From the NCBI GenBank assembly GCA_009829735.1, contig CM020619.1, forward strand, positions 14,065,777-14,129,776: a stretch of 64,000 nt of DNA, in the 5' to 3' direction. Both the position numbers and the translations under genes were made by a program. This stretch comes from Pyropia yezoensis (lineage: Eukaryota > Rhodophyta > Bangiophyceae > Bangiales > Bangiaceae). A model generated the notes under the pieces. It saw only the letters and a program-made list of their open reading frames with translations. It was not told the DNA's origin and ran no database searches. The stretch's first letter is position 1. Every line of letters starts with the position of its first letter. This document shows, in pieces, positions 1 to 64,000 of this stretch.

Positions 1-2
1 CC

Positions 3-491
<489 letters not shown>

Positions 492-2371
492 GCGGCACCC
501 ACATGGCCCTGTTGTGCTGTGGTGGGGACGGAGGAAAACGGTGCTCGCTATCGTAATGATCAGCTGGCGCCAGGGATGGCGCGAGGAGGGTGAAGGGGTG
601 GATTTTTCAAGCTGTCGTGAGAAGAGTTGTTTCTCCTACCATTCCCCTTCGATGGGCTCCCGTGCGTGTGCGCCACTTGAGAGAAGCATTCAGTGGTGCC
701 CTGGCCCTCCCCTGCTCTCGTGCGAACTAGCTGCCGCTGCGCACCTCATCGCCGGGTCGCGGCGTGACTGCCCGCCCGCTCGCCTGCCCGTTCGCCCACC
801 CGCCTGCCTGCATGTGCTGACCTCCAGCTCGCCCATGGGGGGGGGGCGGCGCGCCTGCCTATTCCCGGCTGCGCAGCCCGCCCGCAGCTGCGGGATGGCC
901 CGTCACTCGCCACCGTGCGCGCCCGGGGCAGTGGCGGCGGCCCCAGCAGGGCGGCAGCGGCGGGCGCCCGCGTCCCTCCCCCACCTCCCTTGCATCATCG
1001 TGGCGGCAGATGGAAGGTCCACCGGGCGGCGCACCTGCGGGCACCGTCGAGAGGAGTTGTTTTTTGTCCGTTTTTCTTGTGCGGCCGCTAGCGGGCCGCC
1101 CAGCTCTGTTTCCTGCCGCTTCACTGTGGTGGGCTGTGGAGGGGGAGCGGTGGCGGACCTCGACTGTTGCTGCTGCCGCCACCACAACCAGCGCCATCCC
1201 ACCGCCGCTCCCACAGTGCAGCAGGACACGCATCCCGTCACCATCCCTCTGCATCCCCTCCCACCAGCACCGGGGAGGGGGGAGAGCAAGAAGTGCCAGC
1301 CCGTGCTGCTGTCAGACAGCAAAAGTAGGGCGGCAGGGGGGGCGAGCGCCAAAGGACGCATCATCCCCCCGCGGTATGCCCCGACAGAGGGACATCCTCT
1401 GACCCGCGTGCCCCCGCCTTGCGACCCGCGTGCCCCCCCCGCCTTGTGCCCCGCGTGCTCCCGCTTCCTGTCTTGTGACCCGCGCGACGGCAGCGTCTTG
1501 GCGCGCAGCTACAGTACCGGGTACACCCACGCTGGCCCGCACGCCTCTGTAGCACAGCAGTGGCGGCGGTGTTTTTCCGCGGCGGGACCGCCAGAGCTCC
1601 GAGGGATGGTCCCCGCGCTCGAATTCGAGGCACCTCCCCCCATATGTCTGATTTTTGGGGGCCCGGAAAAAACGGCACCCTGAATTCGCCTCATCCTTCC
1701 TGTGTCCGCCCGGGCGCCGTCGCTGCCAGTGACGACACACCCGCCGCGGTGGCTGGCGCTGGCAGCCAACCCCTCACCACGGCCGCGGCGGGCCGCATCC
1801 CGCCCGCCGCCGCTGGCAGCACACCCCACCCCCGCCACCGCCGCTGCTGCCGCTGCTGCCGCTGCCGCCACGGTCGCTGTCGCTGTCACCGCAGCGCCAT
1901 CATCCGCCTCTCCTGTACACGGCCACCGCCGCCACCCGCGCTGCCGCTGCCGCTGCCGCTGCCGCTGCCGCTGCCGCTGCCGTGGCCGTACATGCGGCCC
2001 CCGCCTTGGGTTTCTTCCCCCCGCGATTACGACCTTCCCCCTTTGTTGGACCAAGGACGCCCTGGGCGGGGCGGGTTGCTGCTTCCCCCCCCCTATCTTC
2101 CCCTTCCTTCCCTTGCCCCGCCCCCGACGGTGGGTGGCGCGCGCTGCCGCCACCGGGCGCGCTTGACACACCCCTTCCCTCCCCCACGTCCGCCCCCGTC
2201 CCCTCCCTTTTCTATTTCGCCTTTTCCTTTGCGCTGCCTTCGACCGATGCGGTCCCGCCACCCTCTCCAAGCTGGCGGTGGAACGTGAGGCCACGACGGT
2301 GGCGGGGGGGGGGGGGCGCCCGTCGCCAACGGGTGCCCCCCTGCTTGGTTTCAGCAGCAACGGCAGCGGTT

Positions 2372-2403
<32 letters not shown>

Positions 2404-2436
2404 GGCAGTGGCGGCAGCAGCCTGGGTAGCCGCAGG
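492..2436. other. intergenic and probable 5' leader, no supported gene
   Basis: This stretch separates the SDR gene from the glycosyltransferase start codon. It has several long open frames on both strands, but all are low-complexity, rich in Ala/Pro/Arg/Gly, and resemble no family, as expected by chance at this GC content. It holds a CTGCCG microsatellite and pyrimidine-rich patches between about 2050 and 2240 that may be the promoter and leader of the next gene. Confidence 0.5.
1941..1982. repeat. (CTGCCG)n microsatellite
   Basis: Seven perfect copies of the hexamer CTGCCG lie in a row in non-coding DNA upstream of the glycosyltransferase gene. No function is suggested. Confidence 0.9.
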
Positions 2437-5400
2437 ATGAGCGCCGGCGGCGGTCGGCCACACCCGCCGAGTCGCGCGTCAGTGACGGGGGCGGCGGCGC
2501 ACTCGCCGGCGGCGGCGCTCCACTTTCGGCTCCGCCGCTGGTGGCGTCGCTACCGAGATGGCGACCGGCGGCTGCTGCTGCCGGGTGCCGGCGGCGTTGG
2601 CGGTGGCTCCTCTGCCGCCAGCCTGTCCGGCCTCCCGGGGCCGCCCGCGGCGCTCTCCCTCAGCGGCGGCACCTCCCGGCTGGCCGCCGCTGCGCGGTCG
2701 GCTTTCCAGCTCTCATTTTACGTTAAGGTGGGCCTCACCGCCGCGCTGCTCATCCGGCTGGCCTTTTTTTCCACCGGCTCGTCTGCGCCCGCGGGGGCGG
2801 TCTCACCGGCAGCGCACCTGGCTGCCGCCGCGGCCGCCCCGCCGCCCAGCCTTCGCATCGTCCTCGCCGCCCACCCGTCGTCGGCCGACGCGACGCGCCG
2901 GCTGCTCGCATCGGTCGCGGCGGCCGACTACCCCCCCGGCACCCGCCTCGCCGTGGATGTGTGGCTGTCGGCCACGTCGCCGGCGGCGGCGCTGCCCAAG
3001 CTCCTCTACGCCCCCGCCCTCATCTACTATGGGCTGCCCGCGTTTTGCCACGCCTGTGCCGCGGCGGCGGCGGGGGGGCCTCTCCGCGCCGGGGTGGGCG
3101 CCGGGCACCTCGCATCGGTGGACGTGACGCTCGTCGCGTCCCGGCAGAGCGTGTCGTGGGCCGACATGTGGCCGCCGCCGGGGGTTCCCCCGCGGGGAAG
3201 GCCCCGCGGCGACGCGGCTGCCGCCGCTGTCAGTCGCCGCGGTGCGGTCCGACGTCCCTCGGGGGTGCCGTCGTGGGATGATGACGCGGTGGTCTTCCTC
3301 GATGGTGCGGCAGTCACTCAGCTGTCGCCCGTGTGGGCATCGTGGTTGAGCGCCGCCCGCTCCAAGTACGCCGACTCGGCGCACCGCCTCCACATGGCTG
3401 GCTACGCCCTGGACGCGCTGGACGTGTCGGCGGGCCCGGCGGTGGCCGCCCTTCTGGCAGACGATGAAGCGTGGACGACCGCGTCGGCGCCTGCCGTGGG
3501 CGGGGGGAGCTTCAACGCCTCGGCTCGGGTGGCGGCGGCGGCGGCGGCTGTGGAGGGCGTGCTCGCGGACACGAGTGTGGTGGCGGTGGAGCACCCGCCC
3601 GCGGCTCTGGCCGCCTTTGCCCCCGCCGCGGGCGTGTGGTCCGCCGTTGGCGAATGGCACGACCGGCGCATGCGGGCCCGCTGGGGCGTCGCCGGTGGAT
3701 TTGTGGCGCTGGCAAAGGCGCTGGAAGAGCGCATCGCGGGGGGCAATGCCGCGGCGGCGGCCGCCGAGATGCGCGCCAGCCTAGTGGCCTACTGCGCAGA
3801 CTACCGTGCGCGGGTACTGTTTCCCTCGGCGTCACCGGGTAGCCACACGCTGCTCGTGCGGGCGGCCGAAGGGGAGGGCGAGCTGGACGCTGCGGCCACG
3901 GCGGCAGTGGTAGCGGCCGGAGGGGGGGTGGGTGGGGTGGGCATGCGGGGATCGGGAGAGGCCCTCTACCCCAGTTCAGCGGGGGGTGGGACGATGCGGA
4001 AGGACAGCTACCTGCGGGGTGTCACCGCCGCCGGCGTGCGCACTGGTGTGCTCCCATCCCCCGCACGTGTGCGGCTGGGGGCCCGTGGCACTGCCGAAGA
4101 GGCTCTACTTCAGCGCCGCCGTCGGTCGCTGGCGGCGCCTTGGCGACCGGCAACGGCAGCGTTTGTACTGCCCGCCTCCCCACCCGTCGTCAAGGCAGAC
4201 GGCTCCATCACCATGGGCCGCCTCCACGTGTATGGGTCGGACGATGTGGGCGCTCGGCGACTGGCGACGTCGGCCGCCGTCTCTGCCGCGTCGGCGGCGG
4301 TGGCCGCTGCCGGCGGAATTGGCGGGCTGAAGCTCCTCGGCGGCGGCGCGAGCGCCAAGGCTGCCCAGGCGGCCGTCGCGGCCGCTGCCGTGACAGACGG
4401 GGCGGAGCGTGCGGCAGAGGCGGCGCGAATGGCTGCCGACGAAGCGGCGGTCACGACGGGGGGGGACATGGCCGCCTATGCGCGTCTCTGGCGAGACTCT
4501 GATGGCCTGGCAGAGGTGGAGCAGCTGGCCGCACGCGCCCACGCGGCTGCCGTGGCGGCGGGCGGTGCTGCCGCCACAGCGGGGCCCTTTGTGTCGTTTA
4601 CACTCGTGACGGCCGCGTTTACGGACATGGCCCTCTCATGGCTATGCAACGCCCGCGCGCTGGACGCGCTGCCTCATGCGCTTGTGTTTGCCGCCGCCGA
4701 CGGTGAGTCATACGATCGACTGTCAGCGGCCGTGGCCGCTGCGACCCGGTCGGCGGGTGCGACATCCGCAAGAGGTTCATCAGCGACGAAGGATGCGGGT
4801 GGCACGGGCGCCGCGATGGGGCCGCCGGCCGCCTTTTCAGCGAAATCATCCCGACTGCTGGCTGTTGCCCAGGACGCCCCTGGAGCTGCCGGACTCCTGT
4901 CCGGTGGTGCCACGACGACGGCGACGCCGCCCAACTCGGCGACCGCGGAGGAGGAGGCGGCCGATCAGGCGACGGTGTCGGCAGCGCTGCCCTCCCTCGC
5001 AGACCGCGTGGCAGTCATCCGGCTGTCTGGCGTTGGCGGCGGCGGTGGCGCCTCCAGCGCCGGCGCGGCCGCTGGTCGGGGAGACTCTTTTGGCGCGCCC
5101 GGCTACTGGCAGCTGATGCTGGAGCGGACGCTGTTGCTGTCACAGCTGCTTGATAGGGGCGTGGGGGTCCTCCTCTTTGAGACCGATCAGGTGTGGATGG
5201 GCAACCCGCTGCCTGACGTGCTTCGGCTAGTCTCTTATGGGTGCTCGTCGCGGGCGGTGCGGCACCCGCCAGTCTCAACTGCGGCCGTCAATGCTGCGTC
5301 CGGGGACGACGCCGCGGCGGCCTCCCTTGCCGTCCGCCCTGCCGACCTGGTCGGCACCACTAACACACGCAACGAGATCATGGGCAACTTCCTCTTCCTC

Positions 5401-5868
5401 CGTCCCACGCTCGCCACCCGCCGCCTGTGGTCAGAGGTGGCCTCCCAGTTTGCGGCCGTCTACACGCGACACAAGCTGGCGTCACGCCGCTCCTCCCGCG
5501 CTCTGGATATTGACAATGATCAGTCGCTGCTGACGGACCTGGCCACCCGCACCCGCTCCCAGCGGGCGTGGACCGCCACCCACCCCGCCGCGCGGGTGTG
5601 CGTGCTCCCCCGAAACAAGTATGTCGACGGCCGCTGGTACGACGCGTACTCTGCGAGCGGCAAGCCCCACACCTTTCGCACCCACTACCGAGGGAGCGCC
5701 GCGGCGGCGCCAACGCTCATCAATAACAACTTTATCGTGGGCATCCCGGCCAAGGAGGCGCGCGCCAGGCGGTATGGCCACTGGTTTGTGTCCCCCACAG
5801 GGGCGTGTGACGCACGGGCCGTCCACCAAGCGGTGGCGCGGCTGCACCCGGGGCGTTCACCGCCATAG
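2437..5868 (+). CDS. two-domain glycosyltransferase with C-terminal nucleotide-diphospho-sugar transferase domain
   Basis: A 1143-residue protein, probably a Golgi type II membrane glycosyltransferase. I chose the ATG at 2437 because the open frame extends upstream only to a stop at 2164-2166 with no earlier ATG, only a GTG at 2278. A hydrophobic segment (FYVKVGLTAALLIRLAFF, residues about 93-112) is a likely signal anchor. An N-terminal glycosyltransferase-like domain starts near residue 138 and includes VVFLDGAAVTQLSPVWASWL. The C-terminal domain (from about residue 880) has the metal-binding DxD-type motif LLFETDQVWMGNPLP (near 912), then GNFLFLRPT, DNDQSLL and NNNFIVGI...RYGHWFV, the hallmarks of Pfam Nucleotid_trans (GT77-like) enzymes. 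The region between is Ala-rich filler. No intron is needed. Donor and acceptor sugars are unknown; a cell-wall or mucilage role is only an inference. Confidence 0.85.
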   Translation: MSAGGGRPHPPSRASVTGAAAHSPAAALHFRLRRWWRRYRDGDRRLLLPGAGGVGGGSSAASLSGLPGPPAALSLSGGTSRLAAAARSAFQLSFYVKVGLTAALLIRLAFFSTGSSAPAGAVSPAAHLAAAAAAPPPSLRIVLAAHPSSADATRRLLASVAAADYPPGTRLAVDVWLSATSPAAALPKLLYAPALIYYGLPAFCHACAAAAAGGPLRAGVGAGHLASVDVTLVASRQSVSWADMWPPPGVPPRGRPRGDAAAAAVSRRGAVRRPSGVPSWDDDAVVFLDGAAVTQLSPVWASWLSAARSKYADSAHRLHMAGYALDALDVSAGPAVAALLADDEAWTTASAPAVGGGSFNASARVAAAAAAVEGVLADTSVVAVEHPPAALAAFAPAAGVWSAVGEWHDRRMRARWGVAGGFVALAKALEERIAGGNAAAAAAEMRASLVAYCADYRARVLFPSASPGSHTLLVRAAEGEGELDAAATAAVVAAGGGVGGVGMRGSGEALYPSSAGGGTMRKDSYLRGVTAAGVRTGVLPSPARVRLGARGTAEEALLQRRRRSLAAPWRPATAAFVLPASPPVVKADGSITMGRLHVYGSDDVGARRLATSAAVSAASAAVAAAGGIGGLKLLGGGASAKAAQAAVAAAAVTDGAERAAEAARMAADEAAVTTGGDMAAYARLWRDSDGLAEVEQLAARAHAAAVAAGGAAATAGPFVSFTLVTAAFTDMALSWLCNARALDALPHALVFAAADGESYDRLSAAVAAATRSAGATSARGSSATKDAGGTGAAMGPPAAFSAKSSRLLAVAQDAPGAAGLLSGGATTTATPPNSATAEEEAADQATVSAALPSLADRVAVIRLSGVGGGGGASSAGAAAGRGDSFGAPGYWQLMLERTLLLSQLLDRGVGVLLFETDQVWMGNPLPDVLRLVSYGCSSRAVRHPPVSTAAVNAASGDDAAAASLAVRPADLVGTTNTRNEIMGNFLFLRPTLATRRLWSEVASQFAAVYTRHKLASRRSSRALDIDNDQSLLTDLATRTRSQRAWTATHPAARVCVLPRNKYVDGRWYDAYSASGKPHTFRTHYRGSAAAAPTLINNNFIVGIPAKEARARRYGHWFVSPTGACDARAVHQAVARLHPGRSPP

Positions 5869-8614
5869 CACGGCCGACCGGCGTGTGCGAGAAGAGGGGG
5901 TGGGGTTGGAGCAGGGGAGGCGTGGTGGGGGGCGTGAGGGGGAGGCCCTCACCGACCTGTCTAGGGGTGTGTGGAACAGCGCCGTCTAGGTTCACGAATT
6001 GCTGCGACTGCACGTCGAAGGGTCGGTGGCCGAGGGAGGGAGGGAGGGGAAAGTAAGCGACTGCAGATGGGCTTGCTGGGGGCGCCCCCAGTCTGTCCAC
6101 CCTTTTTCTGACTGGCTCGTGGTGTGGACTGTGCCGGGTGGGCGACGGCCGACTCACCGCCCATCAGCTTAATGGCCAGCGCTGCACACAACGCGACCGT
6201 GGCGGGCGCCGCTCGCCGTGAGCGGCGGCCGCCAGGTCGTGCTGTCGATCCGCCCATGATAAGGGCGTGGCGGCCCCATGGCCGTGGCCAAGCCTACTCG
6301 CTGAAAGCGCATCGACCCCTGGAAGTGCGAGAGGGCGGTGGGGGGGCTTGCGCTGGCGCTTCCACCCCCCGCACAGGAGCAACTCTCCGCCGTCGTGGCC
6401 TCGTTGGGACGGGCGGTGCACACGCTCGGTCGCTGACAGCCACCGTCAATCCAAGTCCTCGTTCCGAGCTACATCTGCTCGTGTGGCTTCCAGGAGTGGA
6501 GCCGAGCAGACGCGTAACATTGCATGTCCAGCGCGGAACGACTCCGATTCGCGGCCAAGTCGAAGGTGATATTTGGTCCGTCGGCGAACGAGCAGATGGG
6601 TGTCGTCCACGCTGATTTCCGGCCATGAAGGTGGGCAACCGTCACGTAGCGGAGCTTTCTGGAACACGAGAAGTGGAGTGCAAGAGTCGGACGGATAAGC
6701 GTTTACAAGCGGCACCGAAAGGAGATAATGGACAGAGGCGTCCGTTACCATCACGGCTCGCAAGATGGTGTGCGCATACACCGAATCGTAAGCCGCCTCT
6801 TAGGCCTCCCAACCGTGCCCTGCGCGTCAAGCGCCCATTCGTGCACCGGAAACACGACTGCGGAGGCGCATGGCCGCACAAGACAAGCACAGAGGGGTGA
6901 GAGACAAAAGTAATGAGTAGAGGTCGTTGCGAAGCGAGTCAGTACCCAGCGCCTGTGGTCACCTCCTATCGCATCGATCGCAAGCGCGTGTACATGTGTG
7001 TGTGGAGCTGTCGCGTCAGTCACAGTAAAAAAAATAAGGTAGCTGCCCGATAAAAGATCGTCACCGACAAAAGCCTAGGACAAATGCCAACGGGTCATCA
7101 TGCGCCATCGCCCCACACTCAGCCCCACGCACAGAAGGCTCGCAACACGGGACTCCCGTCAAAACGTACACACTGCAGGACAGACGGGGCGCCGCACGGT
7201 ACACGAAAAGAGCACCGAAGAAAGAGCACAAGACACACGAGGTCGTTAGCACGCTGGCCAAACAGTGACAGCCCCTGAGGCCCGCTCAGGCACCAAGGCC
7301 GGTGCCAGCAGCAAGCATCTCTGTCGGCAAGGTAGCAGCAGTGTTGCCGGTTCATCAGCGCACTTGGTTCTATCGTCATCCACCCCCCCCACGTTGGCCC
7401 CCAGGTAAGACACCCGGGGTGGCCTGCGGAGGGCGTGATGCGTCAGACTCGTCATCTATATAAAAACTCAAGTCAATTTCATCAGGTGAAGCGGCGGGCC
7501 CCTCTGCCCGCCCCGGTCCCTGGCCTGGCAGGCCGGTCTCCAAACGTGAGCCGGTTAAACGTACTGGATAGTGGAGGCGGCGGGCTCCGAGGGGAAAGCC
7601 AGCAGCACCTGCTGCAAAGCCATTCAGAGGGTGGCCACGCGCCGCCGCCACGCATACGCCGTACGGACGCCACATAGCAGCGCAGCCGCCTGCGCAAAAA
7701 ATAAGAAAAAGTCAACAGGTCATCAGGAAAGCACGACGGAGTGGGTAGCACACAGGCGTCAGAAGCCAGCCCAAAACGCGCACACAGTCACTGCTTCCCT
7801 GGTGCTGGCAATAGCGTACGGCTCACGAGGCGGCGGCGCGCCGTTCTCTTCCTTTCAGGCCTATCATATCAGTGCTCAGGAATGGGGACCCGTGGGCACC
7901 CCATTGCTCACCAAGTTCCTTTTTTGGCATGGAATGATTGTCATCATTGGAAGCGGCAGCAACCAACAAGCGCGGGGGCAGCAACGTCGGGGTCAAACGT
8001 ACTCGTAGGAGCTCACCACGTCGAGGAGAGCGCAGGTAGACCAGCCCCCCTGCCGCCCGACAGCAGGGCGACAACGGGATAGTGCGGAGGGGAGAGGAAT
8101 GGCCCCATGGGATGAGTCGGGCCAGGTATCATTGACGAGGTAGAGCATCCGCCACACGCAAGCACAAGAGGGCGGCCATCATGGTCCCATCGCTGAGACA
8201 GGGATGCCACAGTGCCTCAAGCGGGGTAGTGTAGCGCACATGGGATGGGACAAGGAAGTGACAATCGACGAGCAATACCGATGAGGACGAAGTCGTGCCG
8301 GTGAGCAACCGCCGTCGTCGACCTGCACTTGATCCCAGTCTCTGGCCAGACGGTCGGCGCGACCGGTCGGCGCGACCGACCCCATTCGATCTCTTTTTGA
8401 GGTATCAACGTAGGTGGGATCAAAAGATGGATGGGTGTCGACGCCACGGTACATTCAATGCCTTTCACCCGAACAGTGTGTTCGAACCAGGCTTTGGAAG
8501 TACATTTGGGCGTGCCACGTGGGACACCAGTGCCCAATCGGGTCCGCGCTGTGTGTAAGTACAGTCCTGCCACGCCACGCGGGCAGCAGCGGCCGCAGTT
8601 GGGGCGGCGCCCTT

Positions 8615-8626
8615 GCTGCTGCTGCT

Positions 8627-8710
<84 letters not shown>

Positions 8711-8712
8711 GC
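8615..8712. repeat. GCC/GCT trinucleotide microsatellite
   Basis: About 100 bases of CTG followed by long CCG runs, read as poly-Ala, poly-Pro or poly-Arg depending on frame. It creates artificial ORFs on both strands. It flanks the left side of the candidate inverted-repeat element at 8887-9498. Confidence 0.9.
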
Positions 8713-8886
8713 CAAAGCCCTCGCGGCGGCGGGATTCCCGGCGGCGCCGTTGGATGGCCGCCGCCTCCGCCGGGGGGGTGGGGAGGGCGGGCGGGCGGGC
8801 GGGGAATGGTGCTGGCGGTGGGGGCGGGCGGGGAATGGTGCTGGCGGTGGGGGCGGGGGTGGCCGCGGTCACCGCCGCGCCCGCCA

Positions 8887-9498
8887 GTAGCCAGTCTGTT
8901 TGCAATGTCGACCACTGTCCAAAATGTTGACCACACCAGGGTCTCCTGGAGGCCCCCAGGAGGCAGACTCGTGACCGAAGTATTTTCTTTTCTTTTTGTC
9001 TGCTACTTCCAAGTCAAGAACAAGAGAAGCACACATGGCCTGGGCATCAGGCCTTCCAAAAATGGATACACATAGCCGTTGTTGTTTTTCTTGTCATGCA
9101 TCAAGACCTGAGCCTCAACTATCATTTGGCTGTGCTTTTTTCTCTGCTACAGAGTGTATTATTCTCGGAGACATTCGGCACCCTTGTGGCAACAAAGGGG
9201 TGGTCGGGCCACACTCAGCAAGAATTATTCGCTTGCAGCGCACCGCAGCCCGCGCCGGTGAGCAGGTCGGGTGCCCCCATTGGCCCCAAGACGTGGTCGA
9301 CATTAGTGAGCAGATAACTGACACTACTTTTGCCTTCTCTCCTCATAGCTCAGAGAGAACAAGAGCACTCAGAAAATAAAAAATACCATCTGGCTCCCCT
9401 CAGTCTCCTCTACAAAGTGGTATGTCGTGCATCTCATGCAGTACACAGAGACCAAGGATTTCATCGAGAATGGTCGACATTAGGTCCAGACTGGCTAC
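8887..9498. mobile_element. candidate non-autonomous element with terminal inverted repeats
   Basis: The left end reads GTAGCCAGTCTG, six variable bases, then ATGTCGACCA. The reverse complement of the right end (9471-9498) reads GTAGCCAGTCTG, six different bases, then ATGTCGACCA. The 612-bp interior is clearly less GC-rich than both flanks, which are CCG-type simple repeats. No transposase is encoded. A target-site duplication is not clear because both flanks are repetitive. A MITE-like DNA element is the simplest reading; the family is unknown. Confidence 0.5.
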
Positions 9499-9994
9499 CG
9501 CCGCCGCCGCCGCCACCGCAACCGCCGGCCAAAATGGAGGAGCCCGTCAGAGGGGGATGGGTAGTGGGGGGGCTCCATCCCGACAGGAGCGGGACGCAGC
9601 GGCAGGGCAGTTGGGGCGGGGGGCGGGGGCGGGGTGGGAGAAACGGCGGTCGCGCCCGTGCGGGTTAGCCGCCGCCGCCGCTGCCGCCGCCAGTCCCGCT
9701 CCGCACCCCCGCCGCCATGCGGGCGGGCGCGTCGCCGCCGCCGCTGCCGCCGCTGCCGCTGCTTTCGTTGCCTTCAGCTAGTCCCGCCCCGCATCCCCGC
9801 CGTGAGGGTGTGCTGGGGCGACGAAGGCGGGGGCGGCCCAAGCTGAGGCGCGGGCGGACGGGGGCAGGCGGTGCAAAGGGGGATGCTATTGTTGTGTGGG
9901 TGTGGGTGGGGATGTGCGAGGGGGAGAGGAGGAGCCGGGAGACCCGTGGAGACACACACCCCCGGCTCGACGCCAGAGGCGGCGGCGGCGCCAC

Positions 9995-10042
9995 AGGCAG
10001 AGGTAGAGGCAGAGGCAGAGGCAGAGGTAGAGGCAGCGGCAG
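9995..10042. repeat. (AGGCAG)/(AGGTAG) hexanucleotide repeat
   Basis: About eight tandem hexamers of AGGCAG with AGGTAG variants. The plus strand would read Gly-Arg repeats and the minus strand Ser-Ala/Thr repeats. Nothing around it supports a gene, so I treat it as a microsatellite. Confidence 0.85.
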
Positions 10043-11559
10043 ACGCGGCAGCGTCAGAGGCGATCGCCATGTCATGACAGAGGCGGCGGCGGCGGGCGCC
10101 CACGGCGGCGGCGCCAGCAGCGGCAGCAGCGACGGCGGTGGACAGGGTGGTCAACGGGCCGGCAGCGTCCGTGGCGAGCCGGGGCGCGTGGGCGGCCGCG
10201 GAGCGCGGGGGGCACGGGGGTGTCCCCCCCCCCAACGCCGCCAGCCGCCGCGGCTGTCGGGTAAGAGTCCCCGACGCAGCCGCTGTGCAACGCGGCGGCG
10301 CCCCCTTCCCCCCCCCCGCCCCCTCCAGGGCGGGCGGGGGGTTGCCTTGGCCGCTCCCCCAGCTGGGGCCGGCAAACACGTGGGCGCAGCCTGTAGGCAG
10401 CTGGGCGGTGGGGGGGCGCGGTCCGCCCCCAAAGACTTGGCCGGGCCCCCCGCTCGCGCCTCAGCCCCCACCACCAACAGGCATGATTCGGTTGCGGGGG
10501 GGGCGGACATTGGCGGTGGGTGTCGTCGTGGGGGGGGGAGTGGACGGATCGACGCAGGACGATGGCAGCGCAACCTGTTGGCCGGCGCCCTGCGTGCACA
10601 GGGGGGGAGGGCCGCATCCGTTGTAGGGTGGGGGCAGGCCTTTGGTGGACGAGTGCAAACGTGTACCCGCTGACCGCGGGAGGACGGGGGCGGTCGTCTG
10701 CGCGGCGCACCGCGGCGCGCCGCGTAGACGACGTGGACGAATACGCCGGGCGGATGCGGGGACGGCTGCGCCGGAGCGGGTGCGAGGATGGACGCGGGAC
10801 GGGCGCGCCATGCCGGGTGGGCGCGCGGACGGGCGCGCCGGGTGGGTGCGAGGACGGGCGAGCTGAGGCTGTCGCGTGAATCCTCCCTGTACGTACGCGG
10901 CGACGCCAAGGGAGGGGAGGCGGTGTGCGTGTGCGGGGGGGGGGTGGGCGAGGAAAGGACTGGTGCGAGCAGCGCCGTACATGAGCGTAGTGACCGGCAA
11001 AGGGATAGGCCAGCATGCTCGGCAGAGAAGTTTGGTAGACTCTCCTGGACGGCTGACAAGTGGGCGGGGACGCACCGCGGCCGAGGTGACACCCGGCGCA
11101 CGTCAAACCGGCGTTTCTCACAGATTACTACGCATCGAAGAGAGCAAGCAGGGATCCCCACACACGGTCACCAGCCCGATGAGCAGCCCCATGGGAGCCC
11201 CTCTGCGACGAGCGCAGCACCTGCTCCACAACATGGCCGCGCGTACAGCCGCCGCAGACGCATCGACTTTCCCGCAGCGGGCGCCTCCACACCCGCCGCC
11301 GCCGCCGCCGCCGCTGCCGCCACCGACGCTGCCGTTGCCGCCAACGCAGCCACTGCGGCGGTTGGGGTCACGCGTAGGCCCGTCGACCCGCCGCCTTCCC
11401 CCTCCAGCTCCCGTTTACGCGGGGCGAGGGGGCTCCCCGACGAGGCATGCGGGCGGCCACCGCAGCCGCTGCCGGGCCAGTGGCCCCCAGGTCGCCCCCC
11501 CACGGCCGCATCCACCCCACCGCTCGACGGCCCCCTCCGTTTCACGCCCAGCCGCGGAG

Positions 11560-13524
11560 TCACGTGTCCAGCTGCAGCGACCGAGGGCCGTACGAACGCA
11601 ACAGCGGTGGATGCTGCCGCACCACCACCCGCAACACGCGCCCATCATGCTTGGCCGCCGCCGCCGAGAGCATATCCGCCGGTACCGCGTCGGGCCGATG
11701 GGCGTACTCAACGGCCGGCAGCACCTCTGCCCGCCCCATCCCCAGCTCGACGACGACTACCACGTCGGTCAGCGAGAGGCCCGCGTCCAGCACCCGGGCC
11801 GCCAGCGTCACGGTCCAGCCCCAGTCCGTCTTCCAGTCCCCCGACAGGTCCACAGGGAAGGGCGTTTGTGCCGCGGCGAGCAGAAGGGGCTCCCCCGGGT
11901 GGTGGCCAACGGGGGGCGCCCCACCGCCGCCGCCCTGTGCTCCGGCTGCTGCTTGGTAGGCGCGCCACCCCGCACAGGTCGACCGGTGGTCTGCCGCCCA
12001 GCCGGTGGACGCGCAGGCCGCCCCGCAGTAGGCCGCCACCTTGCACGCAGCGCACTTGCGCAGCAGCTGCTCCCGCCGGTGCAACGGCTGGCGGTAGGGG
12101 CAGCCGCACGTCCAGCACCGCCGCGCCCACTCCACCCGCGCCGCCGCTTCAAAGGGAAACGGCGTTGGGGTGCCCGCCCTGGACCGCGTGGACCGGCTGG
12201 CGAGCGCCTCCAGCTGGGCGCCCACCGCCGCCAGTGCTGGCTGATTCGGACAGGTGGCTAGGCGCCGCCAGCCCGCCCGCGCAGCGCGGCACCGAAAAGC
12301 CAGGGGCAAGGCGTCGCGCCCCGCGCACAATGCCTCGCGGGCAACGTACAGCAGCATCGAGGCCGCGATGACGGGGACACTCTCGTCCGTCGACGAGAGC
12401 GGAACAAAGGGGCCGCGACCCTCGACAGGCGACGGCATTGGCTGCAGTGCCCACCGCACAAAGTGGCCAAGAAGCTCCTCGCAGTCAGCCATAGCCATAG
12501 CCGACCCGTGCCCTGGGGCATAGAGCGCCACCAGCGGCAAGATGATGCAGGCAAAGCCGGGGTCTGGGGGTCCCTCCTCTCGTGACATGGCGCCCATCAG
12601 GTAGGTCGCGACAGCCGCCATCACGCGGGGCACGACCGGCACCAGCGGCTGTGCACGCAGGCGTGGGGGGTCCACGTCGGCCAGCTGCTGCAAGGCCATC
12701 ATAGACGTAACAAGGAGCGGGAAAAGGGCGTCAGAGCGGGTCCCCGCCAGTCTCTCAATCGACTCAAGCAGCTGCTGAAGCACTCCCGGCACGGCTGCAA
12801 GAAGCTGCCGCGGCGCCATGGTGGCCCACAACACCAGCGCCTCCCGAGGAGATACTCGCTGTGGGTCAGCCGTCCTCCGTTCCTGGCCAGCGAGAGCGCC
12901 CCTGACGGTCTCCCGCTGCAGCTCCATCGACCACCGCAGGAGTTCCCTGTTGGACGCCAGCCGTGCCACGCGCGCCCGCGCTGCGGTGTAGGCATTGCCG
13001 CCAGACGGGGAGGTGTTGGGGCCATCATCGCAGCCGCCGAGTTCCCGCTCGGCCGTCGGTGACGGCAGCTTGAGCGCTGCGTCACACACCCACGCCAGCA
13101 CCAAGTCCACCGTGCCCATGTAGGCGCGCCCGCCATCAAAGCAAGCCAATGACTGCACGTCCTGCGCGGGGCAGACGTCCACCAAGCCCGCCACCAGCGC
13201 ATCCGCCAGCGCGTCGTCGGCGGCGGCGCAGCGGCGGGCCGCCGCCAGGATCACCGCGCAGAGGGTAGAAATGGTCCGGGCGGAGACGTCCACGCCGGTG
13301 GCGCCCGTCGACGAGCGCCGGTGGGAGCGGACGTGCCGGACCGCGGCGGAGACGTCGGCGGCCAGGGCGGCCGCGACGCCGGGGCCTGCCAGCAGCGCGT
13401 GCCAGCTGCCGGGGGTGGCGTCAAACGACGCCAGCCGTTCTTTCCGCTCCCGCAGCGTCGCGGCGGATACGGCAGCGCACACGCGGCGCGTGTCGGGCGT
13501 GTCAATCGACCGGAGTGCATCCAT
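11560..13524 (-). CDS. MYND-type zinc-finger protein
   Basis: A 654-residue protein. I start it at the ATG at 13524 (context CACCATGGA), although the frame is open further upstream to 13746, because the extra 74 residues are dominated by a translated C-homopolymer. Residues about 470-518 form a MYND finger: CWTCGC, then KCAACKVAAYCGAACASTGW and ADHRSTC, giving the C-x2-C...C-x2-C-x4-YC-x3-C...H-x3-C pattern. MYND fingers bind two zinc ions and usually mediate protein-protein contacts. No SET domain or ankyrin repeats are visible. The remaining N-terminal 460 residues are helical and Ala/Arg-rich, perhaps armadillo-like, and are unassigned; they resemble the many MYND proteins of algae known only by this finger. 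An 18-base C run on the sense strand lies 41-58 nt upstream of the start. Uninterrupted by introns. Confidence 0.8.
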   Translation of the reverse strand: MDALRSIDTPDTRRVCAAVSAATLRERKERLASFDATPGSWHALLAGPGVAAALAADVSAAVRHVRSHRRSSTGATGVDVSARTISTLCAVILAAARRCAAADDALADALVAGLVDVCPAQDVQSLACFDGGRAYMGTVDLVLAWVCDAALKLPSPTAERELGGCDDGPNTSPSGGNAYTAARARVARLASNRELLRWSMELQRETVRGALAGQERRTADPQRVSPREALVLWATMAPRQLLAAVPGVLQQLLESIERLAGTRSDALFPLLVTSMMALQQLADVDPPRLRAQPLVPVVPRVMAAVATYLMGAMSREEGPPDPGFACIILPLVALYAPGHGSAMAMADCEELLGHFVRWALQPMPSPVEGRGPFVPLSSTDESVPVIAASMLLYVAREALCAGRDALPLAFRCRAARAGWRRLATCPNQPALAAVGAQLEALASRSTRSRAGTPTPFPFEAAARVEWARRCWTCGCPYRQPLHRREQLLRKCAACKVAAYCGAACASTGWAADHRSTCAGWRAYQAAAGAQGGGGGAPPVGHHPGEPLLLAAAQTPFPVDLSGDWKTDWGWTVTLAARVLDAGLSLTDVVVVVELGMGRAEVLPAVEYAHRPDAVPADMLSAAAAKHDGRVLRVVVRQHPPLLRSYGPRSLQLDT

Positions 13525-13889
13525 GGTGCCGGGGGGGAGGGCAGACCAGTGGCATGAGAGGGGCGGGGGGGGGGGGGGGGGGAGGGAAGGCCTGGTGAAG
13601 CGGGTGAGGTGAAGAAAAGGGGGCGAGGAGAGAGAGACAACGGCCGCAAGCTCCCACGCCGGCACCGCAGAAGGTAGAGAGTAGTGCAGCTGCCACGACA
13701 TGCATACCTCCGGCATAGAGTACATACGAGGCGGCACACGGGCCAAGGCATCGTCGCGAAAGCTCAGATGGCTGCACGCAGCAGCGCATTCGTGAAAAAC
13801 AGCAAAGCCTTGGAAGTCTCATTTCTGGCACGAACACGTTGCAAGCACCAGACCAAACATCCCCCAAGAGTCCACTTCGTCTGGCCTTC

Positions 13890-13967
13890 GTCAAAACTCC
13901 GGTGGCGTCAAAACCCCGGTGCCGTCAAAACCCCGGTGCCGTCAAAACCCCGGTGCCGTCAAGACCC
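13890..13967. repeat. 17-bp minisatellite
   Basis: Unit GTCAAAACCCCGGTGCC. A first diverged copy starts at 13890, near-perfect copies at 13907, 13924 and 13941, and a partial copy at 13958 runs into an AT-rich stretch. It lies about 370 bp upstream of the MYND start codon. No coding meaning. Confidence 0.9.
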
Positions 13968-16105
13968 TAAATTTTAGTGTGGTATATTGAGGTCCTCCTG
14001 GTCTCCTTGCGGGAGGTGTGGCGGCGGAGCCGCCCCCTGACGCTGTGACCCCTAGCGCGGCCACCACCCCCGTGTGCCCCCGGCTGGCCCGCCAGCTGAG
14101 CCTGCTGGCCAATGCAATCCACTCGGAGAGGCCTCTTTGGTCGCGGCGCCGGCTCCCCTCCGTCGGCCCCCCCCCCCCCCCCCGACGGTGGGAAGCCACG
14201 CCGCTGTCAAAGGCGCGCTGGCTCTCTTCTCGTCGCGGAGCACTCTCTCGCTGCCGCGGGGCGACGCCAGCCTGCCCCAACTGCGTCAGCGAGCTGTCGC
14301 CGTCTGCGGCCCGGCTGCTGCCTCTTCGCGTCAGCTTCCCTCGAGCGGCGTTACCCCTGCCGCGAGGGCCGCTAGCTGCCGCCGTAGGTGGCGCGAGAAG
14401 CGGTGTTCTTGCTGTACTTTCGCCGCCGCCGTGCCGGTGCTGCATCCCCGGCGATCCTCACCGCCTCTGAATGCGTCAAGTCGTCGCCCTTGGCGGCCCG
14501 GCTTCCTTCCACGCGCCGGCCCTTCTCTGCCGGCGCCACCCCCCCCCCCTGTGAGATTCCAAAACATGTGCCAACCGTTAAGCCAGGTCTAGCGCTCATG
14601 CACCGACGCACGCACCAAGGTGCAATGAGTCACACAGAAATATTCACACCCCCTTCCCCCTCAACGGCAGAGAGCCGCTGGCGTCGTCAGCCTCTGTTTC
14701 CTTTTTTGTGGCATTGCTCTGCCGCCGCCGCCGTCCCGCCACGCGCAGCGGGCAGCAGATAATTTTGCAGGCGCTTCTTTTCGCCACGGGAGCGCTGTTG
14801 CCCCAGCGGTGCCCTCTGACTCTGTCCCCCGCGGCGCCGGAAGCGTACTGCGGTTATCGCCGCTTTTTTTGATTTGTCGTGGCCGCGTCCCCCAAAGGCT
14901 GGTGCCACCCACCCCCCCCTCCCAACAACGATGGATTCATGGCTTCGACAGCGCTTTCCTTCGCCTCTGTTGCGCCCCCCCGCCGCGGGCGCCACCCTGC
15001 CCTCGACGTCGGCACGTTGCTGCCGTATCAACCGAACTTTTGAGTTTTCCTTATTTCTGGCCACCCGGTTTACAAATCGACTGGCCAACCCAGTGAAAAT
15101 GCGAGTAACCAGGAGGGAGCCCGGGGGAGGATGCGCCAGTAACGTGACATTTTAATTCCAGGTAGGCTAGACTAGCACCCCCAAGGCTACTAGTTGAACG
15201 GCGGAGCCGTCCCTACAGGAGAGAGAGAGAAATGTAGAGGTACAGGTGCAAGCAGAGGTGGCAGAGACGGGCAGCCCGCGCCTTGGCGGTGCGTGGAGAC
15301 GGCTTGGCCTAGGATGGCCACGACGTTGGCTGCCGTGGAAGTCCACGTGCCGGCTACCGCGCCCGCCAGTGGCGGTTGAGCACGCGCCAAACGAGTGGCG
15401 CCGCGGGGGAGGCCCGTCACGGCCTGCTTGCGAGAAGAACAATGGGCGCTGGTCCCCCGGGATGCCGTGGCAGTCCTGGTGCTTGTGGGTGGGTAGGGCG
15501 GGAGCGCGAGAAGAAACGGACGCTGCCGGCCAAGGTGGCCGGCGGCGGACGCCCGACCCACGCCGCTTATCACGGCTGGGCGGGTCGCGCACCGCAGCCC
15601 GCCGCCCCCACGGGAGCCGGTGGGCGCAGGCCAACGAGTCGAGGGGCCGGTCCGGCCGTCGCAGGCACGGGCGCGGGCGCACCGCGCGGGTGGCTGCCGA
15701 CCGACAGGAGAGGCGGCAAGTGCAGCCGCCCCCGGGGGCGGCCGCGACGGGGAGAGGGCGGCACAGGCAACAGCTGCCGCCAGTGCCGTGCGAGTGGAAG
15801 CGAGGGTGGGGCGGGGGCGCCGGTGGCACCCCCTCCCCCCGGTGCGAGGCGAGGAGAGGGCGGCAAACGCACGGGCGGGGGCGGCAGGCGGACGTGGCGC
15901 AGCGCCGGTGCACCGGCGAAGGAGACGCCCAACGGGCGCCGCTGCGGCCGCGTCCCGCCCGCTCCCGCTCGGCTTGCCGCGCGCCCCGCCGCGCGGCAGC
16001 CGACAAATAATCAGGGACCGGTTACCCGAAGAATCAGCTTCCAAACATTACCAATTCAAGGGGGCCCGCGGGATGCCATGTGACGTTCAGTACAGTACTG
16101 GTATA

Positions 16106-16220
16106 GTGCGTCCCGTAAAAAGTGGACGTGCACGTGTCGTGATCATGTCAAATATCGGCCACTGGACCAATCAAACCCACACTGTACGACCTGTGCACGT
16201 CCACTTTTTACGGGACGCAC
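16106..16220. repeat. 28-bp perfect inverted repeat, possible Tc1/mariner-type remnant
   Basis: Bases 16106-16133 and 16193-16220 are exact reverse complements; the outer bases of the arm are GTGCGTCCCGTAAAAAGTGG. The similarity continues inward (GTGTCGT against ACGACCT, two mismatches) and slightly outward. The left flank begins TACAGTACTGG, resembling Tc1/mariner ends, which often start TACAGT and insert at TA. Total span is 115 bp with a loop of about 45-59 bases. It could be a MITE or two abutted transposon ends. Confidence 0.6.
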
Positions 16221-16864
16221 AATATTGTGGGACGGGCAAGTTGTAGCACCGCCGAGTAGGGGAGAAGGGGGTGGGGAGGCCGTGGCGGGCTTTGAGAGGG
16301 ACCCAGAAAAGAGAGACGTCAGGCTGCAAGTGCGAAACTGACCTGAGGAGTGGACAGGAGCTGTCGGCTGTGGGGGCAAGGCGGTGGGTGGTCTGACGGC
16401 GGGGCGGGTGACGATGGCTCCTCGTTGCCGCGTTGGTGCAGTGCCGTTGCAGTGCCGCGACCGCCTCGTGGGAGCGGCGGTGGAAGCAAAAAAGAGAAAA
16501 GAACGGACAACAAGAGCGACCTGCGTGGCCCACGGCCGCCACCGAGCGCGCAAGGCGGCCGCCGCACACCGCAGCCCGTACCGGGCGGCCGCGACAGGCG
16601 CGCGCGGGTCCCTCGACGTGAAACCATCCCCCCATCCGCGAAGGTGGCCCTCGCGCCGCTGCCCCTCCCACCCCTTTCCTCCGCAACGCACCCATACAGC
16701 ATCTCGGCTCTTGCCTCTTGACACTCGCAGCATCACGACCACCCCCCCCCCACCCCCCCCCCTCCCTCCAACGGCTGCAGCAGCGGCTTCAGCCCCGCCA
16801 CAGCCCCGAGCCCATCGGCGACGCCCGCCGGCTCCCCCCCTCTCGCCTTGGTCCACCCGCCGAA

Positions 16865-18085
16865 ATGGAGGCGCGCCGCCCGCGGCGGCGGCGGCGGTGA
16901 CCACCAGGAGGAGGAGGAGGAGGAGGAGAAGGAGGAGGAGGAGGAGAACCTCTTCCAGCTTCCTGCCGAGTTCTCCCGCTCCCTTGAGGCGCTCCTTCCC
17001 GCAGGCCGTTTTGCCGCCGGCGGCCTCGCGGCGGGGCTGCCCAAGCCGCTCCTCTGCGTGGCCGGGATGGACGCGTTGCTCCCTTGGCCCTGCCCGCCGT
17101 CCACTTCGGCGGCGGCCATCCAGCAGGCGGCACGCGCGCCCTATGGCCGCGGCGCCGCCGCGGTGGTGGACGTGGACGCGTGGGCGTGCTGGCGGATCCC
17201 CACGTCGGACCTGTCGTTTGGCAACACCGTCACGTGGCCGACGGCGCTGGAAGCGCTGCTTGACGAGTTGCGGTCGCTCCTGGGCGTGGGCGGCCCGGTC
17301 GGCGCCGCCCTGCGGGACCTCCTCGTGTACGGGGCGGGCGGTCAATTTGCGGCGCACACAGACACAGCTGCAGAGGAGGGTGGGCAGCTTGGCACACTGG
17401 AGGTGAAGCTCCCGGCCGCCCACGACGGTGGCTCGCTGGTCGTCCACCACCACGGGCAGTCCCTGACCACTGCTCCAGAGGGTGTTGGGGCGGCGGCGAC
17501 GCTGGCACACCTCACCTGGGCCGCTTTTTACTGCGACTGCCAACACCAGGTGACGCCCGTGGCGTCGGGTCACAGGCTGGCGCTGATTTACAACCTGCAA
17601 GACGGGTGGTGCGGGGGGGGCTGCCGTGCGGCGGGTGGCGGCGCCCGACCAGGCTCCCGCCGTCGCGCAGCTGTCGGCCCTCGTCGCCCGGTGTTCGTCG
17701 GCGCGGGCCAAGGCGGTGGCGGCGGGCACCGTCCAGGACCGGTGCAAGCACCACAGCGAGTGGCACTGGTGCGGCGCGCGCGCGGACCAGACGCCCTGCG
17801 GCTTGGAGTACGACGAGGAGCAGCACTGGCAGTGGGTGGACGGCACAGAGGACGCGGACGTGGTACCGGACAAGTCAAGGTCCTCCGCGTCTTGGATTAT
17901 CAGTACTCAGACGGCGGCCACGACGGGGGGTCCTTCCAGGGCCGCGACGCGGCGCTCGTCGACGCGCGCCTCTGCGAGCAGCAGCCGCCCGCGTGCGGCA
18001 GCGACGACTCGGCGGCGACGCTGACAGCCGCGGCGGCGGGTGGGGAGGAGGCCACCACACGCGTGCCAGCCGCGGCAGAGGCCGA

Positions 18086-18133
<48 letters not shown>

Positions 18134-18747
18134 CGCCTACCCCCTCCACGCCGTCCCAGTGACGGTGGACCGGCTGGCCGCCTGCTACGGGCCGCGACGA
18201 CGAGACGCACACCACGCTGGCCATGCGGCCCACCTGGCTCCCCGCCCCCGGTCAGGGGGCCGACGGCCGCGACAGCCGCCCCGCCGACCGCCACGTTTCG
18301 TGGGAGCACCTCGCCCAAAAGGTCGCGGCGCTCCTGGCGAGCAGCGCCGCCGACACGTCCGAGTACGTGCCGGCCCGCAGCGACGGCGCCCGTCACAGCT
18401 GCCAGTACAAGAGGGTGGCACTGGTCATCCAGCCGGCGCCCATGCCGGCAGGCGTGCGGGGGAGGGGCGGATGGAGCGCGCAAGACGTGCCACCACCTGA
18501 GCGACGGTGCGGGTCGCCGCGGCCGGGTTGGCGGCCGCGGCGGTGGCACCCGCCACCCGTCGTGGGGCCAGCCGCCACCGCGGCCGCCGGCTCCTGCTGG
18601 CAGCCCTCCCCGCGAGGGGAGAGGAGCGGGAGCTCCACGTCGGCGTCCTCTCCCACCCCCCCCCACCCCCCCCCCACCCCCCCAGCCCACACGCCCGCGG
18701 CAACGCCGTGGCCGCCCCACGCCAGTTGTCATGCGGGGACACGGTAG
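16865..18747 (+). CDS. 2OG-Fe(II) oxygenase (prolyl-4-hydroxylase-like), reading frame broken
   Basis: Frame 3 encodes a clear Fe(II)/2-oxoglutarate dioxygenase core: LLVYGAGGQFAAHTDT with the iron-binding His and Asp (codons 17354 and 17360), GTLEVKLPAAHDGGSLVVHH, then YCDCQHQVTPVASG with the distal His (17544) and HRLALIYNL with the 2OG-binding Arg (17574). Coding then appears to move to frame 1 after the G run at 17612-17619 (APDQAPAVAQLSALVARCSS and an acidic, Trp-rich block), back to frame 3 near 17870 (VLDYQYSDGGHDGGSFQGRD), and to frame 1 again near 18185 (DDETHTTLAMRPTWLPAPG, then HSCQYKRVALVIQP). The likely ATG at 16865 is in frame 2 and is joined to frame 3 across a CGG repeat. The shifts fall mostly in repeats, so they may be assembly errors, short introns or real decay. 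Substrate unknown. Confidence 0.65.
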
Positions 18748-19192
18748 ATGCGAGGGCCACGGCCATCGGTTCTTTGGCGCGTGTGCGGGGAGGACGGAGG
18801 GGGGGGGGGGGGGATGGCGCTCCACCCCCCCCCCCCTCCTTCCCAAAGAGTGAGCGGCGGCAGAAGCGGGCCAGTTCAGGAGGGAAAAGCAAGAGGAAAG
18901 GGAGGGGGTGAGGGGGGAGACAGTGACTGCTGCCTCAGAGACACCATTGGGTGGGCCGAGGGGGACCGCCCCAGCAACGAGCGGACATGCAACACGTACA
19001 GTACGGTACATACATACATCCATGCGATTCGCGTCAGCTCTAACCCTCCCCAACCGCCCCCCCTCCCCCCTCCCCCGCTCCCCACCCAGACACCACCGCC
19101 GCCGTCCCCGCGACCCCACCTCCCAACCCCCCCCCAACACCACCACCAGCCAGCCACCTCCACCACCCCCCAGCCACCCACAACGTTCCCTT
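18748..19192. other. intergenic, convergent 3' ends
   Basis: This lies between the end of the oxygenase frame and the stop codon of the small plastid-type gene. It is C-rich (for example 19050-19160) with one short less GC-rich patch around 18990-19030 containing CATACATAC-type repeats. It probably carries both 3' untranslated regions. No gene is supported. Confidence 0.5.
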
Positions 19193-19565
19193 CTACCACC
19201 CCGCCGTCTTGAGGAAGTCCCACCCAATGATGAGGCCGTAGCCAACCATGGCGACGATCGCAAAGGCGGGAACAAAGTAGTCGTCGGCGGGGGCGCGCGA
19301 CGGCGGCCGCCGCCGCCGCTCCCCGGGCCGGTTCGCCCCATACGGCAGGTCCACACGCCGCGGCGTCGGCGGCGGCGACGGCGGCGGCCCCTGCGGGGCG
19401 TCGTCGTCCCCCTCGGGGGCGCCCTCCCCCCGCACAGCGGCCACCGGGGGACCGGGGCGCCCCTGCTGCCGCCGCCACCGCCGCCGCCGCGGCGCAGGCG
19501 GCGTCAGCGTCGGGGGCGCCCCTGCCCCCCCCCCCACGAGCACCGCCCGCCGCCGCCGTCCGGGG

Positions 19566-19596
<31 letters not shown>

Positions 19597-19711
19597 GCAT
19601 CCGCCGCCGCCCCCCGGCGGCGGCAGCGGCGTTGGCCGTGGGCGCGCGCACGGCGGGCGTCCCCATCCCCCGCAGCGGCGGCGGCGGCGGCGGCGGTGGG
19701 AGAAAGGCCAT
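19193..19711 (-). CDS. small single-helix membrane protein, probably plastid-targeted
   Basis: A 172-residue protein with ATG at 19711 (context TGACCATGGCC) and TAG at 19193. The N-terminus (MAFLPPPPPPPPLRGMGTP, then many Ala, Arg, Thr and few acidic residues) looks like a transit peptide. The middle is low-complexity and Pro/Arg-rich with a Thr run produced by a GTC/GAC microsatellite. Only the last 30 residues look structured: DDYFVPAFAIVAMVG followed by YGLIIGWDFLKTAGW, one transmembrane helix with a short charged tail. This is the shape of small thylakoid or envelope proteins, but I cannot name the family. A 19-base C run on the sense strand lies 34-52 nt upstream of the start. The same frame is open further upstream to 19981 but adds only low-complexity sequence. 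Confidence 0.6.
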
Positions 19712-21235
19712 GGTCAGGGGAGGGGCCGGGGACGAGGCGGGCGTGGGGGGGGGGGGGGGGGGGCGCGGCGCGGAAGCAGGGTGGGTGTAAATAGCAGCAG
19801 GGGGTGGGTGGGTGGGTGGGTGGGACCGCGAAGGGCGGCGGGACGGGGTGGACGGGACGACAACGGCTGTGGGATCATCGCTTGACCTTGACGGTGGGGT
19901 TCGTGCCCAGATCTGGATCCCGCAGCACTGCGACTGCAGTCGCAGGCACTCTTGACAGAGTGTCTCGCGACGGCCCCCCACCCCGCGCCTCCATCGCCCC
20001 AGTCACCGGTGACGGTCCTTTGTGCGAACGCAACCAGTGGCCGCGTGTACTGTACAGTACGTTTCGTGTGTTTGGGTGGCGCTCGACGACAGACGACACC
20101 CGCGTTCAGTGGGTCGGATGGCGCGGGGGGAGCTCCCCCCACCCCACCCCCCCCACCTCTGGCCATCACGGCCGCCGATGAAGGGCGGCGGTCACGCATC
20201 TCAGAGACCGTCGTCGGCGGCTTTGCCATCCACCGAGTCTGTGGGGGGGGGGGGGGGGGGGGTGGACGGGCGGACGTCGCCCGGTCCGTACCGGGGGGGA
20301 GCAGCGCGTCGCGACGCGAGGGTGCGACTGGTGCTCGCCGCCCCCGACCGTGGGGCGGCGGGCAGCAGAGCGACGGAGGGCAGGTGCGAGTGCCAGCGGT
20401 CGGGGTGACAGCGGGAGCGGCGGCTTTTGAGGTGCGGTGCGGCGGGGGGGCACGCCCAGTTAAGAGTACCTGTTTGCGGACATCTGGCTTGCTACCCCAT
20501 GAAGCAGCGTGAAGCACAGCAGCTCAGGACACAAAAAAACGCGCATAAAACCGGATAACTCATAGCGCTTTTTATGGTACAGGGGTCCTCTGTTTCTCTT
20601 GCGCCAGTCTGTCTCCAGGTACCCGTTGGTGCCTGTCTGGCGCGTCTCTCTGCGCTTTTTCTCGGTGTTGTGGAGAGTTTTCAACCAATGAGATACATCC
20701 GTTCTGACCCAGATGTCCGCCCTTAACTGGGCGTGGGGGGGGGGTGGGGGGTAAGGGGCGGCGAGCAGGGTGGCGCCGGCGGGGAGGAGGGAGGGGAGGG
20801 GGAGGGGGGGGGGGGGTGGGGGCAGCAACGTGTGGGGGGGGGGCGCGGGGCTCGGTGATGAGGCAGGTGGGGGAGCCCACTTGAGAACATTCATACGGTC
20901 CACTGGTGGTCCTTGTCCTGACGGGCGGACCCACCCCACCCTCTTTGGTGACCCTGCCGCGGCCGCGCGGCCGTGCCACGCCCCCGCCGCCGCCCGTCCC
21001 CCACGGTCCGAGTTCCCCGCCCCCCCCCCCGTCCCACTACTCTGTCCTCGTCCTCCCCTCCCCTGCTGCCCCCCCCTCCCCTCCTAACTACCCGTCGCAC
21101 GTCCTCCTCCCTCCCCTCGTGCGGCGGGCGGCCGCGTTGTTCCCCGCAGGGGTGGTGCGTGGGGGCGTGGCCGCCGCTCCCCGCCGCCCACCCCTGCTGC
21201 TGCCGCCCGCCGCCGCTGCCGGCTGCACGCACGCG
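19712..21235. other. intergenic, G-rich with one small inverted-repeat element
   Basis: This runs from the upstream region of the small membrane protein to the 3' end of the Gly/Ser-rich gene. It contains G runs of up to 18 or more bases (for example 20242-20260 and 20805-20816), a GTACTGTACAGTAC palindrome near 20048 and the MITE-like element at 20451-20735. No coding region is supported. Confidence 0.5.
20451..20735. mobile_element. 285-bp MITE-like element
   Basis: The left end reads CACGCCCAGTTAAG then, after an 11-base insertion, GCGGACATCTGG. The reverse complement of the right end reads CACGCCCAGTTAAG then GGCGGACATCTGG. The ends are therefore matching terminal inverted repeats of about 26 bp that differ by one indel. 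The interior is much less GC-rich than its surroundings and codes for nothing. Runs of seven or more G abut both ends, so a target duplication cannot be told from homopolymer. Likely a non-autonomous DNA transposon; superfamily not assigned. Confidence 0.65.
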
Positions 21236-22785
21236 CTAGGCATAAGTATGGGGCAGCGGCGGCGGCGGCGCCGCCGCGCCACTGGTGATGCCACCGCTGC
21301 CGCCGCCGCCGCCGCTGCTGCTGCCGGCGCTCCCGTCCGCACGGCGGGACGGCGGCGACACACCCGCCGCGGCCGCCACCCGCCCCCGCACGGCGCGGCG
21401 GTACAGCCCGTGGGCGGGGCCCCCGCCGTCCGAGGCGCCCCCCGGGCCGCCCCCAGCGCTACCGTCAGAGCTGCTGCCGCTGCCCGACGGGGACCCCGCC
21501 GCGGGCGCGTGCAGGCGGCGGCGGCGGTCGCCGCCGTGGCCGCGCGGGCGCCCGCCACTGGCCGAGCCGCCCCCCGAGCCGCCCCCCGAGCTGCTGCTCC
21601 CCGACCCCGACGCTGGCGGTGACCGCCGCGGGTGGCGGTGGCGGCGGCGAGCGACCGCGGCGCCGCCCGCACCACCGTCGGTGGCATGCATGTACGGGTT
21701 GGGGAGCGGGCTGTGCGTGCGCACCGGCCCGTGGCCACCCCGCCGGCCGCTCCCGTCCGAGCCACCGTCAGACCCGCTGCCCGAGCTGCTGCTGGCCGGC
21801 CCCGCCGGGCGCGTGCGCCGCCCACCCCCCCCACCGTGGCGCCGCGGGTGGCCGCCCCCGCCCGAGCCGCTCCCCGAGCCGCTGCCCGACCCGCCGTCAG
21901 AGCTGCTCCCCGACCCCGCCTTGGCCGCCTGCCGGCGGCGCACACCGTGGCGGCGCGGGTGCCCGCCCCCCGAGCTGCTGCCCGACCCGCCGGCCGAGCC
22001 GCTCCCTGAACCGCCGTCCGAGCTGCTTGCCGACGCCGCCGGGTGCCCGCGGCGGTGGTGCGCCCCGTGACGCACCGCGTGGCCGCGCTCGGCGCCGCTC
22101 CCCGCGCCACCCCGTGACCCGCCGTCGGAGCTGCTGCTCGCCGACCCCGCCACACGCGCGTGCGGCCGACGGCCGCCGTACCGGCGTGGGTGCCCGCCAC
22201 CCGAGCCGCTGCCAGAGCCGCTGTCAGAGCTGCTGCCCGAGCCGCTGCCCGAGCCGCCCCCCGAGCTGCTTTCCGACCCGCCCCCCGACCCGCGGTCGGA
22301 GCTGCTCCCCGACCCCGCCTTGGCCGCGTGCCGGCGGCGGCCGCCGTGGCGGCGCGGGTGCTCGCCCCCCGAGCTGCTGCCCGACCCGCCCGCCGAGCCG
22401 CTCCCTGCACCGCCGTCCGAGCTGCTCCCCGACCCCGCCGTGTGGCGGTGGTGGCGGTGTGCGCCGCGACGGGCCGCGTGGCCGCCGCCGGCGGCGCCCC
22501 CCCCCGAGCGCCCACCCGCCGACCCGCCGTCCGAGCTGCTGGCCGACCCCGCGGCGGCCGCCCCCGTCGCGTGGTCCCCGCGGTGGCCCCGCGCGGCGCC
22601 GCCGCCGTCCGAGCCGCTGTCCGCAGACGACCCGCCGGCCGACGCCGCCCACCGGCGCGTCGGCGCGGCCGCCGCCCGCCCGACGGCGCCGACGCGGCGG
22701 CCGCCCGCACGGCGGGCGGGGGCGCCAGCCGGGCGGGGGGCGGGGAAGGGGAGCCCCCGCAGTTCCGTCGGCGGCGGGGTGACCT

Positions 22786-22822
<37 letters not shown>

Positions 22823-22918
22823 AGCAGCAGCGGCCGCGGGGGTGGCCGACGAGGAGGCGGCGGCGGCGGTGGCGACGAGCACTAGCCCCGCCGTCGCGGC
22901 GGTGGTGGTGTAGCCCAT
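21236..22918 (-). CDS. repetitive Gly/Ser/His/Arg-rich secreted protein
   Basis: A 560-residue protein with ATG at 22918 in an ideal context (GCCACCATGGG). The first residues, MGYTTTAATAGLVLVATAAA, form a convincing signal peptide. The rest is built from repeats of roughly 50-60 residues alternating an acidic-spotted Ser/Gly block (AGSGSSSDGGSGSG) with a basic His/Arg block (GGGHPRRHGGRRRHAAK), at least seven times. There are no Cys residues in the repeats and no catalytic domain. This resembles extracellular matrix or cell-wall structural proteins of algae; function is an inference. The alternating charged blocks could bind sulphated polysaccharide. Gene length suits the repeats, and the frame is intact despite the very high GC, which supports a real gene. 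An A9-T tract and a 16-base C run lie within 130 nt upstream on the sense strand. Confidence 0.68.
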
Positions 22919-24592
22919 GGTGGCAAAAAAAAAAGAGGAGGGCGGCGTGCGGGGGGCGCGGGGGTCAAGGCTGGGTGCGGGCAAGGCCAAGGGGTGTGGG
23001 GCGCCCCCTCCTTCCCCTCGCGGCCAAGTGGGGGGGGGGGGGGGGTGGTGTTGGCGGCGGCAGCCGCTGTGGGTCGGCAGCGGGGCTGGTGGTAGGCGTC
23101 GAGCGGGCTGGGTAGCTGCGTCGGGGGCGCTCCGTTGGGTGGGGGTGACAGCGGCAGGCCGGTGTTGCCAGCCGAGGGGGGGTGCTGGCGCTACTTATTC
23201 TAGGCGCGCCTGACGTCTTGGAAAGAGGAGCACTGCGCCATCGCGACGCGAGGGAGGTGGTCAAGGGGGCTGCCGGCGGGGGGGCGGGGGGGGGGTTGCC
23301 GCAGCGGCACCACCCGTCGGCGTCCCTCCCTGCGTGGTGGGCGGCCGCCGCCACACCCCCCTCCTTCCCCCCTCCCCCCCCCCCGCCCCGGTCTCCCCAT
23401 GCCACGCAGACCACCGGCGCCACGCGCGTGCGGCGGGGGTCCCTCCCGTCTGCTTCCCCCCCCCCTCCTCACCCCCCCCCCCCCCCCCCCCCACCTCCCC
23501 CCCTCTGCATCTCTCCCGCCTCCCGCGCGGCAAGCGCCACACCACCGGCCAGCGCGGCTGGCAGCAAAGGCAAAAAAAAAAAAAAAGGACGATGGCCGCC
23601 GGGAGTGCCGTCCCCCCCGCCACCCAATGGGGAGAGCAACCGCAGCCGCAGCGGCGGCCATTTTTTTCCCCCATCGTCCCAGGGCAGCGGCGGCGGCGGG
23701 GTGGGGGTGGGGGGGTGGGGGGGGGGGGGGGGGGGGGGGGGAGGGCCCTTGGAATCGAGACAGACACCCCCCACGGGGCGGTGGTCCGCCCCCCCCCCCC
23801 CCGCGCAATCCCGCTTGCCCCTGGAGGGTGGGGGGCGCTTGCAGACACGAGGGGGGGAGCGGGGAAGAGGGGGGGGGGGGCGGGGGGGGGAGCGCGCGGG
23901 AGGGCGGGTAGGCAGCTGGGTGGGATGGGCGGGTAGGCGGCTGGGTGGGTGGGCGGGCGGGCGGGGGAGCGACGAGCTGCGGCGGCCACGTGCACTCGCG
24001 CGCGAGACGAGGAGAGGGGGGAGGAATCGGGGGGGGCGGGGGGGGGGGGGGGCGGGGTGGCGGCTGGGGGGGGGGGGGGGGGGGGCGGCGGGGGGGGCGA
24101 ATGCCGGACACGGCGATAGGTAGGTACTGGAATCCCCCCCCTCCCCCGCCCGATGGGGGGCGGGGAGGCCGCGCCGTCCATGCCGCAGGGGTGGGAGCGA
24201 GAGGGATCAAGCCGCCAAGGGGGGTGGGGAGGGGGGGGGGGGGGGGGGGGGGGAGGGGTGGGAGGCAACGGTTGTGTTCCTGGTGAGGGCTGGGGGGGGG
24301 GGGGGGGAGGGGGGCGGGGGGGGGGGGGGGGGAAGAGGCGGGCGCTAACGGAAGGACCGCCAGACGTGGCGCGCTTCGCAGGGGTCCGTGGCTGCCGCCC
24401 GCCGCGTACCCCCCTACGCGCCCCACGCCAGAGGCCCAGGGCCTAATGGACAGCTCTGTAGGTAGGCACTGCACTGCACTGGTCATACGTACGTACATGC
24501 GGTACAATCCATATGTACGTCACACAAAAAGAGCGGGACGTGCGGAGAACTAAGCGGGCGCGTGGTGGTCGCATGTAGGAATCGAGATCTAT

Positions 24593-24634
24593 CCCCCCCC
24601 TCTGCTCAAAGCAGAGGGGGGACCAGATGCTGGT
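24593..24634. repeat. two adjacent perfect hairpins
   Basis: Six C plus TCTGC pairs with GCAGA plus six G around the loop TCAAA (an 11-bp stem). It is followed at once by GACCAG-ATG-CTGGTC (a 6-bp stem). The first resembles a bacterial terminator, but the context is eukaryotic and there is no upstream gene pointing at it. Function unknown. Confidence 0.6.
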
Positions 24635-24791
24635 CTCTCAGCGCTCCTCAGCGCAATCTGTCAGCTCTCGCAGGGGCTCCCGTCGGGGACCGGTGAGTCG
24701 CTGCTGGTCGGGTCTCCCCAATTCAAAACGGGGGTCGTTGAGAAAAAAACACCGAACTGTCCACTCTCTCACTTCACGTTCAGGAAGGTTT

Positions 24792-24844
24792 CAGTGTGTG
24801 TGTGTGTGTGCAGGAAGCGCGCGCGCGCCATCTCGCGCGCGCGC
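24792..24844. repeat. GT and GC dinucleotide microsatellites with inverted GC tracts
   Basis: A (GT) run of about nine units is followed by GCGCGCGCGC, CATCT, CGCGCGCGCG, an inverted repeat of alternating purine-pyrimidine sequence that could adopt Z-DNA or a cruciform. Non-coding. Confidence 0.8.
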
Positions 24845-25129
24845 ACGGCGCCATGGTCATCTCCAGTGTGGCGCGAGCGGGTGGGGGGATGGGAGAACAC
24901 CTACAACGGTAGGCAGGCAGCACTGTGCATCCTCGTGGGCGCGCGCGACGACGGCAGCGGCGACCGCCCCGGACGCGATCGGCTCGCGCGCTTCTGGCGC
25001 TTACCCCAACAGAGTGCATCCTCCCAGGCGCGCGCCCGGGTCGAGCCGATGCTCCGCGGGCGCGTCCGCCCCCCTCGGCCGCCTCCACCGCCGCTCCCTC
25101 CGGCGCCACGGCTTCCACTGCCGCGCGCG

Positions 25130-27600
25130 CCTCCGCACGCGTTGCCGCCCCCACCTGCCAAGTACCTTCACGTGCTCGCTGCTGCGGTGGTCATGCGGCG
25201 TCGTTGAGTGGCGCGCGTCGGCGCTGCTGCTTCTGGAGTTGTGTCGTTGCGGCTGCTAGTGAACATCGTCGCCACCCTCTGCTACGCGCACGCGGCATGC
25301 ATCTGCTGCGTCGAGCGAACATCTCTACTACCCGGCAAAGCTTACAACCGGCGGCCAATGCGGCGGGGTCGTCTGAAGCCGCGTCCTGGTGCTCAAGGGC
25401 TACCTGCCGTCACTGGCGTGGGAGGGCGCCGCGGCTCGCTGGTGCAAGCACGCAGCCGATGATGAGGCGTGCGTGCGTCGCTGCTGCCTCTGGAGCCAGC
25501 AAGCGGCGTTAGCCCGGGAGAGCGCACCTCTGCTACGCGCTGGTCCGTGTGCGCACAGGTTGCTGCGGCAGGTGCGCGTGGATAATCGCCGCATCTTCCG
25601 GTCCGCGGCGGCCGCTCGAACGGGGGTCGCTCGCCGCAGATCGTTGCTGCAAGCCCAAGGAAGCTGGTCCGACGGGGGCGTGTGGCCGCTGCCAGCTCGG
25701 GCGATCCATCAGCCGCTGATGGGTCGTGGTTGCGTCGCAGCCGCCCGCTGGTGCTGTCAAGTGTCGGTAGCCGGAACGAGCGCACTGCTCTTCCTTTCCG
25801 ATGCCAGGCGGCACTTTTCGCTGGGGCCGATGCGCGTCCCCGCCAGCCACAGCTCCCGTCCCGCGGCGGCCACTGGCACGGGTAGGGGGGGTGGGGTTGT
25901 CACCGGCCGCTGCCGCAAGCCCACGGCGGCTGGGCCAGCGGGGGCGTGCCGCCGGCGCCCACTGACGCGTGTGCGCGCCGGATTCTGCAACTGGCCGGCG
26001 CCTTTTCTGGTCGCTAGCGCAGGCGGGAGGCAGGCGCCGCACAGGGACCAGTCCGCTGCTCGATGGTCCAAGCTCATGGCGACTGCCAGTGCGGGGTGCG
26101 TGGCCAAAGCCCGCTGCTCTGAACGCACGACGGCGGCCGGAACGTTCGGGCGTGGACGCCCCCCGCTGCTGCAGGCCTACGGTGGCTGCTCCCTCGGGAC
26201 GGTGTGACCGCCGCCCCCGCCGGGGGCCCACAGCGGACGCTGGGGCGCTCGCCGTCGCCTCGGCTCCCTGGTGCCGAGAATCGGCGGTCGTTGAGGAGTG
26301 AGCGTCAGCCCCGTCCGCAGAGAGCGGTCGGCGCCAGTAGCTAGCGCCAAACGCCGTACCTGTCATAAACTCATCTCTTAGCGCGACGGCTGCTTCCACG
26401 CGGGGGCGTCCCCACCGCCCGGTGCTGCGTGCGGACGAAGGTTGCTGCTGTGTAGGGGCGTGGGCGCCATACGCTCCTTTAGGCCCACTCCATATGGTCC
26501 TGCGGGGGGGTATGGATGCCGCCCACTGCTTCCGACTCGCGCTGGATGCTCGTTCGGGAGGTCACTCTCGCTGCCCGCGATCGCGAGTGGGCGCCGTCAT
26601 CCGGCAGGTGCCTACGAAATGGCGTGGGCGCTGCGTACCACTCCTGTTCTGCCGAGCTTGCTGCTTTGGGGGGGAAGGGCACCGCGCGCTGCTGCGGGAC
26701 AGAGGCGGCTGCTCTTTAGGACGGGAATCATTTTTGTATGCTGGGGTTGCCTGCTGCGTGATTCCTCACGTTCGGGTGGACGACGCCACCACCCGCTTCT
26801 GAGAGCTCGCAGCCGATGGTTGGACAGGCGAGTGTCGTCACCTCCCGCTGACGCCGGCGGCACCCGGATGCTGGGGCGGGCCCTTCGCCGCACGTCCTGG
26901 CGGGCGAGTATCTCTGGGTAACGTCGCTGCTTCCTGCTGCTTCAAGCCCGTGACGGCTGGTCCGATGAGCGGGCAAGGCCGTCGAGGGTTGCCCAGTGAA
27001 GCGGGCCCGCGGCAGACTCTCCTACCGTTGGTCGCCACCGCAGCCCGCTGCACACGTCCGCTGCAACTGCTTCAATAGGGGGGCATGGCCCCCGCGCGCT
27101 CGTGCGGGTCCTCGGCGGACGGTCCCACCCGCGGTCATCGCCGCTGCCTGCTGCTGCGAGAGTACCGCGGCAGCTGCTGTAAGGCAGCGCGGCGGCCGCG
27201 CCCTGCTGCGAGCCCGCGGTGACAGCACTGCTTCTCCAGCATCAATGTGGTACGTGGGTGCTCGTCTGCCGCGTGCTTGTGCATGTTCGGGTTGGCGACG
27301 CCACCACCACCAGCCTATGCGATCCCACAGCAGAGTACTTGAGGTGCCTGCGTCTCCACGGCGCGTGTCTCTTCGCTCGCAGCGATTGCTGGGGCAGCTA
27401 GACACCGTCGCTGCAATCTGTGGCTGGCGGGCTGCGTCTTGGCGCTTTCGTGGCTGCGCGCCGCTAGCACCCACTTCTGCTCGTCGCATTCGGTTGTTGA
27501 GTGGTCTGCGGCTGTATGATTCAGCTGCCTCACCGGGGATGCTTGGCTTCGATTGTTGTGTCTGTTGGCGCGCGCGTTCGCGGCCGCCGTGTAGATCTGT
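25130..27600. repeat. degenerate tandem array, period about 257 bp
   Basis: A recurring block of the form CGCTGCTGCAAGCCCAAGG then CGGCTGGTCCGACGGG appears near 25387 (weak), 25642, 25907, 26164, 26686, 26935 and 27199. The spacings are close to 255-265 bp or multiples of it. A second block (GTCGCTGCTGCCTCTGGAG) recurs at about 25215 and 25470, and a third (CATGTTCGGGTTGGCGACGCC type) at about 26770 and 27285. Translated on the minus strand, the first block repeatedly gives GPAxxGLQQR-like words. The array has about ten strongly diverged units with no intact ORF through it. It looks like an old satellite or a decayed tandem gene array directly downstream of the KDZ transposon. Confidence 0.65.
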
Positions 27601-27893
27601 CATGAGTACTTTCTGAGGGGTGATGCCGTGCCATCGACGCAGAACAGTGCGGCTGCTCTGAGCGCGGGCCTGCAATTGTCGACGTCCTCGCGCAACGGGA
27701 CTTGTACCTCTGCTCGCCGGCGGTGGCCACATTATTTAAACGTTTCATTTTCGACGACCACCGCTACCCTTCTACGTCGGGCTCCGCGGCGGTTTCGAAG
27801 CAAGAATGGCGGCCAGCCGCTTCTGTCACTTGCGATTTGGCTTGCCTGCCGATGATGGTTTTGAGAAGACGCCAGGTCGTTGTTTATTCATAT

Positions 27894-30002
27894 TCAAAAG
27901 GGCACCACCTGGCGCGAAGCAGGGCACGCACAGTACCGCGATCGGCAGCATTCTTTCGCCACAAAAGAATGATAGAAGTCCGCCATGCTCGCGTCTTGGT
28001 TTTCCTCCTTCGCGTGTGGGTGCAGCAGCTTGTACGACGCCACGAGGTTCATCAGTGAGAGCTGCACAATACGGTGTGCCATGAACGACTCCGGCGACAT
28101 GTACGCCAAGTGGCTACGGAACTTGACTGAGACAGAGTGTTGGACATCCGCCGCCTGAGTTGCAACGCCGTTAGTCAGCCCCAACGCCTCGTTTGGGAAG
28201 AAAATCGGCGAGCACGTGTGCCCCTTCGCGTGAACCCTGTCAAGAACCACCTTCACCCCGTGAAGGTTGAAAATGGACCTGACGCGGCGCAGTGCGTTCC
28301 GGTCCAGCTTGCACCCGACGTCGTAGAACACGACCTTAGGCAGCTTCGGAAACCGCTCCAGGATGACGGACAGGGCTTCGCTCACGCTCTCGGCGTCAAA
28401 CATAACACGGAAGCCCACTGTGACCACGTGTGGACAGACCACATTGACCACACCAGCGGTGAGATCTGGGTGGTTTGGAAACTCCTTATTGCACCGATCG
28501 TTGTCGTCCTCCTCCTCAGCTTGGCGGGAATGCCGCCGCTTCCTGGCAGCAACTCGCGGTCGCCCTGCCGCCGCACGCTTCCTGCGCCGCGCCTTCAATG
28601 CGCTGATGGCGGGGCGGATACGCGGCAAGTTCCCAAAATACTCGAAGCACGTGTAGGCTGAGTCAAGGTCCTTGCCTTTGAACCCGGGATGCTCTGCCGC
28701 AAAGCGCTTGAAATCAGCAGCGGTCGGCCGGCCGCCCCAGCGGTCGCAATAGATGCGGTTCAGCCCGGTGTCCTTCTGAGCCGCCTTGGTCGCTGCGTCC
28801 TTGAACTTCTCATCGATGATGCTCTCGAGTTCGACAATGAACTCAAGCACGCGACCCAGCGACTTCCGCAACTTCTCGTTTGCCTTGAGGTGCTTGTCGG
28901 TGCGCTTCAGAAAGTTAGAAACGAATCCGACGGTGTCGGCCGCGGCGGAGTAGCAGTGCCATGCCTCTGGGTTTTTGGATTGCAGAGCCACGGCGAGAGC
29001 GGCTATGGGATCTGTGTCAACCCCTTGGAACATGCCGACCACGGGGTCACCTAGCGCGGCAAGCAAGAATGTGCGGACAGCCGACCAGCCCATGAAGTCC
29101 GAATGCGCCATGCACTCAAACGATGGCATGTACGGCCCTGTCCTGGAGTGCCACTGCGACGAAGACGACGCCACGGGCTCCTCGTGTGCCTTGGGCACGG
29201 CTGTGGAACGGTCGTCAGCCGTTCTGGCCGTGGCTTGGCCAGGGGCATCTCCGCCCCCACCATCCGACGATGCTCCCTGAGAGTTCCCAGTGTCGCTCTC
29301 AAGAGCCGCGTGGGAGCAAGTGGACGAAGAGGACTCCCCTTCACTTTACAGTTGGTTGCCTCGTCCGTCTTCAGCCAAAAAGAAGGTGTGGAAGAGCTCA
29401 GCGGCATCCACGAATATCTCCGTGTTGACTCGGCCCCTGTTACGCCGCCGCCGTTGTGTTCCGAGTTGTGCCGATCTCCATGACCGCAAGGATGCCAGCT
29501 CCGTCTTACTCAGCTTATCGGCGCACCGTAATATCTTACGCACTGCACGTCTGAGCGTTGCCGTAGGTATTACACAGAGGAGCTCGACTCCAATGGGTAG
29601 CACAGGAACAAGCAGTGAGGGGCGCACGATGTTCATGCCAGGCCGAGCTCGAAATCCAATGGACTGGCCATCCAGGATGATAAACTCCGGGTTGTCCCCA
29701 CATAGTGGACACTTGAAAGCCTCTGGACAGGGCTGCAGCATCGCCACGAACATTCTGCCAAGGATGTTGATGTACTGGCGGCACATGGAGAAGGACTTCT
29801 TGGTCGCCGAAAAGTGAGACGTGGCCGCGACATATGTGCTGCGCCCGTTGAACACAAAAGACAGGAGCTCATCGCACACCCCACGTGTGAAAACCAACTG
29901 CCTGTCGAAGTTGTCCTTCTGACGCAAACTGACGAGTCCATCCTCGGATCCATCATAAAGAACAGTGTGTCCGTTCTTGCAGCTCCACGTCCCAAGCTCA
30001 GC
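27894..30002 (-). pseudogene. KDZ transposase, C-terminal part (catalytic domain)
   Basis: Exon joined to the previous one by a 157-base intron (30003-30159, GTACGTATG...TTGCAG), giving PPLQ|AELGTWSCKNGH, VLYDGSEDG and CPLCGDNPEFIILDG, conserved Cys pairs of the family. A TAA at 29346-29348 interrupts the frame; it could be part of an intron starting GTAAAG. The same frame then runs from about 29345 to 27894 with the KDZ core: EFPNHPDLTAGVVNVVCPH, VVFYDVGCKLDRNALRR, VVLDRVHAKGHTCS, GVATQAADVQHS, LAYMSPESF. Related proteins usually have Glu-Gln where this one has Asp-Val (ADV), so a catalytic acid may be changed from Glu to Asp. It ends earlier than typical relatives, which continue with a coiled C-terminus. 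Confidence 0.68.
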
Positions 30003-30159
30003 CTGCAAGCACAGAAATGTAAAAAAGAATGAAGAGGAAGGAAGCGGAATCCGTGGGCGTCAGAATATGCTCGAGGAGTACTTGACAGAACTCAATCGGT
30101 CCACCAGGCAATAAAGATATGAGAAATAAATGGTCAATGTGGTGATGCACCATACGTAC

Positions 30160-31710
30160 CTGCAATGGGGGCGCCGTCGGGTGGTGTGTAAAAACCAATG
30201 CCGGCGTGCGCTTGATGATCGTGTCTGCTTCCCTCTCACATCCGCACTCGTAGCATTTCTTCTCACACAGCGCTTGAGACGGACTGAAGACGAGGCCGCA
30301 CCGATGGAGAGTGTCTAGCGCGCTAGGCGTCAGCGGAGATTCAGTTGCCGCAGCTGACGACCTGCTGCCCCCCACTCGAATGCGACCGCTCATCGCAAGC
30401 AAGTCTGCCGTCCGCATCCACCGCTCAGCCATCTTCTGCTCCTCCAAACAGGGCAGCAAATTTCTCTTAGTGCGGGTCGCTTGCACCTCCAGGATGGCGT
30501 TGAAGTCGTCCGCGGCGTCGCACATGGCGTCGCCGTACCGGCCATAGTTGGTCGACGCCTTTTTTTGCGGCGTCTCGTCGCCGTCCGACATGGCGCGATC
30601 CTCGTCTGAAAAGCTTCCCGAGCAATCAGCAGAAGTACCTGCAGAAGCAAACACAGGTAGTGCCCGCGTCAACCTCACGTGCGTACAAGAGCGCTCCAAC
30701 GAACGACAGCTGAAAGCGATGCACCGCATGAACCGCCTCTCAGTTGCGACAACAGGGCTAAAGATCTTTCCATCAAACGCAACCGCGCACCGAGTACCCA
30801 GTAGGTCAAAAGTGAAAGCGTGCTGTTAGGCGCCAGGCTTGACTTGAAGCGCGTCAAAGATGGCGAACCGCTCGGAAGACAGATCGCGCATGCCAAGTTC
30901 AAACGCCTGGGCGTGCCAGCAGTTGCAAGCGCGTCCTGTGGTGGAAGCAAGGGCAACGTTCTGCGTATGGTCACGGCATGAGCACAGCACTTTGCCGCGC
31001 GGAGATAGCCAAAGCGACACGACGTCAACAAGGGCTGGTCCTACGCGGCAAAATATGACGCGCGAGCGACATTGAGGAGCACCGACGAGACGGCCACACA
31101 ACCCGCCATGGCGAAAGTCGGCCGCCGCCGTCATCAAACCTGCTGCAGCGCGAAGACACGTCTTGATAATTGACTGCACATTAGCGCGTCGGTCCGCACT
31201 GACGACAGCCTTGCGCTCCTGGAGGGTAGCGATCGGAGCGGAGTCGTTGACCGCGCGCCCGGTGCGTTGTCGTGGCGGCAGCTTTCTACTCTTGAAGGTT
31301 TCGGCCGCCGCGTGAACTGGAAGGTGATCGTCGTGACCCTCATCTGTATGAATTGCATCAGGGGGGCTCTCCCCTCCTCGAGAACTGCCGCCCAGCAGAC
31401 GTCCCCCATCGGATGGTCCAGCCCCGCCACTTTGTCGGCCTTGGGGGGCCCCAGGTCCATCCTTTTGTCCGCCACGTGGCTCGGGTGCAATTTCCTCTTC
31501 CGACGAGCCGCGCGAGGAAGCGAGGCGGCCGCGTCGCACTCGCCGTTTCTTGGTGCTTCGGACAGGGAGCGCGGGACTGCTTGGCGTCGAAGGCGATAAG
31601 CCTGTCACATACCGCAGAAATCCGATTCTGCCCAACTGAACCCGCCGAGTCGGGAAAGGGCACTCATCGGAAGAGTAGCCGGGAACCCATGAGATGCCGT
31701 CTTCATCCAT
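30160..31710 (-). pseudogene. KDZ transposase, N-terminal part (Cys-cluster region)
   Basis: Begins at ATG 31710 (MDEDGISWVPGYSSDECP). It contains a SWIM/CxC-like zinc cluster near residues 250-280: LCSCRDHTQNVALAS then ACNCWHAQAF, followed by SSERFAIFDALQVKPGA. An in-frame TAA at 30826-30828 interrupts the frame, but the same frame resumes at once as QHAFTFDLLGTRCAVAFDGK and continues through acidic and Cys-rich sequence (CEKKCYECGCEREADT) to a good 5' splice site at 30160/30159 (CAG|GTACGTATG). A short 48-base intron ending TTCTGCAG near 30655 is also possible. The TAA may be a real nonsense mutation or lie within an unrecognised mini-intron. Cys-cluster modules in this family probably bind zinc and nucleic acid. 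Confidence 0.6.
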
Positions 31711-32430
31711 GCCTCGTGGCAGCCGGGTCGGCGAGGACTACGAGATGACGAACAGAACGCAGGACAGGAAGAGCAAAAGCAGCCCAGCTAGCGAGAAGTC
31801 GACGCAGCGGGCAGCGCTCCAAAGCCGAAGATGCCGTCTGTACGGACATTCGAAGAACATGAATAACGCTGCGCAAGCACGCTTCGCGTCAAGCATGAGC
31901 GCCTCCTGTGGCTGTAGGCCAGCTCTCAGAGTGCAGCAAGAGGAATTATGCACCGTCTGGCCGAAGAGGGATGGGCGGTCAGCACTGATGACAGCACCCT
32001 CTACAACAGAGCCTGTGTCCACTGTGTGCCAGCATCCAGTGCTATCATTCAAAAAAAAAAAAAAAAAAAAACCACCAGTGACCACTCCCCGTTGCAGCAC
32101 CATGACGTGTCTTCGGTTGACGCGTAGCTGGCTCTACCTCACTTTGGGGGTGTCAAGGACGTGTCTCACTGCGTGCTAGCCCCGTTCACGACCATTGACC
32201 ACGGCCAGCAGATCTTGTCCAGCGCCACATCACTGATACGCACCACGCGGAGATGCCCACAACGTGCCGTCGTTCGGAGAATATTTTCGAGGGTATCTTT
32301 ACATAGATGCCCCCTCGCATCTCTGGAACCCCAAGGAGTATTTATAATTACTTTTCCAATTTGCCACGACACTGGGCTCCCGTTTCCACGGCCGACCATC
32401 CCACGACTCTTATATCAGCCGTGCCTGGAT
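31711..32430. other. non-coding DNA upstream of the KDZ gene
   Basis: Less GC-rich sequence with a 20-base A run at 32051-32070 and no supported gene. It should contain the promoter and the 5' end of the KDZ element. The A run has no adjacent gene body, so it is not good evidence for a retrocopy. Confidence 0.45.
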
Positions 32431-32565
32431 GCATGCCTCTTGCTGGCGTACCAAAGGAGAGAGGAGCGCGCGTGCCTCGTGCTGGCCGCGGCCACCACCC
32501 CCAGTAGCAGCGGCGGCGCCGGTCGCAGCGTTGTCAGCCGCGGGTGGCGCCGCCCCAACCACCAC

Positions 32566-34005
32566 CTCCCGCTCCCGCGGCGCCGAACGGGGTGCCGCGC
32601 ACGCGGCGGCCGCCGCCTACGTCGCCAAATTCACCACCCTCCTGGCGGCGGAGCTGGACGCGGAGGCCGCCGCCGTTGCCGCCGCCACCGACGCGGCGGC
32701 GGCGCCGAGGGGGGTCGGCGGCCTCCGAGCCCGCCCCCGGCCGCCCTCTTTGAGAACGTGGTGCTTGAGCTGTCCCTCCCCCGCGGGGGGGAGGCTGGCG
32801 CCGCCGCCGCGGCGCCGTCGACGCCGCTGGGCCTCGCGTTTGGCAAGGGGGATGTCGTCGTGCTGGCGCGTGCCTTTGTGGCGCCTGCGCCGCCCCGGTT
32901 CGCCGCCGGCGCCGCCGCAGCCCTCGGGCGGCGGCGGAGGCGCGCGGGCGGCGACGGCGGTGACCGCCACGGGGGGCGGTGGCAGTCGTCGCGCCCCCCG
33001 GCGGCGGCGGCGGCGGGGGCGTTGGCGCTTGACGGGGATGAGGAGGAGGCGTTTGCCGCCACCGTCTACCGTGTCCGGCCGGGGGCGATTGACGTGGTGC
33101 ACCCGCGGGGGTCGGCCGGGGCTGCAGAGGTGGGTTCCACCGCCGAACGTGGCGGCCGTCGTGGGGGGGGCGCTTGGAAGGGGGGGGGGGGGCTGGCGGC
33201 GGTGGCGGCGGTGGTGACGGCGGCGGCCGTCAAGCCCCTGGCCTCTGGTGCCTGACGCCCACCGTCAATGGCGTTGGCTACGCCCGCGCCCGTGACGCGG
33301 TGGCGGCGGCCGCCGCCGCGTCGGTGGTGGAAGGTGGGGTAGGGGGGGCCGGGGGCATGCACCGCCTGCTCATCCGCTCCTTTTTTTGCGGCGGCCGTCG
33401 CCGCCGCCGCCGCTGCGGATGCCGCCTCCGCCGGAGTAGCGTCGGGAGTGGACCCGTCGTGGAGGGAAAGCCGTGGCGGCGGCGGCGGCGGCGCTACCAC
33501 CCCGCCCGATGAGGCCGCGGTGTTGGAGGCTGCCGCCTGCCCGCGGCCCCATGGGGCGCCTGCGCGCCCGGCCCACCTCGCACCCGACCCGCGTAGCGTG
33601 GGGCCTGGCGCGTCGGAGGCGGCGGGCGCGCCCCCCGCCCCCCTCACCGCCACTGCGGCGGCCGCCGCGCCAACCGCGGCCGCCCGGTCCGTGATGCACA
33701 TTGCGGGCCGGCCCGGGAGGGGCAAGAACGCCACTGCCGGCGCGGTGGTGCGGCGGCTGGCCGCCGCCGCGCCGCGGGGCGCCCCCGCTCAGGCGGCGGC
33801 GGCCAGCCACGTGGCCGCCGACCACCTGGCGCGGGCGGTGGTTGCGGCGGCCGTGCCGCGGGGGCGAGTGGTGCGGCTGGCCAAGGACGCCGCCAGTGGC
33901 GAAGACTGGTGGGGGGTGAGCCTGGACACCCGCGTCGAGGCACTGCTCCGAAGGCGGGGGGAGAAGGGCGGCGGCCGGGGAACGGGCGGCGGTGTCGGCT
34001 GCGGC
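32566..34005 (+). pseudogene. IGHMBP2/SMUBP2-like superfamily 1 helicase, broken N-terminal half
   Basis: Recognisable pieces occur in the right order but in different frames. AAAAYVAKFTTLLAAELDAE is in frame 2. Frame 1 has ALFENVVLELSLPRGG, PLGLAFGKGDVVVLARA and ATVYRVRPGAIDVVHP. Frame 3 has TVNGVGYARARDAVAAA and HRLLIRSFF. Frame 1 again has a degenerate Walker A motif (HIAGRPGRGKNATAG, where active proteins have GPPGTGKT), ASHVAADHLARAV, GRVVRLAK and WWGVSLDTRVEALLRRR. This order matches the DNA/RNA-binding N-domain, motif I and motif Ia region of IGHMBP2-type helicases. The altered P-loop and at least three frame changes argue for a dead gene. Arg/Gly-rich simple sequence follows. The continuation probably lies at 35785-36077. 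Confidence 0.55.
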
Positions 34006-34563
34006 GGTGGCGGTCGTGGTGGCGGCGACAGTCGTGGTGGGGGTGGTGGCCGAGGCAGCCGAAGCGGTCAATGGCGTTGGCTACGCCCGCGCCCGTGACG
34101 CCTTGTTCAATTACATGACGGGTCCGTCACCTTGCGTGCCACACCGTCCCTGGCGCGGCCGAACTGCCGCAGCGCGACGAAAGGTTTCCGATCTCCCGGC
34201 GCCCCCCCCAACACCGGCAACGGCACAGCGGCAACGGCAGGGACGGCAGAGCCAGAAGCCGCGGCCACCGCTCCGGCGGTCTGCCGCGTTTTCTGCGCCC
34301 TCGGCTTGTCGGGCGCCGCTGCGGTGGGGGCGGCGCTCGTCACCCCCCCCCCCCGCTACCCCCCGCCCCCCCCCCCCCCCCCCCGCCCCCCCCCCCTACC
34401 CCCCGCCCCCCATCACCTCCACTCTGTCCCTGCCCATCTCTCCTTCACTGGCTTCGCCCCCGCCCGCACCCTCCGCCTCCCCCCCTGTCTTTCCTCCATT
34501 TTGTGGTCGCTCTTCTGTGTCACCCCACCCTCGGCTCCTTTCCCCGCTTCGTCTCACCCCGGC

Positions 34564-35230
34564 ATGACATCTTCCCCCCCCATGGCGACCCTATCAGGCC
34601 TTACCACCGTCGCCACCGCGCCGCCCGAGCCCCTGCTCCCCCCTCCGGACCATGCTGCAGGTGCCCCTGACGGCGTGTCCGCCTCCGCGGCCGCCACCCC
34701 CGACGGTGCCACCTATCCCACGGAGGCCGACTACCTGCACTCCGTGGGGGTGGCTGGCACAGACGAGACGACTGGGGCGGCGGCGGTCCATGAGGCGGCG
34801 GCAGCGGCGACGGCGGCCGCGGTGGTGGCGGCAGAGGTGGCTAGAGCGGCTGCCGTCGGCGGTGGTGGGCCTAAGCACCCCAGCACCGCGGTGGAGGAGG
34901 GGCAGCGGCTGTCCCAGGCCGCCCCTGCCGCGGACGCTGTTGCCGCCGCCACTATCTCGGCGTTTGAGGAGGGACGGCACCCTGCGTCCCCCGCCACTGC
35001 CGCCGCTCCGGCGGGCACACCCCTCCCGCCTGAATCTACCGTCGACGCGGCGGCGGTGGAGGCGACGGCCGCCGTCGAGGCCGCGGGGGCGGCAGCAGCC
35101 GCAGACGCTGCCGCCGAAGAGGCCGTCGCGGCTGCCATGGTCGGCCTCGGCCCCGACGGGGAGGGGTCGCGGGGGAGGCCCTCCTGCGGGGAGCTGACGC
35201 CGGGCCGGCCGCCGGCGACGGCGGCCACGC
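34564..35230 (+). CDS. Ala-rich ORF, unrecognised
   Basis: Starting at ATG 34564 (MTSSPPMATLSGLTTVATAP), about 220 residues stay open with balanced acidic content (YPTEADYLHSVGVAGTDETT, AFEEGRHPASP) before the frame degenerates into Pro and Arg runs near 35230. Upstream at 34340-34410 lie long C runs on the sense strand, as seen before other host genes here. It may be the N-terminus of the carbon-nitrogen-hydrolase-like gene that follows, or a chance ORF. No domain is recognised. Confidence 0.3.
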
Positions 35231-35305
35231 CCCCCCATCCCCCCCCCCCCCAGACGCGGGGGAACCGCCCCCCAAGCGCCGCCGCCGGCCGACGCCCCTC
35301 TGGGG

Positions 35306-35775
35306 GGCATTGCCGTTGTTGCCGCCGCCGACCTCCTCCTCCCCGAGGCGGTCCGCGCCGCCGCGCTGCGCGGCGCAGAGGTCATATGCCACCCCGCAGC
35401 CGAGGCGGGCGCCACCGCTGCCGCGGTCGGGTGCGCCGTTGGAGGGATGGGGGGGGCAGGGGGATGTGGGCGGCCACAACGGTGGCCCGCGCGGTGGTGA
35501 ATGGGGTGGTGGTGGTGTCGGCCAACGCGGCGGGCGTGCGGCACCCGCCGCCGCGTCTGCTCCACAGCGGGGGCGTCGACGGCGACGACAGGATAGACGG
35601 CGACAGGGAGGGGGGGCGGGGGGCTCCGGCGGCCGCCGCCGTCGCTGCCGTAGCGCCCCCCCTCGAGTGGTGCACCGCCGCCAATGGGGGGAGCCGGGTG
35701 GTGAACCACCGGGGCACCGTCCTTGCCGCCGCCGGCGCTGGTCCATTGGCGGCGGCAGTGGCAGAGGTGCCGCCG
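35306..35775 (+). pseudogene. carbon-nitrogen hydrolase (nitrilase superfamily)-like fragment, frame broken
   Basis: Frame 2 reads GGIAVVAAADLLLPEAVR then AALRGAEVICHPAAEAGA, matching the region around the catalytic Cys of nitrilase-superfamily enzymes. The Cys-Tyr before Asp is replaced by Ala-Ala, so the nucleophile is missing. After a G run (about 35450-35465) coding moves to frame 1: VARAVVNGVVVVSANAAGV and, further on, NGGSRVVNHRGTVLAAAGAG then AAAVAEV, which match the downstream beta strands of the same fold. The loss of Cys and the frame change suggest a pseudogene or a badly assembled copy. Such enzymes hydrolyse amide or nitrile bonds. Confidence 0.5.
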
Positions 35776-35784
35776 CCGCGTCGG

Positions 35785-36077
35785 CAGGCGGGGGGAGGAG
35801 GGCGGCGGCCGGGGTGCGGGCGGCGGTCTCGGCGGCCGCGGCGGCGGCCGGGGTGCGGGTGGCGGTGTCGGCGGCGGCGGCGGCGGCCGTGGTGGTGGCG
35901 ACCGCCGTGGTGGGAATGGTGGCCGAGGTGGCCGGTTCGGTGGCCGCGCCCGCGCCGACGCTGCGGCGGCCTATGCTGCGCGCGTTGCGACGACCGACGC
36001 GGTACTCCGTTCCGCGTCGGTGGTCGTCACTACCTGCGGCGGGTGGTGGAGAGGGGGGAGGTGCGGGCTGTGCTGGG
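35785..36077 (+). pseudogene. helicase-like fragment cut by Gypsy-1
   Basis: A Gly/Arg-rich repeat (35785-35945) closely resembles the one at 33959-34090. It is followed in frame 2 by ARADAAAAYAARVATTDAV and LRSASVVVTTCGG, which fits the segment of IGHMBP2-like helicases just before motif II. The sequence is then interrupted by the left LTR of Gypsy-1 at 36078. The remainder of the gene is not found to the right of the element, so the piece was probably already incomplete. Confidence 0.4.
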
Positions 36078-36546
36078 TGTGGCAAAAACCACAAGCACAC
36101 ACGGCACCCAAGTTGGGGCGGTGTGCCAGGGCTGCCTCCCGTGTCGGGGGAACCGGAAGAAGTGCAAGTCGCACACACTCTGTCCCTGTTGTGGGGCAAA
36201 CCCCCCACGGACAAACAAGAGGATGGTGTGTGGTCCAACAGTTTCTTGGTCGGGACGGGGACGCAGGGCCAAGCCCCGCTGTCCCTCCCCTTATCCCCCC
36301 AGGGTCCACTCAGAATCTCGCCACTCAGAATCTCCCACCCCAGCACCTGCCCACCGGGCCACACGAAAATTCAAGACGATAAATGCAGAAAACCCTCAAA
36401 TCCAAGTTGGATTTACTACTAAGTTAACTATCCCAAACTTAGGGAATATGGACCCAAATGCAGGGGGAGGAACGGATCAGGCTAGTGGCCTGCCGCCCCT
36501 TGCATGGCACGTGTTGCCCCCCTACCTGGGGGTCAATACTGCCACA
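36078..36546 (-). repeat. Gypsy-1 3' LTR (left copy)
   Basis: 469 bp, TGTGGC...GCCACA, nearly identical to 44986-45454. It is rich in short palindromic words such as CCCAAGTTGGGG. Read on the plus strand it lies 338 bp upstream of the antisense ORF start, so it could also drive that ORF. Confidence 0.95.
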
Positions 36547-36559
36547 CTCCCCTCTCCTC
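36547..36559 (-). other. Gypsy-1 polypurine tract
   Basis: On the minus strand GAGGAGAGGGGAG lies directly before the 3' LTR, the expected position and composition of the plus-strand primer for LTR retrotransposon replication. Confidence 0.8.
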
Positions 36560-36884
36560 AGTTCCGACCGACCCGGTCGGCCCTGTGAGGGGGTGCGTAA
36601 ACGCACGTCTCGGCGTTGGGGGCGCGACTTGCTGTCCCCCAGCGTGTACGTAACGCGGATGTGGAGGCGGTCACGTTGACCGCCCCTCTCCTCAAGCTTG
36701 CCCACTCGGCAGCTTGCTTTCTTCAGTTCACACTTCACCTTCACCACCACCTCCCTTTCACTTTCCACTGGGCCGCCCCACGCTGGGGAGGCCACCCGTA
36801 TACCCACGATCCGAGTCCCCCTCAACTCGAGGCGGGTCTCGTGCTGCGATAGCCAGAGCGTCTCTCCCCAACTTGGGGAGAGTC

Positions 36885-38828
36885 ATGGCGACTCCGGGAG
36901 TGGAGACGGACTCTCTTGACGAGCGCATGGAGGACACCTCCTACGGTGCAGCACCCGCCGGGACTTCCGGCGGGCGCTCCGCGATCGCTCCGGGGGATGA
37001 GACTCCCGCGTCACCCGGCTTTGGGTTGACGGCGGGATCTCCCCCGGAGGCGGGACAAGTTGTCCCGCGTGAGGCCTTGGGGCGGTGGTTTTACCCCGCT
37101 TGGCCTCTTTATGAGGAGGGGTTGACTGTTCTTCGCTGTGGCCGACTTGGCGCAGCGATGGGCCGGGTATGGGGCCGCCTACGGGAGAAGTATCCCCGTA
37201 GGGTCGGGTTCCCGGCCGGCTTCAGGACGGACCAGTTTGCCTTCCTGGACGACGAGGAGGTTGAAGACGTCCAACGTGCCAAGGCCATGGTGGACCGCGG
37301 GGGAACTATCCCGGGTCCCGGCGACTTGCCGACCTTCACGTGGGACGCTGTGGCAACTCGCCCACCGTACCTCCACGAGGCCGATCCGCACACTCATCAC
37401 TTTGATGTGCGGATGGAGAAAGACTTCCGGCGAGGTCCCTACTTGGTGACCTCGGCTCAAGTTGAGTTTCCTCAACAGTCTGCTGCCAGTAAGGAGCAGT
37501 ACTATCCGAAGAAGCCCGAGTGGTGGCCTCAAGTTGAGGTCCCCTACGGGTTCCCGGCGTTGTTGCCCCGGTTGCTTGACCACTTCGGCTCCGTCATGTT
37601 GACGGCTGCCCCTGATCACCTGGTGTGGGCCATGTTGGCCACCCAGTGGCTCCTCGAGGTCATGTCGACCTGGGTGTCCTGTGTTCAGCGGCGGGGGATG
37701 CTCTGGCATCTCCCCCTCCGGCTCATCCAGGGTTTGGAACAGCTCACCCCTCAGCTAGTTGCTGAGGGGTGCTCATCAGGACAACTCACTCTACTTGAGG
37801 AGATGCTCCGGCTCCATAAGTTTATCGAGTGGGAGAGCATTGAGCACAAGTTGCGCCGCCCCACTCGTGGGCCCAAGGACGATGGCGTACTTCGCCAGTT
37901 CGTGTGGGTCGCTCGTGAACTTCACGACGGCCGTGTGGTCCTACGAGAGGGGTTGGGCATCGGGGACTACCCGTATGCCCCGGGGGTGGATCGCCACACT
38001 GCGCCACCCCCGGACAAGCCCGTAGTTATGGCCGTGCCGTCCTATGATGACCACATGACTCAACCCACTGCGGGAGCCCCAAGTCGGGGTCGCAGTTACA
38101 CCCGGGTACCGCCACCTCGGCGGGCCCATCCGCTTCCTCCGGTTCCTTTCCAACCTCACGGGAACATCCCGATCAGCGTGGCCGTGGAGTCTTCCACCCC
38201 GGTGTCCCCCAACTTGGGGGCCACCCTCCTGACGGTATACCCCAAGTTGGTGTTGCCTCCCACGCCTCTAACCTCAGAGATGATGATCACCACGTTGGTG
38301 CGCACCATTTCCTGGTTGGCCGCGTCGACCGCAACCCTACAGAGTTCCGAGACTCCTCAACTTGAGGAGCGCGTTCGTACTGCAGTAGCGACCGCGAGTT
38401 GCGAGTCGGTGGCGGAGTTTATGGCAGCCGAGTTGGCTCGTATTGGGGCTATTATGCCCCAGCCAGCCCCACTTGGGCGTGGCAAACGTCGCGCGAGCCG
38501 GGCATACTCGCCTCCTCGCCGTCGTCGCCGACACTCTCGGCGCTCTCCCTCCGTGTCGGAAGACGAGTTGTCTTACTCCGTCTCGGAGTCCTCTACCCCG
38601 TCGGAGACGGAGTCTGTCCAGCGTCTGCGTCGCAAACTTGCGCGCAAGACCAGGCAGAAGAGTGGCCACGGTCGGCGCCACTTGCGCGACCGTGAGGGGC
38701 GCGACGGTTCCGACTTGGAGCCGCCGCCCCCTCCAACGAGTGGAGACCGTTATCGGCGTGGGTCTCGCCGCTCGCCTCCACGGGAGGGCGAGGGCCGTGG
38801 AGTGGGAGAGTCTAGCATGCGTGCCTAG
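36885..38828 (+). CDS. antisense ORF protein of Gypsy-1, unknown family
   Basis: A 647-residue protein on the strand opposite gag-pol, starting at ATG 36885 (AGTCATGGCG) just after a perfect hairpin at 36862-36882. It converges tail to tail with pol (111 bp apart). The N-terminus is acidic and disordered (MATPGVETDSLDERMEDTS). Residues about 60-390 look folded and Trp-rich (YPKKPEWWPQVEVPYGF, DHFGSVMLTAAPDH, VQRRGMLWHLPLRLIQGL). The C-terminus is basic with Arg-Ser repeats (RRRRRHSRRSPSVSEDELS). No known domain is recognised: no zinc knuckle, polymerase or nuclease motif. A related protein sits in the same place in Gypsy-2, with FGSV and HLP words at nearly the same spacing. Plant Ty3/gypsy elements with additional antisense ORFs are known, so the architecture has precedent; the protein family itself looks new to me. 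Confidence 0.75.
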   Translation: MATPGVETDSLDERMEDTSYGAAPAGTSGGRSAIAPGDETPASPGFGLTAGSPPEAGQVVPREALGRWFYPAWPLYEEGLTVLRCGRLGAAMGRVWGRLREKYPRRVGFPAGFRTDQFAFLDDEEVEDVQRAKAMVDRGGTIPGPGDLPTFTWDAVATRPPYLHEADPHTHHFDVRMEKDFRRGPYLVTSAQVEFPQQSAASKEQYYPKKPEWWPQVEVPYGFPALLPRLLDHFGSVMLTAAPDHLVWAMLATQWLLEVMSTWVSCVQRRGMLWHLPLRLIQGLEQLTPQLVAEGCSSGQLTLLEEMLRLHKFIEWESIEHKLRRPTRGPKDDGVLRQFVWVARELHDGRVVLREGLGIGDYPYAPGVDRHTAPPPDKPVVMAVPSYDDHMTQPTAGAPSRGRSYTRVPPPRRAHPLPPVPFQPHGNIPISVAVESSTPVSPNLGATLLTVYPKLVLPPTPLTSEMMITTLVRTISWLAASTATLQSSETPQLEERVRTAVATASCESVAEFMAAELARIGAIMPQPAPLGRGKRRASRAYSPPRRRRRHSRRSPSVSEDELSYSVSESSTPSETESVQRLRRKLARKTRQKSGHGRRHLRDREGRDGSDLEPPPPPTSGDRYRRGSRRSPPREGEGRGVGESSMRA

Positions 38829-38939
38829 TTGGCAGCTGCCTTTGTTGTGAGAGTGTGAGGGTTAGGGCTGTAGTTAAAAGCCACTCTACGTACCACTTCG
38901 ACTTGAAGCACTCTCGTGGCACTGTTGCTCGGCCTTCCC

Positions 38940-41900
38940 TCACGTTGAGGGAGGGCTGTTAGGGTCTATCTCATTCCGGGCACAGTACGCCCGTTCCTTC
39001 TCAGCAGGAAGGTCCTCCACATACTCCCATGTAGCGTCCTTGGCTTTGTAGCCAAACCAACGCACCCTCAACATGAGGCGGTCAGTGTCTTCATCCCATC
39101 CGTGGTCGATGAACTTATCGAACACGTACTCCTGCGGGCCCTGTTTGGCCGCAGGCAGTGAGGGGAGGCGCCACGACTCCAACGCACGTGCCCAAGCTGG
39201 GTCGCCTGCAGGCGGTGGTGCAACTTTGACCACGTCCTGTCCGTTCACTGTGCGGACCCCATCGTCACTTTCGATGGTGAAGCGCCGCCCATCAGTACGA
39301 AGGACCTGGTACGGTCCCTTCGTCTGGAATACCAGCTTACCCCCAGTTGGGGTGTGCGAGTGCACCAGCACCCAGTCACCCTGCTCGGGGACATGCTTAG
39401 CATTGCGCACCTTTTTGTCAAAGGTACGCTTGTAGCGCTTTTGTGCTTTGTCCATCTCAGCCCTGACTTTAGGGATGAGGTGCTCCAGCCTAGCAGCGAA
39501 CTCCGCCTTACTCTCAGTAGGAGTAGGCGTACTGCCACTACCCTCCCCAGTTGGGAGCGACCGCCGCACGGCAATAGACCGCACACGACGGGGGGTCACA
39601 AAAGCGAGGGGTACTTCCCCTGTAGATGAGTGAACCTGCGAATTGTAGGCAGTAGTAAGGATAGAAATGTATTGGTCCCACGTCTTCACGTGCTCACTCA
39701 CATAGTGGCGCAGCTGCCTAACAATAGTTTTGTTGAAGCGCTCCACCTGCCCATTAGTTTGTGGGTGGTAGCGGGTGGCATAGTTTGCCTTAACCCCCAA
39801 CATATCCAGCACTCCCTGAAACAGTACAGACGCAAATTGCGGTCCATTGTCCGATAGTGTACTATCTGGGATGCCATACGCGGCAACCCAGTGATCTAGG
39901 AAGGCTGACACGACCGACATGGCCGTGATCTCTGCCAGTGGGATCGCTCGCGTAAGTTTCGTGAAGCGGTCACAGATGACCAGGAGGTACTGGTTGCCTT
40001 CCTCGGTCACTGGCAGTGGCCCAAGGATGTCCATCGCCAACGCGGCGAAGGGCTCCTTGGCCGGGAACAATAGCATAGCCGTACTAGGCCGCCGTTCCAT
40101 CAGACGGTTCTGTGCACAGCTTGTGCAGGCAGCCACCCAACTGTAGATGTCCACCACCATGGACGGCCAGTAGTACCTGGTCCTCAGGGTCTGGTACAGT
40201 TTACTAGACCCCAGGTGTCCACCCGTGGGAGCGTTGTGCTCCCTCTCAAGGATACTGTCCTTGAGGGATGCGGGGACGACAAGTTGTTCAGTCCCCTGGA
40301 ATACCCCCCTCCTCATGAGGAGGCCATCATCTCCCAGAAAGAAGCGCGTCTCAACCATCGTATCCAATGTATCCCTCTGCGACTTGCAGAAGGGATCCTC
40401 GGCCTGGGCATTCACCACCTCGTCCAGGGACAGGGGCAAGTACTTCCTGTTCCCTGGCGCCTCGGGGTTCAACGCCTGACCCGAGCGCGTGACTACCCCC
40501 ACGATGGGGATGTCCTCATCGACTGGGTTAGTGTCCAGCCCCTCGGTGGGTACCCGAGAGAGGCCATCGGCAAGGGCATGTTGCCTGCCAGGTCGGTACT
40601 CAATGTCAAAGTTGAAGGGTGCCAGTCGCACCCTCCACCGGTTGAGACGAGTGTTCGTACAGTCCGTCTTGAAGATAAACTGCAACGCGCGGTGGTCACA
40701 GCGGATGAGGAACTTCTCACCCTCTAGGTAGTGACGAAGTGACGTCACCGCCCATACCACTGCGAGTCCTTCCAACTCGGTGACTCCGTAGTTCTTCTCG
40801 GCCGAGTTCAGCCCCTTACTGAAGTATCCCACCGGCAAGTACTCCTTGTCCGGCTGCTGCTGAAGCAACACGCAACCAAGTTGGTCGTAGCTAGCGTCCA
40901 CATCCAGGATGTAGTGGCCTCCCAACCTGGGAATTGCCAAGATGAAGGGCTTCAGCAGAAGGTCCCGAAGAGCGTCAAAGGATTCCTGCTCCACCCGACT
41001 TGGGGGAGGCAGGTTCTTCGGTAGCGTTGAGCTCACTAGCTCATTCAACGGCTTCGCCACCTTGGCGAAGCCCTTGGTGAAACGTCGGTACACGTTACAC
41101 ATCCCGAGGAAGCTCCTCATCTGGGTCTGGGTCCGGGGGTACTGAGCCTTACGTATGGCCCTCAAGTTCTTCTCGTTAACACTGAGACGCCCCGGACGGA
41201 CAACATGTCCCAAGTACTCCACCTCTTGAGTGAAGAGGTGGCACTTACTCGCCTTCAGTGACACACCGGCGTCAGCAAGTAGCTTGAACACCTGGCCAAG
41301 ATGGCCAATGTGTTCCTCCGGACTTCGGGAGAACACAATGATGTCGTCTAGGTACACAAGACAGATCTGCCACCGTACTCCGGCCAGAATCATGTCCATA
41401 GCGCGCTGGAAAGTTGCCGGCGCGTTACACAGACCAAACGGTAGGCGCTTGCACTGGTAGGTACCACAGTGACAGGTAAAGGTAGTTTTATGCCTGTCCT
41501 CCGGGGCAATGGGAATTTGCCAGTACCCCGCGTTACAGTCCAGGGTAGAGAACACGTTCGCCTCCCCCAGAGAGTCCAGACAGTCATCCATCCTAGGTAG
41601 GGGATAACTGTCCTTCACCGTGCTCTCGTTGAGCTTACGGTAGTCGATACAAAACCGGGGGGTCCCATCAACTTTGGGGACTATAACCACCGGACTCGCC
41701 CACTCGGCGTTGCTGGCCTCGATCACATCGAGGGCCTCCATGCGAGCAACTTGCTCCTTAACGAGCGCCCTTGAACGGGGTCCTCCCCTATACGGTTGTT
41801 GGCGTATAGGGGGTGCACCGGGCTTCAACTCGATCCGGTGTTGGGTAGCTCTCATGAGTCCCAATTGACCATCCCACAACTTGTGATATTGGTCCAAGAG

Positions 41901-42923
41901 GCGTTCAACTTGAACCCTCAACCTGGGGGGAACACCCTCCATGTTCACATGGGGCCGAGGAGAGGTGGCCGACTTGGCTTGATGCTTCTCCTTTCCGGAC
42001 TTCGGGTCGCTACTTGCGCCCGCGTTGAGGGTGACCGCTACTACCGGTCCCTCATGTTGGTCGATATAGCCGAACTTGGCTCCCGACTTGAAGTACTTGG
42101 GCGTCGGGCTCAGGTTCATCACCTGGATCCTCCACGGGACTCCGGCTTTGGAGTCCATCGTGCCAAGGGCAACATGCACTTGGTGCTTGCGAGCAAGACG
42201 GGGGTGAGGGTGCACCAACCCGTTCCCCGTATAATCAGTTACAACATCAACGTGCGCCACCGAGTTGGGGGGCAACGTGACTTTGCGGGCTAAACGCAGG
42301 GTAGCAGTAAACCCTTCCCTCACCGAACAAACAGGCTTCGACTGTGAGACTGTCACAGGAGCCACAGACTTTCCCTTACCAAGGATGGGGATAGTCTCCC
42401 CATTCATCAACTTGACCCAGTACTCGGGGCCACAGATCAAAGGCACTTGTGTTACGACATAAGGGGTACCCAGAAGCAGGGGTACCGATATATTCTCAAC
42501 TACACCATAGGTCACGTCGACCTCATGGGTCCCCAACCTAGTTGGTAGGGTCACGGCACCAACGATGGGAAGTACCCCACCATTGATGTCAATCATATGG
42601 TCAGCCTTGGACCTCCAGCGTTGGAGCTTCACCTCCTTTGGTAATAGCGACTTGCGTATCAAGGAGGCTCCTGACCCGGTATCAAGTACGATACGGGTAC
42701 AGCATGCACGGCCGGGGGCAAGTTGCACCCGTCCAGCCACCTGGAAGTTCTCACCCGTCAGCACCGCGATGACCCGACGTGGGTTTACGTTCTTGGGGAG
42801 TCCTACCCGAGGTGGGCGGACTCCCTTAGGTCGCCGCAGTATCCGGCACGGTTGGTTCGTCCTCCTGGCCCACTTGGCCGAGGCTGCCGTTGTGAGCTTC
42901 GGACGGCCAGCTCCAACGGTCAT
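38940..42923 (-). CDS. pol: Gypsy-1 Pol polyprotein (protease, RT, RNase H, integrase, chromodomain)
   Basis: An intact 1327-residue polyprotein with ATG at 42923. Aspartic protease active site DTGSGASLI at residue 81. Reverse transcriptase with the FCIDYRKLN region and the catalytic YLDDIIVFS near residue 521. Ty3-type RNase H with the ILDVDASYDQLGCVLL start and SAEKNYGVTELEGLAV. Integrase zinc finger REHNAPTGGHLGSS...CTSCAQNR (near 900) and D,D-35-E core: AMDILGPLP, LSDNGPQFAS, NGQVERFNKT. The last 60 residues form a chromodomain-like module (KFIDHGWDEDTDRLMLRVRW, then WEYVEDLP), which targets integration in chromoviruses. Its start overlaps the gag stop by four bases (ATGA), suggesting stop-restart translation. 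It encodes all enzymes for reverse transcription and insertion. Confidence 0.95.
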   Translation of the reverse strand: MTVGAGRPKLTTAASAKWARRTNQPCRILRRPKGVRPPRVGLPKNVNPRRVIAVLTGENFQVAGRVQLAPGRACCTRIVLDTGSGASLIRKSLLPKEVKLQRWRSKADHMIDINGGVLPIVGAVTLPTRLGTHEVDVTYGVVENISVPLLLGTPYVVTQVPLICGPEYWVKLMNGETIPILGKGKSVAPVTVSQSKPVCSVREGFTATLRLARKVTLPPNSVAHVDVVTDYTGNGLVHPHPRLARKHQVHVALGTMDSKAGVPWRIQVMNLSPTPKYFKSGAKFGYIDQHEGPVVAVTLNAGASSDPKSGKEKHQAKSATSPRPHVNMEGVPPRLRVQVERLLDQYHKLWDGQLGLMRATQHRIELKPGAPPIRQQPYRGGPRSRALVKEQVARMEALDVIEASNAEWASPVVIVPKVDGTPRFCIDYRKLNESTVKDSYPLPRMDDCLDSLGEANVFSTLDCNAGYWQIPIAPEDRHKTTFTCHCGTYQCKRLPFGLCNAPATFQRAMDMILAGVRWQICLVYLDDIIVFSRSPEEHIGHLGQVFKLLADAGVSLKASKCHLFTQEVEYLGHVVRPGRLSVNEKNLRAIRKAQYPRTQTQMRSFLGMCNVYRRFTKGFAKVAKPLNELVSSTLPKNLPPPSRVEQESFDALRDLLLKPFILAIPRLGGHYILDVDASYDQLGCVLLQQQPDKEYLPVGYFSKGLNSAEKNYGVTELEGLAVVWAVTSLRHYLEGEKFLIRCDHRALQFIFKTDCTNTRLNRWRVRLAPFNFDIEYRPGRQHALADGLSRVPTEGLDTNPVDEDIPIVGVVTRSGQALNPEAPGNRKYLPLSLDEVVNAQAEDPFCKSQRDTLDTMVETRFFLGDDGLLMRRGVFQGTEQLVVPASLKDSILEREHNAPTGGHLGSSKLYQTLRTRYYWPSMVVDIYSWVAACTSCAQNRLMERRPSTAMLLFPAKEPFAALAMDILGPLPVTEEGNQYLLVICDRFTKLTRAIPLAEITAMSVVSAFLDHWVAAYGIPDSTLSDNGPQFASVLFQGVLDMLGVKANYATRYHPQTNGQVERFNKTIVRQLRHYVSEHVKTWDQYISILTTAYNSQVHSSTGEVPLAFVTPRRVRSIAVRRSLPTGEGSGSTPTPTESKAEFAARLEHLIPKVRAEMDKAQKRYKRTFDKKVRNAKHVPEQGDWVLVHSHTPTGGKLVFQTKGPYQVLRTDGRRFTIESDDGVRTVNGQDVVKVAPPPAGDPAWARALESWRLPSLPAAKQGPQEYVFDKFIDHGWDEDTDRLMLRVRWFGYKAKDATWEYVEDLPAEKERAYCARNEIDPNSPPST

Positions 42924-44866
42924 TCGTTTCCCGCCGACTTGGCGTCCGAATCTGAGGGCGGGGAGGAAGACGACGAGTCCGAGGACGACGTGTCCGCCTC
43001 CTCCGCCGAGGGTGTGGCGACCGCGACGACCGGTCGAGACCCACCCTCGCGGCGTGAACGTACTTCGCTCGTAGCCGACTTCTTACTCGCATTCCTAACA
43101 AGTTGTTGGATGCGTTTACTCAACTTGGGGCAGTCATATGCCCAGTGTCCATCGGAGTTGCAGTTCCAACACCGATGGTCAGTTCCCGGAGGGGTCTTCC
43201 CAACTGGGGAAGACGAAGAGGTACCCTGGGAAGTTCCCACGGCAGCTACCACCCTCTCCTTGCGGATTCGGCGTGCCTCTCTCAACTCTCTGGCTTGGCG
43301 CGCCTCCTCCCGTTCCTTGGCCAACTCGGCCTGACGCTCCTGGCGATGTTCCTCCCGCAACTTGCGGAAGGCCTCGCCTCTGCGATAGGCGAACCTGGCC
43401 AACTCGGCCAGGGTCGCCCGGGCAGTGTTATGCTCCCGGGTCTCCATCCGGACTGACCAATGGAGTCCCTCCACAAACCGACTCTTCACCACAGCTTGTG
43501 GATGAAGAAACCCACAAAGATTGTTGAGCTTACGGACTCGCTCCGCAAAGGACAACTCGTCCTCCGCCTCTTCCTGATGGGCTTGCGTAAACTCCTCGAC
43601 TTGAGAAGCCAACGCTGCCTCATCAACCATGGCTCTCAACAACCAGTTGACGAGCTCCAAATAGGACGTCACCTCCCCAGCGCCTCCACTTGAGGAGCTG
43701 GGCATGACGGACATAAGTTCTGTCCGCAGGTCTCCCTTCGTAAACTCCTGTAGCATGTAAAAAGCCATGCCTTCACTTATGGCATTGTCGTCACAGGCTT
43801 TTGTGAAACGACGTAGGAACTCAAAGACACGGAGGGGGGGAGTTCCATCCCACTCCGCTCTGTGCCCAAAAGAATGAAGTGCATTCTTCTTGGCACGGCC
43901 CATAGCTCGGGCCTGGTCAGGACCATACGCCACCGACTTGTTGTGGAGGGCGCAGGTCTCACAGTCAAAGATCCGCTGGTAGACCGGGTTGGCTACCTGA
44001 ACCTTGGGCGGCACCTCACGTTGAGGGAACAGCCGCTGTGGCACTGGGGTAAGTCCACCCTCAGTGCCTGTAGTCTGGTACGGCGAGCTTGGTGTAGCCG
44101 CCGGCGTTTCCGAGGGGAACTCCCCCGTGAAGGGCGTACGCCCCACCGCGTATGGTGTGGCTCCCTCGTTGGGAGTCACAGGTGTCGCCCCCAGTTCGGG
44201 GCGACCCGAGGTAGGCGTCAGGAGAGATTTCCCCTGCGCCTGTGGGCTCGAAAGCCCCAATCCGGTCTGGACATTAAGGCCATCTGGCAAACTCGCCACA
44301 ATCTGATTCAGAATAGTATTCGTCATCGTGACCACCAGGTCCGGCAAAGTCTGCCGCAACACATTGGTCGCCTCCCGACGGACAGTTTCCGCGAGGAGGG
44401 GATTGACGACTCCAGTTGAGTCTCGGTCCGCCTCCGGGAGTCCACCTGAGGGGTAACCACGTTCCTCAGGGGTCTCAACCGGGGGCCTGGGCGCGAGCCC
44501 ATCACCGACCAACGGAGGTCCGCCGTCCTCCGAAAGCCTAGTTGGCGACGGCTCCAAGCCAAAGTTGGCTCCAACCCGAGTGGAACCCGCGGGGACAGTC
44601 CTCACCCCTTGGGACGTTCCCGTTGAGTATACCACACGGTGGCCAGACTTCGGCCCACCCACATCAGAAGTGTCACCCGAGTGAACTCCCGACTGATTCG
44701 GGGTGGCCTGTTGCCCGCCCGCACTTCCAGTCCTGCTGGCTTGAGGGACCTCTAGTCCCTCTGCGACCCCAGGTAAACCCACCTGTGTCTCACCAGTATT
44801 CAAAGGCACTGAAGTACGTGCGTCACCCGTGTACTCCCTGGACGACGGGGGGTCCGAGCTAGCCAT
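42920..44866 (-). CDS. gag: Gypsy-1 Gag protein
   Basis: A 648-residue capsid/nucleocapsid precursor. I chose ATG 44866 (MASSDPPSSREYTGDART), the first Met downstream of the 5' LTR and primer-binding site; the open frame runs further upstream through the LTR to 45217 but that part belongs to the LTR. The N-terminal third is disordered and Pro/Thr/Gly-rich. The middle has a retrotransposon gag-like helical region (LRVFEFLRRFTKACDDNAIS, FYMLQEFTKGDLRTELMSVM, EDELSFAERVRKLNNL, FVEGLHWSVR). A CCHC zinc knuckle, CWNCNSDGHWAYDC, is at residues about 564-577, followed by a Ser/Asp-rich tail. It ends in TGA overlapping the pol ATG. Gag assembles the cytoplasmic particle and binds the element RNA. Confidence 0.92.
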   Translation of the reverse strand: MASSDPPSSREYTGDARTSVPLNTGETQVGLPGVAEGLEVPQASRTGSAGGQQATPNQSGVHSGDTSDVGGPKSGHRVVYSTGTSQGVRTVPAGSTRVGANFGLEPSPTRLSEDGGPPLVGDGLAPRPPVETPEERGYPSGGLPEADRDSTGVVNPLLAETVRREATNVLRQTLPDLVVTMTNTILNQIVASLPDGLNVQTGLGLSSPQAQGKSLLTPTSGRPELGATPVTPNEGATPYAVGRTPFTGEFPSETPAATPSSPYQTTGTEGGLTPVPQRLFPQREVPPKVQVANPVYQRIFDCETCALHNKSVAYGPDQARAMGRAKKNALHSFGHRAEWDGTPPLRVFEFLRRFTKACDDNAISEGMAFYMLQEFTKGDLRTELMSVMPSSSSGGAGEVTSYLELVNWLLRAMVDEAALASQVEEFTQAHQEEAEDELSFAERVRKLNNLCGFLHPQAVVKSRFVEGLHWSVRMETREHNTARATLAELARFAYRRGEAFRKLREEHRQERQAELAKEREEARQARELREARRIRKERVVAAVGTSQGTSSSSPVGKTPPGTDHRCWNCNSDGHWAYDCPKLSKRIQQLVRNASKKSATSEVRSRREGGSRPVVAVATPSAEEADTSSSDSSSSSPPSDSDAKSAGNE

Positions 44867-44966
44867 GTTCGCTGACGATCCGTATGACACAGTCCAAGAC
44901 CACCGTTCCTCTGAGACAGAGGGCCCCCTACACCCGGGTGCACCCGGAGGTAAAGTTTTCCTCTGT

Positions 44967-44983
44967 CCCCTGCTGCTCCACCA
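44967..44983 (-). other. Gypsy-1 primer-binding site
   Basis: On the minus strand TGGTGGAGCAGCAGGGG begins two bases after the 5' LTR. TGG pairs with the CCA end of a tRNA. The implied tRNA 3' end is CTGCTCCACCA, not the initiator-Met tRNA used by many plant elements. Gypsy-2 has the same site with one change, which supports the call. Confidence 0.8.
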
Positions 44984-44985
44984 CA

Positions 44986-45454
44986 TGTGGCAAAAACCAC
45001 AAGCACACACGGCACCCAAGTTGGGGCGGTGTGCCAGGGCTGCCTCCCGTGTCGGGGGAACCGGAAGAAGTGCAAGTCGCACACACTCTGTCCCTGTTGT
45101 GGGGCAAACCCCCCACGGACAAACAAGAGGATGGTGTGTGGTCCAACAGTTTCTTGGTTGGGACGGGGACGCAGGGCCAAGCCCCGCTGTCCCTCCCCTT
45201 ATCCCCCCAGGGTCCACTCAGAATCTCGCCACTCAGAATCTCCCACCCCAGCACCTGCCCACCGGGCCACACGAAAATTCAAGACGATAAATGCAGAAAA
45301 CCCTCAAATCCAAGTTGGATTTACTACTAAGCTAACTATCCCAAACTTAGGGAATATGGACCCAAATGCAGGGGGAGGAACGGATCAGGCTAGTGGCCTG
45401 CCGCCCCTTGCATGGCACGTGTTGCCCCCCTACCTGGGGGTGAATACTGCCACA
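44986..45454 (-). repeat. Gypsy-1 5' LTR (right copy)
   Basis: 469 bp and identical to the left LTR except for three substitutions that I can see (near 45160, 45332 and 45442). It should carry the promoter for gag-pol on the minus strand. Followed by the target duplication CTGGG at 45455-45459. Confidence 0.95.
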
Positions 45455-45459
45455 CTGGG

Positions 45460-45838
45460 AGGAGGGGGAGGGGAGGGAGTGTTCGGCTAGGCTGCGCTGG
45501 ATGGGGGAGGTGGGTCAGAGGGCGGAGCGAACATAGGGAATCAAGAGGCGCGCCGGCTGTGGCCGCGTCGCGTGAGGGTGTCCTGGCGTGCCTCCAGTGT
45601 GTATGTTTAGGTTTGTCGCAGCGAGGCTGGGAGCGTCTATGGCACTGACCCTGTGGGCTCAATGGGGCTCTGCCCGTCGTCTGCTGTGCCTGGCAGCCAC
45701 CAAACCAGTCCAGTGGTAGGGGTACCATGGGGCCACCGCCCTTCACTAAATATATACAGCAGCATGGATAGAGTATTGTATGGCGCCCCCGTGACAGTCT
45801 ATTGAGACTGCATTGAACAAAAGCGACCATGCCACTGG
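45460..45838. other. short intergenic region
   Basis: This runs from the Gypsy-1 target duplication to the stop codon of the RING gene. It is G-rich at the left edge and less GC-rich at about 45580-45830. Likely the 3' untranslated region of the RING gene. No gene is seen. Confidence 0.5.
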
Positions 45839-47054
45839 TCATGTCGGATTGGGCAGGGCCAGGAGGTCCCTCACGTTTCGTCCACAAGTTGGGCAGGTGG
45901 CGGCGTGCGCGAACCAGACGTCGATGCACGAGCTTGCATGGAATACGTGCATGCATGGGAGCCAACGCACCACGTCGCCAGCCACGCAGTCCTCTTTGCA
46001 AAATGAGGCACTGCCGGTCCGTGCCGGTGCGGGCGCCCAGGCCACCCTCACCAACAGTAGACGTAAGCACCTGGTCCAGCACCCAGCCAGGCACACTCCT
46101 CAGCCTGGCACTCCGTCGTGGCTCCGCCCCAGGCAGCAGCACATGGTCGCGACGGCTACACCGATAAGTCGGCGACGGCCTGCGTGTGTGGCTCCTGCGT
46201 GCCCGCTTGAGCGAGCGCCAAGGACGCGGCCGTTCGCTTGCAGCGTCCACGGCGTCATCCCACACGCCGGGAGCGTCGAAGGATGAGCCGCGCAGAACAA
46301 CCTGGGCTTCAGCAGGCAGCACGGTAGTAAATGGCCTTCGTTGCAGCCGGCGACGCCGGCAAGACCACAGCATTGGAGCCCGTGCCCGCAAAATCGACTT
46401 CATGCCAGACCCGTGCGGAGCCGTGGCCCTACCAAGCGCCGCCACGGCGTGATTGTCGGCGCTTGTCCCCTCATCCTGAGAGAGGGCCCCCCTGCTCTCC
46501 CCTTCCGCGGCCTTGTGAAAGTGCCAGTTGACAGCCTCCATGATTGCACAGCCCGCGGCCGCAGCGTCGTCCCTGCCGCCAGCGAAAGCCTCGGCCTCTT
46601 CAACAGTAGCCTGTCGGCGGCAGTGAGCAGCGGTACGGCTGACGCCCCCGGTGGCTACCGTGCTGCTCTCACCGACGGCAGCCCCACCGACCCTGTCATC
46701 AGCAATGACCCCGTGACTGCCGGCGACCCCGTCGCAGGCGTCTTCACAGTGACGACCAGGGGCGACAGGGCCAGATCCCCCGGCCGTGACTGCCCTGTGC
46801 TGGCTGGCAGCGACGCCATCCACTCCGCGGGCGGCTGCGGCATTGTCCCCGCCAGAGGAGGCGGTCCGACCTTCCTTTCGGGTCCACCCAAGAAGATTGC
46901 AGCGCCGCTTAGCGTTTGGCTCGGCGTGGACCTTGGCACCACCACGCCGCTTGCTGTACTTGCGCTTTTTGCCTCGGTCTCGACGCGCGGGCTTGTCGAG
47001 CGCGGCGGTCGTGGGCTCAGCCACGCCCGCCCGCGGCAGCGGCAGCTCCGCCAT
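45839..47054 (-). CDS. RING-H2 finger protein (probable E3 ubiquitin ligase) with one-base frameshift
   Basis: Starting at ATG 47054 (MAELPLPRAGVAEPTTAA), about 350 residues run in one frame, with a basic nuclear-localisation-like stretch (KPARRDRGKKRKYSKRRGG) near the N-terminus and a long Ala/Gly/Arg-rich middle. Near 45999-46002 the sense strand reads ATTTTGCAAAGAGG. If it had one T fewer, the frame ...QCLI would continue directly as CKEDCVAGDVVRWLPCMHVF, then CIDVWF and CPTCGRN, a textbook RING-H2 finger ending at TGA 45839. As it stands the first zinc-binding Cys is in one frame and the other seven ligands in another. This could be an assembly error, a strain-specific null or an early pseudogene. 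RING-H2 proteins usually transfer ubiquitin from an E2; substrate unknown. Confidence 0.7.
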
Positions 47055-47583
47055 GTTGTGCGGACCTTTGAAGACGGGGGGTTGCGGGGGGGGGTTGCGG
47101 AACGAGGTGGGAAGGAGGGGAGCAGGAACAGGGAGTGCGTCGGTCGTTAAGGGGCGATGGCAACAAAGGGCAAGGCAGGGTACGGTTCTCAGGACTGGGG
47201 AACACTTCTTGTTCTGTGATGGGCCGGCAGCGTCCGCGAGGAGGACAGGACGCAGGGGGACTGATGGGCGGGCGCACACCGGCAGCGGGCGCCTGTCCAG
47301 TTGTGGAGTCGACCTGGTCATTGTCACTGTCGCACCCACACGCCGTCATTAATTTCAGTCCCCCCCGCTCCTCCCCTGGTGGCGGTGAACCTCCCCAACC
47401 GAGTGCCCGCGCCCGTGCCCCACCCCAGCAGTGCCATGAGGGGCCTGTCAGTACGCATGCTCTAGACCCTCCCCCCGGGCAGTTGCAAACCTTCCACGAC
47501 CACGCATGTGGCAGGGCATCCACGCGCGGGCGGCAGGCGGCCGCACACGGAGGGGGGGTGGATGCGGGGCGCGGGCGGGGTTG
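47055..47583. other. upstream region of the RING gene
   Basis: The RING frame stays open to 47339, but this part is Pro/Arg-rich and less convincing. The rest shows no coding signal on either strand. It probably holds the promoter and leader of the RING gene. Confidence 0.4.
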
Positions 47584-48160
47584 GAGGCGGGGCGGGGGTG
47601 GAAGCGTGTTGGGGGTGGAAGCTGGGCGAGGGTGGAAGTGGGGCGGGAGAGCGGGGACTCTCGGCTGGGGGCCTCCGGGTGGGGGGGCACTGGCCCCGGG
47701 GAGCGCGCGCCAGCAACGATTTGGTGGGAGGGCAGGCGAAGGGTCGCGAGTGGAAATAGGGGGGAGTCGCGCCTAGTCAATGGGCAAGGGGGCACAGCTG
47801 GGGGAGTCACGGCTTCCTCGCTCTCTGTTCGCCCGCAAGTCTGCGTGCAGAGAGCAGACTTGCGGGCGGGCGGGGGCGGGGGTGGAGGCGGGGCGGGGGT
47901 GGAAGCGTGTCGGGGGTGGAAGCTGGGCGGGGGTGGAAGTGGGGCGGGTGAGCGGGGACTCTTGGCTGGGGGCCTCCGGGGGGGGGGGCACTGGCCCCGG
48001 GGAGCGCACGCGAGCAACGATTGGGTGGGAGGGCAGGCGAAGGGTCGCGAGTGGAAATAAGGGGGAGTCGCGCCTAGTCAATGGGCAAGGGGGCACAGCA
48101 CATCTGGGGGAGTCACGGCTTGCTCGCTCTCTATTCGCCTGCAAGTCTGTGTGCAGCGAG
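47584..48160. repeat. tandem duplication, unit about 301 bp
   Basis: The segment starting GAGGCGGGGCGGGGGTGGAA at 47584 recurs at 47885. Both copies continue through CTGGGGGCCTCCGG, CACTGGCCCCGGGGAGCGC, AGTCAATGGGCAAGGGGG and GAGTCACGGCTT with scattered differences and one small insertion. G-rich, with an internal short GGGGGTGGAAG repeat. No coding frame is preserved between the copies. Confidence 0.85.
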
Positions 48161-48400
48161 GAAGACACGGAGCCGTCGCGGAGCTGTGCAACGGCGGGTT
48201 GCCGACAACAGTGTACCAGAGATGGAAGCATCACGAGCGCGCGGCGGGCAGGCGGGAGGTCTCGTGGGTGGGGAAGCGGTCAGAGTGGTGGGTAGCGGGG
48301 GCACGGAAGCGGGGGACAGGTGGATGACTGGATAGCTGCGGCGGGAGGCGCCGCCAGAGCAAACTGGCTCAACTGGTATTGCCTGTCACACCTTTGCCGG

Positions 48401-48680
48401 AATACGCGGGCTTTGGCAGCACCAGGCGAGCCCTGGCTACGCGGACCTTGCCCGCACCAGCCGAGACCAGGCTACGCGAGCCTCGCTCGCTCCAGCCGTG
48501 ACCAGGCTACGCGGGCCTTGCCCGCACCAGCCGAGACCAGGCTACGCGAGCCCCGCTCGCACCAGCCGAGACTAGGCTACGCGGGCCTTGCCCGCACCAG
48601 CCGAGACCAGGCTACGCGAGCCTCGCTCGCACCAGCCGAGACCAGGATACGTGGGGTTTGCCCGCACCAGCCGAGACCAA
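48401..48680. repeat. 35-bp tandem repeat with alternating, co-varying hairpin arms
   Basis: Eight units at 48401 (degenerate), 48436, 48471, 48506, 48541, 48576, 48611 and 48646. The shared part is GCTACGCG at the start and CACCAGCCGAGACCAG at the end. Between these, units alternate between GCGGGC-CTT-GCCCGC and GCGAGC-CTC-GCTCGC. Both are perfect hairpins that differ by paired G-C to A-T changes. The 35-bp unit is not a multiple of three, so protein coding does not explain the conservation. Units abut without spacers, so it is not a CRISPR. Confidence 0.88.
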
Positions 48681-50935
48681 GCTTCACTGGCCCCTCCTAA
48701 CCTACAAAGTCTGTGCGGCATCTACGTCATTGTGTGCTCCCGTCGCCATCAACGCCACTGCTTGTGCCTATAACTCATCGACACTTCTAGAGCCTGTTTT
48801 GACACGGTCGGGCACGGCTGCACTTTCTTCCCTACTCTTCGTCGTCCTCTTCGGCCAGCTCTGCGAGACTCTCATCCGCTGCAGCCAGCCGAGCCGGGGG
48901 ACGGCACCACCACCACAACGGCGGCCAGGGCGGCGGCGAGGCGGCCGTCGACCACCGCCGCAGACTCCGCCGCGGCGCGCGCGGGGCGGGCGCACGCGGC
49001 CCGTGGAGGGGCGGTCGGGGGCGTCGGGTTGGGGGGTAGCACACCAGACGAACACGCCGTCGCGGGAAGCAGCACGGTGGCTAGGGGGCCGCCGGAGGTG
49101 CACGCGAGGGGTACCGTTCAACGAGCCGCGGCGGCCACGGGCTATCCCGCAGGGGCACCGACACAGCGGTGGGGACGGCCAAGGCTGACGCCCCTGCCGC
49201 AGCTGCTGCTGCTCCCGCCGCGCCTTGTGCCGCGGTCGCCGTTTCTGGCGCAGCCTCCACTTCTGCCGAAATGGCCGCTGGCGTCGCCGACGCCTGCCCA
49301 AAAGTCAACCGGCGCGCCCACGGGGCTCGCGCCGACGCCTCGGCTACGGTGGCGGTGGCGCACACGGCGGCGGAGGTCACCACGGCTGTGGCCGTGGACG
49401 GAGCGGCGTCAAACTGGGTGGCCAGCCGGGAGTCGTCAAAGTCAAATACCGGCGACACGGGTCCCGCCGGCTATGGCCATAGACGCTACGGCGGCAGCTG
49501 AGGCGGCAGGGGCAGCGGCTGCATCGCCGCCGCCATCGTCGCCGCCGCCGTCGCCGCCCTCTCTCCGACCCTTGCCCCCGTCGCCGCCGTCAATCGCCCC
49601 CATGCACGAGGACGGGGGGGGAAGCTCCGGCTGGACCGGAGGGTGGCGGCCGTCGGCAGCGCCGCCCACGTCGTCGTCCGAGTCAGAGGCAGCGGGCGCG
49701 CCCCCACACTGCGCCTGCCGCTGGCAGGCCGCGGCCGCGCTTCAATGGCCGCCGCCGCCGCCGTCGCCGCGCCCGCGCCCACCCCCGCCCTCGTCGCCGC
49801 CGTCATACCCCCCTTTGCACGGGGATGCGGGGAGGGGCGCCGGCGGGACCGGAGGATGGCGGCCGTGGTGCTCGCCGTGGCCGCCGCAAGCGTCAGTGAC
49901 CGTCACAGCAGCCGGCGGGGGGTAGCGCGGCCGCCCGCTTTACCTCCCCCACCACCCGCCGCCACCGCGTCCGTCGTGAGCCCGGTAGGCGGCTTCTGCT
50001 GCCGCGGTTGCGGCGGCAGCGGCGGTAGTCTCGGCTGTGGCGGCGGCCGGGGGGGTGCAGGCACTGCAAGGGGGATCCCCACACAGTGAGCTGTCGGTCG
50101 CTGACAGCGGGTGGTGCCGGGCGACCCGTCGGCAGCCGGCCGGAGGACGGCGGGGGGGGTGGCGGGAGCGGGGGGATCCCCCGCTGGAAGATATGTCCCC
50201 GTGTCCTTCTCGCTGCTGTCCTTGTCGGTGCCGGCTGCGGCGGCTGCGACGCCCCCCCGGCCTTCAGCGTTGTCATCGGCCTCAGCGTCGGCAACGCCTT
50301 CCACGTCGTCGTCCGCGTTGTCGGCAACGGACGTCCCGCCCACACTGCGCCAAGCGCCGCCACGCCGCGGCCGCGCTCGACCGCAGCGGCGGTCGGCCCC
50401 GCCGATGGAGGGATCGTCATCAGCACCGGCGACCGCTACCCACACGGGCTGCCAGCTGCCGCCAGGGAGGGTGGCTGCCGCCGCGTCGCCGTCGCCGCTG
50501 CCACGCCCACCTGCGCCATCGCCGTGCTTGTCCGCATCAGCGTCAAGGTCGCCATCAGCGTCGGCATTGGCATGCGTGTCCGCGTCGACGGTGGCCGTCG
50601 CAGGAGCACCGTCCCATTGTCGGGGCCGCCGTTGCAGGGGGTGCGCCGCATGTTCGCCATCGGGGCTGCCGCCCGTCGAGGAAGGCCCTGGTGGACGAGC
50701 GTAATACTGAGGGAGCGGGTGGTGGGGGCGGCCGCCGCCACCACGTTGCCGCCGCCACCACGTTGCCGCCGCCGCCACCGCCGCCGAGCCCACCACCCGC
50801 GGCGACGTCGGCTCCGGACTAGGCGGTCACTGCGGAGTAGGCGGTCAGGTTGGTGGGGCGAGTGAGCTGGGCAACCAACCCCGGCGTCGGCGTCGGTTTC
50901 GGCAGCGCCGCATAGGCTGCGTCGATGACGGGGTG
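48681..50935. other. region with unrecognised acidic/Ala-rich minus-strand ORFs
   Basis: Two minus-strand frames look slightly more protein-like than background: 49081-49458 (SPVFDFDDSRLATQFDAAP) and 49903-50796, which contains ADNADDDVEGVADAEADDNA. The acidic words recur around 49660 (SDSDDDVGGAAD), and the DNA at 49660-49740 is similar to 50287-50377, so part of the region is a diverged duplication of about 630 bp. The aspartate-alanine repeat near 50550 comes from a hexanucleotide repeat. I recognise no family and see no reliable start. Confidence 0.3.
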
Positions 50936-51063
50936 CTACGCCACTTGAGCTGCGCCATCTCGGGGCGCAGTACCGCTGGCAGACGCGTTGGCGGACGTGC
51001 CCGCGGAGGCGGCGGAGGAGGCGCACACCCACACCCGCAATGCCGCGGTGGCGCCTGCGCCAC
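50936..51063 (-). pseudogene. host reading frame interrupted by Gypsy-2, 3' piece
   Basis: On the minus strand the open frame coming from 61962-61881 (ARAELVFDCRAQSVLVQGG), joined across one copy of the 5-bp target duplication, continues here as AGATAALRVWVCASSAAS and ends at TAG (50936-50938). The join is in frame and gives about 68 residues in all, open into the N gap. This looks like the end of a host gene disrupted by Gypsy-2. The protein is not recognised. In such GC-rich DNA an open frame of this length could be chance. Confidence 0.4.
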
Positions 51064-51425
51064 TGTAGCACAATAGGAATCCGTCGCACGTCCACTCTCA
51101 GGGAACACTCACCAAGGGGGATCGGCACCAACGTCACCGGGAGGCCAAGGTTGCTGTCCTTGGAGCGCAAGCCACGGGACCAAGATGGGAGCCCAAATGG
51201 GAGGGGTTTGTTGTTCTCCTTGGCCGGCGGTGGATTCGCCACCGGCCCCCTCGTTATAAACCCTCGGAGACACTACTAACTACCCTCCACCCCAAGATGC
51301 AAGTCCCTCTGGTCATACGTAACTTATAGATACCGTGACCAGCTCGGACTCTCAAATTGAAAGTTAAGGATTAGAAGTAGCCCCCCTAATATTAGCGTCA
51401 CAATACGGACAACCATATTGCTACA
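51064..51425 (-). repeat. Gypsy-2 3' LTR (left copy)
   Basis: 362 bp and nearly identical to 61520-61880. On the minus strand it contains TATA-like words (TATCTATAAG and GTTTATAACG) that may belong to the promoter in the 5' copy. Confidence 0.95.
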
Positions 51426-51437
51426 TATCCCCCCCTT
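51426..51437 (-). other. Gypsy-2 polypurine tract
   Basis: On the minus strand AAGGGGGGGATA lies directly before the 3' LTR, the expected plus-strand primer site. Confidence 0.7.
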
Positions 51438-52265
51438 AGATTCGGCCCGTCCTCGGGTCGAGTTGCATTCGGGTTACCGAATGTAAGTGGGTCGCGTGAC
51501 TGTTTACCCGTCGGGGGGGGCTTTGCGCCCCGTCGCGACAGACACCCCTTTTCGAGGTTGTCCGAGGGGGGTGCCCCCCTTTGTGTGGTACACACACGAT
51601 CCGTTTTCCGGACCGTTAATTTCCCGATGCGGGTTTTTGTTCACGACCCCCCTTTCCGAGGGGTGGTGCAAGCGGATCCGCCACCAGGTGCCTGGTGGTA
51701 GGGGGGTCCCTCTCGTGTGGACGATTGAGTGGGGGGCGGGGGCTGCCCGCGTTGCGTGGGGGGCGGTTGGGGGTGACCCCCCTTGCTTACCCCGTGTGTG
51801 GGGGTGGCCCCGTCCCGCCCAGGTGCCTGGGTGGGGCGCGTTCGTAGCCCCGTGCGGCGTGGGTCGACCCGCGTGTTTGTGGCGCTTCTCGTGGCCGTTG
51901 GTGGTCATAAGCGCGGGTGCCTGCGCTTCCCTGGCTCGTCCCGGTTATCCCACCGTACCGGGTCGTAGCCGTCGACGGCTTGTGGGCGCGGGGGACTCTG
52001 CACCCGTTATCATGTCCTATCCCCAGGTGCTTGGAGAGGAGGAAGACCTCCTGATCGGGGAGGAGATGGAGGACGACGCGCCTGTCGGTCCCGACGCCGC
52101 GCGTTACGGGGTGAGCTCGTCTGACGACGACGGGCCTGCGGTGGCCGTCTGTCGGCCGGAGGACTGTCGTCCGTGTGCAGCGGCACGACGGTGCCGTCGG
52201 CCGGAGGTCAACCCGGCGGTCAACCGCGCGTGGCGGCTTCTACCCCCTCTCTGCCGGCTGCCCGG
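51438..52265 (+). other. leader of the Gypsy-2 antisense ORF
   Basis: Plus-strand sequence between the LTR and the first in-frame ATG of the antisense ORF. An ATG at 52011 opens a different frame with an acidic, protein-like start (SYPQVLGEEEDLLIGEEMED) that would need a frame change near 52150-52170 to enter the main ORF. The same arrangement is present in the copy after the N gap. It may be the true N-terminus joined by an intron or by frameshifting, or an upstream ORF. Confidence 0.4.
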
Positions 52266-54455
52266 ATGGAGCCTGGTGCCGGTGCCGGCTCACCGCAGCT
52301 ACCTCAAGATGGTCCGCCCTGCGGCGGAGGTGGCGACCCGCAGCCGACTCCGGCTGGTCAAGGTGGTCCGGGTGTCCGGGCGGTGACTCCTCGAGGCGGT
52401 CCCGACGTTGACGCGGGTGGTGGTGGCGGTGCGACACCCGGTGCGGCGGGTCAAGACGGTGCGGGTGTCCGCACGGCCGGGGCTCCGGCTCCGGAGGCTG
52501 TCCAAGTGCCTTCCCCTTCCGAGGCGGGGGCTACGCCGACGGGTGGTGCCGGCGCCGGTACCGTACCTGCGGTGCCGCGGGCGTCGAGCGGTCAAGACGC
52601 TCCTTCTCCCATGGCGGTTGACACCGGGAGTTACTCCGGGCGGGCGCCCGCCCTTCTTCTTCCTCCTCGGCCTCGTCCATCTCCGACGTCGGCCCCTCTG
52701 CCGGTGGTGCGTCCCCCGGCGCCCCCGATTCTTCCTGGTCCTGCCCGGGTTGCCCCGTTGGGTGGCGGCGTCGCCGTGGCGGCGGGTCAACCCGCCATGT
52801 CGGTGTCCGACTTGGTGGCTCGGGTTCGAGGCCTCACGGTGCAAGAGTCGATGGAGTCCGATGGGCGTATGCGGGTGGACTTCCACCTGGTGCATCCCCG
52901 TGGAGAGTCCTCCCGCCGCGTTAAGGTGGACCCGAGCTGGGAGCGGGAGTTGGTGCGGCTGGTCAACCAGCCGAACGCGGTCCGGGTGGAACACCATTGG
53001 ATCCTGAGTCAGCCGGACGACCGGCATGCGCAGCTCTGGCGCACCCGGGTGGGACGGGGTGAGGTCTACCTCGACCCCAACTTCGGGGTCTGCGACCTGA
53101 TTGCCCCCGCGTTGCCGCGGGAGATTGACTACCCGGCTAGTGCTCGGGGGATTGCGGCGGCGGCGGAGCCGGTTGCGTTTGGGGAGACGGTGAGCCGTAC
53201 CGGTCGGTATCCCGACTTTGACTACTACCCGGGGGTACCCCCGTATCTGTCGTTGACGGCTCCCTACCCGCCCATGGCGGGGTTGAAGTCGGCGTCGAGT
53301 TGGCGACGTAACCATGGTGTCATGGCGGATGCGTTCCGCACGGATATAACGTGTGCGTTGCAGACCGGCAACGGTCGTGCTCCGGTATACACTCCCGTGC
53401 GCCCGCCGCTATGGCAGGAGGGGTGGGAACCCGCCCCTGCTTTCCGGTTTGACACCGGCTCCTGCCTTCGCTACTTCGGGAGTGTGTTGGATTCGCGACC
53501 GGTCCACCCGTTGCAAGGTACCTTCACCCTTGAGGTTACCCTCGGGCAGGCTTCATCCTTCTTGCTGTCCGTCCGCCGGCAGGGTCGTCTGTTTCATCTC
53601 CCGACGGGTGTCCGTCGGCACATCGCGCAGTTGGGCGTGGATCTGATAGCCGCCAAGACCGGGTTGGCCCGGGAGTTCGAAGCCCTGCTGGCTGTTCACG
53701 ATGCCGTGAACTGGGCTGGGGTGTTGGCCCTTCCCCCGTACCGGGACCCGCAGGCTGGGGCTTCCCCCTTGCCTCGTCACTCGTTGCGTGTCCGGCGTAC
53801 TCAGCCGGGTGAGCCTAGTTGCCATGGGTGGGCGTCCACCGAGGCCGTTCCTGACCTGGGTATTCCCATGGTTATCCATGACCCTCTTCAGGTCCTTGCT
53901 CCGTGGTTCGGTAACCCGATGCCGGCGGCGGTTGGCCGTCGTCCCCGAGAGTGGGGCTCTGTGGGTGGGGAGCGTGAGGTGTCCCGTCGTCGGGCGGAGT
54001 ACCGCCGTGGTTACGGTGGAGCCCCTTCGGTAGGGTCCTACCGGGCCTCGTATCAGGTGCCACCGGCTCCGGTGGTAGCCGTGTCGGCTCCTGTGGCTCC
54101 TCTGGCTGCGCCAGTGTCACCTCCCGCCCCTGTCCTACATGACGGGGGTCCCCGTCTCTGGTATGAGGGCGTTGACGCCCTTGTTACCCGCGCAATGCGT
54201 GGGGGTCTCTCTGTTAGCTGGGGGGATATCCCCCCAGGTGCTGCGCTGGTTGGGTCAGCGCGTTGCTTCGGTGGCGTGCTGGACCGCCTCCAGAAAGCTC
54301 TGGAGGACGTGGAGGCTGGCCGCAGCACCCTCGTCCAGCTATGCACCGAGGTAACTCGGGTGGTCGACCGTCGTGACGTTGCCGACCGGTGGAGCACGGA
54401 GGTCTACGCGCTTACGCGTGAGTGGCCTCCCTCGGGCAGTGGGTCTACCCACTGA
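52266..54455 (+). CDS. antisense ORF protein of Gypsy-2, unknown family
   Basis: 729 residues from the first in-frame ATG at 52266 (MEPGAGAGSPQLPQDG); the frame is open further upstream from a GTG at 52173. The first 180 residues are Pro/Gly/Ala-rich and disordered. The folded region begins with MSVSDLVARVRGLTVQESME and includes DFHLVHPRGESSRRVKVDP, WEPAPAFRF, RYFGSVLDSRPVH and VRRQGRLFHLPTGVRRHI. It ends with a helical stretch (RLQKALEDVEAGRSTLVQLC). It lies opposite to gag-pol and converges on pol with a 480-bp gap. The FGSV (residue 404) to HLP (444) block resembles the Gypsy-1 antisense protein (234 and 275). No catalytic motif is recognised. A Gag-like or regulatory role is speculation. 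Intact here, broken by indels in the copy at 62463-64000. Confidence 0.75.
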   Translation: MEPGAGAGSPQLPQDGPPCGGGGDPQPTPAGQGGPGVRAVTPRGGPDVDAGGGGGATPGAAGQDGAGVRTAGAPAPEAVQVPSPSEAGATPTGGAGAGTVPAVPRASSGQDAPSPMAVDTGSYSGRAPALLLPPRPRPSPTSAPLPVVRPPAPPILPGPARVAPLGGGVAVAAGQPAMSVSDLVARVRGLTVQESMESDGRMRVDFHLVHPRGESSRRVKVDPSWERELVRLVNQPNAVRVEHHWILSQPDDRHAQLWRTRVGRGEVYLDPNFGVCDLIAPALPREIDYPASARGIAAAAEPVAFGETVSRTGRYPDFDYYPGVPPYLSLTAPYPPMAGLKSASSWRRNHGVMADAFRTDITCALQTGNGRAPVYTPVRPPLWQEGWEPAPAFRFDTGSCLRYFGSVLDSRPVHPLQGTFTLEVTLGQASSFLLSVRRQGRLFHLPTGVRRHIAQLGVDLIAAKTGLAREFEALLAVHDAVNWAGVLALPPYRDPQAGASPLPRHSLRVRRTQPGEPSCHGWASTEAVPDLGIPMVIHDPLQVLAPWFGNPMPAAVGRRPREWGSVGGEREVSRRRAEYRRGYGGAPSVGSYRASYQVPPAPVVAVSAPVAPLAAPVSPPAPVLHDGGPRLWYEGVDALVTRAMRGGLSVSWGDIPPGAALVGSARCFGGVLDRLQKALEDVEAGRSTLVQLCTEVTRVVDRRDVADRWSTEVYALTREWPPSGSGSTH

Positions 54456-54767
54456 GGAGTGCTATTGTTTGGGCGGGAGAGGGCCCCGGCAACCCTTATG
54501 GTAGCCGGGTAGTAGTGAGTATAAACTCATCCCCTTTGGGGGGCATTGCTTGCCTCTGTTTGCTGCCCTGGGGAGTACCCCTTCTGGCTCAGTGGTGCCT
54601 TGCCTCCCGTCCAACTTCTTCCGGTAGGTTCATGCTTGGGGAGGTCATCCTCCCTCACTTGGTGTCTTGGCTTGGGGAGGTCATCCTCCCGTGTAAGCTC
54701 CCTAGTTACTTCGATATTATCGGAGTTAGCCTTTACCTTTAAGTTAACTTATTAAGGTTCAGGTTTT

Positions 54768-54863
54768 ACTTAGTTACCTAAGCTTAGCTCTACTTAGTTA
54801 CCTAAGCTTGGTTCGACTTAGAAACCTAAGTCTGATTTGACTTAGAAACCTAAGTCTGCCGTA
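54768..54863. repeat. 24-bp tandem repeat of small palindromes between convergent ORFs
   Basis: Four units starting at 54768, 54792, 54816 and 54840, of the form ACTTAGTTACCTAAGC or ACTTAGAAACCTAAGT followed by eight variable bases. Each contains CTTAG-xxxx-CTAAG hairpin arms. It lies between the antisense ORF stop (54455) and the pol stop (54935), where both transcripts should end. Confidence 0.85.
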
Positions 54864-54934
54864 ACCACGTCACACCCTACTTAGTAGGTATAAGCCTCAC
54901 CCCCCAACAGCCGAAGTCGGTGTCGGTTGGGTTG

Positions 54935-57900
54935 TTACAGTAGGCGTCGTCGCCTCATGTAAGGCATGAGTAGTTGGCGGGGTATATTCGCCGCCTGTTC
55001 CCAGGTGGGTGAGTCGTATCCGACCCACATAACCTTGACGTACCAGGGTCCTGGTACGTCCGGGTCGGTGTGTCCGACCACGCTCTCTACTTGGTATGGA
55101 ATCCCATCCGGTCCCACCGGGTCATCCGACCGGTGGGTTGTAAGAGCTTCATGTAGCAACCCAGCCGGTACCGGCTGAGGCTGTTCCGGCTTCGGAGCAG
55201 GTGTGACATCATTCATACTGATGCGTTGGATCTCCGTATCGGAGTGTAAGATAACAGAGTGGTCATCTCTGTGGAGGATCTGGTACGGTCCCTTGACCGG
55301 TTGCATAAGCTTGTTCCCTCGGAACTTCTGGTGTCTGATATAGACCCAGTCACCTGTTACCAGGGTTGCGTTGCGCACCCGTAGTCGGGCGTCGAAGTTC
55401 TTCTTATATCGAAGTTGTGTTCTGTCAAGGGCACCCTTGAGCTTAGGAATCATCCACGATAGCTTGGCCAACCAAGCTAGGTGGATGCGTTCGGCGGGTC
55501 GGCCCTTCGGTGTATCATACCGAGTGCACCTGCCGGGTGGCAGCGTCAAGTTACCGACGCCTAGTGGCATGACCCACTCCAGCGGAGCAATGTTTGTGCT
55601 CCGATGTGGCCTGGCATTGTATGCCAGGGTGAGTACGGACAGAAGCCTGTCCCAAGTGTTCGTGTGCTCGGCCACGTAGCACTGTAGCATCTTGACGATG
55701 GTGCGGTTGAACCGCTCCACCTGCCCGTTGGACTGCGGGTGGTAGTCGGATGCCCGACGTGGTTCAATACCGAACATGCCCAGGACCTTAGTGCAGAATG
55801 CCGACGTAAGGTTTGCTCCGTTATCGGAGAGGAGTTGCTTCATGACTCCGTATGCACTGATCCAGTGGTCAACCACTGCGTTCATGATCGTGTATGCCGT
55901 ATCATTCGGGATGGCTGCCGCTCTTGACAGCTTAGTGAAGCGGTCAGACATGACCAGGATGTACCTGTTCCCTTCTTCCGTTATCGGAAGTGGCCCGAGT
56001 ATTTCGATAGCGACTTGCTCGTTGGGCCCATCAGGTGGGAATAGCTTCATGGCAGACGCCCGCCTATGTAGACTCATGCGGTTACGTGCACAGGGGTGGC
56101 ATCCCCGTACGTGGTCGACCACGTCGACGGCCATTGCTGGCCAGTAGAAGAACCTTCGCATTTCTGCGAACATACGTGAACCCCCCGGGTGTCCGGCTGT
56201 AGGGTTCTCATGTTCTCGTTTCATGACGGCTTGCCGTAAGGACACGGGAACCACGACTTGATGTCGTCCATCGGCGGGTGCCCGCCGGTATATGAGTCCG
56301 TCTTCGTTCTCGGAGAAGATGCCGGCCGTACCGGCCAGGAGGTTAGCACGATGACGTCTACAGTCATCGTCGTTGGCCTGTGCCTCGCGGAAGTCCGCGA
56401 GGGTCAATGGGCACGCAAGGTGTGCCATGGTATGGTCAGCCATACCCTGGGTAGCATTACCCACCATGCACACCGGTACTACCGGGATGTCCTCGTCCAC
56501 CGGGCGGGTATCCCCGCTCGGGGTGTCGAGTCGAGACAACGCGTCTCCGAGGTGGTGGGTTGACCCAGCCTCATACACCGTGCGGTAGTCGTGCTCGGCC
56601 ATCTTCAGCCTCCATCGGGCTAGCCTCCCATGGCTATCGGAATCCTTGTCACCAAGGTTGAGGAGCCATCGTAGGGGTTCGTGGTCGGACCTCACGATGA
56701 ACCTGGAGCCCTCCAGGTATGGACGGAGCAGTTGCACTGCCCATATAACTCCGAGGCATTCACGCTCGGTGGCACTATAGTTCCGCTCAGCCGGGTTGAG
56801 TGTCCGGCTGAAGTACCCTACCGGACGTAGGTCCGGGATAACGTTTTCGGTACCGATCAACGTCTCCCCCTGTAACAGGGTGCATCCCACTTGTGTATCA
56901 CACGCATCGACATCGATGACGAAGGTACCCCGTCTATGCGGTAACGCGAGGACGGGTGGGGCTAGTAGGGCTCGCTTCAGCGACTCGAATGCCTCCTCTT
57001 CGCTAGGCGAACGGGGTTGGAGTACCTTGGGTAAGGTACTGCTCGTAAGAACCGTTAACGGTTTAGCTATCCGAGCGAAGTCCTTGACGAACCGTCGGTA
57101 TACATTGCACATTCCCAGGAAGCTCTTGAGCTGCGTCTGGGTGTTAGGGAACCGGGCATCCCGGAGTGCCCGGGTATTGGCTTCGAGTACCCCTAGTTTA
57201 CCAGGGGTTACCTGGTGGCCCAGATACTCGACCGTCTGTTGGAAGAAGGCGCACTTCTTCAGACGCAGGGTTACCCCGGCGTTCCTCAAGAGGGTGAGTA
57301 CCTCGTCAACATGTTGTACATGGTCATCCATGTTACGCGAGAAGACGATGACGTCGTCGAGGTACACTAGGCAGTTACGCCACTTCACCCCCGACAGTAT
57401 GATGTCGATAGCCCGCTGGAATGTAGCGGGGGCGTTGGACAATCCGAAGGGCATCCTTAGGAACTCGTACACTCCACTGTGACAGACGAATGCCGTCTTG
57501 GGGATATCCTCGTCCGCCACCGGGATCTGCCAGTATCCGGCATTGCAGTCGATGGTGGTAAACACCGTAGCCTCCCCCAGGGAGTCGATGCATTCATCCA
57601 TCCTTGGTAAAGGGTATGAGTCCTTCTTGGTAACCAAGTTGAGGCGTCGATAATCGATGCAAAACCGAGGAGTTTGATCCTTCTTCGGCACAATAACTAC
57701 TGGGGCACCCCATTCCGACATCGAAGGTCGGATCACCTTAGCTTCACTCATCCTCTTCACTTCTCCATCAACGATCTCTCGTTGCATAGGTCCCGCTCGG
57801 TGCGGTTGTGAGCGGGCGGGTCGTGCGCCTGGTACCAGGTCTATACGATGTTGGGTTGCCCCAATGGTCCCCAAGGCCCCGCCTGTCCACGTAACGTCAT

Positions 57901-58960
57901 GCTTTCTTAGCATCCGTCGTACCCCTTCGGCTACCGAAGGGGGAAGGTGGTCGAGGTCAGCCTCGGCCAGTGCCTTCAAGGCCTCTTGGTCCTTTGGCGG
58001 CAGGTCCGCCGGAGCCGCCGATGGGTTAGGCTTCCCGTCATCGGGTTGCTGTCGCTCGGTGGTCTCGGCGACCGCCAGTACTTCAAGTGGTTCCACTTGA
58101 CCTTCCTTATCAGGGGTAAGGATATCTCCTTCGTAGAGTTCGGCAATCCCGAGGATAGTTCCCTTCGGGAGGGTGACTGCCTTACGGCGATAGTTCGCCA
58201 TCACTAGGAGGGACGACCCTCCTGCTGGGAGGTCTATGAGACCGTTGGCCATGGTCAACCCATGGCGCTTGTACGTCCGTAGGTTGGACTGGACTCTGCA
58301 GATGCCTGCGAGGTCGCAGTTAACCGGGAGGACTGTCTCTGACAACGGCTCAAAGCGAGTTCGCTTGGCCAACCGAAGTGTCTTCGGCTCGACACTTGCG
58401 TACACCTCAGCCACGTTAACGTGGCTTCCTTGTAGCGTCAGATCCCTGACGATAGCCGTGTGTCCTCGCTTCGTCCCGTCGGCTTCTTGAAGCTCGACGG
58501 TCCTCCGGCCTGGCCGGATTGCATCAACGTGAACGTTGATGAAGGTGCACCCCAGTATGCAGGGCACCGATAGCGTTTCACATACCAGGAAGTCAACTTC
58601 CGTGGTGAGATCCCCGATGGTAACCCGCAGCGACATCGCTGCGGTCGTACGAATGAGTCGACCATTCGCGTCCTTGATGGTGGGTCCCGAGTCACTCTGA
58701 CTCGTGGGAAGCCACTTGTCCGGGAGGGTATCCTTCCGGATAAGGTTGGGTCCAGCCCCTGTATCCAGTACAGGGTAGTACGATCGTGTCGACTGGGGGT
58801 CAACCCCCAGTGTGGCTGATACCTTGAAGTTCTCCAAGGTAAACAACACATGTCCTACACCGATATCCGGTTGTAGCTCGGGCATCCTGAACAGGGCCCT
58901 TGTCTGGTTCAACGTGACGGGGCTTCCCGTCCTCTCCTCCCAACCTTGGAGGTTGGTCAT
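54935..58960 (-). CDS. pol: Gypsy-2 Pol polyprotein (protease, RT, RNase H, integrase, chromodomain)
   Basis: An intact 1341-residue polyprotein from ATG 58960 (MTNLQGWEERTGSP). Protease DTGAGPNLIRKDTL at residue 66. RT with RFCIDYRRLNLVTKKDSYPL and the catalytic YLDDVIVFS near residue 527. Ty3-type RNase H with VIDVDACDTQVGCTLLQ and AERNYSATERECLGV. Integrase zinc finger REHENPTAGHPGGSR...CHPCARNR and D,D-35-E words: VAIEILGPLP (here Glu-Ile replaces the usual Asp-Ile), DRFTKLSR, LSDNGANLTS, NGQVERFNRT. Notably the first catalytic Asp of integrase appears as Glu (AIEILGP), which could weaken activity. The C-terminus has a degenerate chromodomain (WYVKVMWVGYDSPTWEQAAN). The short TTGATG context at its start suggests translation by restart after gag. 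Confidence 0.92.
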   Translation of the reverse strand: MTNLQGWEERTGSPVTLNQTRALFRMPELQPDIGVGHVLFTLENFKVSATLGVDPQSTRSYYPVLDTGAGPNLIRKDTLPDKWLPTSQSDSGPTIKDANGRLIRTTAAMSLRVTIGDLTTEVDFLVCETLSVPCILGCTFINVHVDAIRPGRRTVELQEADGTKRGHTAIVRDLTLQGSHVNVAEVYASVEPKTLRLAKRTRFEPLSETVLPVNCDLAGICRVQSNLRTYKRHGLTMANGLIDLPAGGSSLLVMANYRRKAVTLPKGTILGIAELYEGDILTPDKEGQVEPLEVLAVAETTERQQPDDGKPNPSAAPADLPPKDQEALKALAEADLDHLPPSVAEGVRRMLRKHDVTWTGGALGTIGATQHRIDLVPGARPARSQPHRAGPMQREIVDGEVKRMSEAKVIRPSMSEWGAPVVIVPKKDQTPRFCIDYRRLNLVTKKDSYPLPRMDECIDSLGEATVFTTIDCNAGYWQIPVADEDIPKTAFVCHSGVYEFLRMPFGLSNAPATFQRAIDIILSGVKWRNCLVYLDDVIVFSRNMDDHVQHVDEVLTLLRNAGVTLRLKKCAFFQQTVEYLGHQVTPGKLGVLEANTRALRDARFPNTQTQLKSFLGMCNVYRRFVKDFARIAKPLTVLTSSTLPKVLQPRSPSEEEAFESLKRALLAPPVLALPHRRGTFVIDVDACDTQVGCTLLQGETLIGTENVIPDLRPVGYFSRTLNPAERNYSATERECLGVIWAVQLLRPYLEGSRFIVRSDHEPLRWLLNLGDKDSDSHGRLARWRLKMAEHDYRTVYEAGSTHHLGDALSRLDTPSGDTRPVDEDIPVVPVCMVGNATQGMADHTMAHLACPLTLADFREAQANDDDCRRHRANLLAGTAGIFSENEDGLIYRRAPADGRHQVVVPVSLRQAVMKREHENPTAGHPGGSRMFAEMRRFFYWPAMAVDVVDHVRGCHPCARNRMSLHRRASAMKLFPPDGPNEQVAIEILGPLPITEEGNRYILVMSDRFTKLSRAAAIPNDTAYTIMNAVVDHWISAYGVMKQLLSDNGANLTSAFCTKVLGMFGIEPRRASDYHPQSNGQVERFNRTIVKMLQCYVAEHTNTWDRLLSVLTLAYNARPHRSTNIAPLEWVMPLGVGNLTLPPGRCTRYDTPKGRPAERIHLAWLAKLSWMIPKLKGALDRTQLRYKKNFDARLRVRNATLVTGDWVYIRHQKFRGNKLMQPVKGPYQILHRDDHSVILHSDTEIQRISMNDVTPAPKPEQPQPVPAGLLHEALTTHRSDDPVGPDGIPYQVESVVGHTDPDVPGPWYVKVMWVGYDSPTWEQAANIPRQLLMPYMRRRRLL

Positions 58961-61294
58961 CAATCCCCTGACGCCGTGTCGTCGGGGCCGGAAGGTGTAC
59001 CCGGGGGTTGATGCGGCGTCGGCTCAACCGCGCTCTCCGTGGGGCTTTCCCAGCGGTACTCCGGGGTGGCTTGCTTGGGTGACCCCAGCGCCCCCCGGTC
59101 ATCCTTCCTCTTACTCGTTTCCCCGCCCTTGGTAGGGTGCTGTCCCGCGGGACATCCGGCTGAGGAGGTGCCCCCTCGACGGCCAGTACTCCACCTGGAG
59201 CTGGCTGCCTACCCGGTGCGGGTCCGGGTGCTCGGGCGGGATACCCCCCGGTGGATGCCTTGCGTTGCGCCGCTGCCCGCCGAGACTCCTCGGGGATGAG
59301 TGGGCAGGAAGACACCCAGTGCTGGGGATCCCCACACAACATACACCCGGACGTGCCGGTCCCCCCTTGAGGGTCGCATCGGGGTAGCCCCGTAGCTACG
59401 ATTGCCTCCCTCGGGCGCCCGAGTGCCTGCTCCCTGGTAGGCCTTGGGTCCTTGGGTCAACCGGAACATGGACTCCCCCAACCGGTTGGGTCGGCCCGCA
59501 ATCTGCGGAGGTGCCTCCGTGCGCACCGCCCATGTTGGCAAGGGTTGGTGAGGGTTACCCGTCACCGGGGAGTACCCCGTAGTCCGCACAGACGGGACGC
59601 GCCGTCCCGTTCCTTCGTTGACCTGGAACTGGGTTCCAGCAGGGGCGATGTACGCTACCGTACCATGTTCATCAATCACCGGCGTCGCCGGTAGCAACAG
59701 GTGGCCCTGTTGGTCGACTAGAGGGTCATCCTCACCAATAGGGGTATGTTCGGTCGCCACCAGTACTGGTGCGGCCTTACGTTCCACCTTCTCTTGCCTC
59801 GGTACCGGGGTAAGACTGGGCTTGCCTCCCTCACCCTTGGGCTTCGGGGCCAAGGCACACTCCGGGTGGTAGAACCCGGTAGGCGTCCCTAGGGACTTGC
59901 ACATATGCATCAGTCGACTGGAAGTTCGTCCGTGCCGTGTTGGCGCCCCGTGCGGATATCCGCACGTAGTTGGGTACCCCTGCAAACAGGATGGCCCGTA
60001 GCTCCCCTTCTCCGAGGAGCTTCCCCAGCTCGTAGTCGAGCTCTTGGATCCGGCGTCCAAACATCTCCTCATCCTCCCAGGACTGGGCGGTGGCAGTGCG
60101 AAGGGCCCGATAGTGGTCCTCGCACTTGTCCTCACTGAGGTAGCTGCTCAGGCAGCTCCTTGAATGTCCCACGGTAATCCATGGGGGTGGCCGCGACCCT
60201 CATTCCCGGCATCGGGATGCCTGGCGAAGAATGCCTCGCACCCGTTCATCAACAAAGAACGGGAGGATCTCCAGGGCCAGCCCCTCGTTAACGAGCGCCT
60301 TGTCTGCGGCTGCCTTGAAGCTAGTCAGAAGCCGATGACTGCCAACGGGCGTCCGTTCGGCCCCCGAACATAGGGACTCCCTTCATAAGGGTCTGCATAG
60401 AGCGGATCGCCCGATGCGACGTATTACGCATCGATTCCGATACGGAGGTAGATCGGTCCTCCAAACGATAACGTTCGGGAGTCAGTACCGACCTGAAGAC
60501 TTCGTTGACGATCTCCGTGTCAGCGTCCTGGATATCCAGTCGCTTAGCCAGTTGATGAGCAAACTCATCGGACTCCATCCGCTTCAGTAGGCTCGCAGTG
60601 ACCTGCGCGGTCATAGCTTCCACCACTGAAGATGGTACTTCAGGCGTCGGCACCTCGGGAACCCGAGTTGCCTGGCCTCCTTCGTCGTGGGGGTACTGCG
60701 AGAGGGTACCCCCTCCCCCAATAACCGACTCTCCCCCGGCGTAAGTATCCGCCGGGTCGTGTCCGCGGAGTCCGCTTCGGGTGCTCCGAGCGTATCGCTC
60801 CGTGTGACTCCGTTCCAACTCTGCCGACGAGTCGGACCCATATCCCATTGTGTCCGGGGGTTGTCCAGGAGTAGCAACCCCGGATTGACCCTGGTGGACT
60901 CCGAAAGTAGACCGGCCGGTTCGAACCGTACCGGGTGGGAGGAACACGACGGGGTCCCGTCGTGTGCCGTGTTGACATCAACACTGCCATTGCGTCCTCC
61001 GTCCGATCTTGACGGGCATCGAGCCCGGAAAACCGGGCCTCGATGCGGGCCAATGATGCCATCAGGGAATCCCCTGGTGAAGGAGGCGGCGGAGTGAGGT
61101 CGGTCGACGACAGTTGAGGGCGGGCCCCCGCCTCCTGCCGTCCGAGCCGTGCCAAACGTCGATCCGGCACCGGAAAGCATTGGGGTCTCAATGTTATCGA
61201 TCGGGTTCCCGATCCCGGTTCCCGTAGTCACCTCCGGAGTCGGCGTCGACGCCGATCCGTCATCTTGAACGTTCCCCGTCTCTTGGGTAGACAT
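58961..61294 (-). pseudogene. gag: Gypsy-2 gag, split by several frameshifts
   Basis: From ATG 61294 (MSTQETGNVQDDGSASTP) the gag-like sequence is readable only by moving between frames: STDLTPPPPSPGDSLMASLA (around 61060), then SSVVEAMTAQVTASLLKRME and NEVFRSVLTPERYRLEDRS (60400-60640), then the capsid-like SWEDEEMFGRRIQELDYELG (around 60060) and ILFAGVPNYV, then a linker, and finally a CCHC zinc knuckle CMLCGDPQHWVSSC near 59310-59350. At least four frame changes are needed. Either this copy cannot make Gag and depends on another element, or the assembly carries uncorrected one-base indels here, as it clearly does after the gap. Confidence 0.65.
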
Positions 61295-61502
61295 AGTCAC
61301 AATCAGTCAACCGACGCAACGATCACCACGAATAAGAGAGCGAGGGGGTAGATTGGGGAGAGTAACAGTAGGTCACAGTCACAGGTAAAAGCTCAACACA
61401 ATCGATCAGGTCGCAACACCACGAGTACAAGAAAAGGACCGGATCCCTATCCGTGTGCCAGGGCCGAAGACGGCGTCACCACAAGGGTGACGGAAAACCC
61501 GT

Positions 61503-61518
61503 CCCTACTGCTCCACCA
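61503..61518 (-). other. Gypsy-2 primer-binding site
   Basis: On the minus strand TGGTGGAGCAGTAGGG starts one base after the 5' LTR. It differs from the Gypsy-1 site by a single base (C to T), so both families probably use the same tRNA primer. Confidence 0.8.
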
Positions 61519-61519
61519 A

Positions 61520-61880
61520 TGTAGCACAATAGGAATCCGTCGCACGTCCACTCTCAGGGAACACTCACCAAGAGGGATCGGCACCAACGTCACCGGGAGG
61601 CCAAGGTTGCTGTCCTTGGAGCGCAAGCCACGGGACCAAGATGGGAGACCAAATGGGAGGGTTTGTTGTTCTCCTTGGCCGGCGGTGGATTCGCCACCGG
61701 CCCCTCGTTATAAACCCTCGGAGACACTACTAACTACCCTCCACCCCAAGATGCAAGTCCCTCTGGTCATACGTAACTTATAGATACCCGTGACCAGCTC
61801 GGACTCTCAAATTGAAAGTTAAGGATTAGAAGTAGCCCCCCTGATATTAGCGTCACAATACGGACAACCATATTGCTACA
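61520..61880 (-). repeat. Gypsy-2 5' LTR (right copy)
   Basis: 361 bp, matching 51064-51425 except three substitutions and three homopolymer indels. It should hold the gag-pol promoter. Followed by the target duplication GCCAC. Confidence 0.95.
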
Positions 61881-61962
61881 GCCACCCTGCACCAGCACCG
61901 ACTGCGCGCGGCAATCGAAGACCAGTTCCGCCCGTGCATCGGCCGCTGCCGCCGGGGTGCTA
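61881..61962 (-). pseudogene. host reading frame interrupted by Gypsy-2, 5' piece
   Basis: 82 bases between the Gypsy-2 5' LTR and the N gap. The minus strand is open throughout (STPAAAADARAELVFDC, then RAQSVLVQGG) and joins in frame with 51063-50936 once the element and one target duplication are removed. The upstream part of the gene is lost in the gap. Product unknown. Confidence 0.4.
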
Positions 61963-62462
61963 NNNNNNNNNNNNNNNNNNNNNNNNNNNNNNNNNNNNNN
62001 NNNNNNNNNNNNNNNNNNNNNNNNNNNNNNNNNNNNNNNNNNNNNNNNNNNNNNNNNNNNNNNNNNNNNNNNNNNNNNNNNNNNNNNNNNNNNNNNNNNN
62101 NNNNNNNNNNNNNNNNNNNNNNNNNNNNNNNNNNNNNNNNNNNNNNNNNNNNNNNNNNNNNNNNNNNNNNNNNNNNNNNNNNNNNNNNNNNNNNNNNNNN
62201 NNNNNNNNNNNNNNNNNNNNNNNNNNNNNNNNNNNNNNNNNNNNNNNNNNNNNNNNNNNNNNNNNNNNNNNNNNNNNNNNNNNNNNNNNNNNNNNNNNNN
62301 NNNNNNNNNNNNNNNNNNNNNNNNNNNNNNNNNNNNNNNNNNNNNNNNNNNNNNNNNNNNNNNNNNNNNNNNNNNNNNNNNNNNNNNNNNNNNNNNNNNN
62401 NNNNNNNNNNNNNNNNNNNNNNNNNNNNNNNNNNNNNNNNNNNNNNNNNNNNNNNNNNNNNN
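61963..62462. other. assembly gap, 500 N
   Basis: Exactly 500 unknown bases, a placeholder length. The sequence after the gap corresponds to Gypsy-2 position 52061, so about 1 kb (LTR plus leader) of a second copy would be expected in the gap if it is complete. Confidence 0.99.
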
Positions 62463-64000
62463 AGGAGATGGAGGACGACGCGCCTGTCGGTCCCGACGCC
62501 GCGCGTTACGGGGTGAGCTCGTCTGACGACGACGGGCCTGCGGTGGCCGTCTGTCGGCCGGAGGACTGTCGTCCGTGTGCAGCGGCACGACGGTGCCGTC
62601 GGCCGGAGGTCAACCCGGCGGTCAACCGCGCGTGGCGGCTTCTACCCCCTCTCTGCCGGCTGCCCGGATGGAGCCTGGTGCCGGTGCCGGCTCACCGCAG
62701 CTACCTCAAGATGGTCCGCCCTGCGGCGGAGGTGGCGACCCGCAGCCGACTCCGGCTGGTCAAGGTGGTCCGGGTGTCCGGGCGGTGACTCCTCGAGGCG
62801 GTCCCGACGTTGACGCGGGTGGTGGTGGCGGTGCGACACCCGGTGCGGCGGGTCAAGACGGTGCGGGTGTCCGCACACGGCCGGGGCTCCGGCTCCGGAG
62901 GCTGTCCAAGTGCCTTCCCCTTCCGAGGCGGGGGCTACGCCGACGGGTGGTGCCGGCGCCGGTACCGTAACCTGCGGTGCCGCGGGCGTCGAGCGGTCAA
63001 GACGCTCCTTCTCCCATGGCGGTTGACACCGGGAGTTACTCCGGGCGGCGCCCGCCCTTCTTCTTCCTCCTCGGCCTCGTCCATCTCCGACGTCGGCCCC
63101 TCTGCCGGTGGGTGCGTCCCCGGCGCCCCCGATTCTTCCTGGTCCTGCCCGGGTTGCCCCGTTGGGTGGCGGCGTCGCCGTGGCGGCGGGTCAACCCGCC
63201 ATGTCGGTGTCCGACTTGGTGGCTCGGGTTCGAGGCCTCACGGTGCAAGAGTCGATGGAGTCCGATGGGCGTATGCGGGTGGACTTCCACCTGGTGCATC
63301 CCCGTGGAGAGTCCTCCCGCCGCGTTAAGGTGGACCCGAGCTGGGAGCGGGAGTTGGTGCGGCTGGTCAACCAGCCGAACGCGGTCCGGTGGAACACCAT
63401 TGGATCCTGAGTCAGCCGGACGACCGGCATGCGCAGCTCTGGCGCACCCGGGTGGGACGGGGTGAGGTCTACCTCGACCCCAACTTCGGGGTCTGCGACC
63501 TGATTGCCCCCGCGTTGCCGCGGGAGATTGACTACCCGGCTAGTGCTCGGGGGATTGCGGCGGCGGCGGAGCCGGTTGCGTTTGGGGAGACGGTGAGCCG
63601 TACCGGTCGGTATCCCGACTTTGACTACTACCCGGGGGTACCCCCGTATCTGTCGTTGACGGCTCCCTACCCGCCCATGGCGGGGTTGAAGTCGGCGTCG
63701 AGTTGGCGACGTAACCATGGTGTCATGGCGGATGCGTTCCGCACGGATATAACGTGTGCGTTGCAGACCGGCAACGGTCGTGCTCCGGTATACACTCCCG
63801 TGCGCCCGCCGCTATGGCAGGAGGGGTGGGAACCCGCCCCTGCTTTCCGGTTTGACACCGGCTCCTGCCTTCGCTACTTCGGGAGTGTGTTGGATTCGCG
63901 ACCGGTCCACCCGTTGCAAGGTACCTTCACCCTTGAGGTTACCCTCGGGCAGGCTTCATCCTTCTTGCTGTCCGTCCGCCGGCAGGGTCGTCTGTTTCAT
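62463..64000 (-). mobile_element. partial second copy of Gypsy-2 (antisense ORF region), runs off the window
   Basis: Collinear with 52061 onward of Gypsy-2 in the same orientation and almost identical, but with one-base or two-base differences in length, for example at about 62877 (an extra AC), 62968 (an extra A), 63045 (a lost base in a GGGCG run) and 63388 (a lost G). These break the antisense ORF into several frames, whereas it is intact at 52266-54455. The pattern (indels without substitutions) is typical of uncorrected long-read sequence, so this may be a real second insertion with poor consensus or an artefactual duplicate contig end. Confidence 0.85.

Follow-up and report, generated by a model that had tools for sequence, protein, structure and literature searches.

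In two LTR retrotransposons of the red alga Pyropia (Neopyropia) yezoensis, a long open reading frame lies antisense to pol in the interval from pol to the 3' LTR; it is very probably a protein-coding accessory gene found in several Ty3/gypsy families. We base this reading on the kinship of the encoded proteins across families, on low ratios of replacement to synonymous change, and, in one family, on changes common to several copies that are nearly all synonymous. The gene is probably ancestral to the families, here named A, B and C. In the P. yezoensis genome the repeats are reported to be mainly LTR retrotransposons (PMC7423979).

Two elements with an antisense frame converging on pol

The window, meaning the whole stretch of 64,000 nucleotides that was analysed (G000:C2:14065777-14129776), holds an element of family A (element 1) and an element of family B (element 2; Table 1). 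Both are Ty3/gypsy LTR retrotransposons, as seen from their LTR pairs, 5-bp target duplications, primer binding sites, polypurine tracts and the order protease-RT-RNase H-integrase in pol (Pfam; the protease matches are below the cut-offs). The LTRs of element 1 are 469 bp long and have 3 differences, and those of element 2 have 3 mismatches and 3 gap positions. The two pols are 40% identical over 1351 aa and end in a chromodomain-like stretch that scores 17.1 bits in family A, 11.5 in B and 20.8 in C, against a Pfam cut-off of 25.1. The first-pass annotation had proposed that the two elements have a common primer site, and we find it as TGGTGGAGCAG(C/T)AGGG. In the window copy the gag region of element 2 is scattered over several frames, whereas its pol is a single open frame.

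Table 1. Positions of the two elements and their parts in the window
Feature	Position	Strand	Basis or remark
Element 1, whole	36078-45454	-	LTRs and target duplication
Element 1, 3' LTR	36078..36546	-	Target duplication CTGGG outside
Element 1, polypurine tract	36547..36562	-	ACTGAGGAGAGGGGAG on element strand
Element 1, putative antisense accessory gene (family A)	36885..38828	+	647 aa
Element 1, pol	38940..42923	-	Pfam: protease-like, RT, RNase H, integrase, weak chromodomain-like end
Element 1, gag open frame with zinc knuckle	42920..45217	-	Pfam; frame starts inside LTR, true start later
Element 1, 5' LTR	44986..45454	-	Primer site TGGTGGAGCAGCAGGG just inside
Element 2, whole	51064-61880	-	LTRs and target duplication
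Element 2, 3' LTR	51064..51425	-	Target duplication GCCAC outside
Element 2, antisense gene, N-terminal part	52012..52172	+	Different frame in window copy
Element 2, putative antisense accessory gene (family B)	52173..54455	+	ATG at 52266, 729 aa; frame open from 52173
Element 2, pol	54935..58963	-	One open frame; Pfam
Element 2, gag region	59209..61306	-	Assigned by position
Element 2, 5' LTR	61520..61880	-	Primer site TGGTGGAGCAGTAGGG just inside

The coordinates bear out the claim that a long ORF lies on the opposite strand between pol and the 3' LTR in both elements and converges with pol. The stops of the antisense gene and of pol are 111 bp apart in element 1 and 479 bp apart in element 2, and the leader between the LTR and the antisense start codon is 338 bp in element 1 and, measured to the ATG place at 52012, 586 bp in element 2. 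In element 2 the gene had been described as an ORF of 729 residues; this plus-strand frame exists (52266-54455), but the true start is upstream, at 52012, in another frame in the window copy. An in-frame ATG with an MSYPQV-like start stands at this place in 13 of 16 other family B copies (L035-L050). The codon is leucine in L039, and in L042, as in the window copy, this end is in another frame; the sequence of L049 does not include the N-terminal end. Counted from the MSYPQV point, 14 family B proteins have 779-875 aa, six of them 815.

Between elements 1 and 2 we observed a 35-bp tandem repeat array (48368-48717) and a pair of 232-bp direct repeats at 47567-48099, which are 301 bp apart and 95% identical. 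A scaffold gap of 500 N at 61963-62462 is followed by a second copy of the internal region of element 2 (99.8% identical over 7545 aligned columns), which runs to 70000, past the window; this tandem layout may be an assembly join.

The antisense proteins of families A and B are related

From stop to stop the frames measure 724 codons in element 1 and 776 in element 2. We generated 1000 first-order Markov sequences for each region, and their longest frames, 396 and 479 codons, were all shorter than the real ones. The first-pass annotation had considered the two proteins probably related, and this holds: the window proteins are 25% identical over 189 aa in BLASTP (E 6e-10), with a score of 50.4 bits compared to a maximum of 38.1 in 1000 shuffles that keep local composition (0/1000 reach it), and the comparison of profiles by hhalign is also significant (E 4.3e-6, probability 87%; E 9.7e-6 with a broader family B profile). 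The common core is ∼190 residues long and lies at about residues 104-319 of the family A window protein and 315-517 of the 760-aa frame of element 2. Within it FGSV stands at residue 234 or 404 and HLP follows 41 or 40 residues later, exactly as had been claimed.

A third family with the gene and a more distant lineage without a match

A search led by pol, with an RNase H model, gave at least 150 matches, including pols of other families. The pol of one locus, L058, is 48% identical to that of element 1 and 44% to that of element 2, and the antisense frame after it matches the family A protein (tblastn E 7e-8). In this family, C, the antisense frame is present at six of six loci chosen by pol (L058, L061-L065), and its position adjoining pol was seen directly in one, L058. 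The fullest copies are L064 (705 aa from the ATG) and L063 (651); L062 is split in two, L061 and L065 are open for only 550 and 597 codons, and L058 runs into N. The copy at L065 adjoins family B antisense-gene sequence (2800-3999), a nested or neighbouring insertion.

None of 500 shuffles reached the score between family A and either of two family C members, and hhalign gave E 1.8e-5 for the two families. Pairwise similarity between B and C was not significant, as 118 and 381 of 500 shuffles reached the score, and the hhalign result was only suggestive (E 0.013, probability 3%, same register); the kinship of B and C therefore rests on A as the link.

Two further loci, L059 and L060 (lineage D), have pols that share 29-33% identity with the A, B and C pols; that of L059 has a clear chromodomain (51.0 bits). 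With the A and B antisense proteins as queries, no match was found in the 2.3-2.5 kb after pol at these two loci, a stretch that may end short of the 3' LTR. After the pol of L059 there is an unrelated antisense frame of 406 codons, and the lineage D copy at L060 adjoins family A gag-like sequence (4739-5500, 92%), again a nested or neighbouring insertion. The idea of an ancestral accessory gene, put forward from the window elements, is supported by the third family with the gene and by the two more distant loci without it. With this small sampling, the distribution fits a gene gained once, before A, B and C separated, so that the common ancestor of these families would already have carried it.

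In protein searches, which scored the best 8000 candidates by word sharing, there was 1 match for A, 7 for B and 13 for a joint alignment. Seven of the matches are named, all as hypothetical proteins of Pyropia vietnamensis that are 42-60% identical to the B query; they are known as protein records.

Most scored copies of the gene are open

Family A and B copies were collected as the best-scoring matches to the antisense gene itself, and these lists therefore give no measure of how many elements carry the gene or how many copies are intact. Among the best family A matches (68 scored of 3680 candidates), 64 had no stop; a query with the 100-aa core gave at least 150 matches, none of those listed having a stop inside that stretch, and three of five copies picked from this list were open over the whole gene. 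For family B, 56 of the 59 best matches (scored of 37218 candidates) had no stop, and two other queries gave 126 and at least 150 matches. The family B relatives examined are 51-99.6% identical to the element 2 protein, and at six of six loci examined the opposite-strand pol lies just downstream of the antisense gene. Broken copies of the gene also exist (L062, L066, L069 and others). The first-pass annotation had named absence of the ORF from other copies as evidence against its reading. In family C, chosen by pol, the frame was found at every locus, though not always unbroken; in families A and B, found through the gene, elements lacking it would be invisible. Its two other refuting conditions, a non-significant profile match and a dN/dS near 1, are clearly contradicted by the results for these proteins.

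The antisense gene is under purifying selection

Assessed separately from pol, the ratio of replacement to synonymous change in the antisense gene is well below 1 in all three families, mostly 0.09-0.4. In family A the pooled pN/pS is 0.090 (435 pairs, 30 loci), compared to 0.203 to 4.75 for the other five frames of the same DNA. The value of 0.203 belongs to the frame on the other strand in which the weakly constrained positions fall on the same sites as in the gene, and no minus-strand ORF of 200 aa is listed at the family A gene. For pol in the same set of loci, leaving out pairs under 90% ungapped identity, we obtained 0.238 from 220 of the 435 pairs, and 0.168 for the last 200 codons from 419 of 435.

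Changes common to at least two of the 30 family A copies comprise 74 synonymous and 8 replacement changes, and singletons 49 and 72, respectively. At the 21 of these loci with a gap-free pol alignment, shared changes (synonymous:replacement) number 33:3 in the antisense gene and 30:9 in pol, and singletons 46:61 and 44:79. The 30 loci were taken as the top matches to the window protein among 68 that were scored, and are therefore biased towards few replacements; in a less biased sample (five copies chosen by the 100-aa core plus the window copy, scored outside the core) the ratio was 0.158, with shared changes at 33:1 and singletons at 45:44.

In family B, nine pairs with dS values as high as 1.7 give ratios of 0.27-0.39, and pooling 11 copies of one group gives 0.38. 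Residues 366-465 of the family B protein give 0.07-0.13, and single stretches of 100 columns elsewhere reach up to 0.70. Over 21 pairs the family B antisense gene has 0.27-0.61 versus 0.09-0.16 for pol. Family C gives 0.23-0.25 in five of six pairs and 0.47 in one. These data show that the antisense gene is under purifying selection, strongest on the changes that copies share. A gene needed by lineages that are still replicating is expected to be weakly constrained in its private changes and strongly in its shared ones, and this pattern ties the protein to the replication of the element. The strong selection suggests that the elements need the protein to spread.

Divergent gene versions on similar pols

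When L048/L053 is compared with four other family B elements (L042/L054, L047/L055, L046/L056, L043/L052), dS is 0.19-0.27 in pol and 0.70-0.83 in the antisense gene, while other family B pairs have similar dS in both (e.g. 0.21 and 0.19). In the row 'win' of this comparison the window pol is paired with the antisense gene of L035 (99.6% identical), since the beginning of the window gene lies in another frame; the result for L048/L053 is independent of the 'win' rows. The simplest reading is that recombination would have combined similar pols with antisense genes of divergent sequence; unequal rates are a possible alternative.

Such divergent versions would be in keeping with a protein that encounters a host factor, and the family B protein also changes faster than pol. 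Both points can be accommodated if the product counters host silencing, as a suppressor of small-RNA or chromatin silencing. Its most conserved stretch is slow, however (residues 366-465), and we consider this action rather unlikely.

Protein features and library searches

The N-terminal part of the proteins is Pro/Gly/Ser-rich, with an acidic start in family B (MSYPQVLGEEEDLLIGEEMEDD). The core blocks PP(Y/F)L, E(V/I/P)(P/A)..F and an L(W/F)(H/F)LP-like motif are present in A, B and C, and FGSV is found in A and most B members. The core is followed by a Pro-rich linker and a C-terminal part that looks helical by eye. A basic Arg/Ser-rich stretch occurs in family A only, from about residue 534 of the window protein, near its C-terminal end. 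The two window proteins have no transmembrane-like segment (maximum 19-residue mean hydropathy 1.23 and 1.37).

Searches of Pfam, NCBIfam and PDB sequences gave no convincing match, nor did PHROGs, searched with the two window proteins only, in agreement with the earlier suggestion that the protein is undescribed. GAPDH (PDB, E 0.04-1.5) was dismissed because its matches fall on a Gly/Ala-rich stretch, a methylesterase match at E 0.7 was dismissed, and DUF6214 (E 0.08) is below its cut-off. In the viral contigs of IMG/VR six stretches fit a pattern, none of them a relative. A three-family profile showed no similarity to the gag of element 1, the sole gag compared (hhalign E 0.43), and this comparison lends no support to an origin from gag. 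An env-like gene was rejected because of the antisense orientation and the lack of a transmembrane-like segment in the two window proteins.

A structural or particle protein (a second capsid-like, a movement-like or an envelope-like one) coded antisense would be compatible with an accessory gene and differs from the other readings in the action of the product. The long conserved core speaks for it, as does selection in family A that is about as strong as on pol (shared changes at the 21 loci). Given the hydropathy of the window proteins, the dissimilarity to the element 1 gag and the outcome of the Pfam and PDB searches, such a role appears unlikely. We tentatively entertain, as a possibility falling short of the probable, that the accessory protein is a nuclear RNA- or chromatin-binding regulator, by analogy with Grande gene23 in location and with HTLV HBZ in layout. 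For B and C this nuclear guess carries little weight, as the Arg/Ser-rich stretch occurs in A only.

Comparison with known antisense genes

HTLV-1 HBZ is a short bZIP-type protein, and the Pyropia proteins have no such domain by Pfam. HBZ and similar retroviral genes resemble the Pyropia gene in being coded antisense near the 3' LTR, and HBZ is described as nuclear and regulatory (PMC11963269, PMC7264820). An antisense additional ORF between pol and the 3' LTR is known in plant elements as aORF-3R (PMC7264820), and an ORF in this place and orientation is what we find in the window and at other loci. The first-pass annotation was correct that the layout has a precedent in plant Ty3/gypsy elements, namely the antisense ORFs of Retand and Grande (PMC11963269, PMC7264820). 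The Retand/Tat elements (Grande gene23, RIRE2, Retand ORF4) are likewise Ty3/gypsy elements, whose antisense extra gene sits between pol and the 3' LTR and is retained within families and from species to species (PMC11963269, PMC7264820), and in Retand the antisense TRP28 protein is reported from 97% of element clusters (PMC11963269).

The Retand/Tat antisense protein has the TRP28 domain PF04195 (Transposase_28), for which hmmscan of A, B, C and P. vietnamensis members gave no match at E<=1. The hosts also differ, flowering plants there and a red alga here, and Retand is described as a non-chromovirus lineage, whereas the Pyropia pol ends in the weak chromodomain-like stretch. The candidate Pyropia gene is thus of the same kind as plant aORF-3R by position and outside the TRP28 family by the Pfam test. 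Outside plants, Boty of Botrytis/Sclerotinia is alike by its description in having an antisense ORF between pol and the 3' LTR (PMC7264820). Sense env-like ORFs (Athila, Bagy2; PMC7264820) are also extra genes between pol and the 3' LTR, but the Pyropia gene has the opposite orientation and its window proteins no transmembrane-like segment. The precedents in the reviews, as far as their accounts extend, are from flowering plants and a fungal element (PMC7264820, PMC11963269), and we found no account of such an antisense gene in red algae among the open-access papers searched.

Discussion

Transcription of the accessory gene would start at an antisense promoter, located within or beside the 3' LTR or else in the leader; such a promoter would make the gene readable without gag-pol. 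The product would then act in trans as an accessory protein needed for spread, perhaps as a nuclear protein that binds element RNA or chromatin and regulates transcription, export or integration.

Alternatively, the antisense RNA and not the protein could be the functional product, with convergent transcription giving dsRNA that silences or tunes the element. The convergent layout, with 111 and 479 bp between stops, would suit this, and antisense regulatory RNAs are known in other elements (PMC7264820). An RNA role alone, however, predicts no codon pattern, and selection acts on the amino-acid reading of the plus-strand frame, which makes it very unlikely that the RNA is the product in place of the protein; the two roles may coexist. 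That the similarity is convergence or common composition, in frames open merely through GC-rich DNA, is hardly credible: the low identity (23-27%), the Pro/Arg/Ala-rich flanks and the non-significant B-C comparison would agree with it, but shuffles keeping local composition never reach the A-B score (0/1000) or the A-B and A-C scores (0/500 in each of four comparisons), the frames are longer than in all Markov sequences, and the frame is under selection; together this largely contradicts it.

We therefore retain the protein-coding accessory gene as our reading. In its widest form, which we would put a little below an even chance, an undescribed protein family, with named records so far only from Pyropia/Neopyropia, is an obligatory antisense accessory factor that marks an ancient red algal Ty3/gypsy clade, is independent of the plant TRP28 genes, and has had divergent versions exchanged on similar pols as in a host conflict. 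Antisense accessory genes have long been on record in LTR retrotransposons, with no function assigned to them. Red algae have a different protein family at the corresponding site and on the corresponding strand, which speaks for more than one origin of the arrangement and for a usefulness of its own. With at least 150 matches each to families A and B in a cultivated alga, expression and knock-down tests are feasible.

One further region contains several matches to the antisense gene. At G000:C2:9880988-9891916 four matches are spaced 3489 bp apart. The unit, seen in L057 (9883900-9888900), consists of an LTR, the leader and the family B antisense gene and lacks gag-pol; neighbouring units are identical over their 1512 overlapping bases. 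The array of antisense genes may be real or may be an artefact of the assembly.
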